A stretch of DNA of 50,311 bases from an uncultured Desulfovibrionaceae bacterium (GCA_944325325.1 CALUZP010000068.1:1-50311); one strand, 5' to 3'; shown: positions 1 through 50,311, numbered from the stretch's first letter. Made by a program: numbers and translations. Notes: generated by a model from the letters alone, not told the origin.

Positions 1-2
1 CT

Positions 3-1394
3 GTGGGTGTCCGTAAGAGAGAAGACGGCATCATCTGCAGCTCCCTGTTTGTCTTCGACGAGAACGCCGCAGGCTACGCCTCTTCCGCCGGGGAGCACAT
101 GGCATATCTTCTGCGCGACGCGCGCGAACGCCTGCTCTGCAAGGGGCATGACTGTGAAACAGCCTGTCCCCACTGCATACTCAGCTTCGACCTGCGATAC
201 CAGAGTCGGGATCTCGACAGACACAAGGGCTTGGAAGTCCTCACGCCTGCCTGGCTTGCACTGCTTGATCTTCCCCCGCAGGCACGCATTTTCGGCCCTT
301 CAACGACAGCGGAGACCATGCGGCTGGAAGAATCCGTACTATCTGCCTCTTTGCTGTACCCCGATGCAACCGTATGCCTGCATCTTGGGCCGCACTCCCT
401 GTGGATGCCCGGCGACGGCGACATGCTGCATCTTCTGAACATTCTGCGGCTGCGGCAGACGCGCGTCGATCTGGCGCTGGAAAAGGAACTCTACGAGAGC
501 TTCAGTCAGGAGGAAAAACTGCTCCTTTCGCCCCTCGTGAACGGCAACGTGACCTGCTGCGTGCTTGAAGGAGGCTTCTCCCATCCCCATGCCCGCCTAG
601 CCGTCACCATGCAGAACGACGCTCTGCGCCGCTGGGCCGTGTATGAAGAGGCTGAAGACCGCCTGCTGCTCACAGGATGCACCGAGAGCGATCTCGGCAC
701 GCGCAGGCCGATTTCCCAAACGGAGCTTCAGACAACATCCGGCAACAGCGCCATCGTACAGATAGGAGACAACGAAAAGACTTCCGTCACGGACTTCGGC
801 GCATGGCTGTGGAACAGGCTGCATCAGTCTCTTGAAAAGAATCTTGGCACAGACCCCGTTGCGAATCGTCGGCCCATCACTCGCATCCTCTTTTCTGACA
901 GATACTGCAACTCTCCCCTTACCGCCGCCCTGCTGTACCGGCTGCTCAGGCATCTTAAAGAAGTTTACGGCGCGGCATGGACCTCTCCATCCTTCTTTGT
1001 CATGCTTTCAGACCGCATCTCCGGAGAACATTCCCAAGTGTGGGATGACTGGAGCCGAGCTTCAGAGCGCGACGAAGCTGTCAGAAGACTGCTGAACGAG
1101 CTGGGGACAGCCAAGGTCGTCCTCATGGACAAAAAAATGATGGCCCATGCCCGGTCTCTCCGTCTGGAGTTTCAGGACGGCACGACATTGACCATCTGGT
1201 TCGACCAGGGGCTCGGCTTCCTCAAAGTGGACCGCAAGTGCCCTGACCGCCTGTTCCCCTTCTATAATACCTGCGAAACTCAGATAATGACGCTGAAAAA
1301 TATGAGACAGAATCTTGAAGTTGTCCCTGGAGGTACGGTCATCAGTATTCAGATAAGTTCTAACGGAAGAAATAGTACACCATATCAAAAATAA
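3..1394 (+). CDS. C-terminal part of a DUF1998-type (helicase-associated) protein, 5' end outside window
   Basis: The frame is open to the window edge, so the first visible GTG is probably internal and the gene is 5'-truncated; 463 residues are visible. The first 80 residues resemble the end of a DUF1998 domain: an FVFDENAAGYAS stretch, a four-cysteine cluster (C46, C51, C55, C58 in CKGHDCETACPHC) and an LDRHKGLE segment, the usual layout for proteins that follow or carry a superfamily II helicase. The remaining ~380 residues are not a domain I can name. They contain an FSDRYCNSPL segment and a hydrophobic C-terminal strand region. DUF1998 occurs in MrfA repair helicases, in DISARM DrmB and in large proteins of other defence islands such as the Dpd 7-deazaguanine cluster; the long extra tail favours a defence-type protein, but this is inference. 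The neighbour downstream is an unrelated transporter after an AT-rich spacer. Confidence 0.5.
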   Translation: MGVRKREDGIICSSLFVFDENAAGYASSAGEHMAYLLRDARERLLCKGHDCETACPHCILSFDLRYQSRDLDRHKGLEVLTPAWLALLDLPPQARIFGPSTTAETMRLEESVLSASLLYPDATVCLHLGPHSLWMPGDGDMLHLLNILRLRQTRVDLALEKELYESFSQEEKLLLSPLVNGNVTCCVLEGGFSHPHARLAVTMQNDALRRWAVYEEAEDRLLLTGCTESDLGTRRPISQTELQTTSGNSAIVQIGDNEKTSVTDFGAWLWNRLHQSLEKNLGTDPVANRRPITRILFSDRYCNSPLTAALLYRLLRHLKEVYGAAWTSPSFFVMLSDRISGEHSQVWDDWSRASERDEAVRRLLNELGTAKVVLMDKKMMAHARSLRLEFQDGTTLTIWFDQGLGFLKVDRKCPDRLFPFYNTCETQIMTLKNMRQNLEVVPGGTVISIQISSNGRNSTPYQK

Positions 1395-1653
1395 TGCTCT
1401 CATAAAAAACTAATTATTTTTCATCATAACAAATATATTTATATTAATTTTTTATCTAACTACATTTTTAAACAGGATACCTTTGAGTTGTCTAAGCAAA
1501 AATACATTATATCTTTACACCTCATTTTTTATAAAATTGGTAAAAGCAGCCTGAAAGACCGGTTGACTAAAAAAATGCAACCAGTTATGCAGGAGCCATT
1601 GCTGTAGTGAGGAATCATTCCCATTTACATCTCAAACGTCTGAGGTTGCTGTT
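1395..1653. other. AT-rich spacer ahead of the CstA-family gene
   Basis: This 259-base stretch is much richer in A and T than its surroundings and holds no gene. A short inverted repeat GGTTG...CAACC lies near 1561-1583. The spacer probably carries the promoter of the downstream transporter, but I see no clear -35/-10 pair. The sharp composition change after the DUF1998-type gene fits the edge of an acquired region. Confidence 0.4.
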
Positions 1654-3072
1654 ATGAGTGGCATCACCCTATTCCTGCTGGCTCTTGCAGGGCTTTTGGC
1701 CGGGTATTTTATCTACGGCACTATTGTAGAGAAAGTCTTTGGCGCTGATCCCAAGCGCACGACCCCGGCCATCCGCCTGGCTGACGGTGTGGACTATGTG
1801 GAAATGAGCACCGGCAAGGCCTTTCTGATCCAGCTGTTGAACATCGCTGGCCTGGGGCCGGTATTCGGTCCCATTCTTGGCGCTCTCTACGGCCCCATCG
1901 CCCTGTTCTGGGTGGTGTTCGGCTGTATCTTCGCCGGAGCGGTGCATGACTATCTTTCCGGCATGCTGTCCGTACGCTATGACGGACGCTCCGTACCTGA
2001 CATCGTCGGCTACAACCTTGGCACCACCGTCAAGTACATCATGCGCGTGTTCTCTGTTGTGCTGCTGGTGCTTGTGGGCGTGGTGTTCGTGGCGGGGCCT
2101 GCCGGCCTGCTGAGCACCCTGACCGGCCTCGACACCATGATTTTTGTGGCCATCATCTTTGCCTACTACTTTGTGGCCACCGTCCTGCCGATCGACAAAA
2201 TCATCGGCCGGATCTACCCCTTCTTTGCCATGCTGCTGGCGTTCATGGCCATCAGCCTGACACTGGCGCTCTTCATCAAGGGCTATGACGCCTACCCTGC
2301 CGGTATCATTGAATGGCGCTCCACCAGCCTCCAGGGCCTGCCCGTCTGGCCGCTGGTGTTCATCACCATTGCCTGCGGCGCCTGTTCGGGCTTCCATGCC
2401 ACGCAGTCGCCCCTGATGGCCCGCTGCATGCGCAACGAAAAGAACGGCCGTTTCATTTTCTATGGCGCCATGGTTGCTGAAGGCGTCATCGGCCTGATCT
2501 GGGTCACCCTGGGCATGGCGTTCTATGAATACATCAACGCCCATCCGAATCCTGCCGTGGTCGTCAACCACATTTCCAATGAACTTCTGGGATCGTTCGG
2601 CGCTGTTCTGGCCGTGCTCGGCGTGGTTGTGCTGCCCGTCACCTCTGGTGACACGGCCTTCCGCTCTGCCCGCCTGACCATTGCCGACGCTTTGAACTTT
2701 GACCAGCGCCCCAACAGCAAGCGTCTGGCCCTGGCTGTCCCGCTGTTTGCCGTGGGCGTGGCTCTCAACTTCATCGATTTCAACATTCTGTGGCGCTACT
2801 TCGGCTGGGCCAACCAGACCCTGGCCGCCATCATGCTCTGGGCCGGCGCGGCATACCTGCTGCACCGCAACAAGTTCCACTGGATTGCTACCGTTCCTGC
2901 CATGTTCATGACCGCAGTAAGCGGCTCCTACATCTGCTACGAAAAGACCATGGGCTTTGGCATGAGCCTGGAACTCTCCTCGGCTATCGGCATCATCCTT
3001 GCCGTGGCGATTGCCCTGCTGCTGCTGACCAAGGGCCGCAACCCGCTGCCTGACGAGCCTGCTAACTGCTAG
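1654..3072 (+). CDS. CstA-family carbon starvation / pyruvate-peptide transporter (short form)
   Basis: The 472-residue protein is an integral membrane protein with about a dozen hydrophobic segments. It has the CstA hallmarks: an early GYFIYG stretch, the charged loop with PAIRLADGVDY, the FGPILGALYGP segment and AVHDYLSGMLSVRYDGRS. The E. coli relatives CstA and BtsT, of about 700 residues, import pyruvate and perhaps peptides. This copy is the shorter version common in anaerobes and ends soon after the conserved core. The ATG is preceded by a GAGG element about ten bases upstream. It stands alone, between an AT-rich spacer and a strong hairpin terminator. Uptake of pyruvate or a similar C3 acid fits a sulfate-reducer lifestyle, but the substrate cannot be read from the sequence. 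Confidence 0.85.
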   Translation: MSGITLFLLALAGLLAGYFIYGTIVEKVFGADPKRTTPAIRLADGVDYVEMSTGKAFLIQLLNIAGLGPVFGPILGALYGPIALFWVVFGCIFAGAVHDYLSGMLSVRYDGRSVPDIVGYNLGTTVKYIMRVFSVVLLVLVGVVFVAGPAGLLSTLTGLDTMIFVAIIFAYYFVATVLPIDKIIGRIYPFFAMLLAFMAISLTLALFIKGYDAYPAGIIEWRSTSLQGLPVWPLVFITIACGACSGFHATQSPLMARCMRNEKNGRFIFYGAMVAEGVIGLIWVTLGMAFYEYINAHPNPAVVVNHISNELLGSFGAVLAVLGVVVLPVTSGDTAFRSARLTIADALNFDQRPNSKRLALAVPLFAVGVALNFIDFNILWRYFGWANQTLAAIMLWAGAAYLLHRNKFHWIATVPAMFMTAVSGSYICYEKTMGFGMSLELSSAIGIILAVAIALLLLTKGRNPLPDEPANC

Positions 3073-3098
3073 CTGTCAGCTTTTCGTAACCGTTTCTC

Positions 3099-3137
3099 AG
3101 GTGCGCCGCCCGCGGGACTTCCCCGGGCGGCGCACCT
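3099..3137 (+). terminator. Strong GC-rich hairpin after the CstA-family gene
   Basis: A perfect 14-base-pair stem (3099-3112 with 3124-3137) with an 11-base loop begins 27 bases after the stop codon and is followed by GTTTCC. The T tract is short, but the stem is very stable. Confidence 0.75.
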
Positions 3138-3882
3138 GTTTCCGGCGGCTTCGCCAGCTTACACGGACAGGGCGCGCGTTCTCTGCCTCACATCAACGCC
3201 AAAAGACCGCAACCGTATCCCCCGCGCGGCATGGACGCACAGCCCGTGCACAGCCGGCTGATAACCGGCCGGCACCAGCGACGCCCCCTTTCCGGCGGCT
3301 GCGCAGGATGTGCGGCTGCCACAAGGCAATGCCTGGACTCTGCACCTGACGTTTGATCTGGCAACATGTCTTCCAGGACATGGCTGGCCTCATCCCCTCC
3401 TTGCACGGCATCGGTCCTGGAGGCTCCGTACTGCCCGGCACGCTGCACACAACGCACATGAGAAATTACCGCACACAACGGTTGCCGTACTGCGGACTCT
3501 GCAAGCTCTCTGTCGCCGTTCCTCCGGACTCTGCCCAGACGAAAAAAATTGCACCACCGGACTGACAGTTCTGAAAAACGCAACCAGCCGCTTGCAATTC
3601 CTCCACAAAGAAGGCAAGACCGCGCCAGCGACAAAACCAACCCGGCAGCGGCCTTGCGGCAAGGAGACTCCAAACATCTCCCCGTGGCTTCTCGAATTCC
3701 CCTGTTACCACAGCTCCAGACCCCAGACTTTGCGGACAGTACAACAATCCTGCCGACTCTCTGTGCATACAGCAGCCTCCTGACGCGACCGGCCGGCCCT
3801 GCCAGTGCCACATGCCGTTGCGATTTCTCCGTATTGGATTAGATTTTCCCCGCAACAGCAGTTTCGGAGGATCCGGTTTTTT
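3138..3882. other. GC-rich spacer of ~745 bases, no convincing gene
   Basis: Several overlapping open frames exist on both strands, the longest about 207 codons on the minus strand. All are rich in Arg, Cys, Pro and Ser, lack domain-like patterning and have no ribosome binding site. I see no repeat or RNA gene. The last ~40 bases hold the GGAGG of the next gene. Confidence 0.5.
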
Positions 3883-4647
3883 ATGTTCACATCGCTGGGT
3901 GTTTGGGCCACGGGGCTTGTAGTGGGGTTTCTGACGGGTATTTCTGGCATGGGAGGGATCCTCATCCCCCCGATCATGATCCTCCTGCTGGGAATGGACA
4001 CCCACCTTGCCATGGGTACCAGCATGACCAGCTTTCTGCCGTCAAGCGTCGTCACTGTCACCATGTATACCCGGCACAAGCTTATCAACAAAAAGACGGC
4101 GCTGCCGCTTTCAGTCGCAGGTGTTGTCTGTGTCTTTATCGGCACGGAGCTGAAAGCTCTGAGTTCCGGAGCGCTGCTCAACCTTCTGCTCGCCGGACTG
4201 GTCATCTTTGTCGGCTGCATGGTGCTGCGGCCGGCCACGCCCCGGCCGGAGGCCGCGTCATCAACGTTCTCCACCAGGAAAGCCGTTATTCAGCTGCTTG
4301 TGCTTGGCGGCGTTGTCGGCGTGCTGTCCGGCATGACCGGAGCAGGCGGCCCGGTACTGTCCGTTCCGGCCATGATTCTGCTGGGCTACAGCCCCATGAC
4401 GGCCATCGCTTCCGGACAGGTCTATGTGCTGCTGGTCTGCTCCGCAGGCAGCATAGGCAACATCCTCCACGACGCTGTGGACCTGCCGCTGGCGGCGCTC
4501 TGCGGGCTGGGGCAGGTCATTGGCGTATGGATAGGCCTGCGTGTGGCGCAACGCCTCTGCGCCGAGACAACCAAAAAAATCGTTGCCGCGGTCTGTGTGC
4601 TTTCGGGCATAAGCATTCTGATCAAAACGCTTGCAGACATCTGGTGA
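3883..4647 (+). CDS. TSUP (TauE/SafE) family membrane exporter
   Basis: The protein has 254 residues and about eight membrane segments arranged as two similar halves. Each half opens with a glycine-rich motif, GFLTGISGMGGILIPP near residue 15 and GVLSGMTGAGGPVLSVP near residue 150, the signature of the TauE/SafE (TSUP) family. Family members move sulfite, sulfonates such as sulfoacetate, or other small organosulfur anions across the inner membrane. The ATG at 3883 is chosen because GGAGG lies at 3866-3870; longer in-frame starts lack such a site. It is a single gene between long non-coding spacers, so context does not reveal the substrate. In a sulfite- or sulfate-reducing organism a sulfur oxyanion is likely, which is inference. 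Confidence 0.85.
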   Translation: MFTSLGVWATGLVVGFLTGISGMGGILIPPIMILLLGMDTHLAMGTSMTSFLPSSVVTVTMYTRHKLINKKTALPLSVAGVVCVFIGTELKALSSGALLNLLLAGLVIFVGCMVLRPATPRPEAASSTFSTRKAVIQLLVLGGVVGVLSGMTGAGGPVLSVPAMILLGYSPMTAIASGQVYVLLVCSAGSIGNILHDAVDLPLAALCGLGQVIGVWIGLRVAQRLCAETTKKIVAAVCVLSGISILIKTLADIW

Positions 4648-4667
4648 CCTGCCCCGCAGCTCCCTAC

Positions 4668-4685
4668 TGGAAAAGCGCTTTTCCA
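4668..4685 (+). terminator. Short perfect palindrome after the TSUP gene
   Basis: TGGAAAAGCGCTTTTCCA is a perfect 18-base palindrome 20 bases after the stop codon. It could form a small hairpin with T residues inside the stem, so it is at best a weak terminator. Confidence 0.3.
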
Positions 4686-4840
4686 TACTTGTCCCCCAAA
4701 AGTCCGGAGCCGCGCACGCCAGAAGCCGCGCTATAGTGCACGCTGTATCCCGCTATGAAACTCCCCGGCCTGCACATGAACGGCACGGATACAGGGCGCT
4801 GCATGCCACTTTGCCAGCCGCCTTGCGCCGTTGCAGACGC

Positions 4841-4969
4841 TGCCCTTTCCGTGCGCACGGCATGTCTCTCTGCCCGAGTGGCGTGGCTGCCCTTTCCGTG
4901 TGCACGATACGTCTGCTGTTCGCTGGTGGAGCCGCCTTCACCGGTGATGGTCCTTCCCGTGCGCACGAC
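4841..4969. repeat. Imperfect 20-base direct repeat, three copies
   Basis: TGCCCTTTCCGTGCGCACGG at 4841-4860 recurs as TGCCCTTTCCGTGTGCACGA at 4888-4907. A weaker third copy, TCCTTCCCGTGCGCACGAC, lies at 4951-4969. The core GTGCGCAC is self-complementary. The spacing is uneven (47 then ~63 bases), so this is not a CRISPR-like array. No function is evident. Confidence 0.4.
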
Positions 4970-5111
4970 GCTCCTGCCGCGCAACCCTGTGGTATCCCCT
5001 TTTTCCGGAGGACGCTCCCAACGCCGTTCTGATCCGCAAAGACTCGGCACCGGACAACGAAATACAGCCAGGAAGGCGGGAAAACAGGGTGTCTTCAGAC
5101 ACTTTCTGCTG

Positions 5112-5161
5112 AAAAAAAGACAGGGGAGAGAAGCCCGTTCTGCGTTAAGGCTCCTCTCCCC
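5112..5161 (-). terminator. Rho-independent terminator downstream of the NCS2 permease
   Basis: A 13-base-pair stem with one mismatch (5123-5135 with 5149-5161) is followed on the minus strand by CTGTC and a run of seven T. It points away from the NCS2 permease gene, about 270 bases past its stop codon. Confidence 0.7.
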
Positions 5162-5428
5162 CCAAAAATGATGCTGACGCTAGGAAACCCCGCGTCACCG
5201 TCAGACATCCCGTTGCAGGATGCCTGCAGAGCGGCGTTGATACTCATCCCGCCCTACGGCGGCCCCTCTGCCTTTTAACGGCCCTGGCACGCTCATGCTG
5301 CACCAGTAAGCTCAACTCTGGGGTCTGCCGGCTCCTTCATCCGGCATTCAGGCAAAAGGGCTGTACATGGCGGCCGGAGGCAGCACGTCAGACGAGCATC
5401 AGCGCCTTGATAAAGAAAACCTTGCGCT

Positions 5429-6742
5429 CTAGCGCATTGCAAAGTTGATGGCAAAACAGGCAGCCACGACCCACATGACCGGGCTGACTTCCCGGACGCG
5501 GCCTGTCACGGTCTTCAGCAGCACATAGCTGATGAAGCCCATGCCGAAGCCGGTAGCGATGCTGTACGTCAGGGGCATGGTAATGATGGTCAAAAAGGCC
5601 GGCAGGGCATCGGACATGTCATCAAAGCTGATATTGCGGATATCCTGAACCATCAGTGCACCCACCACAATCAGGGCCGGCGCCGTGGCATAACTCTGAA
5701 TGACCCCGACGAGCGGCGCAAACACCAGACTCACAAGCAGCAGGATCCCCACGGTGACAGCCGTCAGGCCCGTGCGGCCGCCTTCTGCAACCCCGGCTGA
5801 GCTTTCCACATAACTGGTCACCGCCGGCGTGCCCATAAGACCGGACAGGATGGTGCCGCACGAATCGGCGATGAGCGCCTTGTCAAGGCCTTCAATCCGC
5901 CCTTCAGGAGTCATGAGTCCCGCCTTGCGCGAAAGGCCGATGATGGTGCCCATCGAGTCAAACAGGTCAACCATGGTCATGGTGAACAGAACGGAAATCA
6001 GGCCGTATTCGATAGCGGCCATGACATCCAGCTGCAAAAAGGTCGGCATAAAGCTGGGCACGTCCAGACTCATGATGCCGCCCATGCCCTGGGGAACAGG
6101 TCCGGCGCCCACGATCATGCCCAGCACTGTCGTCGCCAGGATGCCGAGCAGGATAGCCCCCCGAATCCGCAGCGACATGAGCGCCCCTGTGACCAGCAGG
6201 CCAAACAGGGACAGCAGCGTGGGCGTCTGGCCAAGATGGCCAAGAGCCACGAAGGTGACAGGATCATCCACAACAATGCCCGCGCCCTTGAGCCCGATAA
6301 AGGCGATGAACATGCCTATGCCCACCGAAATGGCCAGCTTCAGATTCATCGGCACCGAGCAGATGATGAGTTCACGCAGCCTGGTAATCGAAAGAACAAG
6401 AAAAACAATCCCTGAAACAAACACGGCTCCCAGCGCGGTCTGCCAGGGCAGTCCCATGCCGAGCACCACGGTATAGGCAAAAAACGCGTTGATCCCCATG
6501 CCCGGTGCCAGTGCAATGGGCATGTTGGCCCACAGGCCCATGAACAGCGTGGTGATGGCGGCCGCCCAGATGGTCGCAGCAAACGCCGCGTCCTTGGGCA
6601 TGCCGGCGTCAGCCAGCATGGCAGGATTGACAAAGATGATGTAGGCCATGGTGATGAAGGTCGTCACACCGGCGATCAGCTCCGTTCTGACTGTGCTGCC
6701 ATAGTCATCAAGCCGAAAATAACGTCTCAACAGGTCTGTCAT
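5429..6742 (-). CDS. NCS2 (AzgA/PbuG-type) purine permease
   Basis: The 437-residue protein has about 13 hydrophobic segments and matches the AzgA/PbuG/GhxP branch of the nucleobase:cation symporter 2 family. It has an early GVTTFITMAYIIFVNPAML segment, LAPGMGINAFFAYTVV, the VDLFDSMGTIIGL motif and a later TSYVESSAGVAEGGRTGLTA stretch. Members import hypoxanthine, guanine or adenine with protons, and this length is typical. GGAGAGAGGTG lies just ahead of the ATG. The gene is monocistronic: the spacer upstream is almost 1 kb and a terminator lies downstream. I looked for a purine riboswitch upstream and did not recognise one. Which purine it prefers cannot be told here. Confidence 0.9.
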   Translation of the reverse strand: MTDLLRRYFRLDDYGSTVRTELIAGVTTFITMAYIIFVNPAMLADAGMPKDAAFAATIWAAAITTLFMGLWANMPIALAPGMGINAFFAYTVVLGMGLPWQTALGAVFVSGIVFLVLSITRLRELIICSVPMNLKLAISVGIGMFIAFIGLKGAGIVVDDPVTFVALGHLGQTPTLLSLFGLLVTGALMSLRIRGAILLGILATTVLGMIVGAGPVPQGMGGIMSLDVPSFMPTFLQLDVMAAIEYGLISVLFTMTMVDLFDSMGTIIGLSRKAGLMTPEGRIEGLDKALIADSCGTILSGLMGTPAVTSYVESSAGVAEGGRTGLTAVTVGILLLVSLVFAPLVGVIQSYATAPALIVVGALMVQDIRNISFDDMSDALPAFLTIITMPLTYSIATGFGMGFISYVLLKTVTGRVREVSPVMWVVAACFAINFAMR

Positions 6743-7729
6743 GTCACCTCTCTCCTGACAATGTCATGCCTTAAACAGTTTTCACGCTGAAATGACCTCG
6801 ATTTCAACGCTTCCATCCAGAGGAAAAACTTCCTCTCAGCTCCATGCCGCGCTGCAGCGGCTGCCTCATCGCACACAAGGCCCTCTGGCGCGCTGCGCAG
6901 CTGCACGGCCAGCGCACCCGCCTTTGCTTCTCCCCCGAGGCCAAAGACGACGTTCCTGAATCCAGGACAGAGGGTATCCCTGCTGAACTGCCTCCTTGCA
7001 TCCATTTCAGGCTGCCCGGAACAGCCAGAGGGTCCGTCCGGCAAGCGACGGTATGCGTGCGGCAAGCCGTACTGAAGGTTTTTTATGCCCTCCCCGTGTG
7101 TCTATAAGAAAAAGCCATAACAAACCAGCGCCCTGATGGCATGCCTCCCAGGCCGGCTATTCACTAAAAAGAAGGACTTTTCCCGGAGAATCGCATACAG
7201 TAAAGCTAGTTAGCCTGCTTCAGCGAACGTTCGAACCACGCTCAGCACCTGTGCAATATTGCCCGAAAAAGATGCACCCTGCTGCAAAATCCCGGTGACA
7301 GAGGCCGCGTACGCCCCGGCAGGCTCAGCACCAGGCAACGGAATGGTGCAGTCCCTGGCCCGTCCGCACAAAAAAAGGTGTTGGACTTTCGGCCATGTCT
7401 TGCCATCTTGCCAGCAGTGTCCCCGCTGTGCGTCACAAGGCCGGAACAGCCAGGGTAGGCTGCCAGGCGGCACCATCCAGCGGCCTGCGTACATTTACCG
7501 AAAGCCACTGCAGTCTCTTGCTGTCCGCATATCCATCCGGAAAGACCAGCGGCATGCCATGCGCACACATTTTTTAAAAAAAGATGTTGACACCATGTAA
7601 AGCGAACTTATCTATATGGCGTCAAGGTTGAGGGTGTTGAACCCAAGACAAGGACAGCAAAAAAAATCATGTACGTATCATCCGTCATCCGAATAGATGA
7701 TGGGAAAAGATATGGTGGAGGTTGTTACT
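6743..7729. other. Spacer of ~990 bases between divergent NCS2 permease and hsp20
   Basis: No gene is convincing on either strand. The final 150 bases hold the hsp20 promoter and a leader of about 110 bases. An A/T-rich run, TTTTTTAAAAAAA, at about 7570-7582 lies just upstream of that promoter. The NCS2 promoter must also lie here but was not recognised. Confidence 0.5.
7587..7616 (+). promoter_or_regulatory. Sigma-70-like promoter for hsp20
   Basis: A consensus -35 box TTGACA (7587-7592) is followed after 16-18 bases by TATCTATA (7609-7616). Transcription would give a leader of about 105 bases. No sigma-32 site or CIRCE repeat was seen. An 8-base-pair imperfect hairpin (7682-7689 with 7696-7703) sits just before the ribosome binding site. 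Confidence 0.5.
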
Positions 7730-8179
7730 ATGTTGCCTGCTCTGTTCAATGAAAAGCTGTTTAACGATATGTTCTTTAGCGATCCTTTCAGCTTTGCTCC
7801 TGCATTCGGACATCATAATCCGGTGTTCGGCAAGCATGCCAAGAACATGATGAAGACTGACGTGCGGGAACTGGACAACGCCTATGAGCTTGATATTGAC
7901 CTGCCCGGCTTCAGCAAGGATGAAGTCAAAATCGAGCTTGACAACGGTTGCCTGACTATCAGCGCCGCCAAGAATGTCGATAAGGACGAAGAAGACAAGA
8001 AGGGGCAGTACATCCGCCGCGAACGTTGCACCGGCGAATGCAGCCGCAGTTTCTATATCGGCGAAAACGTCACCCCGAAGGACGTAACCGCCAAGTTTGA
8101 AAACGGCATTCTGCAGCTGACCTTCCCGAAGGCTCAGCCGGAAAAGGCTCCTGAAAGCAAAATGATTTCCATCGCCTAA
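7730..8179 (+). CDS. Hsp20 / alpha-crystallin family small heat-shock protein
   Basis: This cytoplasmic chaperone of 149 residues holds unfolding proteins soluble until ATP-dependent chaperones refold them. The alpha-crystallin domain spans about residues 42-135: it starts at KTDVRELDNAYELDIDLPGF, continues through the LTISA strand and ends at FENGILQLTFPK. The C-terminal tail carries the I-x-I motif (ISI) used for oligomer assembly. The N-terminal MLPALFNEKLFNDMF segment is typical for anaerobe Hsp20 proteins. The ATG at 7730 is preferred over one 33 bases upstream because GGTGGAGG ends eight bases before it. The gene is monocistronic, with a clear promoter and a perfect terminator. A hairpin next to the ribosome binding site could act as a thermosensor, which is speculative. 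Confidence 0.93.
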   Translation: MLPALFNEKLFNDMFFSDPFSFAPAFGHHNPVFGKHAKNMMKTDVRELDNAYELDIDLPGFSKDEVKIELDNGCLTISAAKNVDKDEEDKKGQYIRRERCTGECSRSFYIGENVTPKDVTAKFENGILQLTFPKAQPEKAPESKMISIA

Positions 8180-8235
8180 CAGGCAATGCAGCGGCGGCTG
8201 ACAAGGCTGCCGCTGCAGGTATCCCGATACCTGTG

Positions 8236-8273
8236 AAAGCTCCCTGGCAACCATGGTTGCCAGGGAGCTTTTT
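8236..8273 (+). terminator. Perfect-palindrome terminator of hsp20
   Basis: A perfect inverted repeat of 18 bases per arm (8236-8271) ends in a T run. It lies 57 bases after the hsp20 stop codon. Confidence 0.9.
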
Positions 8274-8453
8274 GTATTGCCTGCTTCCGTAAAACAGGCC
8301 TCAGCCTGCGGCATGAGGCAGGCGGCACCCTTTTTTCCACCTGTTTCGGAGCAACAGCCTTCCTCCCGGCTGCTGCGGAACAGGCCGGCAGGCTCTGAGC
8401 CGCCCGCGCGTACAGGCCATGCGCCGCTTTGGACAACACGCTGTGCTCAGGCC

Positions 8454-8487
8454 AAAAAACAAGGGGAGCCCTTTCCGACTCCCCTTG
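8454..8487 (-). terminator. Terminator of the paaK-ACT operon
   Basis: CAAGGGGAG (8460-8468) pairs with CTCCCCTTG (8479-8487) across a 10-base loop. On the minus strand the stem is followed by six T, about 125 bases beyond the ACT-protein stop codon. Confidence 0.85.
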
Positions 8488-8612
8488 TCCAGATCTGTGC
8501 ACCATGTTTGCGCCAGGCTCCGAGGGGGGGCCGCACGGGATCTGCCTCCCGTCAGGCTCCATGCCCTTCCTGCTGCACGCCCGGCCTGTGGGCAGCAGGC
8601 GAATTTCCAACG

Positions 8613-9047
8613 TTAGTCGTCCAGGCGCAGCTCTTCCTGGCTGACCGGCGTATAGCCGTTTTTGACAAGCACGTCGACGGCCTTTTCGTTGTCTTCAACC
8701 CGCAGCACCACATAGGCCTTGTCTTTCTGACGCGCCGTGAAGGCATAAATATAGCAGATGTTGATGCCGTTTCTGCCCAGCGCGTCGACCACTTCCGACA
8801 GGCCGCCTGGCGTATCTTTCAGGGGCACGGCAAGAACCGGCGTGATCTTGAACACATACCCCGCGTTCTTGAGCACGGTGGACGTCGCGTAACTGTCGTC
8901 CACGATGATACGCAGAATGCCAAAGTTTTCCACCTCAGCGATGGACAGAGCGCGGATGTCTATGTTGTGCTCACGCAACAGGTGGGTGAATTCAGACAGT
9001 TTGCCCGGTTCATTTTCCAAAAATACGGAAATCTGATTGACGCTCAT
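8613..9047 (-). CDS. Tandem ACT-domain protein partnered with PaaK
   Basis: The 144 residues consist almost entirely of two ACT domains. The first (about 4-65) opens with QISVFLENEPGKLSEFTHLL and the second (about 70-138) with PLKDTPGGLSEVVDALG. ACT domains bind amino acids or similar small ligands. Stand-alone double-ACT proteins are commonly encoded next to phenylacetate-CoA ligase in anaerobes and may sense aromatic amino acids or the ligase substrate; that role is inferred from context. The gene starts 14 bases after the paaK stop, with its GGGAG site immediately after that stop, so the two are translated from one message. A terminator follows. No catalytic domain is present. Confidence 0.85.
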   Translation of the reverse strand: MSVNQISVFLENEPGKLSEFTHLLREHNIDIRALSIAEVENFGILRIIVDDSYATSTVLKNAGYVFKITPVLAVPLKDTPGGLSEVVDALGRNGINICYIYAFTARQKDKAYVVLRVEDNEKAVDVLVKNGYTPVSQEELRLDD

Positions 9048-9061
9048 GTCTTCAGCTCCCT

Positions 9062-10363
9062 TTAGTACAATTTACGATTGTCGATGATGCGGACAGCCTT
9101 TCCTTCACTGCGTACGATTGTCTTGGGGGCAACAAGCTTCACCGTGGCGTAGATGCCCAGCATGGACTTCAGCGCATCCACGAGTTCCTTTTCCTTGGCT
9201 GTGACCTGACTCATCGAGTCAGAGAACATTTCGCTGGTCATTTCAACCTGGATGTCGAGCGTGTCGCTGTTCTTCACCCGGTTTACGATAATCTGGTAAT
9301 TTGCCGGATACCCCTTGTTGATGAGCACCGTTTCAATCTGGGACGGGAACACGTTGACGCCCTTGACGATAAGCATGTCATCGCTGCGGCCCATGGGCTT
9401 GGACATCTTCACATGCGTGCGTCCGCACGAGCACGGCTTGCGGCTCAGTACGCAGATGTCACGCGTGCGGTAGCGCAAAAGCGGAAACGCTTCCTTGGTG
9501 ATGCTGGTAAAGACGAGCTCGCCCTTTTCGCCTTCCGGAAGCACTTCGCCCGTTTCGGGATCGATAATTTCGGCGATGAAATTGTCCTCGTTGATGTGCA
9601 TGCCCGTCTGTTCGCTGCACTCAAACGAAACGCCGGGGCCGGAAATTTCCGTCAGCCCGTAGATGTCATACGCCTTGATGCCGAGCTTCTGCTCGATGTC
9701 ATGGCGCATTTCCTCACTCCACGCTTCCGCGCCGAAAATCCCTGCCTTAAGCTTGATCTTGTCGCGCAGGCCCCGCTCGATGATGCTTTCGGCAAGATAA
9801 AGGGCATATGAAGGCGTGCAGCACAAAATGGTCGACTGCAGGTCGACCATGAACTGAATCTGACGATCCGTATTGCCCGAAGACATCGGCAGGGTCAGCG
9901 AACCCAGCTTGTGCGATCCCCCGTTCAGGCCGGGACCGCCAGTGAACAGGCCATAACCGTAGCAGACATGAACCACATCGTCCCTGGTGCCGCCTGCCGC
10001 CACGATGGCGCGTGCGCAGCATTCATCCCACAGGTCGAGGTCATGCTGCGTATAAAAGGCAACCACACGCCGGCCTGTCGTGCCGCTGGTGGACTGGATG
10101 CGGACGCAATCCCTGAGGGGGCAGGCCAGAAGGCCGTACGGATAGGCGTCACGCAGATCGGCCTTTGTCAAAAAGGGAAGCTTGTGCAGGTCGTCAACAG
10201 ATTTGATGTCTTCAGGAGTCAGGCCTTTTTTCTGCATCCGTTCCCTGTAGTAGGCAACATTGTCGTAAACGTGCCTTACGGTTTTGCACAGGCGTTCATC
10301 CTGCCACTTGCGAATCTGCTCCTGAGACGCGCATTCAATTTCCGGCTGGAAATAGTTTTCCAT
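9062..10363 (-). CDS. paaK: Phenylacetate-CoA ligase (PaaK family)
   Basis: This 433-residue adenylate-forming enzyme activates phenylacetate or a related aryl-acetate to its CoA thioester using ATP. It carries the P-loop-like motif STSGTTGRRVVAF near residue 87, the DIYGLTEISGPG motif near residue 235, and a C-terminal lid region beginning near RTRDICVLSRKPCSCGRTH with GRSDDMLIVKGVNVFPSQIE. Length and motifs are typical for bacterial and archaeal PaaK. The ATG at 10363 is chosen because GGAGGAAGG lies just upstream; an alternative start 39 bases earlier lacks a site. It forms an operon with the double-ACT protein. In anaerobic sulfate reducers such enzymes probably serve aromatic amino-acid breakdown products or their assimilation. 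The exact acid is not evident. Confidence 0.92.
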   Translation of the reverse strand: MENYFQPEIECASQEQIRKWQDERLCKTVRHVYDNVAYYRERMQKKGLTPEDIKSVDDLHKLPFLTKADLRDAYPYGLLACPLRDCVRIQSTSGTTGRRVVAFYTQHDLDLWDECCARAIVAAGGTRDDVVHVCYGYGLFTGGPGLNGGSHKLGSLTLPMSSGNTDRQIQFMVDLQSTILCCTPSYALYLAESIIERGLRDKIKLKAGIFGAEAWSEEMRHDIEQKLGIKAYDIYGLTEISGPGVSFECSEQTGMHINEDNFIAEIIDPETGEVLPEGEKGELVFTSITKEAFPLLRYRTRDICVLSRKPCSCGRTHVKMSKPMGRSDDMLIVKGVNVFPSQIETVLINKGYPANYQIIVNRVKNSDTLDIQVEMTSEMFSDSMSQVTAKEKELVDALKSMLGIYATVKLVAPKTIVRSEGKAVRIIDNRKLY

Positions 10364-11315
10364 GACTGAGCCTTCCTCCTTCAGATTGGCCGATCTGTAC
10401 ACAACTATACAGCGTGTCGCAATATTGTATCAATATGAGAGCTAAACTGATCAAGCATACTCTAAGAGGCAGCGATTCGCAAATCCATGATGGATGGCGC
10501 AGCATTACCACTAAGCGCTTTTTATGAATTTATAGTCTGACTTGATATAGTATAGACAAAAAATACAGACTAAGTATTTTGAAAATAAAACCAATGCAGA
10601 GCTAATTTGAACCGATGAAATTGCCATGCAGAATAAAAAATAAAAAATTATAAGGACGTTTCTGAAAAAAATTCTTTTTTTGCACAAGGGGCTATTCACA
10701 GGCGTCACAAAAAGGCATCGCCATGCACAGGGTATCCAGAACGCTTATCTTGACACATCTATTTTTTGCAATAATGCAATATGTTATGGTAAAAATCCCG
10801 TAAAAATTTTTGTCTTCCTATAAGAAAATACGCATTCCGGGGAACTTCTGTCCGGAAAAACGCCGCCTCCCATACCGCCAGCGCGGGCGTGCCACGCGCC
10901 TTCATCATGTTGGTCCGGCAGCGTGCATGGCTCCTGCGTCTTCCTCATCTGCAAGAATCAGGCAACTTTTTGCATCAATTGTGTCTTCATCCCGGGAGCC
11001 ATCCAGTCTACGTTACAACACAGCCTCTGTGCGGCAGGCTGCCGGTACGGCATCCGGACTGCCCTGCAAGACGTCCCGCCCATTCCCTCCGGCGCGGGAG
11101 CTGTTGCGAACTGGGAAAGCAGTCTGCGCCGGTCCGTTGCGCCCAGAGCACAGGGAGGCCATGTGCACAGAGAGATCGCCAGCTCCTTGCCGGCAGGACG
11201 GCCAGACGGTTTCCGTGGTGCGCCTGGCAACAGCACGCCAGGCAGCCGGCTTTATCGGGCAGCCCGGCCTGCCCTGGCAAACAGACTCCTGCCATACACT
11301 GAGAGCATACTATCC
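10364..11315. other. Spacer of ~950 bases between divergent paaK and MBL-fold gene
   Basis: The 10440-10830 half is AT-rich and holds a good promoter with an overlapping palindrome (10750-10779). The 10830-11315 half is GC-rich. A 65-codon minus-strand open frame at 10511-10708 is low-complexity, rich in Ile, Phe and Ser, and is not accepted. The stretch is far longer than divergent promoters need, so it may hide decayed sequence. Confidence 0.5.
10750..10779 (+). promoter_or_regulatory. Promoter-like TTGACA element overlapped by a TTGCA-N4-TGCAA palindrome
   Basis: TTGACA at 10750-10755 is followed after 16 bases by TAATGC (10772-10777). The perfect palindrome TTGCA-ATAA-TGCAA (10766-10779) covers the -10 region, as a repressor operator would. 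The nearest plus-strand gene starts over 500 bases downstream, so the promoter may serve an unrecognised transcript or be a relic. Confidence 0.35.
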
Positions 11316-12449
11316 ATGACCCGCAGATTCTTTTTCAAAACCCTGGCTGCAACCGCTGTGCTTGGCGGCTGCGCTGCCGGAGGCACCTGGGCATTTCTCC
11401 AGCAGCCCCAGTTCGGCGCACTGCCCGAAGGCCCTGCCCTGCAGCGGATTCTGGCTTCACCGCACTATGCCGATGGCGCTTTCCACAACCTGCTGCCTGA
11501 AGTCTCTTTGGGCGGCAACGGCAGTTTTGTGCTTGCGCTGCTGCGCTCCCTCGTTGCAAAGCGGGTTGATCCGGTTCCGCCGGAACCTGTTCCCGCCAGG
11601 CGCCTTCCGCTGGACGCATGGGATCCTGCACAGGATCTTGTTGTATGGCTCGGCCATTCCTCCTTCCTCATCCAGCTTGGCGGCCACCGGCTTCTCATCG
11701 ATCCGGTATTCAGCCCCTATGCTGCCCCGGTGTCCTTCAGTACACGGGCCTTTGCCGGATCCACACCGTATGCTGTCCAGGACATGCCGGATATCGACTG
11801 CCTGCTGATCTCGCACGATCACTGGGATCATCTTGACTACCCCACCGTGATGGAACTCAAGCCAAAAATCCGCAACATCGTCTGCGGGCTTGGCGTCGGA
11901 GCCCATTTCCGGCGCTGGGGATTTGCCGGAAGCGTCATTCATGAAACGGACTGGGGTGATACGGTGCCGCTGGGCACAACGGTGCGCATCCATGCGACGC
12001 CTGCCAGCCACTATTCCGGGCGAACTCTGACCCGCAATAAAAGCCTGTGGTCAGGATTTGTGCTGGAATCGCCGGCAAGGAGGATTTTTTTCAGCGGGGA
12101 CAGCGGCTACGGGCCGCACTTTGCCGCCCTGGGGCAACGTTTTGGCGGCATGGACCTTGCCCTGCTGGACTGCGGCCAGTACAACGAACGCTGGAGCCAG
12201 ATCCACATGACACCGGAGCAGGCTGTTCTGGCAGCAGAAAACCTTGGGGCCAGGCACCTGCTCCCCGCGCATGTCGGCAAGTTCGCGCTGGCGTATCATC
12301 CGTGGGATGAACCCTTCAAACGCATTGCCGCCGCCAGTCAGGGCCGGTCATTCCGCCTGGTTACACCGGTCATCGGTGAGACGGTGCACGTTACAGACAA
12401 TATCCCCGGCTATCCACGCTGGTGGGAACGCCTCCATAAGGAACTGTAA
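11316..12449 (+). CDS. Exported metallo-beta-lactamase-fold hydrolase (NAPE-PLD/UlaG-like), Tat-type lipoprotein
   Basis: The 377-residue protein begins with a twin-arginine motif, TRRFFFKTLA, followed by a hydrophobic stretch and a lipobox-like LGGC at residues 16-19. It is therefore probably exported folded and anchored in a membrane. The body is a metallo-beta-lactamase fold: a WLGHSSFLIQLGG strand, LIDPVFS, the metal-binding SHDHWDHLD motif (about residue 167), and later FFSGDSGYG and LLPAHVGKFAL segments supplying further ligands. This matches the family that includes NAPE-hydrolysing phospholipase D, RomA and ascorbate-6-phosphate lactonase. Members hydrolyse phosphodiesters or lactones, and the substrate here is unknown. 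The start is set at the Tat motif; upstream in-frame codons are non-coding in character and the local ribosome binding site is weak. A decayed araC gene follows four bases after the stop. Confidence 0.8.
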   Translation: MTRRFFFKTLAATAVLGGCAAGGTWAFLQQPQFGALPEGPALQRILASPHYADGAFHNLLPEVSLGGNGSFVLALLRSLVAKRVDPVPPEPVPARRLPLDAWDPAQDLVVWLGHSSFLIQLGGHRLLIDPVFSPYAAPVSFSTRAFAGSTPYAVQDMPDIDCLLISHDHWDHLDYPTVMELKPKIRNIVCGLGVGAHFRRWGFAGSVIHETDWGDTVPLGTTVRIHATPASHYSGRTLTRNKSLWSGFVLESPARRIFFSGDSGYGPHFAALGQRFGGMDLALLDCGQYNERWSQIHMTPEQAVLAAENLGARHLLPAHVGKFALAYHPWDEPFKRIAAASQGRSFRLVTPVIGETVHVTDNIPGYPRWWERLHKEL

Positions 12450-12453
12450 GTTC

Positions 12454-13050
12454 ATGGCCGCCCTGCAGCACAACAGCTTCTGCATGCATGAACCTGCCGG
12501 AACGCACATACACCGCCTGCTGCGGCTCTGCACACCTGCCGCAGGAGGATGCAGCACGCCAGTTCCCGGTCTGACACTGTGGCGCGGTCATGAAGGGGCA
12601 AAACAACTTTTTGCCGGCAACGCCCTTGCGCTGGCCCTTGTCATACAAGGGACCGCATTCGTCATTTCTGACGGCACCTGCAGGCGGTATCATGAACATG
12701 ACTGCTTCCTCGTTGCCCCTCAGCCGGCAGCCTGCTCTGGCACCAGTGCGTATAGCGGCTCCCTTTTTCTGGCTTTTTCCCTCAGGATAAGCAGACATGT
12801 GCTCTGTCTGCTGGACGCCGGAAAGGGCTGTACACCTCCCCGACAGGGCAGCAAGGGCCATGCCCGCTCCTGTGCTGCAAACATCAACAGGGATTTGATC
12901 AGGTGCTTTCACCGGCTGATAGGGCTGATTGACAAGCCGGAACAAATTGCTGTCCGTGCACCAATCATCATTTGCGAGATCCACTATCTGATTTTGATCA
13001 GCAGAGCATGGGCCCGCATCAGGCAGCTGTCACCTGGCGGCTCCTGCTGA
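12454..13050 (+). pseudogene. AraC-family regulator remnant with N-terminal domain only
   Basis: The open frame encodes 198 residues that align with the first two thirds of the intact AraC regulator at 13343-14278. ALVIQGTAFVISDG matches GLVIQGTKHSIMGG, and KPEQIAVRAPIIICEIHYLILIS matches KTEQIVLRAPMMLRELHYLLLIS, ending at RQLSPGG against RQLNTPG. It stops exactly where the DNA-binding domain should begin, and no helix-turn-helix sequence is visible in the 290 bases before the next gene. It is therefore a truncated duplicate, or a ligand-binding domain left without its DNA-binding half. It starts four bases after the MBL-fold gene and has no clear ribosome binding site. A cysteine- and alanine-rich middle part suggests drift. 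A functional stand-alone sensor is possible but less likely. Confidence 0.65.
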
Positions 13051-13076
13051 CGGCGCGTGCACCAGGGCTGCCCATG

Positions 13077-13224
13077 GCTACCCCACAGGCCCGGTGTGCA
13101 CTGTGGCGGCCGGCCCTGGCATGACAGCGCACAGCGCCCACCCGGCCAGAATGAAAAACCGCGTTGTTCCGCAGAACGACAGGCCGTATAGTTGGAAACG
13201 CAACGCGTTTCAAACTACAACTGT
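13077..13224. repeat. Decayed copy (A) of a ~149-base intergenic repeat
   Basis: The second half aligns with the repeat copies at 14638-14786 and 29901-30049: shared blocks include CACAGCGCC, AAAAACCG, a TTGTT/CCG stretch, CCGTAT and TTTCAAAC. The left end is poorly conserved, so the start is approximate. Inside it lies the near-perfect palindrome TTGGAAACGC-AAC-GCGTTTCAAA (13192-13214), about 130 bases upstream of the intact araC start. Confidence 0.5.
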
Positions 13225-13342
13225 TCATAGTACCATGGTATCGTGCAGCTTATGATCCGCAATGGGTGTCTCACCCCGGCTTGCCGGATAGCAAGCCTTG
13301 CCTTTTGGTTCTCAACACCGCCTGATCGGAGGTCTCAATCCC

Positions 13343-14278
13343 ATGTCAGAGCAGTCACAACGCATAGCCCAGCTGAATAGCGAGCTGAAACGAAAGCTCC
13401 TGCAATACCTGACGGTCCCCTGCATCTATCCGACCGCCATTGAAGGGTTCAACCTCGTCCGCCGTGAAGAAGCCGGCGCGCCTGAAAACTGTTTTGAAAG
13501 ACCCCTGGTCGGGCTTGTCATCCAGGGCACCAAGCATTCCATCATGGGTGGACAGGAGTATGTCTATACGGAAAACCAAAGCGTCGTGGCCGGGGTGGAC
13601 ATGCCCATATCCTCCTATGTCGTCAACCCCTCTCACGAAAAGCCGTTCCTTTTTCTGTATCTTTATCTTGACAGGCAGATGCTCTCCTCGCTGGCACTGG
13701 ACATGAAACAGCCGGCTGTCTGGAATCCGGAACCGGTTACAAGCGTCTCCGTTGCCGACGCCGATGCCGATATTCTCGAAATGTTCCTGCGCCTTCTTGA
13801 ACTGCACGAAAAAACGGAACAAATAGTGCTGCGCGCCCCCATGATGCTGCGGGAACTCCATTACCTTCTGCTCATCAGCCCGCATGGGAAAATCCTGCGG
13901 CAGCTGAACACGCCTGGCACGCAGAACAACCAGGTTGTCCAGGCCATAAACTGGATACGGGAACACTATAAAATTCCCATGCGGGTGGATGCTCTGGCAC
14001 GGCAGGTCAACATGTCCACCGCAAACCTGCACCGCCATTTCAAGCAGCTCACAGGACTCAGCCCGCTGCAGTATCAAAAGCAGCTGCGCCTGTATGAAGC
14101 CCAGCGGCTTATGCTGGTTGAAAACGAACGGGCCTCCAGCGCAGCCCTGAGCGTAGGTTATGAAAGCGTGACCCAGTTCAACAGGGAATACAAACGGGTA
14201 TTTGGTGAACCGCCCCTCAGGGACATGAACCGCAGGCGTTCGCTTGACGCAGGCAGGATCGCCCATAACAACCTCTGA
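13343..14278 (+). CDS. AraC-family transcriptional regulator (YqhC-like)
   Basis: The 311-residue protein combines an N-terminal ligand-binding domain of the AraC_N type (about residues 20-180, with GLVIQGTKHSIMGG and the LRAPMMLRELHYLLLISPHG segment) with a C-terminal double helix-turn-helix domain (about 200-300: MRVDALARQVNMSTANLHRHF and SVGYESVTQFNREYKRVFG). The best-known relative is E. coli YqhC, which activates an alcohol dehydrogenase and an aldo/keto reductase in response to reactive aldehydes. Here an aldo/keto reductase, a zinc alcohol dehydrogenase and an exported cupin lie downstream on the opposite strand, which supports a similar circuit. The ATG at 13343 has GGAGG ten bases upstream; a longer in-frame start lacks a site. 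A truncated paralogue lies immediately upstream, and repeats flank the gene on both sides. Confidence 0.88.
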   Translation: MSEQSQRIAQLNSELKRKLLQYLTVPCIYPTAIEGFNLVRREEAGAPENCFERPLVGLVIQGTKHSIMGGQEYVYTENQSVVAGVDMPISSYVVNPSHEKPFLFLYLYLDRQMLSSLALDMKQPAVWNPEPVTSVSVADADADILEMFLRLLELHEKTEQIVLRAPMMLRELHYLLLISPHGKILRQLNTPGTQNNQVVQAINWIREHYKIPMRVDALARQVNMSTANLHRHFKQLTGLSPLQYQKQLRLYEAQRLMLVENERASSAALSVGYESVTQFNREYKRVFGEPPLRDMNRRRSLDAGRIAHNNL

Positions 14279-14851
14279 ATCTGTTCCAGAAGCGCCACAG
14301 GCTCGGGAAGGGGGACACGCCTGCCTTAACGCGCATGACCGTCCATCCGCCTGCAAACGGCAGAACAAGCCTCTGGCAGGCAATGGACACCCGTTCTGCC
14401 CGGACAGGACAGAGAGTCTGCCTGTCATGCCGACTCCGGAAACCGGCAGGCATGGCAGGCCGGATGGCGCTACCACGCAGAAACAGCCCGCAGCCTGCAC
14501 CGGATGCGCCGTTTCTCTGCCCCCCGGCAAGGGAGCCTCGCCGTATCCATCCCGCGCTGCGCACCGGAATCCGGCAGCGCTGCAGCACGCTCTTGCCGCA
14601 TCTTGCCTCAGCCGGGCCGTGCAGTCCGGCTGCTCCTCCAGAGCCGTTTGTCATTACAAAAGCAAAACACGGGACGGCAGCACAGCGCCGCCCGGTCAAA
14701 GTTGAGCAGAAAAACCGTATTGTTTCCGTGAAACAACAGACCGTATGTTTTAAAGCGCGAAACACTTCAAACGAAACCTGTGTGAAGAAACGCAGCCTCC
14801 CGGCAGCGGCATGCGTGCTGCCCTTAGGTTCCTGCAGCGTTCCCGGCGAGG
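14279..14851. other. Spacer between convergent araC and aldo/keto reductase genes
   Basis: These ~570 bases hold a decayed repeat copy at 14638-14786. The remainder has only Arg/Pro-rich overlapping frames and no gene that I can support. No clear terminator for either gene was found. Confidence 0.5.
14638..14786. repeat. Copy (B) of a ~149-base intergenic repeat
   Basis: It aligns end to end with the well-preserved copy at 29901-30049: CAGAGC at the left end, ACAAAAG against GGAAAAG, the shared block GACGGCAGCACAG, GAGC, CCGTATG and TTCAAACGAAA at the right. Both copies are about 149 bases. The terminal inverted repeats of the better copy are degraded here. An internal palindrome TTGTTTC-CGT-GAAACAA lies at about 14719-14735. 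Confidence 0.6.
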
Positions 14852-15850
14852 CTACTGCGCTTTCACGGTGCCAAGCCGTTCGATATCCTTATCCGTCCTG
14901 TTGCCATGAATGACAATGCCGTCAAGCTCACGCTCAAGGGCACAAAACTCCTCTGGCGTCAGCGTAACCTCCGCCGCTCCAAGATTTTCCACAATCCGCT
15001 CCTCCCGGCGCATGCCCGGAACAGGCACGATGAACGCCTTTTTATGCAGCATCCAGGCCAGTGCAATCTGGGCCGGCGTTGCCGCCTTTTCACGCGCAAA
15101 ACGCTGCAGCAGGTCAAGCAGGGGCTGGTTGGCTTCCACGTTTTCTCTGGCAAAACGCGTGATGACGCGCCGCACGTCGTCACCAGCATAGACGGTTTCC
15201 CTGCCGTATTTTCCGCTTAAAAAACCGCTGGCAAGGGGAGAAAACGGAACAAACCCGATGCCCAGTTCCTCACAGGCCGGAATGACGTCCTTTTCAAACA
15301 TCCTTTCCATCATGGAGTATTCACTCTGAATGGCCGTGATGGGCGTGACGGCGTGGGCCCGCCGTATCTGTTCCTCCGAAGACTGGGACTGCCCCCAGCC
15401 CCTGATTTTCCCCTCGCGGATCAGTTCCCCCATCCACAACGCCACGTCCTCGACATGGCTGCCTTCAGGCACCCTGTGCTGATAGTACAGATCCACATAG
15501 TCCGTCCCCAGCCGCCGCAGGGAATCTTCAAGGGCCCTGCGGATACCCTTCCTGCTCAACTTGCCTTCGGGCATATCCTGCCCGGCAAGCACTACAGGCG
15601 AAACCTTTGTCGCCAGGACGATCCTGTCCCTGAAGGGCGCAACAGCCTTGCCCACCAGCTCCTCGTTGACATAAGGGCCATAGCCCTCTGCCGTGTCAAA
15701 GAACGTGCAACCCAGTTCATAGGTCCTGCGGATCAGCCGGATGGCCTCCCCCTCGTCAGGCGCAGCTCCGTACCCATGACTGAATCCCATGCAGCCCATG
15801 CCGATGGCAGAGACCGTCATGCCACTTTTTCCCAGTGTCCTTGTTTTCAT
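14852..15850 (-). CDS. Aldo/keto reductase
   Basis: The 332-residue cytoplasmic enzyme reduces aldehydes or ketones with NADPH. The TIM-barrel signature is clear: an IGMGCMGFSHGYG opening, FFDTAEGYG with catalytic Asp and Tyr, VLATKVSP with the lysine, and YYQHRVP with the histidine (about residues 50-125). The C-terminal cofactor region reads FIVPVPGMRREERIVENLGA. It resembles the general stress/aldehyde AKR group often found beside AraC_N-type regulators. The ATG at 15850 is preceded by a GGAG; a far longer in-frame extension is Arg/Ser-rich and rejected. It is the last gene of a minus-strand series (cupin, alcohol dehydrogenase, this gene), but a 450-base spacer separates it from the dehydrogenase, so it may have its own promoter. 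The physiological substrate is unknown. Confidence 0.9.
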   Translation of the reverse strand: MKTRTLGKSGMTVSAIGMGCMGFSHGYGAAPDEGEAIRLIRRTYELGCTFFDTAEGYGPYVNEELVGKAVAPFRDRIVLATKVSPVVLAGQDMPEGKLSRKGIRRALEDSLRRLGTDYVDLYYQHRVPEGSHVEDVALWMGELIREGKIRGWGQSQSSEEQIRRAHAVTPITAIQSEYSMMERMFEKDVIPACEELGIGFVPFSPLASGFLSGKYGRETVYAGDDVRRVITRFARENVEANQPLLDLLQRFAREKAATPAQIALAWMLHKKAFIVPVPGMRREERIVENLGAAEVTLTPEEFCALERELDGIVIHGNRTDKDIERLGTVKAQ

Positions 15851-16298
15851 ATTCCAGCTCCGTTGCGCCCCCAGAGCCGTTGCCTGGCATGAGGGCCGTT
15901 TGACACCAGCCGTATGCATGCCCCGCGCGCTGTCCGCCGTCGCCTTCAGGTTCACAGAACGCACGATCCGGCTGTGGCTTTTTCCTTGCAGCAGCGCTTG
16001 CAGCCGGGACTGCACCGCCTGGAATCCAGCCAGGTGCCCGGCGCGCAAAACGCTCCTGAAACGCTTACGCAGCAGAGAGATTCGGCCCCCGCCCTCTGAC
16101 CGGCAGGGAGAGGCAGCAGGCCCTGCAGGGGGCCATTCCCTGCTGCAGCCTGTCTGGCGCCTGTTGCGCAGTTCAGTGTCTGAACCGCCTCTGCCTGCGC
16201 CAGAATCGCCTGCCGTTCCCGCCACAGAGGCCCGGCAGGCCTTGCAGGCCTCCGGAGGGTTACGGCATTCCGGCACGGCTTTTCCCGCAGTCTCAGGC
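15851..16298. other. Spacer between alcohol dehydrogenase and aldo/keto reductase genes
   Basis: These ~450 GC-rich bases contain several short complementary blocks, such as CTGCAGG around 16125-16150, but no clear terminator, promoter or gene. Confidence 0.45.
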
Positions 16299-17348
16299 TT
16301 ATGGCCGGATGACCGTCTTTAAGACATGCCCGGCAGGATCAATCTGTTTTTCAAAGGCGTGCTGCAGCTGATCCAGAGGCAGAATGTCCGTTACATACCG
16401 TTCCACATCCATAAGGCCCGTTGCAATGAGATCGATGGTTTCCGCAAACTCCTTGCGCGTGCATGAGACGCTGCCGGTCAGGCGAATTTCATGCAGGACG
16501 GCGCGATTCAGTGCAAACGGTATTTCAGGCGTCATCGAGTTGCCTATCAGCACAATCTCGCCGCCGGGCCGCACGCCGTCCATGCAGGCAGCCAGCGCAT
16601 CCCCCGAGCCCACTGCCTCAAAAACAACATCAAACCCGCCTGCTGAGGCTTCCTGCATGGCTGCGGCGCGATCAGGAGCGTTTCCGTCAAAGTAGATGTC
16701 CACATCGCCCAGCTCTCTCGCCTTGCCCATTTGCCGGTCATCAACCCTGGACATGGCCAGACAGGAGGCTCCGGCCTTTTTGACCAGCCCGCAGATAAGC
16801 TGCGCAATGATGCCGCTGCCGACCACCAGCACCTTGTCGTGCAGCTTCAGGCTGGACTGCCTGGCCGCATGATACGCAACCATCAGCGGATCAATGAGCC
16901 CGGCGGCCACGTCCGACACCGCGTCCGGCAGCTTGTAGGCGTTCCGCGCCCTGCCGACAAAGTATTCAGCATAGCCGCCGTTGCAGACAAAACCAATATA
17001 GTTGGTTCCGTGAACCTCCCGGCAAAGATGCTCCCTGCCCGCCAGGTACATGTCGCATTGACCGCAATACAGGTTGGCCCAGAAGGTCACACGATCGCCG
17101 ATCTGAAAATGGCTGTCTCCGGGATCGACGACCACGCCGCAAAATTCATGACCCATATGAAAGCTGTCAACGGGATCCTGGCTCCAGCCCTTCCCGGCCT
17201 TCCACATGTGGATGTCACTGCCGCATACACCGCAGGCGGCAACCCTGATTTTCAGCATTCCGGGGGTCACTTCCGGAACGGGCACCTGCCTGATTTCAAT
17301 CCGCTGCGGTCCGGTCAGAACACCGGCCTTCATCGTCTGCTGTTTCAT
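16299..17348 (-). CDS. Zinc-dependent medium-chain alcohol/polyol dehydrogenase
   Basis: The protein has 349 residues in the sorbitol/threonine-dehydrogenase-like branch of the MDR superfamily. The catalytic zinc site is visible as CGVCGSDIH (about residue 37) and GHEFCG (about 65). The nucleotide-binding fold begins at KVLVVGSGIIAQLICGLV (about 170). The structural-zinc loop reads YCGQCDMYLAGREHLC, so tyrosine stands where the third of four cysteines usually is, and that zinc may be weak or absent. The ATG at 17348 is preferred over a GTG four codons upstream because GGGG lies about ten bases before it. It probably oxidises an alcohol or polyol, or reduces the matching aldehyde, with NAD(P). 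Its neighbours on the same strand are an exported cupin upstream and an aldo/keto reductase downstream. Confidence 0.9.
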   Translation of the reverse strand: MKQQTMKAGVLTGPQRIEIRQVPVPEVTPGMLKIRVAACGVCGSDIHMWKAGKGWSQDPVDSFHMGHEFCGVVVDPGDSHFQIGDRVTFWANLYCGQCDMYLAGREHLCREVHGTNYIGFVCNGGYAEYFVGRARNAYKLPDAVSDVAAGLIDPLMVAYHAARQSSLKLHDKVLVVGSGIIAQLICGLVKKAGASCLAMSRVDDRQMGKARELGDVDIYFDGNAPDRAAAMQEASAGGFDVVFEAVGSGDALAACMDGVRPGGEIVLIGNSMTPEIPFALNRAVLHEIRLTGSVSCTRKEFAETIDLIATGLMDVERYVTDILPLDQLQHAFEKQIDPAGHVLKTVIRP

Positions 17349-17447
17349 GAGACTGCTCACCCCTGTTTCCGGCTGCCGCCCACCACCGTCCGGCGTGGCG
17401 GCAGTCCGTGTCCATGTCAGTGCCGGAAAAAATTCCCGGCCCCCTGT

Positions 17448-17972
17448 CTATTCCTTAACGGACTGACCGGAGCCGCTCCCGGTGCCATTGTACTGTTCGT
17501 CAGTCACCTTCTCCATCCATTCGACGACCTTGCCAGGCTCCTGTTCTTCACAAATGGAAATGTGCGACATGGAACAGTTTGGCGCTGCGCCGTGCCAGTG
17601 CTTGACGCCCACAGGGCAGATCACGACGTCACCCGGCCTGACTTCCTGAACGGGCCTGCCCCATTCCTGCGTCCTCACCACGCCGGAGGTGATGATCAGC
17701 ACCTGCCCTACAGGGTGAATATGCCAGTTGGAGCGGGCGCCCGGCTCAAACGTCACCACTCCCCCGCTGGAACGCATGGCGTTGTTGGCGGGATACAAAG
17801 GATCAATGCGCACATTGCCGGTAAAAAACGCCTCTGCACCCTTCAGCGAAGCCTGCTCACCGTTGCGGACAATCGTCTGAGACCTGCCTGTTTCTGCAGC
17901 AAAGCCATGGGTAGCGGAAAGGCCGGTTGTGACGGCCAGAGCCAGTGCCATGCCGATCATCGCGTTTTTCAT
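17448..17972 (-). CDS. Exported single-domain cupin protein
   Basis: The 174-residue protein has a cleavable signal peptide (MKNAMIGMALALAVTTGLSA, cleavage probably after GFA) and one cupin domain (about residues 60-150). The two cupin motifs are SNWHIHPVGQVLIITSG, with two histidines and Gln in place of the usual Glu, and GDVVICPVGVKHWHGA with further histidines, so a metal site is likely. Similar cupins, some with hydroxynitrile lyase-like folds, are often encoded near aldo/keto reductases and AraC_N regulators; the true reaction is usually unknown. CCTCC complement at 17980-17984 gives GGAGG seven bases before the ATG. The gene lies about 100 bases upstream of the alcohol dehydrogenase on the same strand, so they may share a message. 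The periplasmic location separates it from the cytoplasmic oxidoreductases. Confidence 0.83.
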   Translation of the reverse strand: MKNAMIGMALALAVTTGLSATHGFAAETGRSQTIVRNGEQASLKGAEAFFTGNVRIDPLYPANNAMRSSGGVVTFEPGARSNWHIHPVGQVLIITSGVVRTQEWGRPVQEVRPGDVVICPVGVKHWHGAAPNCSMSHISICEEQEPGKVVEWMEKVTDEQYNGTGSGSGQSVKE

Positions 17973-18854
17973 GCTCAAACCTCCTTGTTACACTGCAAGA
18001 TATGAGCGCATGATAGGCGACCCGGCCTGGATTGAACCAGCTACGATTCTTGCATCTTCTTGCCTGTTTCTACAGGCCTTCCCTGTACAAGGCCGCACGG
18101 CAGACCGGCAGTATGCGCCAGACAGGCCACGACCCCAAAACCGCGCAACAGGTGCAGCACGGCATGGCATGCTGCCGGAAGTCCTGCCTTTCGACCTGTC
18201 ACTAAGGACGCGTGGGGCATGGGAGAAAACGACTGCGGTCTCAAGGTGGCTGTGCCTCTTTCGGCAACAGCGCACGCCGCACACGAGGGGAGACTCAGCC
18301 CGCCGATGCGTACAGGCTGGATGCACAAGGACGTCATACCGTGTGCGTGGGAAGAATCGCGGAGCGGACTGTCTGACGGTACCGGGGACGGCGAGCATGG
18401 TGCCGCGCGGGGGATGCTTAGAAAAGCACGGCGCGGCCGCGGCGGCACGACGGGCATCATGGACGGGCATGAATCCTTTTGCGAGGGTATCCCCGTCATA
18501 GTTTGTTTTCATGCTTGCCGACATGAAAGCGAAAGGAAGGTAGCCCGTCTGTTACCGGGGAGTGGAACGAACCTGTGCGCGGCTGAAAGGATTTCGCAGT
18601 CCATCCACCCGTTCTTGCTGCTATCTCAGGAAGTGTAGATCTGCTTTATCGTACTCCGGCTTGTATTTTTTTTAAGAAAACTTGCTTGAGCAAATTACAT
18701 GTCGGATATCCTTTTATCACATTATTTACATTGTAATGCTTTTAGCATAGTCTATATCATTTCGTTTGGTCAGCCATGAATGAGTCGCACCTGAAGACGT
18801 TGCCTGATATAGTGCTACATTAAAAAACGTTTGTGACACCAGGGAGGAAAAAAG
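17973..18854. other. Spacer of ~880 bases between divergent cupin and lipoprotein genes
   Basis: The first 650 bases are GC-rich with no supported gene. A tRNA-like T-arm (TTCAATCC with partial stems) near 18015-18045 on the minus strand does not extend into a tRNA. The last 200 bases are AT-rich and hold the promoter of the lipoprotein gene. Confidence 0.5.
18725..18753 (+). promoter_or_regulatory. Candidate promoter for the lipoprotein gene
   Basis: TTTACA (18725-18730), 17 bases, then TAGTCT (18748-18753) lie about 100 bases upstream of the lipoprotein start, within an AT-rich stretch. Confidence 0.4.
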
Positions 18855-19559
18855 ATGAACAAGATCCTTGCCGTTGGAGCACTCACTTGCTGTCTGCTCG
18901 CCGCACCGGGATGTGTGAACGGCTCCGGGAATGCCATGCTGCAGTCCCTGCAGGCAGTTCTGACCGGAGAGCCCGCGGCCGCTGCCACCGCTCCGGCCGA
19001 TAAGACTATGACGACGGAAAAACACACCGGCACGCTCTCAATAAAGCAGGAGAACGGCAGGGAACATTTTTATGTTACGGCGTTCACAGGAGAACGCCTG
19101 GATCTTGGAGACTCTTCCGACCGGATTCTGGTCAAGGACATCGAAGAAGCAGGAGCAAGGAACTATCCTAACGTCAATGTGTACGGCACGTTCAACCGGA
19201 TCAATGGGGTGTATGTCCTGGATCCCAAGCAGGAACATTCCTTGTGGGAGTTGACCGACAGCGCTCCCACAGGAACTGTGAATAAAAAAGTCTGTGGCAA
19301 GCTCATGTCAGAGGACGGCACCTACTATGGCCTTTCCAAGGCGCGTCCTGCCATCAATGGCGCCACGGGCATCTTCCTGACCAATAAGGAAACGCTTGCT
19401 GGACGCGAGGTTTTTGCGGCTATCCAGTCTTCAGGCGTCCAGGTCGGGGAAAATATCTGCGTGTCTGGCCAGTTCGTCCACTTTACAGGAGATTCCCCCG
19501 AGAGTGGAGATTGGGTCATCCTTGCCACCGGCAAGCCGGTCAAGGTGACGAAGGAGTAA
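18855..19559 (+). CDS. Lipoprotein of unknown function
   Basis: The 234-residue protein starts with a lipoprotein signal peptide: a basic start, a hydrophobic run and the lipobox LAAPGC (Cys20). An Ala/Thr-rich linker follows to about residue 55. The mature part looks like beta-strands: GTLSIKQENGREHFYVTAFTG, VYGTFNRINGVYVLDPKQE, then KVCGKLMSEDGTYYGLSK and GENICVSGQFVHFTG, with two cysteines that could pair. I do not recognise a named domain. The repeated pattern of short K/VxGxF strands suggests an OB-like or small beta-barrel fold. GGAGG lies just ahead of the ATG. It is transcribed alone toward a large inverted repeat at 19606. Its neighbour across that repeat is the aprAB-like operon on the opposite strand, with no evident link. 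Confidence 0.7.
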   Translation: MNKILAVGALTCCLLAAPGCVNGSGNAMLQSLQAVLTGEPAAAATAPADKTMTTEKHTGTLSIKQENGREHFYVTAFTGERLDLGDSSDRILVKDIEEAGARNYPNVNVYGTFNRINGVYVLDPKQEHSLWELTDSAPTGTVNKKVCGKLMSEDGTYYGLSKARPAINGATGIFLTNKETLAGREVFAAIQSSGVQVGENICVSGQFVHFTGDSPESGDWVILATGKPVKVTKE

Positions 19560-19605
19560 TGAGGCGTCGCTCTGTGCAAAAACGTTGATTCGTGCGTGTT
19601 CACCA

Positions 19606-19640
19606 TTATGCGTACTCCGATATGGCCGGAGTACGCATAA
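19606..19640. repeat. Perfect 14-base inverted repeat
   Basis: TTATGCGTACTCCG (19606-19619) is exactly complementary to 19627-19640 across a 7-base spacer. There is no T tract on either side, so it may be an operator or processed RNA hairpin rather than a simple terminator. It overlaps the start of the small open frame at 19622. Confidence 0.6.
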
Positions 19641-19765
19641 ACGGTATTGTAGGCAAGGTGGTGAGGGACAATGTTTCAGGCATCGTCCTTGACGATGACC
19701 TGCTGCAAGGCACATCAGAACCTGTCCATATAACAAGCATCACCATCATGCCATTGCTGAAATAA
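19622..19765 (+). CDS. Possible small protein of 47 residues
   Basis: The frame reads MAGVRINGIVGKVVRDNVSG at its start and ends in TSITIMPLLK. Its residue mix (Val, Ile, Gly, Asp, few Arg or Cys) is far more protein-like than the chance frames of nearby spacers. There is no good ribosome binding site, and the start codon lies inside a long hairpin. It may be a genuine small protein, or the surviving C-terminal piece of a lost gene. I do not recognise it. Confidence 0.3.
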   Translation: MAGVRINGIVGKVVRDNVSGIVLDDDLLQGTSEPVHITSITIMPLLK

Positions 19766-19815
19766 AAAATGAAGCGCAGAGAAAAATTCGTCTGGTGGTA
19801 TCCTGACAGTACAGG

Positions 19816-19853
19816 AAAGGAGGACAAGCCTTTTCGTGGACTTGTCCTCCTTT
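19816..19853. terminator. Bidirectional hairpin terminator
   Basis: AAAGGAGGACAAG (19816-19828) pairs exactly with CTTGTCCTCCTTT (19841-19853) across a 12-base loop. It can serve the lipoprotein side on the plus strand and the aprAB-like operon, 140 bases past its last stop, on the minus strand. Confidence 0.7.
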
Positions 19854-19994
19854 GAGCATCAGGCAAACACTCCCTTAACGCTGACGCATTTTGCACTGCC
19901 GGCATGTTGCAGCGGCATATGGCCTTGCAGGCAGCTGCATCATACTGCGGGGTCTGTCATGCCTGCAGGGGCTTCAACCTGTCTTCAAAACAGG

Positions 19995-20324
19995 CTAGCG
20001 GGCCGGCTTTCTGTTCTCGAACCGGTATGTTGTTTCCTTGCCGTTGATGTCACGGCATTTCCAGGTAATGGAACTCTTGCCCATGATAGGCCGCAGACTG
20101 GCCTTAAAGTAGCCGAGCTGGTACGGCATTTTGGTTTCCAGCGCATTGCGCGGGCAAGCCTTGATACAGGACATGCAGTCCCAGCAGTCCCGCGCTGAAC
20201 GCACAAACGCCTTGCCGGTGCTTGTGTCAAGCGCCATGAGATCGCCAGGGCAGATTTCTTCGCAGAACGTTTCCGCGCGGCCCTGGCAGCCGTTGCATTT
20301 GTGCGGGTCGACAATAGGGGGCAT
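19995..20324 (-). CDS. AprB-like two-cluster ferredoxin subunit (short form)
   Basis: The 109-residue iron-sulfur protein resembles the beta subunit of adenylylsulfate reductase. Eight cysteines form two [4Fe-4S] sites: C10, C13, C21, C25 in CNGCQGRAETFCEEICP and C47, C50, C53, C57 in CWDCMSCIKACP. Trp48, beside the second site, occupies the place of the tryptophan that passes electrons to the flavin in known AprB. True AprB has about 150 residues; here the C-terminal tail that wraps around AprA is missing, so the complex must be smaller. The gene starts 14 bases after the aprA-like stop and is the last gene of the minus-strand cluster. It probably delivers electrons to or from the flavoprotein. 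Which redox partner it meets is unknown. Confidence 0.85.
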   Translation of the reverse strand: MPPIVDPHKCNGCQGRAETFCEEICPGDLMALDTSTGKAFVRSARDCWDCMSCIKACPRNALETKMPYQLGYFKASLRPIMGKSSITWKCRDINGKETTYRFENRKPAR

Positions 20325-20338
20325 GATGACACTCCTCG

Positions 20339-22111
20339 CTATGCGTGTTGCCGGTCTCCCGGAATCAGCTGTTCATAAGGCCGTGTGAAGGTCGTGACGA
20401 CACCGCTTTGCGGATCACGACGCGACTCCACAAAGCAGTCGAAGTGTTCGTCATCGCGTTCAGGATAGTCGACGCGCGTCTGCCAGCCGGCCCAGCGGGT
20501 TTCCTTGCGGGCCTTCAGGTGATGCACCACGGCTTCCGCCACATCCACACGATCCATGGTTTCGTGGGCTTCCATCAGTTCATGCAGCGAATCCGCCGTC
20601 AGGAACACAAACTGGCTCTGCAGCATCTTGATATGACGCAGGGCATAGTCCAGGCGTTCTTCATTGGTGCGGTAATACTGGCTGATGCCACCGGCGTATT
20701 CATCCATGAGCCGTTGCAGGCGCTCCTTCATTTCCACCGGACGCACGCCTTCCTGTCCGCACCGCAACAGCGGCGCATAGACGCGCGCCTTTTCGGCCTC
20801 CACCTGTGCTGCATCCAGTGCAGGCAGTTCCAGTCCGTTCATCCAGGCCAGCGCGCCTCTCGCAGCCAGCTTGCCTTCGGCTGCGCAGCCGCCCACGAAC
20901 TTGTTGGGATTGCCGCCAGCGGTCTCCCCGGCGGCAAACAGTCCGGGGAGGGTCGTCATGCGCTCCATGTCCACCCAGAAGCCGCTGCCTGTATGCCCGC
21001 CCACGATGTACGGATCGGAACCATAAATCTCGATGGGCTCCCTGGTGACGTCCTGACCGCGGCTGGCCAGGAACAGCACGAAGGAGGGCCGTTCGTTAAG
21101 ATAGTCCACAAGCATGTCGTGGGCCTTTTCCGGGCTGAGGCCTGTCGTGTCGCAATAGCAGGGGCCACGCCCGGCCAGCCATTCTTCCATGGGGGCGTTG
21201 GCCCGGATGAACCGGGGCGCCGCGTCGCCTCCCCATTCCTTGTAGCGCTCCATCACCCGCTCGCCTTTGGCGTTGATGATGGCAGACTTGTAACCTACGG
21301 AAATGGTGTCGATGGGCCCGCAGAAATCCTTGGAGCGCGTAGCCACCCAGCGCTGTTCCAGGCTGGTCAGCTCCGCCCCCTGACGGAAGCCCATGGCATA
21401 GCCGGAGCCCACACAGTACGGACACATCCAGATCTGCGCGCCGCTGTCTGTGGAGTCAGCGGTATATGACTTGTAGAGCGTGCCTGCGCCGCCGGTGCTG
21501 ACAACGGTGGCTCTGGCGCGGAACACATAAAACCTGCCGTCGCGCACGCCAAACCCCATGGCGCCCACGCAGCGGCCTTCCTGTACAAGGAGGCCTGTGG
21601 CCACCACACGGTTGTAGACATCTGCGCCGCTTTCCAGCGCCTTTTCGGCCATGATGGGCTTGAGCTGCTCGCCATGGATGGAAATGTCCCATTTGCCGCG
21701 ATAGGAGGCGTTGCCTTCCTCATCGCGCACAATGGGCAGGCCCCAGCGTTCCAGGTCCTCGACGCACTCGTTGAGTTCCCGGGCGTTGGAAAGGGCAAGA
21801 TCTTCCCGCAGAGGGCCGCCGCCCACCTGTGCGCGGCTCCAGCGCACCAGATCCTCGGGCGTTCTGCCTTTGGGGATATAGGTGTTGATGGCGTCCATGC
21901 CTGCCGAACAGGCTCCGGAACGGCGGATATCCGCCTTTTCCACAATGACGGTGCGGATGCCGGGCTGTTTTTTGGCGGCTTCCACAGCCACAAAGCAGCC
22001 GGCATTGCCCCCGCCGATGATCAGCAGATCGGCACAGACTTCCACTGTTTCAACCGAATCAAGCCCTGTGGGATGAAAATCCACGGCGTGGGCCGTATTC
22101 ATGCGTGCCAT
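20339..22111 (-). CDS. AprA-like FAD-dependent reductase/oxidase subunit
   Basis: The 590-residue flavoprotein belongs to the fumarate reductase/AprA superfamily. FAD-binding elements are LLIIGGGNAGCFVAVEAAKK (29-48), STGGAG (205-210) and GLFAAGETAGGNPNKFVGG (390-408). Segments match adenylylsulfate reductase closely: RRSGACSAGMDAINTY (about 63-78), WDISIHGEQLKPIMAEKA, QRWVATRSKDFCGP (about 253-266) and GGHTGSGFWV (about 371-380). The Asn, Arg and His known to contact APS or sulfite in AprA therefore seem to have counterparts. It is shorter than genuine AprA (about 660 residues). The gene is in an operon with a tripartite tricarboxylate transporter instead of sat or qmo, so an imported organic acid is the more likely substrate than APS; this is inference. 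AAAGGAG precedes the ATG. Confidence 0.85.
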   Translation of the reverse strand: MARMNTAHAVDFHPTGLDSVETVEVCADLLIIGGGNAGCFVAVEAAKKQPGIRTVIVEKADIRRSGACSAGMDAINTYIPKGRTPEDLVRWSRAQVGGGPLREDLALSNARELNECVEDLERWGLPIVRDEEGNASYRGKWDISIHGEQLKPIMAEKALESGADVYNRVVATGLLVQEGRCVGAMGFGVRDGRFYVFRARATVVSTGGAGTLYKSYTADSTDSGAQIWMCPYCVGSGYAMGFRQGAELTSLEQRWVATRSKDFCGPIDTISVGYKSAIINAKGERVMERYKEWGGDAAPRFIRANAPMEEWLAGRGPCYCDTTGLSPEKAHDMLVDYLNERPSFVLFLASRGQDVTREPIEIYGSDPYIVGGHTGSGFWVDMERMTTLPGLFAAGETAGGNPNKFVGGCAAEGKLAARGALAWMNGLELPALDAAQVEAEKARVYAPLLRCGQEGVRPVEMKERLQRLMDEYAGGISQYYRTNEERLDYALRHIKMLQSQFVFLTADSLHELMEAHETMDRVDVAEAVVHHLKARKETRWAGWQTRVDYPERDDEHFDCFVESRRDPQSGVVTTFTRPYEQLIPGDRQHA

Positions 22112-22137
22112 GCCATTTTCTCCTTTAAAACAACGCG

Positions 22138-23625
22138 TTATCCCTTGCGGGCGGCAAGCATGGACTTGCCGATGACGAGGAACGTCAGGACCATGAGGAT
22201 GTCCGCCACAGGCTGCTTGAAGAACATGTACGGATCCTGCTCGGAGGCGATGATGACCTGCTGCAGTGAGGTTTCCCAGATGGGCGCGAGGATGAAGCCG
22301 ATAATCAGGCAGATGAAGGAGTAATCAAACTTCCGCATGAAATACGCCAGCAGGGAAAAGACAATCATCAACGTCACGTCAAAGGTGGAATACTGCGAGA
22401 GGTAGGATCCCATGACACAGGTGAAGATGATGATGGGATACAAAATCAGCGGGGGGATCCGCACGACCTTGCAGAACAGCTTGAGACCCAGGCGGCCCAC
22501 ACCCAGCAGAAAGAGGTTGGCAATGATGAGGCTGCCATAGATGGCGTAGATGAACTGGGCGTTCTGTTCGAACATGAGCGGGCCGGGCGTCATGCCGTGC
22601 AGCACAAACGCGCCGATAAGCAGCGCGGCCGCCATGTTGCCGGGAATACCCAGCGTAAACAGCGGAATGAGGCTGGACGCCACCACGGCGCTGTTGGCGG
22701 ATTCCGAAGCGGCGATGCCTTCCAGCCGGCCGGTGCCGAACTCTTCAGGATGCTTGGAGTGCTTGACAGCCTGGTCATAGGCAAAGAAGGAGGCCACCGG
22801 CGCGCCAAGACCCGGCAGGGCACCCACCACAGTCCCTGCGATGGACGAACGCAGCAGCGTCCCTGCGCAGCGGAGATATTCCTTTAACGACACCAGACGA
22901 TCTTCAGGTCTGGAAGAGAAGGAAAGCACCTCCGCCTGCCCCTTGTCGTCAATAAGGCGCTCCAGCTGAATGATGATTTCGGAAAAGGCCAGCATGCCTA
23001 TGCCGACGGGAATCAGGGAAATCCCGCGCTCCAGCGAAACGATGTTGAAGGTCAGCCGGGGCATGGCCGAGACAGGCTCAATGCCGATAGTGCCCACAAG
23101 CACACCCATGGCAGCGGCGATAAGCCCCCGGATCAGGGATTTGGTGCCCAGGCCTGCGATGATGATCATGGCCATGCAGATGAGCGCAAACACTTCCGGC
23201 GGTCCCATATACAGGGCTACGGCAGCCAGCGGCGCAGCCACAAGGATGAGCACCAGCGTGGCAAAGGCGTCACCCGTGACGGACGCATACAGGGCCATCC
23301 GCAGCGCCTTTTCCCCCTTGCCCTGCAAGGCCAGCGGGTGCCCGTCCCAGGTGGTGGCGGCAGATTCCGGCGTGCCAGGCGTATTGAGCAGGATGCCCGA
23401 AATGGAGCCGCCGAAGAAAGCCCCCTTGTTGAGGCCCACGAGAAACCCGATGGCGGCCACGGGGGACATATAGTACGACAGGGGAATGCACAGGGCGATG
23501 GCCATGGGGCCGTTGATGCCGGGAATGGCTCCGGCAATAACCCCGGCAATGACGCCAAGCAGCACAAACAGCAGGTTGGCAACCTGCAACGCCTCTGCGA
23601 ATCCCGCACAAATCATGTCAAACAT
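22138..23625 (-). CDS. tctA: Tripartite tricarboxylate transporter large membrane subunit, TctA
   Basis: The 495-residue protein has about 12 membrane segments and the TctA family motifs: GVIAGAIPGINGPMAIAL (about 22-40), FFGGSISGILLNTPGTPESAATTWDG (about 72-97) and a second glycine-rich motif GALPGLGAPVASFFAYD. It is the channel-forming subunit that works with TctB and the periplasmic binder TctC to import a carboxylic acid using the ion gradient. The start at 23625 has GGAGGAGAG upstream. It sits 26 bases before the aprA-like gene and 22 bases after tctB, in one minus-strand operon. Substrates of this family include citrate, tartrate, terephthalate and other organic acids; the one used here is unknown. 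Confidence 0.92.
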   Translation of the reverse strand: MFDMICAGFAEALQVANLLFVLLGVIAGVIAGAIPGINGPMAIALCIPLSYYMSPVAAIGFLVGLNKGAFFGGSISGILLNTPGTPESAATTWDGHPLALQGKGEKALRMALYASVTGDAFATLVLILVAAPLAAVALYMGPPEVFALICMAMIIIAGLGTKSLIRGLIAAAMGVLVGTIGIEPVSAMPRLTFNIVSLERGISLIPVGIGMLAFSEIIIQLERLIDDKGQAEVLSFSSRPEDRLVSLKEYLRCAGTLLRSSIAGTVVGALPGLGAPVASFFAYDQAVKHSKHPEEFGTGRLEGIAASESANSAVVASSLIPLFTLGIPGNMAAALLIGAFVLHGMTPGPLMFEQNAQFIYAIYGSLIIANLFLLGVGRLGLKLFCKVVRIPPLILYPIIIFTCVMGSYLSQYSTFDVTLMIVFSLLAYFMRKFDYSFICLIIGFILAPIWETSLQQVIIASEQDPYMFFKQPVADILMVLTFLVIGKSMLAARKG

Positions 23626-23647
23626 GATGACTCTCTCCTCCGGCGGC

Positions 23648-24091
23648 TTACGGCATGGGGACGCCAAGGCCGAAACGCATCAGCGCATACACAACAACAA
23701 CCGGCACGACAGATACAATGGCCATTGTCAGCCAGCGCCTCTGGCCACAGACGAACTGAATCCAGGCCATGAACACGATGCCCGCCGGGATGAACCCGGC
23801 AAGGGACATGGCCGGCATGAGCAGGACACAGGGGATCAGAAACACGGCAAGATGCTTCCAGTGGATGCGCCCCACGCTCCCGGTGGAAGCCGCCTTGTGC
23901 AGCAGTGTCCGGATAAGTCCCAGAATGGACAGCGCCAGCATGAATCCTGCGGCAATATTGGGCAGCAGTGTGGCCGGGACGCCATACCCAGGGTATTCCG
24001 GCGACCAGGTGGGGATGATCCAGAGCAGCAGGGCGCTGCTGAACACAGCCACCGTGCCGTAGGAAATGGTATCTCGTTGCGCTTGGGTCAT
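23648..24091 (-). CDS. tctB: Tripartite tricarboxylate transporter small membrane subunit, TctB
   Basis: The 147-residue protein has four predicted membrane helices, the standard TctB layout: a short cytoplasmic start, an LLLWIIPTW helix, an intermediate loop with PNIAAGFMLALSILGLI, then two closing helices. GGAG lies seven bases before the ATG at 24091. It lies between tctC and tctA. TctB supports assembly or function of the membrane complex and has no known catalytic residues. Length and position agree with the family, although sequence conservation is always low. Confidence 0.88.
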   Translation of the reverse strand: MTQAQRDTISYGTVAVFSSALLLWIIPTWSPEYPGYGVPATLLPNIAAGFMLALSILGLIRTLLHKAASTGSVGRIHWKHLAVFLIPCVLLMPAMSLAGFIPAGIVFMAWIQFVCGQRRWLTMAIVSVVPVVVVYALMRFGLGVPMP

Positions 24092-24148
24092 TGCTACACT
24101 CCATGGCGGCGGGACATGGCACAAGCCCCGCCGGACAAAATGACAAGA

Positions 24149-24178
24149 CAGGCGTCCACTCCTCAGAGCAGACGCCTG
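24149..24178 (-). terminator. Intra-operon hairpin between tctC and tctB
   Basis: CAGGCGTC (24149-24156) pairs with GACGCCTG (24171-24178) across 14 bases, directly after the tctC stop. There is no T tract, so it probably stabilises tctC mRNA or partly terminates, giving more binding protein than membrane subunits. Confidence 0.5.
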
Positions 24179-24191
24179 CCCGGACGGGAAG

Positions 24192-25130
24192 TTATTTGGA
24201 CACGAGCTTGGCGAACCGTTCTGAGGCTTCGTGCATATACTTCTGCGCTTCTTCCGAACCCATGGTCACAGGCTGCATATGCAGTTTTTCCGTCATGAAC
24301 TCAGCAAACGTCTTGTCGTTGCGCACGGTCTCGACCACATCCAGAAGACGCTGGCGCACGTCATCGGGCAGCCCCTTGGGCGCGGCAAGCACAAGATACA
24401 TTTCCACGCTTTCATCCCAGCCCTGTTCGCGCAGGGTAGGCACATCCGGCAGTTCCTTCAGACGCACGGGAATGGTTGCCGCAATGCACTTGATCTTCTT
24501 GCCGGTCACATAGTCGAACAGAATGGCCCCGGTATGCCCAAGATCCGCATGGCCGCCCATGACGGCAGTAATGATGGAAGGACCGCCCGTGCTGGGCATA
24601 AGCGAAAGCTTCACGCCTTCCTTGGCGGCAATGCGTTTGAGCGCGTCGCGATCGTCCGACCCCTGGAACATGTACGTCAGGCCCTTGCCTTCTTTCCTGG
24701 CCCATTCAAAGGCGTCCTTGAGGGTGTTCCAGGGCCGGTCAGGCGCGCAGATGATGCCGCTCTGGTTCAGGCCCAGCAGCGTGATGTAGTCAAAATCATC
24801 CAGCTTGTAGGTCGTACGCACGACGTGCGGCGAATAGGTGAATGCGGCTGTTGCCGAAACGCCAAGGGTGTAGCCGTCCTTGGGAGAGGAAGCCAGCTCG
24901 GAAGCCATGACGCTGCCATGAGAGCCGCCGGGCTTGTTGCTGACAAGCACAGGCTGCCCCAGAATGTTCTTCATGCGGTCAGCCAGCGCCCGCGTCAGCA
25001 GGTCAATCTGCGCGCCGGGGTTGGTCATTGTGAGGACTGTCACAGGATGATCAGGATACGTTCCGGCCCCGGCCGATGCCGGGCTCAAAAACAGCAATGC
25101 GGCCATGGCCAGCAAGAGAAATTTACGCAT
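24192..25130 (-). CDS. tctC: Tripartite tricarboxylate transporter periplasmic binding protein, TctC
   Basis: The 312-residue protein opens with a signal peptide (MRKFLLLAMAALLFLSPASA, cut near AGA). The mature Bug/TctC-type binding protein shows YPDHPVTVLTMTNPGAQIDLLTR, VSNKPGGSHGSVMASELASS, DGYTLGVSATA and DVPTLREQGWDESVEMYLVLAAPKGLP. These loops normally grip carboxylate groups of the ligand. The expected PGG and DG turns are present. The ATG at 25130 has GGAGG seven bases upstream. It is first in the operon tctC-tctB-tctA-aprA-like-aprB-like and lies opposite a divergent Crp/Fnr-type gene. The ligand is unknown; it is probably the substrate, or its precursor, of the aprA-like enzyme. Confidence 0.92.
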   Translation of the reverse strand: MRKFLLLAMAALLFLSPASAGAGTYPDHPVTVLTMTNPGAQIDLLTRALADRMKNILGQPVLVSNKPGGSHGSVMASELASSPKDGYTLGVSATAAFTYSPHVVRTTYKLDDFDYITLLGLNQSGIICAPDRPWNTLKDAFEWARKEGKGLTYMFQGSDDRDALKRIAAKEGVKLSLMPSTGGPSIITAVMGGHADLGHTGAILFDYVTGKKIKCIAATIPVRLKELPDVPTLREQGWDESVEMYLVLAAPKGLPDDVRQRLLDVVETVRNDKTFAEFMTEKLHMQPVTMGSEEAQKYMHEASERFAKLVSK

Positions 25131-25433
25131 GGTTTGCCTCCAGCCATGAAAGAGTACGGTGATGGTTGCCGGCAGAAACTCTGCCAGAACCGTTACTTTT
25201 GCCATCATTGTGGGCTCAATCTATGAACCAGAAAAAATAAAATCTATCAGCTGCATGATAATCGTGAAAATTTTCGCTATTTTTTGATGATGGCGTAATC
25301 ATGCCCCTGTAACGCGGGGCAGCCTCTCGACGGCCCCGCAACAATCTGGCATGCTGCATCATGGCGGAAGCGCCTGCCCTGCCGGCAACGCCTGCATTCT
25401 CCGTTCAACGGCACGCACGAACATGGGAAATAT
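25131..25433. promoter_or_regulatory. Divergent regulatory region between tctC operon and crp/fnr-type gene
   Basis: This 303-base region must hold promoters for both directions. Its middle is AT-rich. An imperfect 22-base palindrome, AAT-N3-GAAAATTTTC-N3-ATT, lies at 25260-25281 and is the best operator candidate. A GC-rich pair of alternative stems (GCGGGGC with GCCCCGC) lies at about 25313-25340 in the leader of the regulator gene. Confidence 0.45.
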
Positions 25434-26123
25434 ATGAACGATTTCTGGCATCTGGAAACAGAGGATTTTTTTGAAGGCCTGCAGGAAGAAAAGGCCGCCT
25501 TTCTTGAGCTGGCGTCCCGCCATGTTCTAAAAAAGCAGGAAACCATTTTTCTTGAGGGAGAAGCAGGCATAACCTGCTGCTACATTGAGTCCGGTCTGGT
25601 GCGCTTGTTCAGTGCGGCTCAGGCTGGCAAGGAAACGACGTTGTTCCTCCGGCGTCAGGGTGAAATTTTCGGACTTGCCGAACTGATGAACAACACGTCC
25701 AGGATGCTGTCTGCCCAGGCGCTGACCACCTCTGTCATCTACATTATTGAACGCAGCCAGTTTGAGCGGCTCCTGAAGGAACATTTTTCCCTGGTGCGCC
25801 GCGTCATCAGCACCCTTGGCAAGCGGCTGCGCTACATGGGCAAACGCTTCAGCAGCCAGAACGGCGACGTCCGGCACAGGCTCGCATTTCTGCTGGTGAC
25901 CCTGGCTTATGACGCCCTGCATAAAAGCCCGGACTGGGAGAAGCCGTGCAGCCTGCCCTATCCCATTTCACAGCATCAGCTGGCCGACATGGTCGGCTCA
26001 ACCCAGCCAACGGTCAGCACCAACCTGCAGGAATTCAAAAACGAAGGGCTGATCTCCATGGCAGGGCACAGAATCACCCTGACCTGCCCGGTACAGTTCA
26101 TCTATCTGCTGAATGAGCGATAG
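25434..26123 (+). CDS. Crp/Fnr-family transcriptional regulator
   Basis: The 229-residue protein has an N-terminal cyclic-nucleotide-type beta-roll (about 15-125: ETIFLEGEAGITCCYIESGLV, KETTLFLRRQGEIFGLAEL), a dimer helix, and a C-terminal winged helix-turn-helix (about 170-215: ISQHQLADMVGSTQPTVSTNLQEFKNEGLI). The Fnr-type N-terminal cysteine cluster is absent. The Cys pair at about residue 47 is not arranged as a known cluster. It therefore probably senses a small ligand or a haem-bound gas, as CprK, CooA and HcpR do. Its gene is divergent from the TctCBA-AprAB-like operon, so control of that operon by the transported acid is the natural guess. The ribosome binding site is weak (GGGAA). No gene follows for 1.4 kb. 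Confidence 0.88.
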   Translation: MNDFWHLETEDFFEGLQEEKAAFLELASRHVLKKQETIFLEGEAGITCCYIESGLVRLFSAAQAGKETTLFLRRQGEIFGLAELMNNTSRMLSAQALTTSVIYIIERSQFERLLKEHFSLVRRVISTLGKRLRYMGKRFSSQNGDVRHRLAFLLVTLAYDALHKSPDWEKPCSLPYPISQHQLADMVGSTQPTVSTNLQEFKNEGLISMAGHRITLTCPVQFIYLLNER

Positions 26124-26207
26124 CGGCTTTCGTGCAACCGATCCGTTCTGCCAGACTCGCCCCACCGCACAACATTAAGACACATCGTGCGCTCCTGCGG
26201 CAGCCCC

Positions 26208-26576
26208 TTACACCACATACTCCGCACGGCGCCTTCCGGACAGCGCCTCTATGTGGAAGCCTACCCGCTGACTGCCCCTGACGGATTCATACCCGCTCAC
26301 TTTCCAGCCAGCCGGCGCTAGCTCTTCCGGGCTGAGGCAAGCCACAAGTACAATCAGATGCCCCTGGCACACGACACCTGTCTGGACAGGCAGCCTGCCA
26401 GCACACCCTGCCAGCACGTCAACTCCAGGGCCCTGCCTTTTCCAGCCTCTGGTTATGACAAAGAGGCCATATCCCCTCACGCAATTCTCTTCTGTCCGGA
26501 TCACATGTTGCGAAGCAAAACGCCAGGAATAACGCACGACGGCGCTGTTACCGCCAGACACTGGCCGTCCGGGCAA
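26208..26576 (-). pseudogene. Possible coding remnant of unknown function
   Basis: The last ~50 residues of this 122-codon frame (LSPEELAPAGWKVSGYESV, then RVGFHIEALSGRRRAEYVV) have an ordinary protein-like mix, unlike the N-terminal part. I do not recognise it, and there is no ribosome binding site. It may be a leftover of a lost gene or chance. Confidence 0.2.
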
Positions 26577-26584
26577 AAGTCCGG

Positions 26585-26776
26585 TCAGCCCTGTGGCGGG
26601 AACGTCTTTTTCAGATAGATGACATCGGCCATGGGATTATTGTAATAGGGAGCGCACATCTCAAAACCAACGCCGTGCAAGCGGCAACGCGCCTGTGCCG
26701 TGCGCCGTGCACATGGCCGCCCGGGTTTCAGCCAGGCTCGTCCGCAAAATTTCTGCCGTTCTCCCTCCTGCATCAT
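26585..26776 (-). pseudogene. C-terminal remnant of a GNAT-type acetyltransferase
   Basis: The frame ends in RLHGVGFEMCAPYYNNPMAD followed by VIYLKKTFPPQG and a stop. This closely follows the closing pattern of GNAT N-acetyltransferases (Leu-Tyr-x-x-x-Gly-Phe-x-x-cys-x-Pro-Tyr-Tyr-x-Asn-Pro, then a beta-strand). The acetyl-CoA-binding part that should precede it is missing or scattered in other frames upstream, so this is a degraded gene. About 35 terminal residues are convincing. Confidence 0.45.
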
Positions 26777-27557
26777 GTCAAGCTCTCCGGCTTAAACAGG
26801 ACGTTTCCCCGGCACAGACTGAGCGACATGCCTGCACAGCCGTCCTCGTTTCCGGACAAACAGATGCGCCCGGAGCTCCGGCCTGACGACCAGCCATGAA
26901 GCGTCCGTCACTCGCACGGACATCACAGCTGCGGCCCGCCTCAAAACATCGCGTGCACGCTGCCAGCCTCCAATAGCCTCCCCTGCATCCTCTTCCAAAT
27001 CACATCCCCGGATCCCTGCCGCAGTGCATCATACAGCAGGCTGCGCCGTATAGCGGACGCTCTCTTTCCGCAACGCCATGACACCTCGTCGGGGGATCTG
27101 TCCACAGGCGAAGACTGCACACACTGCCCTTTTGTCCTCCGGACTTTTATGCTAACAGCTGGCGTGGCGACATAACCTGCCGAGACACCGCAGGAATAAC
27201 GCTCACACAGCGCTTCTCCCCTGCAGGACTTGTTGTACCGCCAGACCTGACAGCGCTCCGGAGTGGCCCCGACGGCAAGGCCCACTGTCTGTTCAGCCTC
27301 AACGCGCCCTCCTCCCAGCCGGCGGGCTGCACGCAGAAGGCATGCGTCCCGTGCTCTCCGCACAAACGACCGACAAGCCGCAGAGAGCCGCCCGCTCCTT
27401 CATGTACGAAACGCTCTGGCCAAAGGCGGCTGTCCGTTTCTTCTCCAGCGGCCGGCACCCAAAACAGACAGGCCATGGCCCTCTGCCGCAACGCCTGACA
27501 GGTTCAGCCCTCCCATGCCGCTGCCCTGCATGTCCATGTCCAAGGAGCCTTTTCATC

Positions 27558-28824
27558 ATGTCATTCTTTATGCACCATTCCAGCTGTCCTGACACATCCA
27601 GGAGAGCGTCATTTCTGTTTCTTTCCCTGCTGTGCTTTTCGCTTGCAGACGTGCGGGACGGACTGGGCCCGTTTCTCGGCGTCTATCTTCAGGCCCAGGG
27701 CTGGACACCTGACGAAATCGGTTTTGCCATGACCGCCGGCGGTCTGGCAGGCCTCGTCTGCACGACGCCGCTGGGTGCGCTGGCCGACGCCACACGCCAC
27801 AAACGCGGGCTCATCGCCGCCAGCGTCATCCTGATCGTGCTTGGCTGCGGTGCGGTCTTTTCCTGGAACGGCGCCGTACCTGTAACACTTTCCAAAATCG
27901 TGCAGGGAGTGGCGGCCGCGGCCATCACACCAGCCCTTACCGGCCTTACGCTGGGCATGACCGGACAAAGAAAACTCACCGACCGCCTAGGCGTCAACGA
28001 AGCGTGGAGCCACGCAGGCAATGCGGTGACAGCTCTGCTGGGAGGCCTCGTCGGATACACTTACGGCATCCCCGGGGTCTTTCTGGTCATGGCACTTATG
28101 GGAGCACTGGCTCTCGTCAGCCTGTGGGGCATCAATCCGCAGCACATCGACTACGCTGTCGCTCGGGGCCTGTCCACCGACAGTCCGTTCCCGCACGTCT
28201 GCGAAACAGCCACACTGCACCAGTTGTTTACAAACAAATCCCTGCTGACCGTAGGCATCACTCTGTTTTTCTTCCATCTTGGCAATGCCGCTCTGCTGCC
28301 TCTGCTCGGTCAGTCAGCTGTCGCACGGTTCGCAGTCAATGCCGCAGCCTATACGGCAGGCACCGTAATTCTGGCTCAGGCCACCATGATCCTTACCGCC
28401 CTGTGGGGTGCACGCACGGCAGGCCAGAAGGGCTACGGCAGGCTTTTTTTCTGGCCTTGCTGGCGCTGCCTCTGCGCGGCTGCATTGCCGGACTGTGGGA
28501 CAGCCCCTGGAGCATCCTGCCCGTACAAGTGCTTGATGGCGTAGGTGCAGGACTTCTTGGCGTGGCCACGCCAGGCCTGACCGCCCGCCTGCTTCAGGGC
28601 GGTGGCCATGTCACAACCTCGGGCTGGGCTTCGTGCTGACCATCCAAGCGCTGGGAGCCTCGCTCAGCAACACCTATGGCGGCCTGTTTGCCCATCACAT
28701 CAGCTACAGTGCCGCCTTCCTTGCTCTGGCAGCAGCACCCTGCGCCGGGCTGGTGCTGCTCGCAGCTGCCGCGCGCCGGCTGCCGGCCCTGCGCCGCGCC
28801 CTGCAGGCGGACACTGCCCGCTGA
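27558..28824 (+). pseudogene. MFS transporter disrupted by two frameshifts
   Basis: From an ATG with AAGGAG upstream, the frame encodes a major facilitator of about 12 helices: FLFLSLLCFSLADVRDGLGP, then the loop LADATRHKRGLIAA typical after helix 2, then SKIVQGVAAAAITPALTGLT. Near 28444-28450 a run of seven T shifts the frame. Adding one T restores LFFLALLALPLRGCIAGLWD, which continues in the second frame through DGVGAGLLGVATPGLTARLL. Near 28611-28623 the frame slips again, and GLGFVLTIQALGASLSNTYG continues in a third frame to a stop at 28824. Restored, the protein would have about 420 residues. As written, translation stops at 28544. It is a pseudogene, a phase-variable gene at the T run, or a product of base-calling errors. 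The substrate is unknown. Confidence 0.8.
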
Positions 28825-29221
28825 CGTTTCCTCGGCCGCACACGCGGGACACAGCGCAGCCCCGCTTTTCTGCAGGAACAGGGCGGCAGTTCTTCTCCAC
28901 GTCCTGGCCGTCGCCAGGCGCCAGAGACGCTGCTTTTCTCCGCAACGGACCAGTCCGCCACTCTTGCCAGCAGTGCAACCGCTGGTATAGCATCAGCGCC
29001 GTAAAATGGACGCCGGCCTGTCCTGTACGCCTGTACATGAGCTGCTGCTCTGGTGCACGCTTCGGCGCAGGGGCTTTGCACTCCTGCCATCAGACACCGG
29101 CAGGCTTTACCGACGCCGCAGTCTGCAACAAAACGCACGCCCCGCCGCGCCGCAATACAACGGCGCTTCCCTCTGTGTGGTGCAGCCAGCGCCGTCATAA
29201 CCGACTACTGTGGAGAATGGC
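28825..29221. other. Spacer of ~400 bases, nothing recognised
   Basis: These GC-rich bases between the broken MFS gene and the exported protein hold overlapping Arg/Cys/Ser-rich frames only. The GGAG at 29212-29215 serves the next gene. Confidence 0.45.
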
Positions 29222-29845
29222 ATGGTAAGATTGTTTCTGTGCGTCCTGTGTTCCCTCTTCCTTTTTGTCCAGAACGCTTCCTGTGAGATCCTGCATGCCC
29301 AGAAGTACCGCAACTGGACGTCATTCCTCCTGACAGAACAACCTGGCTATGCGGCCATGTCGACAACGGCTGCGGACGGCTCCACCCTGGTTCTGCTCCT
29401 CTCCGGACAGGATGGCATCGTCAGGATTTTGAGCCCGTCTATCAGCCAGAAAAAGGCGGCGGCCTTTGACTATAACGAATCGACACGCGTCAGGGGAACC
29501 GTGCGCATTGATGCAAAGCAACGCCATGAAGTGACCTTCAATATCCGCCGCATTGAACAAAACCGCATTGCCCTGGAAATTGAAGGCAGCGCCAATGAAT
29601 ATTTTCTGCAAGAGGCGATGGCCGGCAATACCATACGGTTAAGGGTCAACGCCTCAAACAGTCTCAAGTTGCGCCTGAGCTACTCTCTCAATGGCTTCAC
29701 ATACGCCTGCAAGCGCTGCATGCAGCTGCTTGCCGGCGAGGACAACACGCCGGGCGATCAATATTTTGACGAGCCCGGGCAGGATGACGGTTCTTTCAAC
29801 CGTAATGTACCATCTGGAGATCCCGGTGAAATTCTCTCCCTGTAA
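29222..29845 (+). CDS. Exported protein of unknown function
   Basis: The 207-residue protein has a clear signal peptide (MVRLFLCVLCSLFLFVQNAS, cut before CEILHA or just after ASC). The mature part seems beta-rich: NWTSFLLTEQPGYAAMSTTA, STLVLLLSGQDGIVRIL, RVRGTVRIDAKQRHEVTFNI and NTIRLRVNASNSLKLRLSYS, then a pair of cysteines in CKRC and an acidic, Gly/Asp-rich tail. This resembles small periplasmic proteins that report on enzyme inhibition or invasion (IalB-like layout), but I cannot assign a family. The ATG at 29222 has GGAG six bases upstream; an in-frame start four codons earlier is less favoured. It is followed by a repeat element and a strong terminator and has no operon partners. Confidence 0.65.
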   Translation: MVRLFLCVLCSLFLFVQNASCEILHAQKYRNWTSFLLTEQPGYAAMSTTAADGSTLVLLLSGQDGIVRILSPSISQKKAAAFDYNESTRVRGTVRIDAKQRHEVTFNIRRIEQNRIALEIEGSANEYFLQEAMAGNTIRLRVNASNSLKLRLSYSLNGFTYACKRCMQLLAGEDNTPGDQYFDEPGQDDGSFNRNVPSGDPGEILSL

Positions 29846-29900
29846 AGCCAGATACCACGCTGAACGCTGCTTCTGCGCCGCCCGGCCATCCCTGCTGTCC

Positions 29901-30049
29901 CTAGAGCGTGTTATCGTTGGAAAAGATACCATGCGAGACGGCAGCACAGTGCCTCAAGGCCAAGACTGAGCGGGGAAAATGCTTTTTTCAGCAGCACGAT
30001 ACGCCGTATGATTTGAACCGCTCTGCATTTCAAACGAAAAACGCTCTAG
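29901..30049. mobile_element. MITE-like repeat (copy C) with terminal inverted repeats
   Basis: This 149-base element starts with CTAGAGCGTGTTATCGTT and ends with the near-complement AACGAAAAACGCTCTAG. The terminal inverted repeats are about 23 bases with a few mismatches. It is too short to encode a transposase. The interior shares GACGGCAGCACAG, CCGTATG and TTTCAAACGAAA with the copy at 14638-14786 and, more weakly, with 13077-13224. The size, ends and intergenic location fit a miniature inverted-repeat element moved by an unlinked transposase. No target duplication is clear. It lies between an exported-protein gene and a bidirectional terminator. Confidence 0.6.
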
Positions 30050-30050
30050 A

Positions 30051-30092
30051 CAGAAAACGGGAGGCGATCATGTGATCACCTCCCGTTTTCTG
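30051..30092. terminator. Long bidirectional hairpin terminator
   Basis: CAGAAAACGGGAGG (30051-30064) pairs exactly with 30079-30092, and the stem continues inward through GATCA/TGATC. T runs lie within the stem on both strands. It separates the convergent exported-protein and split-Soret cytochrome genes. Confidence 0.85.
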
Positions 30093-30246
30093 CTCTATAA
30101 GAGCATGGCGCACGCCGGACGTGTTCCCCTGGCCGCACCCGCCGCCATCAGGAAGCTATTGCCATGCGTTTCTCAGCAGCTCCCTGACCGGCACAGGCAT
30201 CCCGGCAGACTGGGAAGAATCAGCCATGAGTGCCTCCGGCATTTTT
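30093..30246. other. Short spacer after the split-Soret cytochrome gene
   Basis: These ~150 bases between the terminator and the cytochrome stop codon hold nothing recognised. Confidence 0.4.
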
Positions 30247-31095
30247 CTATGGATGGTTATTGAACTTGTCAGCCATGGACGCGGAGCCGCTGTGGCAGGG
30301 AGTGCAGTCCATGTTGCCCTTCTGGATGTCGGCCATCTCACCCTTGCCGTGGCAGGTGACACAGCCAGCCACGGATTCCTGCTTGCCAAGAGCGCCCTTC
30401 CAGTCCTTGCCGGCGTCGATCTTGGCATTCAGGATTTCAATGGCCTTGCGGCTCACGTCAGCAGTAATGCGACCGCAGCGCTCGCTGCGTGCAGTGCTGT
30501 TGGCTTCAAGCTTCGTCGTATAGGACCAGCGGGAAACGGACACATGGCAGAGAACAGAGTGAGACACGCTGGTGGGAAGCTCACCCTTCACCCCCTGCGC
30601 GGCGTCACCGGGGTTGTAAATGGGGAACGCCGTCTTTTCGTACCAGCGGAACAGTTCATTGACCATGGGCGTGGCTTCCTTGCGCGGATAGAACACCGAA
30701 AAAGCCATGGCCGCCCCGGCCAGGGCGCCGCACACAGTGCCCCAGTCGGACATACCGCCCTTGAAGCCTTCCATCATGGTGAAGGGGAAACAGTTATAGG
30801 GAGCGCCGTACTTTTCCGCCATCGTGCCGATGATGCTGTAGAACACACCGTAACCACAGCCATATCCCTTATACCAGTAGCCCTGGTACGCTACAGCACT
30901 GGCAGCTGCGATGTCATCAATCTTCTTCGGCGTCCAGCCAAATTCTCCGCCCATCTGCCCAAAGTGTCCATCCTTGCCGGCAGACATGGCCGGAGCGGCA
31001 GGCGCTGCAATGACATTGCCAGACAGGGAGGCCAGAGAACCACCAACGACCAGACCCCCCATGGCGCCCAGCATAGCTCTTCTGCTGTAATCCAT
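30247..31095 (-). CDS. Split-Soret cytochrome c (dihaem, C_GCAxxG_C_C family)
   Basis: The 282-residue precursor has a twin-arginine signal (SRRAMLGAMGGLVVGGSLAS) for export to the periplasm. The mature part starts with a redox-domain of the C_GCAxxG_C_C type (GYGCGYGVFYSIIG near 77-90, a Cys in APYNCFPF, and WGTVCGALAGAAMAFSVF). It ends with two c-type haem sites, CVTCH and CTPCH (about 243-267). A Tat signal, this domain and two C-terminal haem sites describe the split-Soret cytochrome c of Desulfovibrio, a homodimer with stacked haems thought to act in periplasmic electron transfer, possibly linked to nitrate or other stress metabolism. AGGAGAGGAG precedes the ATG. It is a single gene, with an AT-rich upstream region carrying an inverted repeat. 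Confidence 0.88.
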   Translation of the reverse strand: MDYSRRAMLGAMGGLVVGGSLASLSGNVIAAPAAPAMSAGKDGHFGQMGGEFGWTPKKIDDIAAASAVAYQGYWYKGYGCGYGVFYSIIGTMAEKYGAPYNCFPFTMMEGFKGGMSDWGTVCGALAGAAMAFSVFYPRKEATPMVNELFRWYEKTAFPIYNPGDAAQGVKGELPTSVSHSVLCHVSVSRWSYTTKLEANSTARSERCGRITADVSRKAIEILNAKIDAGKDWKGALGKQESVAGCVTCHGKGEMADIQKGNMDCTPCHSGSASMADKFNNHP

Positions 31096-31580
31096 ACTCC
31101 TCTCCTGGTTAGAAAATGACTCGCGCTGTTCTGCCTATCGACAGAAAGACATACTTCAGCAGTATGTGATTAACTGAACATAATGTCAATAATGAGTGAA
31201 CTTGCAAGTATGAAAGATCCGTTTAAATATTATCTATCTTTTTCATAAGATGCAATTTTTTATTTTTAAACAAGTTTTAATTCTCCCACTTGATGCAACA
31301 ACTAAAGATGCAGCTATCTGCTGCCAGGCTATGCCGTCAATGTCTTAACCAACATAGAAAGCATTATACAAAATCAATATGTTATATATAAAATAATTTT
31401 TCATAAAAAGCTGGCGTATGTAACTTCTCTTTTTCTTTTAAATCATCCAGCAGAGAATTTTGCTGTATTACCTGCATGTCATTTAAGGCACATATATCCT
31501 TATCGTCTGGCCTGCGTGCAATTCCAGGGGGAAGCGAAACCAGCTCTGCAGGCCGTTAAGTCCCGGTGGCAGAAACAACA
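31096..31580. promoter_or_regulatory. AT-rich upstream region of the split-Soret cytochrome gene
   Basis: This ~485-base region is strongly AT-rich from about 31140 to 31480. A perfect inverted repeat, ACATACT-TCAGC-AGTATGT (31149-31167), lies 54 bases upstream of the cytochrome start and is a candidate operator or leader hairpin. A smaller palindrome, ACTTGCAAGT, lies near 31203. No gene was found. Confidence 0.45.
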
Positions 31581-31620
31581 AAAGCCCTGCAAGAGTCTTT
31601 AGCTCTTGCAGGGCTTTTTC
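31581..31620 (-). terminator. Terminator after tRNA-Ser
   Basis: AAAGCCCTGCAAGAG (31581-31595) pairs perfectly with 31603-31617 across a 7-base loop, with T runs in both directions. It lies ten bases past the 3' end of the tRNA. Confidence 0.9.
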
Positions 31621-31629
31621 AGCGCAATC

Positions 31630-31719
31630 TGGCGGAGAGGGGGAGATTCGAACTCCCGGTACCTTTTGAGTACACACGATTTCCAATCGTGCTCCTTAGG
31701 CCAGCTCGGACACCTCTCC
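31630..31719 (-). tRNA. tRNA-Ser (anticodon GGA)
   Basis: The 90-base class II tRNA reads UCC/UCU serine codons. The acceptor stem GGAGAGG pairs with CCTCTCC, and the 3' CCA is encoded. The anticodon stem CACGAT/ATCGTG carries the loop TTGGAAA. A long variable arm and the T arm with GTTCGAATC are present. Confidence 0.95.
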
Positions 31720-32018
31720 ACTGCGAAAATGTCTTCTAGCTCAACTTTCCTCTGATAGCAAGCAAAAAATTGCTGTTTTTGATTTTTTGCTTGACCCCTG
31801 TCCCATGGCCACGCATGCTTGACCTGGCTCATTCAGCCGCCCGGCTTCATGGCTCCCCTGGAGCCCCCCCCTACGCTCCGGTACTCGAGAGAGCAAACGT
31901 ATCCGGGAGAGCAACAGGAAACGGGCCCCCGCCGAAATCCATACGGGAAAGCCTGCACCTGCTGTCAGAGACGGCAAGACTGAACGTTAATGCATATTCT
32001 GTGATGAAAGGAGGTTGC
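31720..32018. other. Divergent spacer between tRNA-Ser and tilS
   Basis: About 300 bases must hold the promoter of the tRNA on the minus strand and of tilS on the plus strand. An A/T-rich block with inverted AGCAA/TTGCT is at about 31759-31776. No consensus promoter is clear. Confidence 0.35.
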
Positions 32019-33080
32019 GTGTCTCCGCCTGCCAATTCATCCGTGCTGCGCACATTTCCCCGCGCCGTGCGCAGGCAGCTTCTCTCCGAAGGTGTGCTGC
32101 CGCCGGACGGTCCCTTTCTGGTCGCCTTCTCCGGCGGCGCGGATTCAACGGCTCTGGCGCTGGCCCTGCATCAGCTCGGCCTGCCCTTCATGCTGGCCCA
32201 TCTGGAACACGGCCTGCGACCTGAAGCCGCTGCCGAAGCCGCTCCGGATGGCCCTGTGCAGGCCTTTGCCGCAACGCTTGGCGTGGCTTGTCATATCGGT
32301 CATGCGGACGTGGCAACCCTGGCCTCCACCCTGAGAATTGGCCTCGAAGAGGCCGGGCGTAAAGCCCGTTATGCCTTTCTGGAGCACATTCGGGCGACGC
32401 AGGGCTGCGCCTGGATAGCCCTCGGCCACCAGGCTGACGACCTCATTGAAGACATGCTGCTGCGCCTTGTGCGCGGGACAGGCTGGCCGGCGCTGGCCGG
32501 CATGCGGGCCAAGGATCCCGAGCGGCGGCTCATCCGCCCTCTGCTCCACATTCCCAGGGCAGACATTGAAGCCTTCCTGAAGGCTGCGGGACAATCCTGG
32601 CTGCACGACGCCAGCAACGAAAGCGACACGTTTCGACGCAACCGGCTGCGACATGCCGTGCTTCCTGCACTTCTGGACGAAAATCCGTCCCTTCACCAGT
32701 CGATGCATACCCTCTGGCTGCAAGCCAGAGAAGATGAACAGTTTTGGAAACGTTTCCTTGCGCCGGTTCTAACCCTTGTCCTCCATACGCCTGACGGCCT
32801 GACGCTGCCTGAAGCCGCCCTTCTCCCGCTGCCTCGGGCCGCCAGACTGCGCCTGTATGCCGAACTGCTACGCCAGATGGCTCGCCGTTTTGGCTCCGGA
32901 CAGGCCCGCGCCTCGACGGTATTCAACCTGGACAATGCCCTGCTGAATCCGCAGCGCCCCAAACGCTTCCAGTTCCCCGGCGGGGTTGAAGCCTGCCTGA
33001 ACAAGGGCAAGCTGGTGCTGACCTCCACCCGGACGGCCCCGCCTGATGGTCAGCAGACCGGCAGCGTCTCAACTAACTGA
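32019..33080 (+). CDS. tilS: tRNA(Ile)-lysidine synthetase TilS
   Basis: This essential enzyme attaches lysine to C34 of the CAU-anticodon tRNA-Ile so that it reads AUA. The 353-residue protein has the N-terminal PP-loop ATPase domain with SGGADSTALALAL (about residue 33), LEHGLRP, a GHQADDLIEDMLLRLVRGTG segment (about 135-155), and RPLLHIPRADIEAFL, followed by the recognition region with DASNESDTFRRNRLRHAVLP. The C-terminal TilS domain is short. GGAGG at 32010-32014 lies four bases before the GTG at 32019; an in-frame ATG at 32004 overlaps that site and is less likely. The gene appears monocistronic and divergent from tRNA-Ser. Confidence 0.93.
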   Translation: MSPPANSSVLRTFPRAVRRQLLSEGVLPPDGPFLVAFSGGADSTALALALHQLGLPFMLAHLEHGLRPEAAAEAAPDGPVQAFAATLGVACHIGHADVATLASTLRIGLEEAGRKARYAFLEHIRATQGCAWIALGHQADDLIEDMLLRLVRGTGWPALAGMRAKDPERRLIRPLLHIPRADIEAFLKAAGQSWLHDASNESDTFRRNRLRHAVLPALLDENPSLHQSMHTLWLQAREDEQFWKRFLAPVLTLVLHTPDGLTLPEAALLPLPRAARLRLYAELLRQMARRFGSGQARASTVFNLDNALLNPQRPKRFQFPGGVEACLNKGKLVLTSTRTAPPDGQQTGSVSTN

Positions 33081-33738
33081 CAGCCTGCCTGTGCAGGCCG
33101 TGGATCCTTCCCTGACACTGTGCTCTATGCCCGCTGGACCACCTCCCCTTGAAACAGCCATGTTGCCTCTTTCCCCTAATCTTCCCCAATATGCCACACT
33201 GCCAGCCGGACGACACGCCTGTGGCGTCCAAGCCTGGCGGGGCGTCCGCCACCGGCCTCTGTCTGCACAATGGCTGCCGGGCTTCAGCCGCTGACGCGTC
33301 CCTGCCGCTCCAGAGTGGCCTTGATAAAAGCGCCCCTGACAGTCTTGCGAGTTACGGCGACTCTCACGCCGGTATGGCAGCGCAGCACATCCTGCAAGCG
33401 CTTCCGGCGGTTTCTCCCCGAACCGGCCGGAAACGCAAAAAAATATTTCCGCCCATCCTGTTCAACACACTTTCCCGATAGTTGTGCGGGAACTCTGTCC
33501 TTACCAGGCATGTACTGTTTTTCCCAATAGTGGCTTTCAAACAATCATGCAAATTGGTTCTTGATCTTTTTTTATACGAACATAAAGATATTCTATACAT
33601 AAGGAGTCACGGGCTTTCCTTGCAGATCCGGCACAGTCAACATGCAACAGGCTATGGAATTGAATTCCAGCATGTATTCATGCACTGGAAGTTCAGTTCC
33701 TCTTTCTGACACACTCTGCATCCTCCGGAGCGTACGAC
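33081..33738. other. Spacer of ~660 bases before the dicarboxylate symporter gene
   Basis: The first 400 bases are GC-rich without a supported gene. From about 33480 the sequence turns AT-rich and probably carries the symporter promoter; TTGATC (33561) with TAAAGA (33583) is a weak candidate. No repeat or RNA gene was seen. Confidence 0.45.
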
Positions 33739-34977
33739 ATGTCAGCAAAAATGAAAATCAGCCTCCCTGCACAAATGGCTCTTGGTCTGGTACTGGGTAT
33801 TCTCGCAGGCTGCATTGTCCCCCAGGACATTGCCAACGACTATCTGAAGCCCCTTGGCACGCTGTTCATCACCCTTATCCGCATGGTCGTCGTACCTCTG
33901 GTGCTCGCCACGATCGTAGCCGGCGCCGCAGGCATCAGTGATTTGCGCAAACTGGGCCGCGTCGCCTCCAAAACACTGATTTACTATTTCCTTACTACGG
34001 CCATCGCCATCATCATCGGCCTTGTGCTTGCCCTCATCATCCAGCCCGGCGTAGGGCTGAACCTGGCCACCGACAATCTTAAGGCCACCCAGGTCACCCC
34101 GCCCTCGATGCTCACCACGCTGATGAACATCGTGCCGCTCAACCCCATGGACGCCCTGGCCAAGGGCAACATGCTGCAGGTCATCTTCTTTGCCGTGATG
34201 TTCGGATTCGGACTCTCGGCCCTGGGTGAACGCGGCAAGCCGCTGTATCAGGTCTTTGAACTGACCGGCGACGTCATGATTCGCGTGACTGGCGCCGTCA
34301 TGCTGTACGCACCCATCGGCGTGTTCGGCCTCATGGCCTCCACGGTGGCAAGCCACGGCATTGCCGTGCTGCTGCCCCTCATCAAGTTCATCGCCGTCAT
34401 GTACCTTGCCGCGGTCATCCACGTTTTTGTGACCTACTACCCCTGCATCCGCGTCGGGGTGGGCATGAACTTCAGCACGTTCTTCAAGGGCGTCTTTACA
34501 CCGGTGATGATCGCCTTCACCACCACGTCGAGCGCCGCGGCCCTGCCCGCCAACATGCGCAGCGTCCGCCAGCTCGGCGCTTCGAAGTCGGTATCGAGCT
34601 TCTCGATTCCGCTTGGCAACACCATCAACATGGACGGCACCGCCATCTATATGGGCATTGCTGCCGTCTTTGCCGCTGAGGTATACGGCATCGATCTGAC
34701 CATGGCCGACTATTTCACCGTCATGATTATGGGCGTACTCGCCTCCATCGGTACAGCCGGCGTACCTGGAGCCGGCCTGATCATGGTCAGCATCGTCTTC
34801 ACACAGATCAACGTCCCGCTTGAAGCCGTCGCGCTCATCGCCGGCATCGACCGGATTCTTGACATGGCCCGTACGTCGCTGAACGTCTTTGGCGATGCGA
34901 CAGGCGCGCTCCTCGTCACCAAGATGGAAGGTGAACTCGGCAAGGATCCGGTTGAAGAGGGCGATCTCCTCATCTGA
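33739..34977 (+). CDS. Dicarboxylate/amino-acid:cation symporter (DAACS family, DctA/GltT-like)
   Basis: The 412-residue membrane protein has eight helices and two hairpin loops of the DAACS fold. Signature motifs are the serine-rich hairpin AFTTTSSAAALPANM (about 263-277) and NTIDMDGT-like SIPLGNTINMDGTAIYMG (about 290-307), both in the substrate and sodium sites, and the late DRILDMARTSLNVFGDATGA segment (about 372-391) with the Asp/Arg pair that distinguishes substrates. It imports C4-dicarboxylates, glutamate or aspartate with sodium or protons. An arginine after DMA favours acidic amino acids over neutral ones, which is inference. GGAG lies about ten bases before the ATG, and a second ATG follows four codons later. 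Single gene with hairpins downstream. Confidence 0.92.
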   Translation: MSAKMKISLPAQMALGLVLGILAGCIVPQDIANDYLKPLGTLFITLIRMVVVPLVLATIVAGAAGISDLRKLGRVASKTLIYYFLTTAIAIIIGLVLALIIQPGVGLNLATDNLKATQVTPPSMLTTLMNIVPLNPMDALAKGNMLQVIFFAVMFGFGLSALGERGKPLYQVFELTGDVMIRVTGAVMLYAPIGVFGLMASTVASHGIAVLLPLIKFIAVMYLAAVIHVFVTYYPCIRVGVGMNFSTFFKGVFTPVMIAFTTTSSAAALPANMRSVRQLGASKSVSSFSIPLGNTINMDGTAIYMGIAAVFAAEVYGIDLTMADYFTVMIMGVLASIGTAGVPGAGLIMVSIVFTQINVPLEAVALIAGIDRILDMARTSLNVFGDATGALLVTKMEGELGKDPVEEGDLLI

Positions 34978-35004
34978 GCCCCCGCTGTGCCACTGCAAGT
35001 CCCA

Positions 35005-35033
35005 CCCGGCAGAAGGGGCCCCCTTCTGCCGGG
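35005..35033 (+). terminator. Hairpin after the dicarboxylate symporter
   Basis: CCCGGCAGAAGG pairs with CCTTCTGCCGGG across five bases, 27 bases after the stop codon. There is no T tract directly after it. Confidence 0.5.
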
Positions 35034-35037
35034 AACT

Positions 35038-35080
35038 GGCCGCCCGACCCGGTATCTGATGTCCGGCAGGGCGGCCTTTC
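35038..35080 (+). terminator. Second hairpin after the symporter with T run
   Basis: GGCCGCCC (35038-35045) pairs with GGGCGGCC (35069-35076) across a 23-base loop, followed by TTTC. Together with the preceding stem it probably ends the symporter transcript. Confidence 0.5.
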
Positions 35081-35359
35081 ACTGTCTCTCCTGCCCCGCT
35101 CGCTGTCAGCCGCTTCCCCAAAAACACACCTGACCGGTGTTCTGCCAGGCTTGCCGTGCCTCCTGGGGCAAGTCTGCCACGGTACCCCCGGCCGTCTCCG
35201 TCCATGCGCTCTATGTCTTCTGCTTCCAGAACAACCAGGACAGCCGCAGTCAAACGCCCGTATCAGGACTCCCCTCAGCAGGCTGCGCACGGCAGCACAG
35301 CTGACAGGACGCCTGCCAACCGGGGCATCTGTGCAGCCCGCTTGCTGAAAGAGCATAAA

Positions 35360-35393
35360 AAAACGCACACCGGTCACGCCGTCTGTGCGTTTT
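35360..35393. terminator. Bidirectional hairpin with T runs
   Basis: AAAACGCACA (35360-35369) pairs with TGTGCGTTTT (35384-35393) across 14 bases. A-runs and T-runs lie on both sides. It can stop transcripts of either strand. Confidence 0.6.
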
Positions 35394-35636
35394 CACTGCT
35401 AACAGCCCGAAAATGGGCACTCAATGGAACGTCCGGGCGCCAGCCGCGCCGCACATGATCCACCCCAGGCCCCGCGCCAGGACAAACGGGCTACAGTGCC
35501 CTGCTTTCAGGGCGGATTAACGGACAGCTGCACAGGCTCCAGGAGAGGTCATGATAAGGCCAGACACACGCCCCCATGCTCAGCTCAGGCTGTACCGGCA
35601 CGCCCTGCAGCAGCGACGTACCGGATCGGGAGACTT

Positions 35637-36383
35637 TCAGTGCATCTGCGGAACGCCCGCCCATAAGCCCCGCCCTAGCGGGCAGGTCGGGCATGACGGA
35701 CGGCGCTTTACGCACCATTCCTTGCAGGCGCGTACAACAAGCCCATGGTAACTTTTATACAGCTCGATGTCCCGCGGCAAAGCCTGCATGAACATGCTGC
35801 GCACGGATTCATAAGTGCACGCCACAGGCAGCAGCCTGTGCCTGGCAAACAGACGCAGCGTATACGCGTCCACAACGAACGAAAGCCGGTTCAGCGCATA
35901 AAGCAGGATGTCGTCTGCCGTCTCCGGGCCAATGCCGCCCAAACGCAGCAGCGCCCTGCGCAGCGTATCGTCATCATGCCGGCGTGAGCCGCTGAGCCAG
36001 ACCAGATCAAACGCACAGACATCGTCGAAAAAAGCCAGGACATTTCTCAGGCGGCGAGCCTTGAGCCGATAAAATCCCGCAGGGCGGATGATCTCGGCAA
36101 GCTCCTCCTCAGGCAGTGCCAGAATACGGCGTCCCGCCTCCTGCGCTGCGGCGGCAGACTGCTGCGGCGTCACGCCGCTGCCCTGCGGCAGCAGTTCGCG
36201 CTCACGCAGTGCCGCAATCGCTTTTTCGACATTGCTCCAGCTCGTATTTTGCGTGAGTACAGCCCCAACAACAACTTCCAAAGGGGACTCGGCAGGCCAC
36301 CAGCTCTCTGCCCCAACCGCAGCCAGGAGCTGATCGTAAATCTCCATCAGGCGTCCGCCGACGTGAGTATTGTAACCGTTCAT
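35637..36383 (-). CDS. Endonuclease III-family DNA glycosylase (probably monofunctional)
   Basis: The 248-residue protein shows the HhH-GPD fold of base-excision glycosylases: VVVGAVLTQNTSWSNVEKAI (about 37-56), the hairpin LGGIGPETADDILLYAL (about 146-162) and the catalytic-Asp region FVVDAYTLRLFARHR (about 168-182). In bifunctional endonuclease III a lysine stands in the hairpin (Gly-x-Gly-x-Lys-Thr-Ala); here it is glutamate, so the enzyme should lack the strand-cleaving activity, as in MagIII-like glycosylases. The C-terminal Cys motif reads ACKEWCVKRRPSCPTCPLG, but the usual fourth cysteine after five residues is Leu, so the cluster uses another Cys or is altered. AGGTGA precedes the ATG at 36383. 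It presumably excises alkylated or damaged bases. Confidence 0.85.
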   Translation of the reverse strand: MNGYNTHVGGRLMEIYDQLLAAVGAESWWPAESPLEVVVGAVLTQNTSWSNVEKAIAALRERELLPQGSGVTPQQSAAAAQEAGRRILALPEEELAEIIRPAGFYRLKARRLRNVLAFFDDVCAFDLVWLSGSRRHDDDTLRRALLRLGGIGPETADDILLYALNRLSFVVDAYTLRLFARHRLLPVACTYESVRSMFMQALPRDIELYKSYHGLVVRACKEWCVKRRPSCPTCPLGRGLWAGVPQMH

Positions 36384-36713
36384 AGTTCACCTGCCTGCAG
36401 CAAGGCAACGAGTTGGAGAAGGAAGCGGCATATGCCACCAGCCCACACCACGGCCGAGCAGACCTGACAGCCTTGCGGGCGGTTATTAGAGTAGCCATAT
36501 CGAATGCGGATTTCAAGAGAAGCTCCGGTCAGCATCCCCCGCGGCTTCCCCGTACCGGTCTTCTTCCGTCATAGACGTTCTATTTACTTACATCTCTTCA
36601 GTATTTAACACTATTTTTTGAAAAAAACAAAAAAATTTGTATGTTCGTTATGATTTCCAAAAAAAGTTGTTGACAGTTTTAGCGGAACTGCGTAGATATT
36701 CTTCCTGTCGCGT
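36384..36713. other. Divergent spacer between glycosylase and tRNA genes
   Basis: About 330 bases. The last 130 are AT-rich, with A and T runs around 36605-36665, and contain the tRNA promoter at 36670-36698. Nothing else was recognised. Confidence 0.5.
36670..36698 (+). promoter_or_regulatory. Sigma-70 promoter of the tRNA-Val/tRNA-Asp unit
   Basis: TTGACA (36670-36675), a 17-base spacer and TAGATA (36693-36698) form a near-consensus promoter. It is preceded by A/T-rich tracts resembling an UP element and lies 16 bases before tRNA-Val. Confidence 0.8.
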
Positions 36714-36789
36714 GGGCAGTTAGCTCAGCTGGTAGAGCATCGTCTTCACACGGCGGGGGCCACAAGTTCAAGTCTTGTACTGCCCACCA
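36714..36789 (+). tRNA. tRNA-Val (anticodon CAC)
   Basis: The 76-base tRNA reads GUG. The acceptor GGGCAGT pairs with ACTGCCC, and CCA is encoded. The D arm is GCTCAGCTGGTAGAGC, the anticodon loop TTCACAC, and the T loop TTCAAGT. Confidence 0.93.
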
Positions 36790-36798
36790 TCTTCACAC

Positions 36799-36875
<77 letters not shown>

Positions 36876-36884
36876 CACGATACT

Positions 36885-36931
36885 ATCATAAAGCCTCATA
36901 AGGAATTCCCTTATGAGGCTTTATGATTTTA
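36885..36931 (+). terminator. Terminator of the tRNA unit
   Basis: A 19-base-pair stem (36885-36903 with 36909-36927) with a five-base loop is followed by TTTT. It lies ten bases after tRNA-Asp and also faces the end of the convergent Fur-family gene. Confidence 0.9.
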
Positions 36932-36959
36932 TGTCTTTTTTTTAAATGATCTGTCCCGC

Positions 36960-37451
36960 CTACATCTCCGGATTCGTCTCATCCCCGGCAGCACATGCAG
37001 CACAAAGACCATACAGATACAAACGGTGCTGTGTTAGCGTAACCCCAAGACGCCTGGCCACACGTCTTCCCATAGCATCTATCTCGGGATCAACGAATTC
37101 GATACTGCGGCCGCATCCCTCACAAATAAAATGCTCGTGCTCCCAGGAGCCCGCCCGCTCATAACGGACAACGCCCCGGCCAAAACTGACCTCCCGGGCA
37201 AGCCCTGCCTCACAGAGCAGACGCATGGTGCGGTATACCGTAGACTGACCTACCGACGGAGCCATGCCGTGAACCCGTACAAACAGCTCCTCGATGCTCA
37301 AATGTCCTTCGGCACTCCAGAACGCCAGCGCAATGGCCTTTCGCTGCGGCGTGTACCGGCAACGCCTGCGATGCAAAAACAGGCTGAACACGGATTCCAG
37401 GTCTGCTACGGACAGCTGCCCGCGCTGCAGTCCGGCTTCTGGCAGCATCAT
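36960..37451 (-). CDS. Fur-family metal-responsive regulator
   Basis: The protein has about 163 residues. The winged-helix DNA-binding part shows RRCRYTPQRKAIALAFWSAE, HLSIEELFVRVH and GQSTVYRTMRLLCEAGLARE. The dimerisation/metal part has HEHFICEGCG and a final CAAC, giving the two CxxC pairs that hold structural zinc. Ferric uptake, zinc (Zur) and peroxide (PerR) regulators share this build; without more residues I cannot say which metal it senses. The start is uncertain: the ATG at 37451 has GGGAG nine bases upstream, while a GTG at 37523 has a GGAGG eight bases upstream and would add 24 residues. The gene lies downstream of flavodoxin on the same strand across ~420 bases. Iron control of flavodoxin would make sense but no Fur box was identified. 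Confidence 0.8.
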   Translation of the reverse strand: MMLPEAGLQRGQLSVADLESVFSLFLHRRRCRYTPQRKAIALAFWSAEGHLSIEELFVRVHGMAPSVGQSTVYRTMRLLCEAGLAREVSFGRGVVRYERAGSWEHEHFICEGCGRSIEFVDPEIDAMGRRVARRLGVTLTQHRLYLYGLCAACAAGDETNPEM

Positions 37452-37872
37452 CAACAGGCGCTCCCGTGCGGGGCACTCTCGAGTAACCCCGGCCGGCGGC
37501 AGCCTGGACTGCATACACACCACCTGCATAACCTCCATCATGCCGGCATAGAGTCCTTGCCAGCGTCGTATTTTCCCGCCTCGCGGCATCGCTCCAGATG
37601 CCCCCGGCCCGAATCTTTCTCCTCCACACACAAAAGCAACGCCATCCCTACACCTCCCGGAACAGGCGTCATCCGGGTATGGCTGTACAATTTCAGAGGG
37701 AAAGCCGCTCTTCCGCAACAGGCAGAGCGACCTTTCAAAAAAAATATAAGTTACGCTGCCAGTCTTGACTGTGTTAGCGAAACACCATTTACAGCCAGCT
37801 CCGGGAAAGTAAGAGGACTGACGGGGCTTCCGGGGCAGCGTGTTCACTGCCCCGGTCACAAACGGCCGGTTG
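37452..37872. other. Spacer between flavodoxin and fur-type genes
   Basis: About 420 bases. A 9-base-pair hairpin, CCGGGGCAG with CTGCCCCGG (37830-37855), just after the flavodoxin stop is terminator-like but lacks a T tract. The minus-strand reading frame of the Fur gene stays open through this whole stretch with a Cys-rich, unconserved sequence. An A-rich segment around 37735-37750 may hold the Fur-gene promoter. Confidence 0.45.
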
Positions 37873-38325
37873 TTATCCGGCCAGTTCCGCCAGCAGCCGG
37901 CTGCCCCATGCGGCAACTTCCTGCTGATTGGCGCTCAGGTCGCCATCGAGCTTCAGTCCTTCCAGCAGTTGCACCGCGCCCAGTTCGGCCAGGCGGGCCT
38001 CGATGACGTCAACCGCCCCGCAAAAATGCTCAAAGGAACTGTCCCCCGTAGCAAAGACTGCAACCTTGACACCCTTTACGCCGATCTTGTCGAACGCTTC
38101 AAACAGCGGTTCAAAGTCCTCCTGCAGTTCCACATCATCAGTACCCCAGGCCGAGCAGCCAAACAGAACGGCGTCGCGTCCTGCGCACAAACCCGCCGGC
38201 GTCACGTTGGCGGCGTCGACAACGTCGACCCCATGACCTGCCTGTCTGAACTGTTCTCCCGGCGCTTCGGCGACGGCCGCCGTATTGCCGGTCGTAGAAC
38301 CGTATACAATAAGAATTCTGCTCAT
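37873..38325 (-). CDS. Flavodoxin (Desulfovibrio type)
   Basis: The 150-residue FMN protein is a low-potential single-electron carrier that can replace ferredoxin when iron is scarce. The phosphate loop is YGSTTGNT (residues 8-15). The first FMN-flanking loop is GCSAWGTDDVELQEDF with Trp at about 60, and the second is FATGDSSFEHFCGAVDVIE. In the well-studied D. vulgaris protein the second loop has Tyr98 stacked on the flavin; here phenylalanine takes its place, which may shift the redox potentials. The ATG at 38325 has GGGAGAGAG upstream. It lies between a DUF2325 gene and the Fur-family gene, all on the minus strand with spacers of 171 and 421 bases. Confidence 0.95.
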   Translation of the reverse strand: MSRILIVYGSTTGNTAAVAEAPGEQFRQAGHGVDVVDAANVTPAGLCAGRDAVLFGCSAWGTDDVELQEDFEPLFEAFDKIGVKGVKVAVFATGDSSFEHFCGAVDVIEARLAELGAVQLLEGLKLDGDLSANQQEVAAWGSRLLAELAG

Positions 38326-38496
38326 GACTCTCTCCCTGAATCCATAAAGGTGGTGCGGATACTCGCCAGCCCGGCACACGGCCCGTCCGGGGAAACCTGG
38401 AGGCTGACGCCTTCCCCCGGAAGTCGCGCAATGCCCTATGTCTTGCCACGCCACAGGCAACCGCCGCTCCGGCCCCGGCCTTCAGGCGTTGCCCAG

Positions 38497-39555
38497 TCAG
38501 TTCATCCCCGTCTGCGGCGGCTCACCGCCTCTCAGCAGGCGGGAGATGGTGCTCATACTGCCATTCGGCAGCATATAACAGGTCTTGTTGTGTTTCTTCG
38601 CCAGATTCTTCACCTTGATGCAGGCCCCGTGACTGTTGCAGTTGACCGGACAGAGAATGATATCGGCACGGCGCAGACTCTTTTCAAGCTGGCGGGTCCC
38701 GCCCTGTAACGATCCGCTGTGATAGTCGAGCTCTCCGCCGCCACCTTCAATAACCTGCCTGTACAGCGCCTCCATCCTCTCCACACCGCCGACGATCAGC
38801 ACGCGTTTGCTGCATACGTCAAACGAGGGGCAGGTTTCGTTGCAGTCTCTGTCGCAACAGGCTTCGGAGCCGGTTCCCAGCAACGGACGCATCCTCCTGC
38901 CTTCCCCACGGCGCTCAGCCTGATGCGGCAATGCCGGCAAAAACCCCTGTCGTACTGCACAGCGCCCGGCTTTTGACACCAGTGCATCTCTCAATGCCGC
39001 ATTTTCTGCTCCGAGCTCTGCCGCCAGCAGACGCAACGCTTCAATTTCATCACGCAGCCGCTGCTGCTCCGCACGCTGCGCCAGGCAGGCCTGAGGGTTA
39101 TGGCTTGCAGCCTCGCACAACAGCCGCGCAATCCCCCGGGATACGGCAAGCAAACCTCCGGAAGACAAGGGGCGAGTGGCAGCAGCCCACAGCAACGCGC
39201 CACAGTTTCCCTTGTGTACAGCGTCATCCCATTGGGCCAAGAAAAGCTCTTCAGACACCCTCCGCATTGCTCCGGCTTCACGATCATATTTGCGGCGCAG
39301 CAGCCGGCTCATGCGGCACGACAGGGCATTGACCGTTTCCGCAGCCCGCAAAAGCCCTTCACAGGTCATCAGTGACGACGCACTGCCCCCTGCCGCCAGT
39401 CCTTTCCGCACAATCCGCCTGCGTTCTCCAGGCGTCATGCCGAGCACAATCAGCGGACGCCTGAACAGTTCGTCCACACTCCACAGGCTGTACACATTGC
39501 GAAAGCCGTCTGCCCGCTCCGACCTGAATTCACTGCATTGCCCTGCACGCATCAT
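38497..39555 (-). CDS. DUF2325 domain protein
   Basis: The 352-residue protein ends in a DUF2325 domain (about 250-340): KRVLIVGGVERMEALYRQVI, YHSGSLQGGTRQLEKSLRRA, DIILCPVNCNSHGACIKVKN and CYMLPNGSMSTISRLL. The domain has a Rossmann-like look and conserved Cys, His and Ser; its function is unknown. A cysteine group CCDRDCNETCPSFDVC (about 233-248) directly before it could hold metal. The first 170 residues are helical and Arg-rich, with an AEQQRLRDEIEALRLLAAEL coiled-coil segment. AAAGGAG lies just before the first of two ATG codons. It is upstream of flavodoxin on the same strand. DUF2325 proteins in this group often accompany redox or metal regulators, but no role is established. Confidence 0.8.
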   Translation of the reverse strand: MMRAGQCSEFRSERADGFRNVYSLWSVDELFRRPLIVLGMTPGERRRIVRKGLAAGGSASSLMTCEGLLRAAETVNALSCRMSRLLRRKYDREAGAMRRVSEELFLAQWDDAVHKGNCGALLWAAATRPLSSGGLLAVSRGIARLLCEAASHNPQACLAQRAEQQRLRDEIEALRLLAAELGAENAALRDALVSKAGRCAVRQGFLPALPHQAERRGEGRRMRPLLGTGSEACCDRDCNETCPSFDVCSKRVLIVGGVERMEALYRQVIEGGGGELDYHSGSLQGGTRQLEKSLRRADIILCPVNCNSHGACIKVKNLAKKHNKTCYMLPNGSMSTISRLLRGGEPPQTGMN

Positions 39556-40057
39556 GACGCGCTCCTTTATGTCTTCCCTGGCCGGATCCTGCCTTTTTTG
39601 AAAATGAAAGTCAAGATTAAAAATAAACTTCTCCCTTCATCCCGGAGGAACGCCTAAAAAAACCTTTTACAAACGCCTTCAAGGTGTCGTATGCTTAATG
39701 TTCAGGTTCAAGGCCATCCGATATGAAAGCCCTTTCCTTGCCCAGAACAGGCTTTCGGCGTGGCGGCCCGCAACACACCAGCCTTGAAAGGCGCTTCTCT
39801 GCTGCCGCCACAGCCCTGGCAGCCAACATTCCTCAGCGCCCTTTGGGGGAGACAAGGACTGTGTGTTCCAAAGAAGGAATCTTCTTCTTTGGATAATGCA
39901 ACCTGTAAGTCCGTCCGAACGGCCCGCGCATGCTCTGCCGTCGCGTACAGGCCAGGACGGCACGGCGAAAGGCTTTATGCACAAGACCGTTGTCACCGCA
40001 GCGGCGCACAAGCCCGAGACTAACACAAAATCCATCAGACTCTTGAAAGGTAGGCGT
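39556..40057. other. Divergent spacer between DUF2325 gene and activase gene
   Basis: About 500 bases. A 9-base-pair hairpin, CCAAAGAAG with CTTCTTTGG (39868-39892), lies ahead of the activase gene and may belong to its leader. The AT-rich part near 39600-39670 probably holds the DUF2325 promoter. No gene was recognised. Confidence 0.45.
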
Positions 40058-43000
40058 ATGACCCCCGTCCCTGCCACCCGGGAACTGTTCCTGGGGCTTG
40101 ATATAGGCTCTACAACCGTCAAACTTGTTGTTCTGGACGACACTGAAACCGTTTGCTACAGCAAGTATATACGGCACCTGTCCGAGGTCAGGCCCAAGGC
40201 AGCACAGCTGCTTGAAGAGGCCTCTGCAGCGCTCAAGCAGGATACCTGCCGCCTGAGCCTTACCGGTTCGGGCGCGCTGTCTCTGGCTGAAGAGCTGCAC
40301 CTTCCATTTATCCAGGAAGTGACGTCTTCAAGCCTGGCCATCCGCAAACTGGTTCCCGATGCTGATGTGGTGATCGAGCTTGGCGGTGAAGACGCCAAGC
40401 TGACCTATCTGACCGGCGGCATCGATCAGCGCATGAATGAAACCTGCGCTGGCGGAACCGGGGCGTTCATCGATCAGATGGCCGCATTCATCCGCACCGA
40501 CAGCGCCGGGCTCGATGCACTGGCTGCGCGTCACAACATCATCTATCCCATTGCCTCGCGCTGTGGCGTGTTCGCCAAGACAGACATTCTGCCTCTGCTC
40601 AACGACGGCGCTGCGCGTGAGGACATTGCCGCCTCCATCATGCAGGCTGTTGTCAACCAGACATTGAGCGGCCTGGCCAGAGGACGCGCCATCCGCGGCA
40701 AAGTCGTTCTGCTTGGCGGCCCGCTGGCCTTTCTGGCTTCCCTGCGTGAACGCTTCCGTGCAAGCCTTCCTGAGGCTTCGGAAATCGTCTTACCCAACCA
40801 CGCGCAATTTTTTGTCGCTTACGGAGCGGCCCTGTACGCCAGGGACAAGCGTCCCCCTGTTGTCGAACTGACGCCGCTTGTCCAGGCACTCAAGACAAGC
40901 AAGGGCACCACAGCCTCCAGAAGGCTCCCGCCGCTGTTCCGCTCCGAGGAAGAGCGCGAGCAGTTCACCGCCCGTCACAGCAAGGCCCATGTTGTACGCC
41001 GCCGGCTTGAAGATGCGAGCGGTGACGCCTGGCTCGGCTTTGACAGCGGTTCGACCACGGTCAAGGCCGTCCTGCTCGACAGCGACGGTGCGATCCTCTT
41101 TTCCAGCTACGGTTCCAACAAAGGCGATCCACTGGCCGCGGCAGCCAACATCCTGAAGGAAATCTACCGCCGTAAACAGGATTCACTGACCATCCGCGCT
41201 GCCGGAGCCACAGGATATGGCAGCGCGCTGCTGTCGGCAGCCTTTGGCGTGGATCTTGACGAAGTGGAAACCGTGGCTCACTTCAAGGCTGCACGGCATT
41301 TTGACCCCGAAGTGACGTTCGTGCTCGACATCGGCGGGCAGGACATCAAGTGCATGCGGATCAAAAACGGCACCATCAGCCGTATCCAGCTCAACGAAGC
41401 CTGTTCGGCAGGCTGCGGCTCCTTTATTGAGAACTTTGCGGAATCGCTGCACATGCCCCTGGATCAGTTTGTTCGGGCGGCACTGGAAGCCAGCCAGCCG
41501 GCTGATCTCGGCACGCGCTGCACGGTCTTCATGAATTCCAAGGTCAAGCAGATCCAGAAAGAAGGCGCTGCCATCGGCGACATTGCCGCCGGCTTGTGCT
41601 ACTCCGTGGTCCGCAACGCCTGCTACAAGGTCATGAAGCTTTCCAACATCCAGGAACTTGGCGACCATGTGGTGGCCCAGGGCGGCGCCTTCGCCAATGA
41701 CGCCCTGCTGCGCGCCCTGGAGCTGGAGCTGGGCCATCCCGTGCTGCGGCCTGACATTTCTGGACTGATGGGCGCCTATGGCGTGGCCCTGCTGGCAAGG
41801 GAACACGTTGCGGCAGATACCCCCAGCACCCTCATCTCTCCCGAAAAGCTGGCCGCCTTCCAGGTCAAGACGTCTACCGTCCGGTGCCGCAAATGTGCTA
41901 ACCACTGCCTCCTGACCGTTTCGACATTTGCGGACAAACGCCGGTTTGTCTCCGGCAACAGGTGTGAACGCGGTGCAGAAAACCATGCTCCAACGCTCCC
42001 CAACCTCTATGACTACAAATACAAGAGAGTGTTTGAGCATTACAAGCCGTTAGATCCCAAAGACGCCTACCGGGGCACCGTCGGCATTCCCCGTGCGCTC
42101 AATATTTTTGAGCACTTTCCGCTCTGGTTCACCATCTTCACACGGCTTGGCTTCAGGGTAGAACTGTCGGCTCCCTCCTCCAAGGACTTGTTCTACAAGG
42201 GCTATGAAACGGTGCCTTCCCAGACGGTCTGCTATCCGGCAAAGCTCGCCCATGGACATCTGCTGGATCTGGTCAACCGGGGCATAAAGATCATTTTCTT
42301 CCCCTGCATTCCCTTTGAACCGCGCAACTTCCCCTCCCAGGACGGCAACTTCAACTGCCCGGTCGTCGCGGGGTATCCCGAAGTGCTGGCCCACAATGTA
42401 GGCGTGCTGCGCGAAAAGGGCGTGGCCTTCATCCACGAGTTTCTGCCGCTCGACGAAACCGTGCTTCCTGAAAAACTCAAAGGCATGCCTCTGCTGGCAG
42501 GCGTGGAACTCGACGAACTCAAGGAGGCCGTGCATGCAGGCTTCCTGGAGCTTGAAGCCTTCCATACCGACATCCGGGAGGCGGGCGAAAAACTTGTGGC
42601 TGAACTCGCGGTATCAGGCAAAATGGGTATTGTGCTTGCCGGACACCCCTATCATGTGGATCCCGAAATCCATCACGGCGTGGCTGAGCTGATCACGTCC
42701 TGCGGGCTGGCCGTGCTGACCGAAGACTCCGTAGCCCATCTCATGCCCGATCCGGGCCCGCTCCGCGTGGTCGATCAATGGACATACCATTCACGCCTCT
42801 ATCGCGCCGGGGCCTTTGTAGCCGGAACAGAAAACCTGGCCATCCTGCAGCTGATTTCGTTTGGCTGTGGTCTCGATGCCATCACCGCTGAACAGATTGA
42901 GGAAATCGTTTCCCGCAACGGCCGCCTCTATACCCAGATCAAAATCGATGAAGGCGCCAACCTCGGCCCGGCACGCATCCGGATCCGGTCGCTGCTGGCC

Positions 43001-44290
43001 ACCATGCGCGAGCAGATGGCGCATCACACCCAGCAGTCACGGCACGCGGCCGTGCAGGAGAGCGCCCCCCAGTTCACCGAAGCCATGCGGCAGACCCATA
43101 CCCTGCTTGTGCCGCAGATGTCGCCTATGCACTTCCAGTTCATGGAAACAGTCTTCAGCGTAAGCGGCTACAAGGCGGCGCTCCTGCCCTCTGTGGACAG
43201 AGAAGCACTGGATCTCGGGCTGCGCTACGTCAATAACGACGCCTGTTTCCCGGCTATTGTAGTCATCGGGCAGCTGCTGCAGGCGCTCAAAAGCGGGAAA
43301 TACGACTCCGACAAGGTCGCCATTGCCATTTCCCAGACAGGCGGCGCCTGCCGCGCCACCAACTATGTGGCGTTCCTGCGCAAGGCCCTGCATGACTGCG
43401 ACCTGGGCCATGTGCCCATTGTGCCCTTCTCCACCAACATCAGCGACGAGGCCCCGGGATTCCGGCTCTCGGCCAAAATGATCCAGCGCATGCTCATGGC
43501 CTGCCATTACGGTGATGCGCTGCTGCGCATGCTGCACCGCTGCCGCCCCTACGAACAGGAACCCGGCAGTACCGACCGGCTCGTTGAGCGCTGGGTGGAA
43601 AAGGCCAAGGAAAATATCATCTCGGGCAGCATCCTGCAGTTCGAACGGAACATCTTCACCATGGTCCGCGAGTTTGACCGCCTTCCGCTGACAACGGAAG
43701 AACGCAAACCCCGTGTGGGCATTGTGGGCGAAATCCTGCTCAAATACCATCCGGACGCCAACAACCATGCGGTACAGACTGTGGAGCGCGAAGGTGGCGA
43801 AGTGGTTTCAACTGACCTTGCCGACTTCATCCTCTACACGCTCTACGATCATGTCTTTTCCTACAAGCAGCTGGGCGGCTCACGCAAAGCCAGCCGGGAC
43901 GCGCTGACGGCTATTGCCCTGCTGGAGCTGACCCGCCTCGGCATGCGCCTGGCCTTCAAGCTGAGCCGTCATTTCACACCGCCGGAGCGTTTCAGCAAGC
44001 TTCGCAAAAAGGTCACACAACTTGTTTCACTGGGGCACCAGGCCGGTGAAGGCTGGCTGCTGACCGCAGAAATGGTCAAAATGCTTGAAAGCGGCGTCAA
44101 CAACATCCTCTGCGTCCAGCCCTTCGGCTGCCTGCCCAACCACATCACTGGCAAGGGCGTGATTCGTGAGCTCAAGCGCCGTTACCCGAACGCCAACATC
44201 ATCGCGCTCGACTACGATCCCGGCGCAAGTGAAGCCAACCAGATCAACCGGATCAAGCTGATGATGTCCAGCGCCCTGCTTAATCAGTAG
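40058..44290 (+). CDS. Giant 2-hydroxyacyl-CoA dehydratase activase (double BcrAD/BadFG module with DUF2229)
   Basis: The 1410-residue protein contains two ATPase modules of the BcrA/BadF/BadG/BcrD (ASKHA) family. Module 1 spans about 10-265, with GLDIGSTTVKLVVLDD and the iron-sulfur cysteine in CAGGTGAF at 130. Module 2 spans about 323-580, with GFDSGSTTVKAVLLD and CSAGCGSFIENF at 449. A cysteine cluster CRKCANHC with a later Cys (610-636) leads into a DUF2229 region (about 675-900) and a C-terminal dehydratase-subunit-like part ending near LDYDPGASEANQINR. Activases of this family use ATP to push one electron into 2-hydroxyacyl-CoA dehydratases or benzoyl-CoA reductases. No dehydratase subunit genes are nearby, so the partner may be built in or lie elsewhere. 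AAAGG precedes the ATG at 40058. Single gene. Confidence 0.92.
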   Translation: MTPVPATRELFLGLDIGSTTVKLVVLDDTETVCYSKYIRHLSEVRPKAAQLLEEASAALKQDTCRLSLTGSGALSLAEELHLPFIQEVTSSSLAIRKLVPDADVVIELGGEDAKLTYLTGGIDQRMNETCAGGTGAFIDQMAAFIRTDSAGLDALAARHNIIYPIASRCGVFAKTDILPLLNDGAAREDIAASIMQAVVNQTLSGLARGRAIRGKVVLLGGPLAFLASLRERFRASLPEASEIVLPNHAQFFVAYGAALYARDKRPPVVELTPLVQALKTSKGTTASRRLPPLFRSEEEREQFTARHSKAHVVRRRLEDASGDAWLGFDSGSTTVKAVLLDSDGAILFSSYGSNKGDPLAAAANILKEIYRRKQDSLTIRAAGATGYGSALLSAAFGVDLDEVETVAHFKAARHFDPEVTFVLDIGGQDIKCMRIKNGTISRIQLNEACSAGCGSFIENFAESLHMPLDQFVRAALEASQPADLGTRCTVFMNSKVKQIQKEGAAIGDIAAGLCYSVVRNACYKVMKLSNIQELGDHVVAQGGAFANDALLRALELELGHPVLRPDISGLMGAYGVALLAREHVAADTPSTLISPEKLAAFQVKTSTVRCRKCANHCLLTVSTFADKRRFVSGNRCERGAENHAPTLPNLYDYKYKRVFEHYKPLDPKDAYRGTVGIPRALNIFEHFPLWFTIFTRLGFRVELSAPSSKDLFYKGYETVPSQTVCYPAKLAHGHLLDLVNRGIKIIFFPCIPFEPRNFPSQDGNFNCPVVAGYPEVLAHNVGVLREKGVAFIHEFLPLDETVLPEKLKGMPLLAGVELDELKEAVHAGFLELEAFHTDIREAGEKLVAELAVSGKMGIVLAGHPYHVDPEIHHGVAELITSCGLAVLTEDSVAHLMPDPGPLRVVDQWTYHSRLYRAGAFVAGTENLAILQLISFGCGLDAITAEQIEEIVSRNGRLYTQIKIDEGANLGPARIRIRSLLATMREQMAHHTQQSRHAAVQESAPQFTEAMRQTHTLLVPQMSPMHFQFMETVFSVSGYKAALLPSVDREALDLGLRYVNNDACFPAIVVIGQLLQALKSGKYDSDKVAIAISQTGGACRATNYVAFLRKALHDCDLGHVPIVPFSTNISDEAPGFRLSAKMIQRMLMACHYGDALLRMLHRCRPYEQEPGSTDRLVERWVEKAKENIISGSILQFERNIFTMVREFDRLPLTTEERKPRVGIVGEILLKYHPDANNHAVQTVEREGGEVVSTDLADFILYTLYDHVFSYKQLGGSRKASRDALTAIALLELTRLGMRLAFKLSRHFTPPERFSKLRKKVTQLVSLGHQAGEGWLLTAEMVKMLESGVNNILCVQPFGCLPNHITGKGVIRELKRRYPNANIIALDYDPGASEANQINRIKLMMSSALLNQ

Positions 44291-44328
44291 ATGTCTGGTT
44301 CATCCTGACGGATGCCAGCCCTCTCTCT

Positions 44329-44378
44329 GGGGGAAGAGCGACGCCCTGCTGACCAGGAGGCTGTCCTCTTCCCCCTTC
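44329..44378 (+). terminator. Hairpin after the activase gene
   Basis: GGGGGAAGAG (44329-44338) pairs with CTCTTCCCCC (44366-44375) across a 27-base loop and is followed by TTCTG. It begins 39 bases after the stop codon. Confidence 0.5.
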
Positions 44379-44613
44379 TGCTGTCTGCAGCACGCCCTTG
44401 AAGGCACATGGTCTGCTCCAAGAGCAGGGCTGACAGGCCTGCATGCTTTCTCCGGCAGGCTCAGGCAACGCGCCACCAGAGGCCCCCTGAACCTGACCTG
44501 CCCGAAACAGACGGCCTTGTTTCCCCTTCCGCCGGATACCTGCAGGGAAAGCCTTTAAAGACCCTCGTCAAACTCTCCCGCTAGGGTTCCCAAAACGCCA
44601 GGCCGAATACCAT

Positions 44614-44745
44614 ATGGACCTTCTGGCACTGATCAACACCCTCAAAGACAACGAGAACCTACGCCGGCAAGCTGAAGTAGACGTGAAAGCCCATCGAAAC
44701 GCCTTAAACAGCGCTGGCGATGCAGCTCGATTCTGTCATACATAA
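44614..44745 (+). CDS. Possible small protein or gene fragment, 43 residues
   Basis: The frame begins MDLLALINTLKDNENLRRQA and continues with a charged helical sequence to RFCHT. The same frame is open upstream for at least 30 further codons, with a plausible KRQAEYH lead-in. The composition is that of a real helical protein, unlike the chance frames around it. There is no good ribosome binding site. It may be a small protein or the remains of a larger gene. Unrecognised. Confidence 0.27.
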   Translation: MDLLALINTLKDNENLRRQAEVDVKAHRNALNSAGDAARFCHT

Positions 44746-45167
44746 CAAACTTATTTTATTAATTATCAATCTGAACGATGTCGTACCATATATAACACAT
44801 CCGTCAGCGACCTTACAGGGAGACGGGGGGAGTCAGGCAGCACAAAATGTCCCCGCGCATTCCTCATAACTGACTATGCGAGAGCAACCTGTAAAAAACA
44901 GGGATGGAGCGAAGATTACGAAGAACACATGTATCGCCTGGCAGCCAGGAAGCGGGAGTCTGCAGCACAAACGCTCTGGCCTTTACCTCATGCAGTTCGG
45001 GCATGCCACACTCGGGGCGCTCGGGAGCGTTCGGCAGGCGGCCACACACGGCACTGTTAGCCCGGCAGCCCCCTTCCTGTCTGGTATTGGCGCACCGCAT
45101 ACTGTACGCACCTGCAGTGGCAAGAAAGGCACCGTCTTCCGGCAGACTCTGCCTAGAGGCGCTCTAG

Positions 45168-46559
45168 TCACAGTGAAAATTTCTTCAGCTTCTTATACAG
45201 CTCCGTCCGAGAAATACCGAGTTCCCGCGCTGTCCGACTTTTATTGCCGTTGTTACGAATTAGGGCGGCACTGATGGCTTCCCGCATGCTCCACATCTGT
45301 GTATCGTGCAGGGTTGCCTTTGATCTGTCGGCCAGCTGCAGGCTTTTTTCAATCAGGTTGGGAGGCAGATGGCGTGCGCCGATGACCGTACAGCCTGCTT
45401 CCATGGAATATAACGCAAACGTCAACACGTTCTTCAATTCCCGCACATTGCCCGGCCAGTCATACCTGCGCAGCACTTCAAACGCCTTTTCGTCCACACT
45501 GATGCCCCGCTGAGGCGTGGTGCGCTCCAGCTGCCGCAGCAGATACGCGGTCAAGACGGGAATATCCGTCGTATGTTCGCGCAGGGCGGGAATATGCAGA
45601 TGCAGGATATTCAGACGATGATACAGATCTGCCCGGAACCGCCCCTGCTGCACCATATCCGACAAATTACGGTTGGTCGCTGAAATCAAACGAAAATCAG
45701 AAAAAATAGCCTCATTGCGTCCAATCTTCTGAATCTCACCACGTTCCAGCACCCGAAGGAGTTTGGCCTGCATGATCAAGGGCAGCTCACCAATTTCGTC
45801 AAGGAAAATAGTCCCTCCATCCGCCAGTTCAAACTTGCCGATCTGCCCGCCCTTGCGCGAGCCGGTAAACGCCCCTTCTTCATAACCAAACAGTTCCGAT
45901 TCCATCAGTTCTGCAGGAAGTGCTGCACAGTTAACACGCACAAACACTTCATCGCTGCGGGGGCTGGCGGCATGCAGTGCATGCGCTACCAGTTCCTTGC
46001 CTGTACCACTTTCGCCTGTCAAAAGAATGGGCTCACTTCCCCGGGCAAACTTTTCCCCCTGCTGGCGAAGGAGCTGCATAGGATAGCTGGTGCCCACAAT
46101 ATCTTCAAAAGAATATTCCGCCCCCGAGAGTCCCTGTGTTTTAGTCTTGTAGTAGGTGACCTTCTGCTGCAACTGCTGGATACGCCCCAGAAGACGTTCC
46201 AGCTCGTCAATATCCCGGGCATACATTTCAATGAGCCCACCGACGATCCTGCCGTCATCGTAAATAGGAAAACGGGAAATAAACGCTTTGACGCCTTCCC
46301 ATTCAAAGGGAACCCGGCGATCCGCAACCCCCGATCGGATAACCTTCAGCAGTGCTGAGTTAGGAAAAAATTCGCAGATGTTCCTTCCCACCGTCGTTTT
46401 AGGATCCATTTTAAAGCTTTTTGCATACGAATCGTTAATAAAACGGATGGTTCCATCATAATCTGTGACGCAAATGCCTGTCTGCAGCAGTTCAAAAAAC
46501 TGACGGCAGTAACACCCGCGCAAGAACTGATTGCTGAGACGGGGCAAATCTTCCGACAT
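45168..46559 (-). CDS. PAS-containing sigma-54-dependent transcriptional activator
   Basis: The 463-residue regulator has three parts. A PAS sensor (about 20-115) contains LLQTGICVTDYDGTIRFIND. The AAA+ domain (about 150-385) has Walker A GESGTGKE, the sigma-54 contact loop ESELFGYEEGAFTGS (Ser replaces the last Ala of GAFTGA), Walker B GGTIFLDEIGELP, and RFRADLYHRLNILHLHIPALRE. The Fis-type helix-turn-helix (about 420-460) reads NNGNKSRTARELGISRTELY. It activates promoters bound by RNA polymerase with sigma-54, probably in response to a small molecule or redox signal. It lies downstream of an ABC importer on the same strand, so that operon is a plausible target; no -24/-12 site is visible because the operon start lies beyond the window. 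Confidence 0.95.
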   Translation of the reverse strand: MSEDLPRLSNQFLRGCYCRQFFELLQTGICVTDYDGTIRFINDSYAKSFKMDPKTTVGRNICEFFPNSALLKVIRSGVADRRVPFEWEGVKAFISRFPIYDDGRIVGGLIEMYARDIDELERLLGRIQQLQQKVTYYKTKTQGLSGAEYSFEDIVGTSYPMQLLRQQGEKFARGSEPILLTGESGTGKELVAHALHAASPRSDEVFVRVNCAALPAELMESELFGYEEGAFTGSRKGGQIGKFELADGGTIFLDEIGELPLIMQAKLLRVLERGEIQKIGRNEAIFSDFRLISATNRNLSDMVQQGRFRADLYHRLNILHLHIPALREHTTDIPVLTAYLLRQLERTTPQRGISVDEKAFEVLRRYDWPGNVRELKNVLTFALYSMEAGCTVIGARHLPPNLIEKSLQLADRSKATLHDTQMWSMREAISAALIRNNGNKSRTARELGISRTELYKKLKKFSL

Positions 46560-47148
46560 TCTCCATTCCCCCTGTCAACAATTTCACCTGCAGCCCCATA
46601 GAAACCTGTTTCAGACAACTTCACCGAGCAGGGAACCGGTTGCCCCTGTCCAGATAAAAAACATGCTGCTGGACCACACAACACGACGCAGTGCTATGAA
46701 CGGCTGCCCTCAATAGTCATCTGACTGAACAGAAGACTGTTTTCACAAGAAACAACTCTGCATGTACGGCATGTTACAAAGTAAGGGGCCAGCGGCCTGA
46801 CTCGCCAGGCAGACGTCACGCCGTGCGGCACAGCACAAAGCAATCTGCTTTGCCCCTCACACTCAAGGGGAGAGAAGCGCTGTCACCGGCTTCTGGCAGA
46901 AACAACCATGGTTCTATGGCGAAAATAACAGGAAAAGGCCTTTCCCGGCAAACATAAAAAACGGCATCAGGCGGGAAAGGCCACACGGTAACAACTCAGG
47001 TATGCTACAACACCTCTCTGCTGGCATGGCAACGATATTCTGGCTGAGCACACAGAAACTCCGCGTCTTCCTCCTTAAACGGGCACCTTGCCATTTTGGG
47101 CTGACGGCATCTCAAAAGAGTTCTGGCACAACAGCACAAGGCGTTCTC
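46560..47148. other. Spacer between ABC importer and sigma-54 regulator genes
   Basis: About 590 bases containing the importer terminator at 46933-46982. The remainder shows no supported gene and no sigma-54 promoter. Confidence 0.5.
46933..46982 (-). terminator. Terminator of the ABC importer operon
   Basis: GGCCTTTCCCG (46937-46947) pairs with 46972-46982 across a 24-base loop, followed on the minus strand by TTTT. It lies about 165 bases after the last ATPase gene. Confidence 0.65.
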
Positions 47149-47898
47149 CTACCACCAGCGTACGAGATCTGTAATCAGACGACGCAGGCGCACAAATTCG
47201 GGATCGGCAATATTTCGGGGGTGCGGCAGATGCGTAATCGACACTTCCTGCTTGATCCTGGCCGGTTTGGGCGTCAGCACCAGAACACGCTCCGACAGAT
47301 ATACGGCTTCTTCCAGGTTGTGCGTCACAAAGATGATTGTCTGCTTTTTACGTTCCCAGAGCTTAATCAGGGAATTTTCAATATGAAAGCGGGTACTGGT
47401 GTCGAGCTGCCCAAAAGGTTCGTCCATCAGAAGCATATCGGGCTCGGTGACAAAACCGCGGGCAATGGCTACACGCTGCTTCATGCCGGCAGAAATCTGA
47501 TTGGGGAAAAAATCCTTGTAGGGTGTCAACCCTGTAATATCAAGCACGTCGGCAACGCGTTCGCGCAATTCCTTTTCTGGAATTCCCCTGATCTCAAGGC
47601 CAATCTTCACGTTATCCCAGACAGTGCGCCAGGGCAGACAGGACGGCGCCTGAAACACAAACGAAATATTGTGCTTCCGGTAATTGATGGGTTCATTGTC
47701 CACGGTGACCTGTCCTTCTGTCGGCGGCAACAGGTTGGTAACCACGTTGCAGAACGTGGTCTTGCCGCAGCCTGTCGGCCCCACAACGCACAAGAATTCA
47801 CCGTCGAAAATATCAAAGTTAAGCTGGTCTAACACGACAAGGTCACCAAACTTTTTGCTCAGCCCGCGGATCTGAATCTTGCTCTTACGCTGTTCCAT
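47149..47898 (-). CDS. ABC importer ATPase 2 (NitT/TauT/SsuB type)
   Basis: The 249-residue nucleotide-binding protein powers import of a nitrate/sulfonate/taurine-like solute. It has Walker A VGPTGCGKTT (about 38-47), the Q-loop FQAPSCLPW, a signature ISAGMKQRVAIAR that departs from the usual LSGGQ, Walker B LLMDEPFGQLD and the switch histidine in FVTHNLEEA. It lies 12 bases downstream of a second, clearly different ATPase gene, so the two probably form a heterodimer under one type of permease. The variant signature suggests that only one of the two composite ATP sites is fully active. GGAGGGAACC precedes the ATG. Last gene of the minus-strand operon. Confidence 0.92.
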   Translation of the reverse strand: MEQRKSKIQIRGLSKKFGDLVVLDQLNFDIFDGEFLCVVGPTGCGKTTFCNVVTNLLPPTEGQVTVDNEPINYRKHNISFVFQAPSCLPWRTVWDNVKIGLEIRGIPEKELRERVADVLDITGLTPYKDFFPNQISAGMKQRVAIARGFVTEPDMLLMDEPFGQLDTSTRFHIENSLIKLWERKKQTIIFVTHNLEEAVYLSERVLVLTPKPARIKQEVSITHLPHPRNIADPEFVRLRRLITDLVRWW

Positions 47899-47910
47899 GG
47901 TTCCCTCCGG

Positions 47911-48651
47911 CTAGTCCACGGCTTCGCATTGCAGGGTGATCGCCTCACGGATACGCAAAAATTCCGCATCGGTCAGATCCCGTGGGTATGGCAGATCAAT
48001 AATGTGCTCATCCTTGATGGTCGCCGGCAGTCTGCTCAGCACAAGAATGCGCGATCCTACGTACACGGCCTCCTCAATATTGTTCGTGATGAACACAACT
48101 GTTTTCTTGTCTTCATGCCAGATACGCATAATCTCAATCTGCATGAGATAGCGGGTCTGGGCATCAAGATGGCCGAACGGCTCATCCATGACGAGCAAGT
48201 CCGGTGAAGTGGCATAGGCCCGGGCAATCGCTACACGCTGCTGCATGCCGCCGGAGAGCTGGCGCGGGTAGTAGTTCTCAAACCCGGCCATATCCACCAG
48301 TTTGATGCAACGCCGCCCTATTTCTTCGGCCCTGGACGGATCCATTCCCTTAATGATGGGCCCCATAGTGACGTCCTGCAGCATGGTGTACCAGGGAATG
48401 CAGGACGGCTCCTGAAACACATAGGAAATGTTATGCACTTTGGGGTTGACGGTCTGTCCCTGCAGCTGAACCGTCCCATCATACGCGGTATCGATACCGC
48501 TTATGATGTTGGCCAGCGTCGTCTTGCCGCAGCTCGTAGGACCGACAATGACCAGAAATTCATTCTTATCGACATGGAAACGCACATCGTTCAGCACGGT
48601 CATATTCCCAAACCGCTTTGTGACGTGCACGTCCAGAAGATGCTCGCTCAT
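47911..48651 (-). CDS. ABC importer ATPase 1 (NitT/TauT/SsuB type)
   Basis: The 246-residue ATPase has Walker A VGPTSCGKTT (about 34-43), Q-loop FQEPSCIPWY, a canonical LSGGMQQRVAIARA signature, Walker B LLVMDEPFGHLD and, in the switch position, FITNNIEEAVYV, with Asn where the catalytic histidine normally stands. Its partner gene downstream has the histidine but a variant signature, so each supplies what the other lacks: a sign of an asymmetric heterodimer. GGAGG lies six bases before the ATG at 48651; a start six codons earlier is rejected. It follows the permease gene. Confidence 0.92.
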   Translation of the reverse strand: MSEHLLDVHVTKRFGNMTVLNDVRFHVDKNEFLVIVGPTSCGKTTLANIISGIDTAYDGTVQLQGQTVNPKVHNISYVFQEPSCIPWYTMLQDVTMGPIIKGMDPSRAEEIGRRCIKLVDMAGFENYYPRQLSGGMQQRVAIARAYATSPDLLVMDEPFGHLDAQTRYLMQIEIMRIWHEDKKTVVFITNNIEEAVYVGSRILVLSRLPATIKDEHIIDLPYPRDLTDAEFLRIREAITLQCEAVD

Positions 48652-48710
48652 AGACGTCCTCCGTAACATGTCGGAATCAAATAAAGTTCCGATTAAGGGC
48701 TGGCAATCTC

Positions 48711-49499
48711 CTAGTCGATAGAGACTTCAGATCTCCAGCGGAAGACGTAGTTTTCAACCATGATGAAAATTTCATTCATGATGAAACCAATTACGCCAAT
48801 AATCACCATCCCCACAAGAATTTCACTCATTCTCAGCAGTTCCGCATACTTCAGAATAAGACGCCCCACGCCGATCATTTCGCCGCCGATCATCTCCGCA
48901 GCCAAGATGCACATCCAGGCTACGCCAAGGCCGACGCGCATCCCCGTGGCGATATCAGGCAGCACGGAGGGGAGTACAATCTTGCGGATGATGTACATCC
49001 GACTGGCGCCAAAGACCTTGGCCACATTGACATGGACGGGATTGACACGGGTAACGCTGAGCAGCGTGGTGATGAAAATCGGGAAAAAGGCGCCAAGCCA
49101 GATCAGAAAGACATACCGGTTAAAGCCCACCATGAACACGATGGCAATGGGAATCCAGGCCAGCGGCGGGATAAAGCGAATGGGTTCAATGACGGAACGC
49201 GTGCGGTAATAAAGCTTTGGCCACAGCCCCATGGCCAGACCCAACGGAATGCCAATGGCACAGGCCACGGCAAACCCGGCAAAAATGCGGATCAAAGAAG
49301 CCCAGATATGCTCAGACAGGAAAATACCTTCAATATCGCCGTACTGCGCAAGTGTAACAAATGCATTCCAGATCTCAGACAAGCGTGGAAAGTACGGCGA
49401 ATTCTGCCAGTTGGAAAGCAGATACCACAAGAACATGACCACGCCGAGGCTGAGCATGTTGTAGAGAAAGTTCGTAATGCGCTGCCTGGACTTGTTCAT
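48711..49499 (-). CDS. ABC importer permease (NitT/TauT/SsuC type)
   Basis: The 262-residue membrane protein has six helices. It carries the EAA-type loop that docks the ATPases, visible around VNVAKVFGASRMYIIRKIVL and PSVLPDIATGMRVGLGVAWM (about 158-200). Earlier it shows LSEIWNAFVTLAQYG and SLIRIFAGFAVACAIGIPLG, both usual in SsuC/TauC permeases. GGAG lies eight bases before the ATG. It is the only permease gene visible, so it must form a homodimer that meets two different ATPases. It sits between the binding-protein gene and the first ATPase gene. Confidence 0.92.
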   Translation of the reverse strand: MNKSRQRITNFLYNMLSLGVVMFLWYLLSNWQNSPYFPRLSEIWNAFVTLAQYGDIEGIFLSEHIWASLIRIFAGFAVACAIGIPLGLAMGLWPKLYYRTRSVIEPIRFIPPLAWIPIAIVFMVGFNRYVFLIWLGAFFPIFITTLLSVTRVNPVHVNVAKVFGASRMYIIRKIVLPSVLPDIATGMRVGLGVAWMCILAAEMIGGEMIGVGRLILKYAELLRMSEILVGMVIIGVIGFIMNEIFIMVENYVFRWRSEVSID

Positions 49500-49627
49500 A
49501 GGTCAAACTCCTTCCATGTAGGTGCAATCTCTGTCCATGGTTCAGCATCATTGATAAGGACAAGGCCGAAGCAGGCTTGGGATATGCGCGATCCCTTCCC
49601 CAAAGGAATCGCGCCATTACCTGGATG

Positions 49628-50311
49628 CTACGGACGCTTGGTTCCTGTCAGTTCCTCAAGAATCGAAGGATTGTACAGCTCCTGCATGAATGCTGGAATC
49701 TGTTCCTGATTGATGGCGATGATTTTCCTTGTGGCAATCAGGCCCTCGGTCACGTCGGCAATACTTTTTTCATTGCAATACGGCGGTGCAGGATACAGAC
49801 AGCCCTTCATGGCCTCACGAATGATTTCGTTGCTCATGCCGGTCGCCTTCATCACCATCTGGACGGACTCGTCCGGATGATCCAAAAACCACTGATACGC
49901 TTCCAGATAGACCTGCATGAACTTTTTCACCAGCTCCGGATCTTCCTTGACCTTGGCAGCGGTCGTGACCAGGACACAACACTGATGACCTGGCATCATG
50001 TCGTGTGATGTATAGAGCACCTTGCCGAACTTCTGCGCCACAGCGCGGGCAACATGCGGCTGCCAAGAAATAAATCCGGCGACTTCCCCCTTTTCAAGGA
50101 ACAGGGGCATATCCGACACCTTCATGGACATGCGGCGCGCACGGACGCCGTTGTCCTGCAGGAGTTTGGCAAGCATGGCATCCTGAATGGAGCCGGTACC
50201 GGGAGTGCCGATGCTTTTCCCTTCAAGATCCTTAATTGAGTTGATTTCATTGCGGACCACCAGGGCTGAACCTTCCTGGTTGCAGCCGGCAATGATATTC
50301 AGCTTCACACC
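49628..50311 (-). CDS. ABC importer periplasmic binding protein (SsuA/TauA/NMT1-like), truncated by window end
   Basis: The frame runs through the window edge, so the first 100 or so residues, including any signal peptide, are missing. The visible ~228 residues show the binding-protein pattern of the SsuA/TauA/NMT1 group: VVRNEINSIKDLEGKSIGTP, DAMLAKLLQDNG, VSDMPLFLEKGEVAGFISWQ, then HQCCVLVTTAAKVKEDPELV and LIATRKIIAINQEQIPAF. Two adjacent Cys in HQCC and a CLYPAPPYC segment are unusual additions. Ligands of relatives are taurine, alkanesulfonates, nitrate or thiamine precursors. Sulfonate uptake would suit a Bilophila-like organism, but that is inference. It is the first visible gene of the importer operon. 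Confidence 0.88.
   Translation of the reverse strand, partial: GVKLNIIAGCNQEGSALVVRNEINSIKDLEGKSIGTPGTGSIQDAMLAKLLQDNGVRARRMSMKVSDMPLFLEKGEVAGFISWQPHVARAVAQKFGKVLYTSHDMMPGHQCCVLVTTAAKVKEDPELVKKFMQVYLEAYQWFLDHPDESVQMVMKATGMSNEIIREAMKGCLYPAPPYCNEKSIADVTEGLIATRKIIAINQEQIPAFMQELYNPSILEELTGTKRP

What the first reader, a model, noticed from the sequence alone, without database searches (positions are those of the whole stretch)
19995..26123. AprAB-like reductase in an operon with a TctCBA transporter and a divergent Crp/Fnr regulator
Seen: a 590-residue flavoprotein with AprA-type motifs (Asn in AINTY, Arg in the QRW...KDFCGP stretch, His in GGHTGSGFW) and a 109-residue AprB-type protein with eight Cys and Trp48 beside the second cluster, directly behind a tripartite tricarboxylate transporter. 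Known: canonical aprAB sits with sat and qmo and reduces APS; TTT systems import organic acids. Inference: this pair uses the APS reductase electron path on an imported organic acid, such as an unsaturated or sulfonated carboxylate, as a dedicated respiratory or assimilatory module. The shortened AprB tail marks it as a separate lineage.
Basis: partly seen in the sequence, partly recalled or inferred. Interest (0 to 1): 0.75.

Follow-up and report, generated by a model that had tools for sequence, protein, structure and literature searches.

The report
Import-coupled cousin of APS reductase
Sulfite-respiring bacteria, gut species among them, share an uncharacterised enzyme pair that keeps the sulfur-handling core of sulfate-respiration's APS reductase but has a rebuilt pocket and its own importer and switch, which suggests that it releases sulfite from an imported sulfur compound nobody has identified.

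Summary
Window 19995-26123 holds AprB-like, AprA-like, TctA, TctB and TctC genes in one tight operon with a divergent Crp-type regulator. The AprA-like protein ("AprA*" here) is not canonical AprA: it misses the aprA cut-off (386 vs 642 bits) and its clade has full support outside canonical AprA. I found 77 such loci, in Desulfobacterota, Bacillota, Nitrospirota and Chloroflexota. Catalytic residues of APS reductase are kept, but 22 positions are fixed differently from every other AprA, several beside the substrate site. Next to the pair lies one of three unrelated anion transporters (DASS 53, TTT 13, TauE/SafE 6); Hdr subunits follow in 32. A palindrome, TATCA-N6-TGATA, precedes both TTT and DASS operons. 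This MAG, a complete relative, a Bilophila MAG and Moorella stamsii lack Sat but have DsrA, so the pair cannot serve sulfate reduction there; 59 of 64 AprA* genomes carry DsrA. Best reading: the imported anion carries a sulfo group, which AprA*B* cleaves to sulfite for DsrAB. The substrate is not shown; organic-acid reduction or APS scavenging remain possible. Probably the same genes were called 'AprAB' in Taurinivorans and Bilophila papers.

The parts
19995..20324 (-). aprB-like gene: two [4Fe-4S] ferredoxin subunit, 109 aa, 8 Cys, Trp48
   Evidence: TIGR02060 90.9 bits, cut-off 135.65; 1jnr_B 82 bits, 8a8o_C 64 bits; Cys and CWDCM motif conserved in 76 AprB*
20339..22111 (-). aprA-like (AprA*) gene: FAD subunit, 590 aa
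   Evidence: (8a8o_A 473 bits, 1jnr_A 343)
22138..23625 (-). tctA, large membrane subunit of a tripartite tricarboxylate transporter
   Evidence: PF01970 467 bits
23648..24091 (-). tctB, small membrane subunit
   Evidence: PF07331 44 bits
24192..25130 (-). tctC, periplasmic binding protein with signal peptide (start placed by comparison with L005; first in-frame ATG at 25208)
   Evidence: PF03401 123 bits; nearest solved TctC/Bug proteins
25243..25260 (-). conserved palindrome TATCATGCAGCTGATAGA (TATCA-N6-TGATA), proposed operator of the Crp-type regulator
   Evidence: a site in front of the operon in 8 of 9 genomes searched
25434..26123 (+). divergent Crp/Fnr-family regulator, 229 aa
   Evidence: PF00027 and PF13545; a Crp-type gene is near the AprA*B* pair in 68 of 77 loci

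Best explanation
A self-contained, substrate-controlled respiratory module. TctCBA (or, in relatives, a DASS or a TauE/SafE-type carrier) imports an organic anion that bears a sulfo group, for example an organosulfonate or an S-sulfo (Bunte-salt) acid. AprA*B* works like APS reductase: electrons enter through the two AprB* clusters and Trp48 to FAD, whose N5 attacks the sulfo group held by N76/W228/R259/H373. The rest of the molecule leaves and the flavin-sulfite adduct releases sulfite, which DsrABC respires. The Crp-type protein switches on this one operon at the TATCA-N6-TGATA site. Shown by computation: gene content, distinct clade, kept catalytic residues, changed substrate-site residues, importer swap beside a constant enzyme and regulator, absence of Sat in several carriers, and link with DsrA. 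Inferred: substrate class, direction, electron donor, and that the regulator binds the palindrome.
For: 77 AprA* keep N76, W228, R259, K261, D262, R303, H373, K404, F405, as in APS reductases. 22 positions are fixed otherwise than in all canonical, assimilatory and PAPS-reducing enzymes compared, including D73, D142 (Q145 in A. fulgidus), D219, D268 (Gly in all others), R300, N305, N403, G407. The clade has SH-aLRT 100. Three unrelated anion importers occupy the slot beside the pair: DASS 53, TTT 13, TauE/SafE 6 of 77. Assimilatory relatives instead sit with Sat and a sulfite-reductase-like gene (L083) or with sulfate-type ABC transporter and cysDN-like genes (L137, L140), so AprA* loci carry no substrate-activating enzyme. 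Sat is absent from G000, G012, complete G039, G150 (Bilophila), G160 and G161 (Moorella stamsii), yet DsrA is there. DsrA in 59 of 64 AprA* genomes; phylum sample 12/12 against 90/185, Fisher p = 2.7e-4. The same palindrome stands before TTT and some DASS operons.
Against: No substrate has been tested. C-S sulfonates are poor leaving groups for an N5-attack mechanism, so an S-sulfo or otherwise activated sulfo compound would be needed. AprA* has an Arg (R300) at the alignment position of the fumarate-reductase catalytic Arg. TTT and DASS carriers mostly move plain di- and tricarboxylates (own knowledge). The DsrA link is not independent of phylogeny. In Taurinivorans muris, AprAB was transcribed but not seen in the proteome on taurine, sulfolactate or thiosulfate (PMC10507020), so those three are unlikely substrates if that pair is AprA*B*.
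Confidence: 0.45

Rival explanations
1. AprA*B* reduces (or oxidises) a sulfur-free imported acid, such as an unsaturated di- or tricarboxylate, by hydride transfer, as fumarate reductases do.
For: R300, invariant in AprA* and Thr/Ala in other AprA, aligns with the catalytic Arg of succinate dehydrogenase/fumarate reductase. TTT and DASS carriers often move such acids. The same MAG has a second flavoprotein (PRK08275-type) in a TctCBA operon. Hdr partners suit a high-potential acceptor.
Against: Other fumarate-reductase substrate residues (the His of HPT, the Thr/Ser-Glu pair, the His before MGG, the Arg of NRLG) are not conserved, while the APS reductase sulfonyl set is. TauE/SafE carriers replace TTT or DASS in six loci. 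DsrA is present in 59 of 64 genomes.
Confidence: 0.25
2. It is a true APS (or PAPS) reductase that uses APS made elsewhere, as proposed for Bilophila wadsworthia, which is reported to grow on APS and has AprAB-like genes without Sat.
For: NF005331 'adenylyl-sulfate reductase subunit alpha' cut-off is passed (574.5 vs 557 bits); F405 and R303 are kept; PMC11610557.
Against: Positions shared by APS- and PAPS-using branches (G274, W373, M365 in A. fulgidus numbering) are replaced in AprA*; K120/R121/S122 of the PAPS reductase are K140/W141/D142. A TTT, DASS or TSUP carrier for a nucleotide is implausible. Where Sat was found among AprA* genomes tested, canonical AprA is usually present too. PMC11610557 did not test the enzyme.
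Confidence: 0.12
3. It is a cytoplasmic thiosulfate reductase: N5 attack on the sulfonate sulfur releases sulfide and leaves sulfite.
For: Chemically the closest analogue of APS cleavage; T. muris respires thiosulfate without a known thiosulfate reductase and has this operon if G039 is that species (PMC10507020).
Against: AprAB was not detected in thiosulfate-grown T. muris proteomes; TTT carriers for an inorganic anion are not known to me; the thiosulfate couple is too low for Hdr-type bifurcation (own knowledge).
Confidence: 0.08
4. It runs in the oxidative direction (sulfite detoxification or formation of a sulfo compound that is exported).
For: TauE/SafE carriers are often exporters; APS reductases are reversible (own knowledge).
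Against: TctC is an uptake binding protein; many loci have Hdr or NADH-linked modules that can feed electrons.
Confidence: 0.06

Closest known systems
PAPS reductase of Methanothermococcus thermolithotrophicus (PDB 8A8O, PMC10322725)
   Same: Best sequence and fold match (473 bits; TM 0.89/0.95, 42% identity); short AprB; same catalytic residues
   Different: Pocket residues K120/R121/S122 are K140/W141/D142; belongs to a sulfate-assimilation pathway with APS kinase, no organic-anion importer reported
Dissimilatory APS reductase AprAB (1JNR, 2FJA, 3GYX)
   Same: Fold, FAD plus two [4Fe-4S], catalytic Asn/Trp/Arg/His
   Different: 28-36% identity; far below aprA and aprB model cut-offs; separate clade; no AprB tail; not with sat/qmo; 22 clade-specific positions
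Assimilatory AprAB of the PRK06854 type (L082-L084, L137, L140)
   Same: Size, short AprB, near AprA* in sequence (about 50% identity for L082-L084)
   Different: L083 sits with Sat and L137/L140 with sulfate-type ABC importers (L140 also cysDN-like); Asn instead of D142 and Gly instead of D268 in L082-L084
'AprAB' of Taurinivorans muris (PMC10507020) and Bilophila wadsworthia (PMC11610557)
   Same: AprAB-like genes without Sat in close relatives; probably the same genes (a complete relative, G039, and Bilophila MAG G150 have this operon)
   Different: Described there only as AprAB; transporter, operator, wider clade and pocket change not reported in the text read
SlcFGH tripartite transporter for sulfolactate
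   Same: TTT carrier in a sulfonate-respiring member of Desulfovibrionaceae (PMC10507020)
   Different: Works with SlcC-ComC-SuyAB, not with a flavoprotein reductase

Membership tests
Dissimilatory APS reductase (AprAB) | Scores over curated aprA and aprB models (TIGR02061, TIGR02060) | tested here: not met
   386.2 vs 641.75 and 90.9 vs 135.65 bits
Dissimilatory APS reductase (AprAB) | Falls inside the canonical AprA clade | tested here: not met
   42 AprA* and 23 canonical each one side of a branch, SH-aLRT 100
Dissimilatory APS reductase (AprAB) | Catalytic N74, W234, R265, H398 | tested here: met
   N76, W228, R259, H373; invariant, bar one unresolved residue
Dissimilatory APS reductase (AprAB) | Long AprB C-terminal tail | tested here: not met
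   AprB* median 108 aa, canonical 139-168 aa
Dissimilatory APS reductase (AprAB) | ATP sulfurylase in the genome to make APS | tested here: not met
   No Sat in G000 (83.7% complete), G012, G039 (99%), G150, G160, G161; present in many other carriers, most of which also have canonical AprA
Dissimilatory APS reductase (AprAB) | Reduces APS | not testable with these tools
   needs enzyme assay
NCBIfam PRK06854 'adenylyl-sulfate reductase subunit alpha' | Curated cut-off | tested here: met
   574.5 vs 557 bits
M. thermolithotrophicus-type PAPS reductase | K120/R121/S122 phosphate-binding residues | tested here: not met
   K140/W141/D142; D142 invariant in 77
Fumarate reductase / succinate dehydrogenase | Catalytic Arg plus His (HPT), Thr/Ser-Glu, His and Arg dicarboxylate residues | tested here: not met
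   Only the Arg position (R300) is matched; the others are not
Tripartite tricarboxylate transporter | TctA, TctB and TctC | tested here: met
   PF01970, PF07331, PF03401 over cut-off
Crp/Fnr regulators | cNMP-binding fold plus Crp-type HTH | tested here: met
   PF00027 63.7 bits, PF13545 49.5 bits; does not reach any equivalog cut-off

The most novel reading that the evidence does not exclude
AprA*B* defines a further function of the APS reductase fold: direct reductive desulfonation (or removal of an S-sulfo group) of an imported organic sulfo compound, giving a route from an unrecognised sulfur electron acceptor to DsrAB in environmental and gut sulfidogens.
Probability: 0.4. Interest if true: 0.85.

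Novelty: new variant of a known kind. Interest (0 to 1): 0.62.

Why it matters
The pair is widespread in sulfate and sulfite reducers, among them Desulfovibrio piger, a Bilophila and a probable Taurinivorans, and such genes are annotated as APS reductase. That name may mislead: AprAB-like genes in a genome without Sat have already been taken as evidence for APS use. Recognising the pair as an import-coupled enzyme with another likely substrate points to a hidden electron acceptor and H2S source, gives one operon with a nearly unique palindrome for finding the inducer, and warns against using loose aprA hits as a marker of sulfate reduction.

Tried and rejected
PF12139 as a first probe rang in no control genome, so it was not used. 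A wider regulon was sought for a substrate clue: the operator pattern has a site in front of this operon in 8 of 9 genomes, and the extra site in G154 and the only site in G150 lie inside ORFs, so no further target genes were found. TctC and DASS comparison with solved structures gave only distant, substrate-mixed relatives. Considered and rejected: sulfate reduction by this pair in the window's genome (no Sat), use of the short AprB tail as a lineage marker, and membership in fumarate reductases. A literature search for Moorella stamsii physiology gave nothing useful. G053's AprA fragment looked like AprA* at first but is of the assimilatory type.

Full report
What is there. The order on the minus strand is tctC, tctB, tctA, aprA-like, aprB-like with short gaps, and a Crp-type gene diverges from tctC. 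In the nearest relative (L005, 96% identical AprA) the same order is kept.

It is not canonical AprAB. The flavoprotein scores 386 bits against the aprA model (cut-off 642) and the ferredoxin 91 against aprB (cut-off 136), while the broader model PRK06854 is passed. The nearest solved relative is the PAPS reductase of M. thermolithotrophicus by sequence and by fold (AlphaFold2 model, mean pLDDT 82.9; Foldseek TM 0.89/0.95). A 74-row tree puts 42 AprA* on one branch with SH-aLRT 100, apart from 23 canonical AprA, three assimilatory AprA, the PAPS reductase and a third AprA type found near canonical aprA in Peptococcaceae-like genomes. The tree is a quick one; the order of the deep branches is not settled.

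The active site. In 77 AprA* the residues that hold and attack the sulfo group in APS reductase are kept (N76, W228, R259, H373; also K261, D262, R303, K404, F405; H373 is unresolved in one sequence). Their roles are from the A. fulgidus work as I know it and from PMC10322725. At 22 positions AprA* is fixed (at least 97%) to a residue seen in none of 37 canonical and 7 other AprA sequences. By alignment several lie next to known substrate-site residues: D73, D142, D268, V272, R300, N305, N403, G407. At position 268 every other AprA compared has Gly; at 142 canonical AprA has Gln, assimilatory Asn, PAPS reductase Ser. R300 aligns with the catalytic Arg of succinate dehydrogenase, but the dicarboxylate residues of that family are not matched. 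My reading is that the sulfonyl machinery is kept and the nucleotide pocket rebuilt. I had no coordinates, so distances were not measured.

The neighbourhood. Of 77 loci, 53 have a DASS carrier, 13 TTT and 6 a TauE/SafE (TSUP) carrier near the pair, nearly always directly upstream; five are unresolved, most of them at contig ends. A Crp-type gene is near in 68. HdrA, often with HdrC and HdrB or with AsrA/AsrB-like NADH-linked subunits, follows in 32, outside Desulfovibrionaceae. In contrast, related assimilatory AprAB sit with ATP sulfurylase and a sulfite-reductase-like gene (L083) or with sulfate-type ABC transporter genes and, in L140, cysDN-like genes. Three unrelated importers in one slot, with enzyme and regulator constant, argue that what is imported is the enzyme's own substrate.

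The operator. TATCA-N6-TGATA lies about 110 bases before tctC in the window (25243-25260) and in front of the TTT operons of L005, L012, L013, L024, L047, L080 and G039 (one mismatch or none by the tools' scores), and with one or two mismatches in front of the DASS operons of D. piger (L034, L006) and L027. Matches of at least 9 of 10 are expected 0.013 times per kb by chance. The longer pattern TATCRNNNNNCYGATAGA occurs once per genome, before this operon, in seven of nine genomes; in G154 one of two hits is before the operon, and in G150 the only hit lies in an unrelated ORF. Many loci do not carry the site, those of the Clostridia among them. That the regulator binds it is inferred.

Metabolic setting. 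The window's MAG (83.7% complete) has no other AprA and no Sat but has DsrA. The same holds for its sister genome G012, a complete family member G039 that carries the TctCBA-AprA*B* operon, the Bilophila faecipullorum MAG G150 and Moorella stamsii G161. Other carriers, such as D. piger, have canonical AprA, Sat and AprA* together. DsrA is found over cut-off in 57 and in pieces in 2 of 64 AprA* genomes; the five without are MAGs, as far as named or rated, one of them 62% complete. In a sample of 197 genomes of the phylum, 12 of 12 AprA* genomes have DsrA against 90 of 185 others (Fisher p = 2.7e-4). Sister species are not independent, so the p-value is optimistic.

Literature. PMC10507020 reports AprAB without Sat and QmoAB in Taurinivorans muris, transcribed but not found in proteomes on taurine, sulfolactate or thiosulfate. 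PMC11610557 reports two AprAB-like pairs without Sat in Bilophila wadsworthia, growth on APS, and proposes APS cross-feeding; the passages read report no enzyme assay. PMC8667426 states that B. wadsworthia lacks AprAB. In the papers searched I found no description of the transporter-linked clade; the library lacks most subscription journals.

Mechanism. Most likely the imported anion carries a sulfo group and AprA*B* releases sulfite by APS-reductase chemistry for DsrABC. For: kept sulfonyl residues, sulfur-associated TauE/SafE carriers in the same slot, a TTT precedent for sulfolactate, the DsrA link and the absence of an activating enzyme. Against: no substrate is known, C-S sulfonates are hard to cleave this way (an S-sulfo acid would fit the chemistry better), and R300 leaves room for an organic-acid reductase. 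I put the main reading at 0.45, a sulfur-free organic acid at 0.25, APS/PAPS at 0.12, thiosulfate at 0.08 and oxidative use at 0.06.

Noticed in passing
L142 (G000 contig C27, 1-4457): The same MAG has a second TctC-TctB-TctA operon headed by a PRK08275-type flavoprotein (31% to AprA*), so TTT carriers pair with this flavoprotein superfamily more than once.
   Followed up: partly
L137 (G053) 3103-8201 and L140 (G083) 4525-10954: Relatives in the same genus and family carry a different AprA-like gene beside sulfate-type ABC transporter genes (and in L140 cysD/cysN-like genes): an apparent assimilatory use of an AprAB-type reductase.
   Followed up: partly
L131, L132, L133 (G165, G164, G166): A third AprA-like type (437-453 bits to aprA) lies about 7 kb from canonical aprA in Peptococcaceae-like genomes; function unknown.
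   Followed up: no
L042, L045, L046, L048, L057 upstream of AprA*: A PhnD-type periplasmic binding protein (PF12974) sits near the DASS gene (or at the contig end in L057), an unusual pairing of a binding protein with a DASS carrier.
   Followed up: no
window 17448-17978 (-): Cupin protein with a signal-peptide-like N terminus, over the cut-off of the (R)-mandelonitrile lyase model, next to alcohol dehydrogenase and aldo-keto reductase genes.
   Followed up: no
window 30247-31095 (-): C_GCAxxG_C_C redox protein with an apparent twin-arginine-like N terminus and CxxCH motifs near the C terminus.
   Followed up: no
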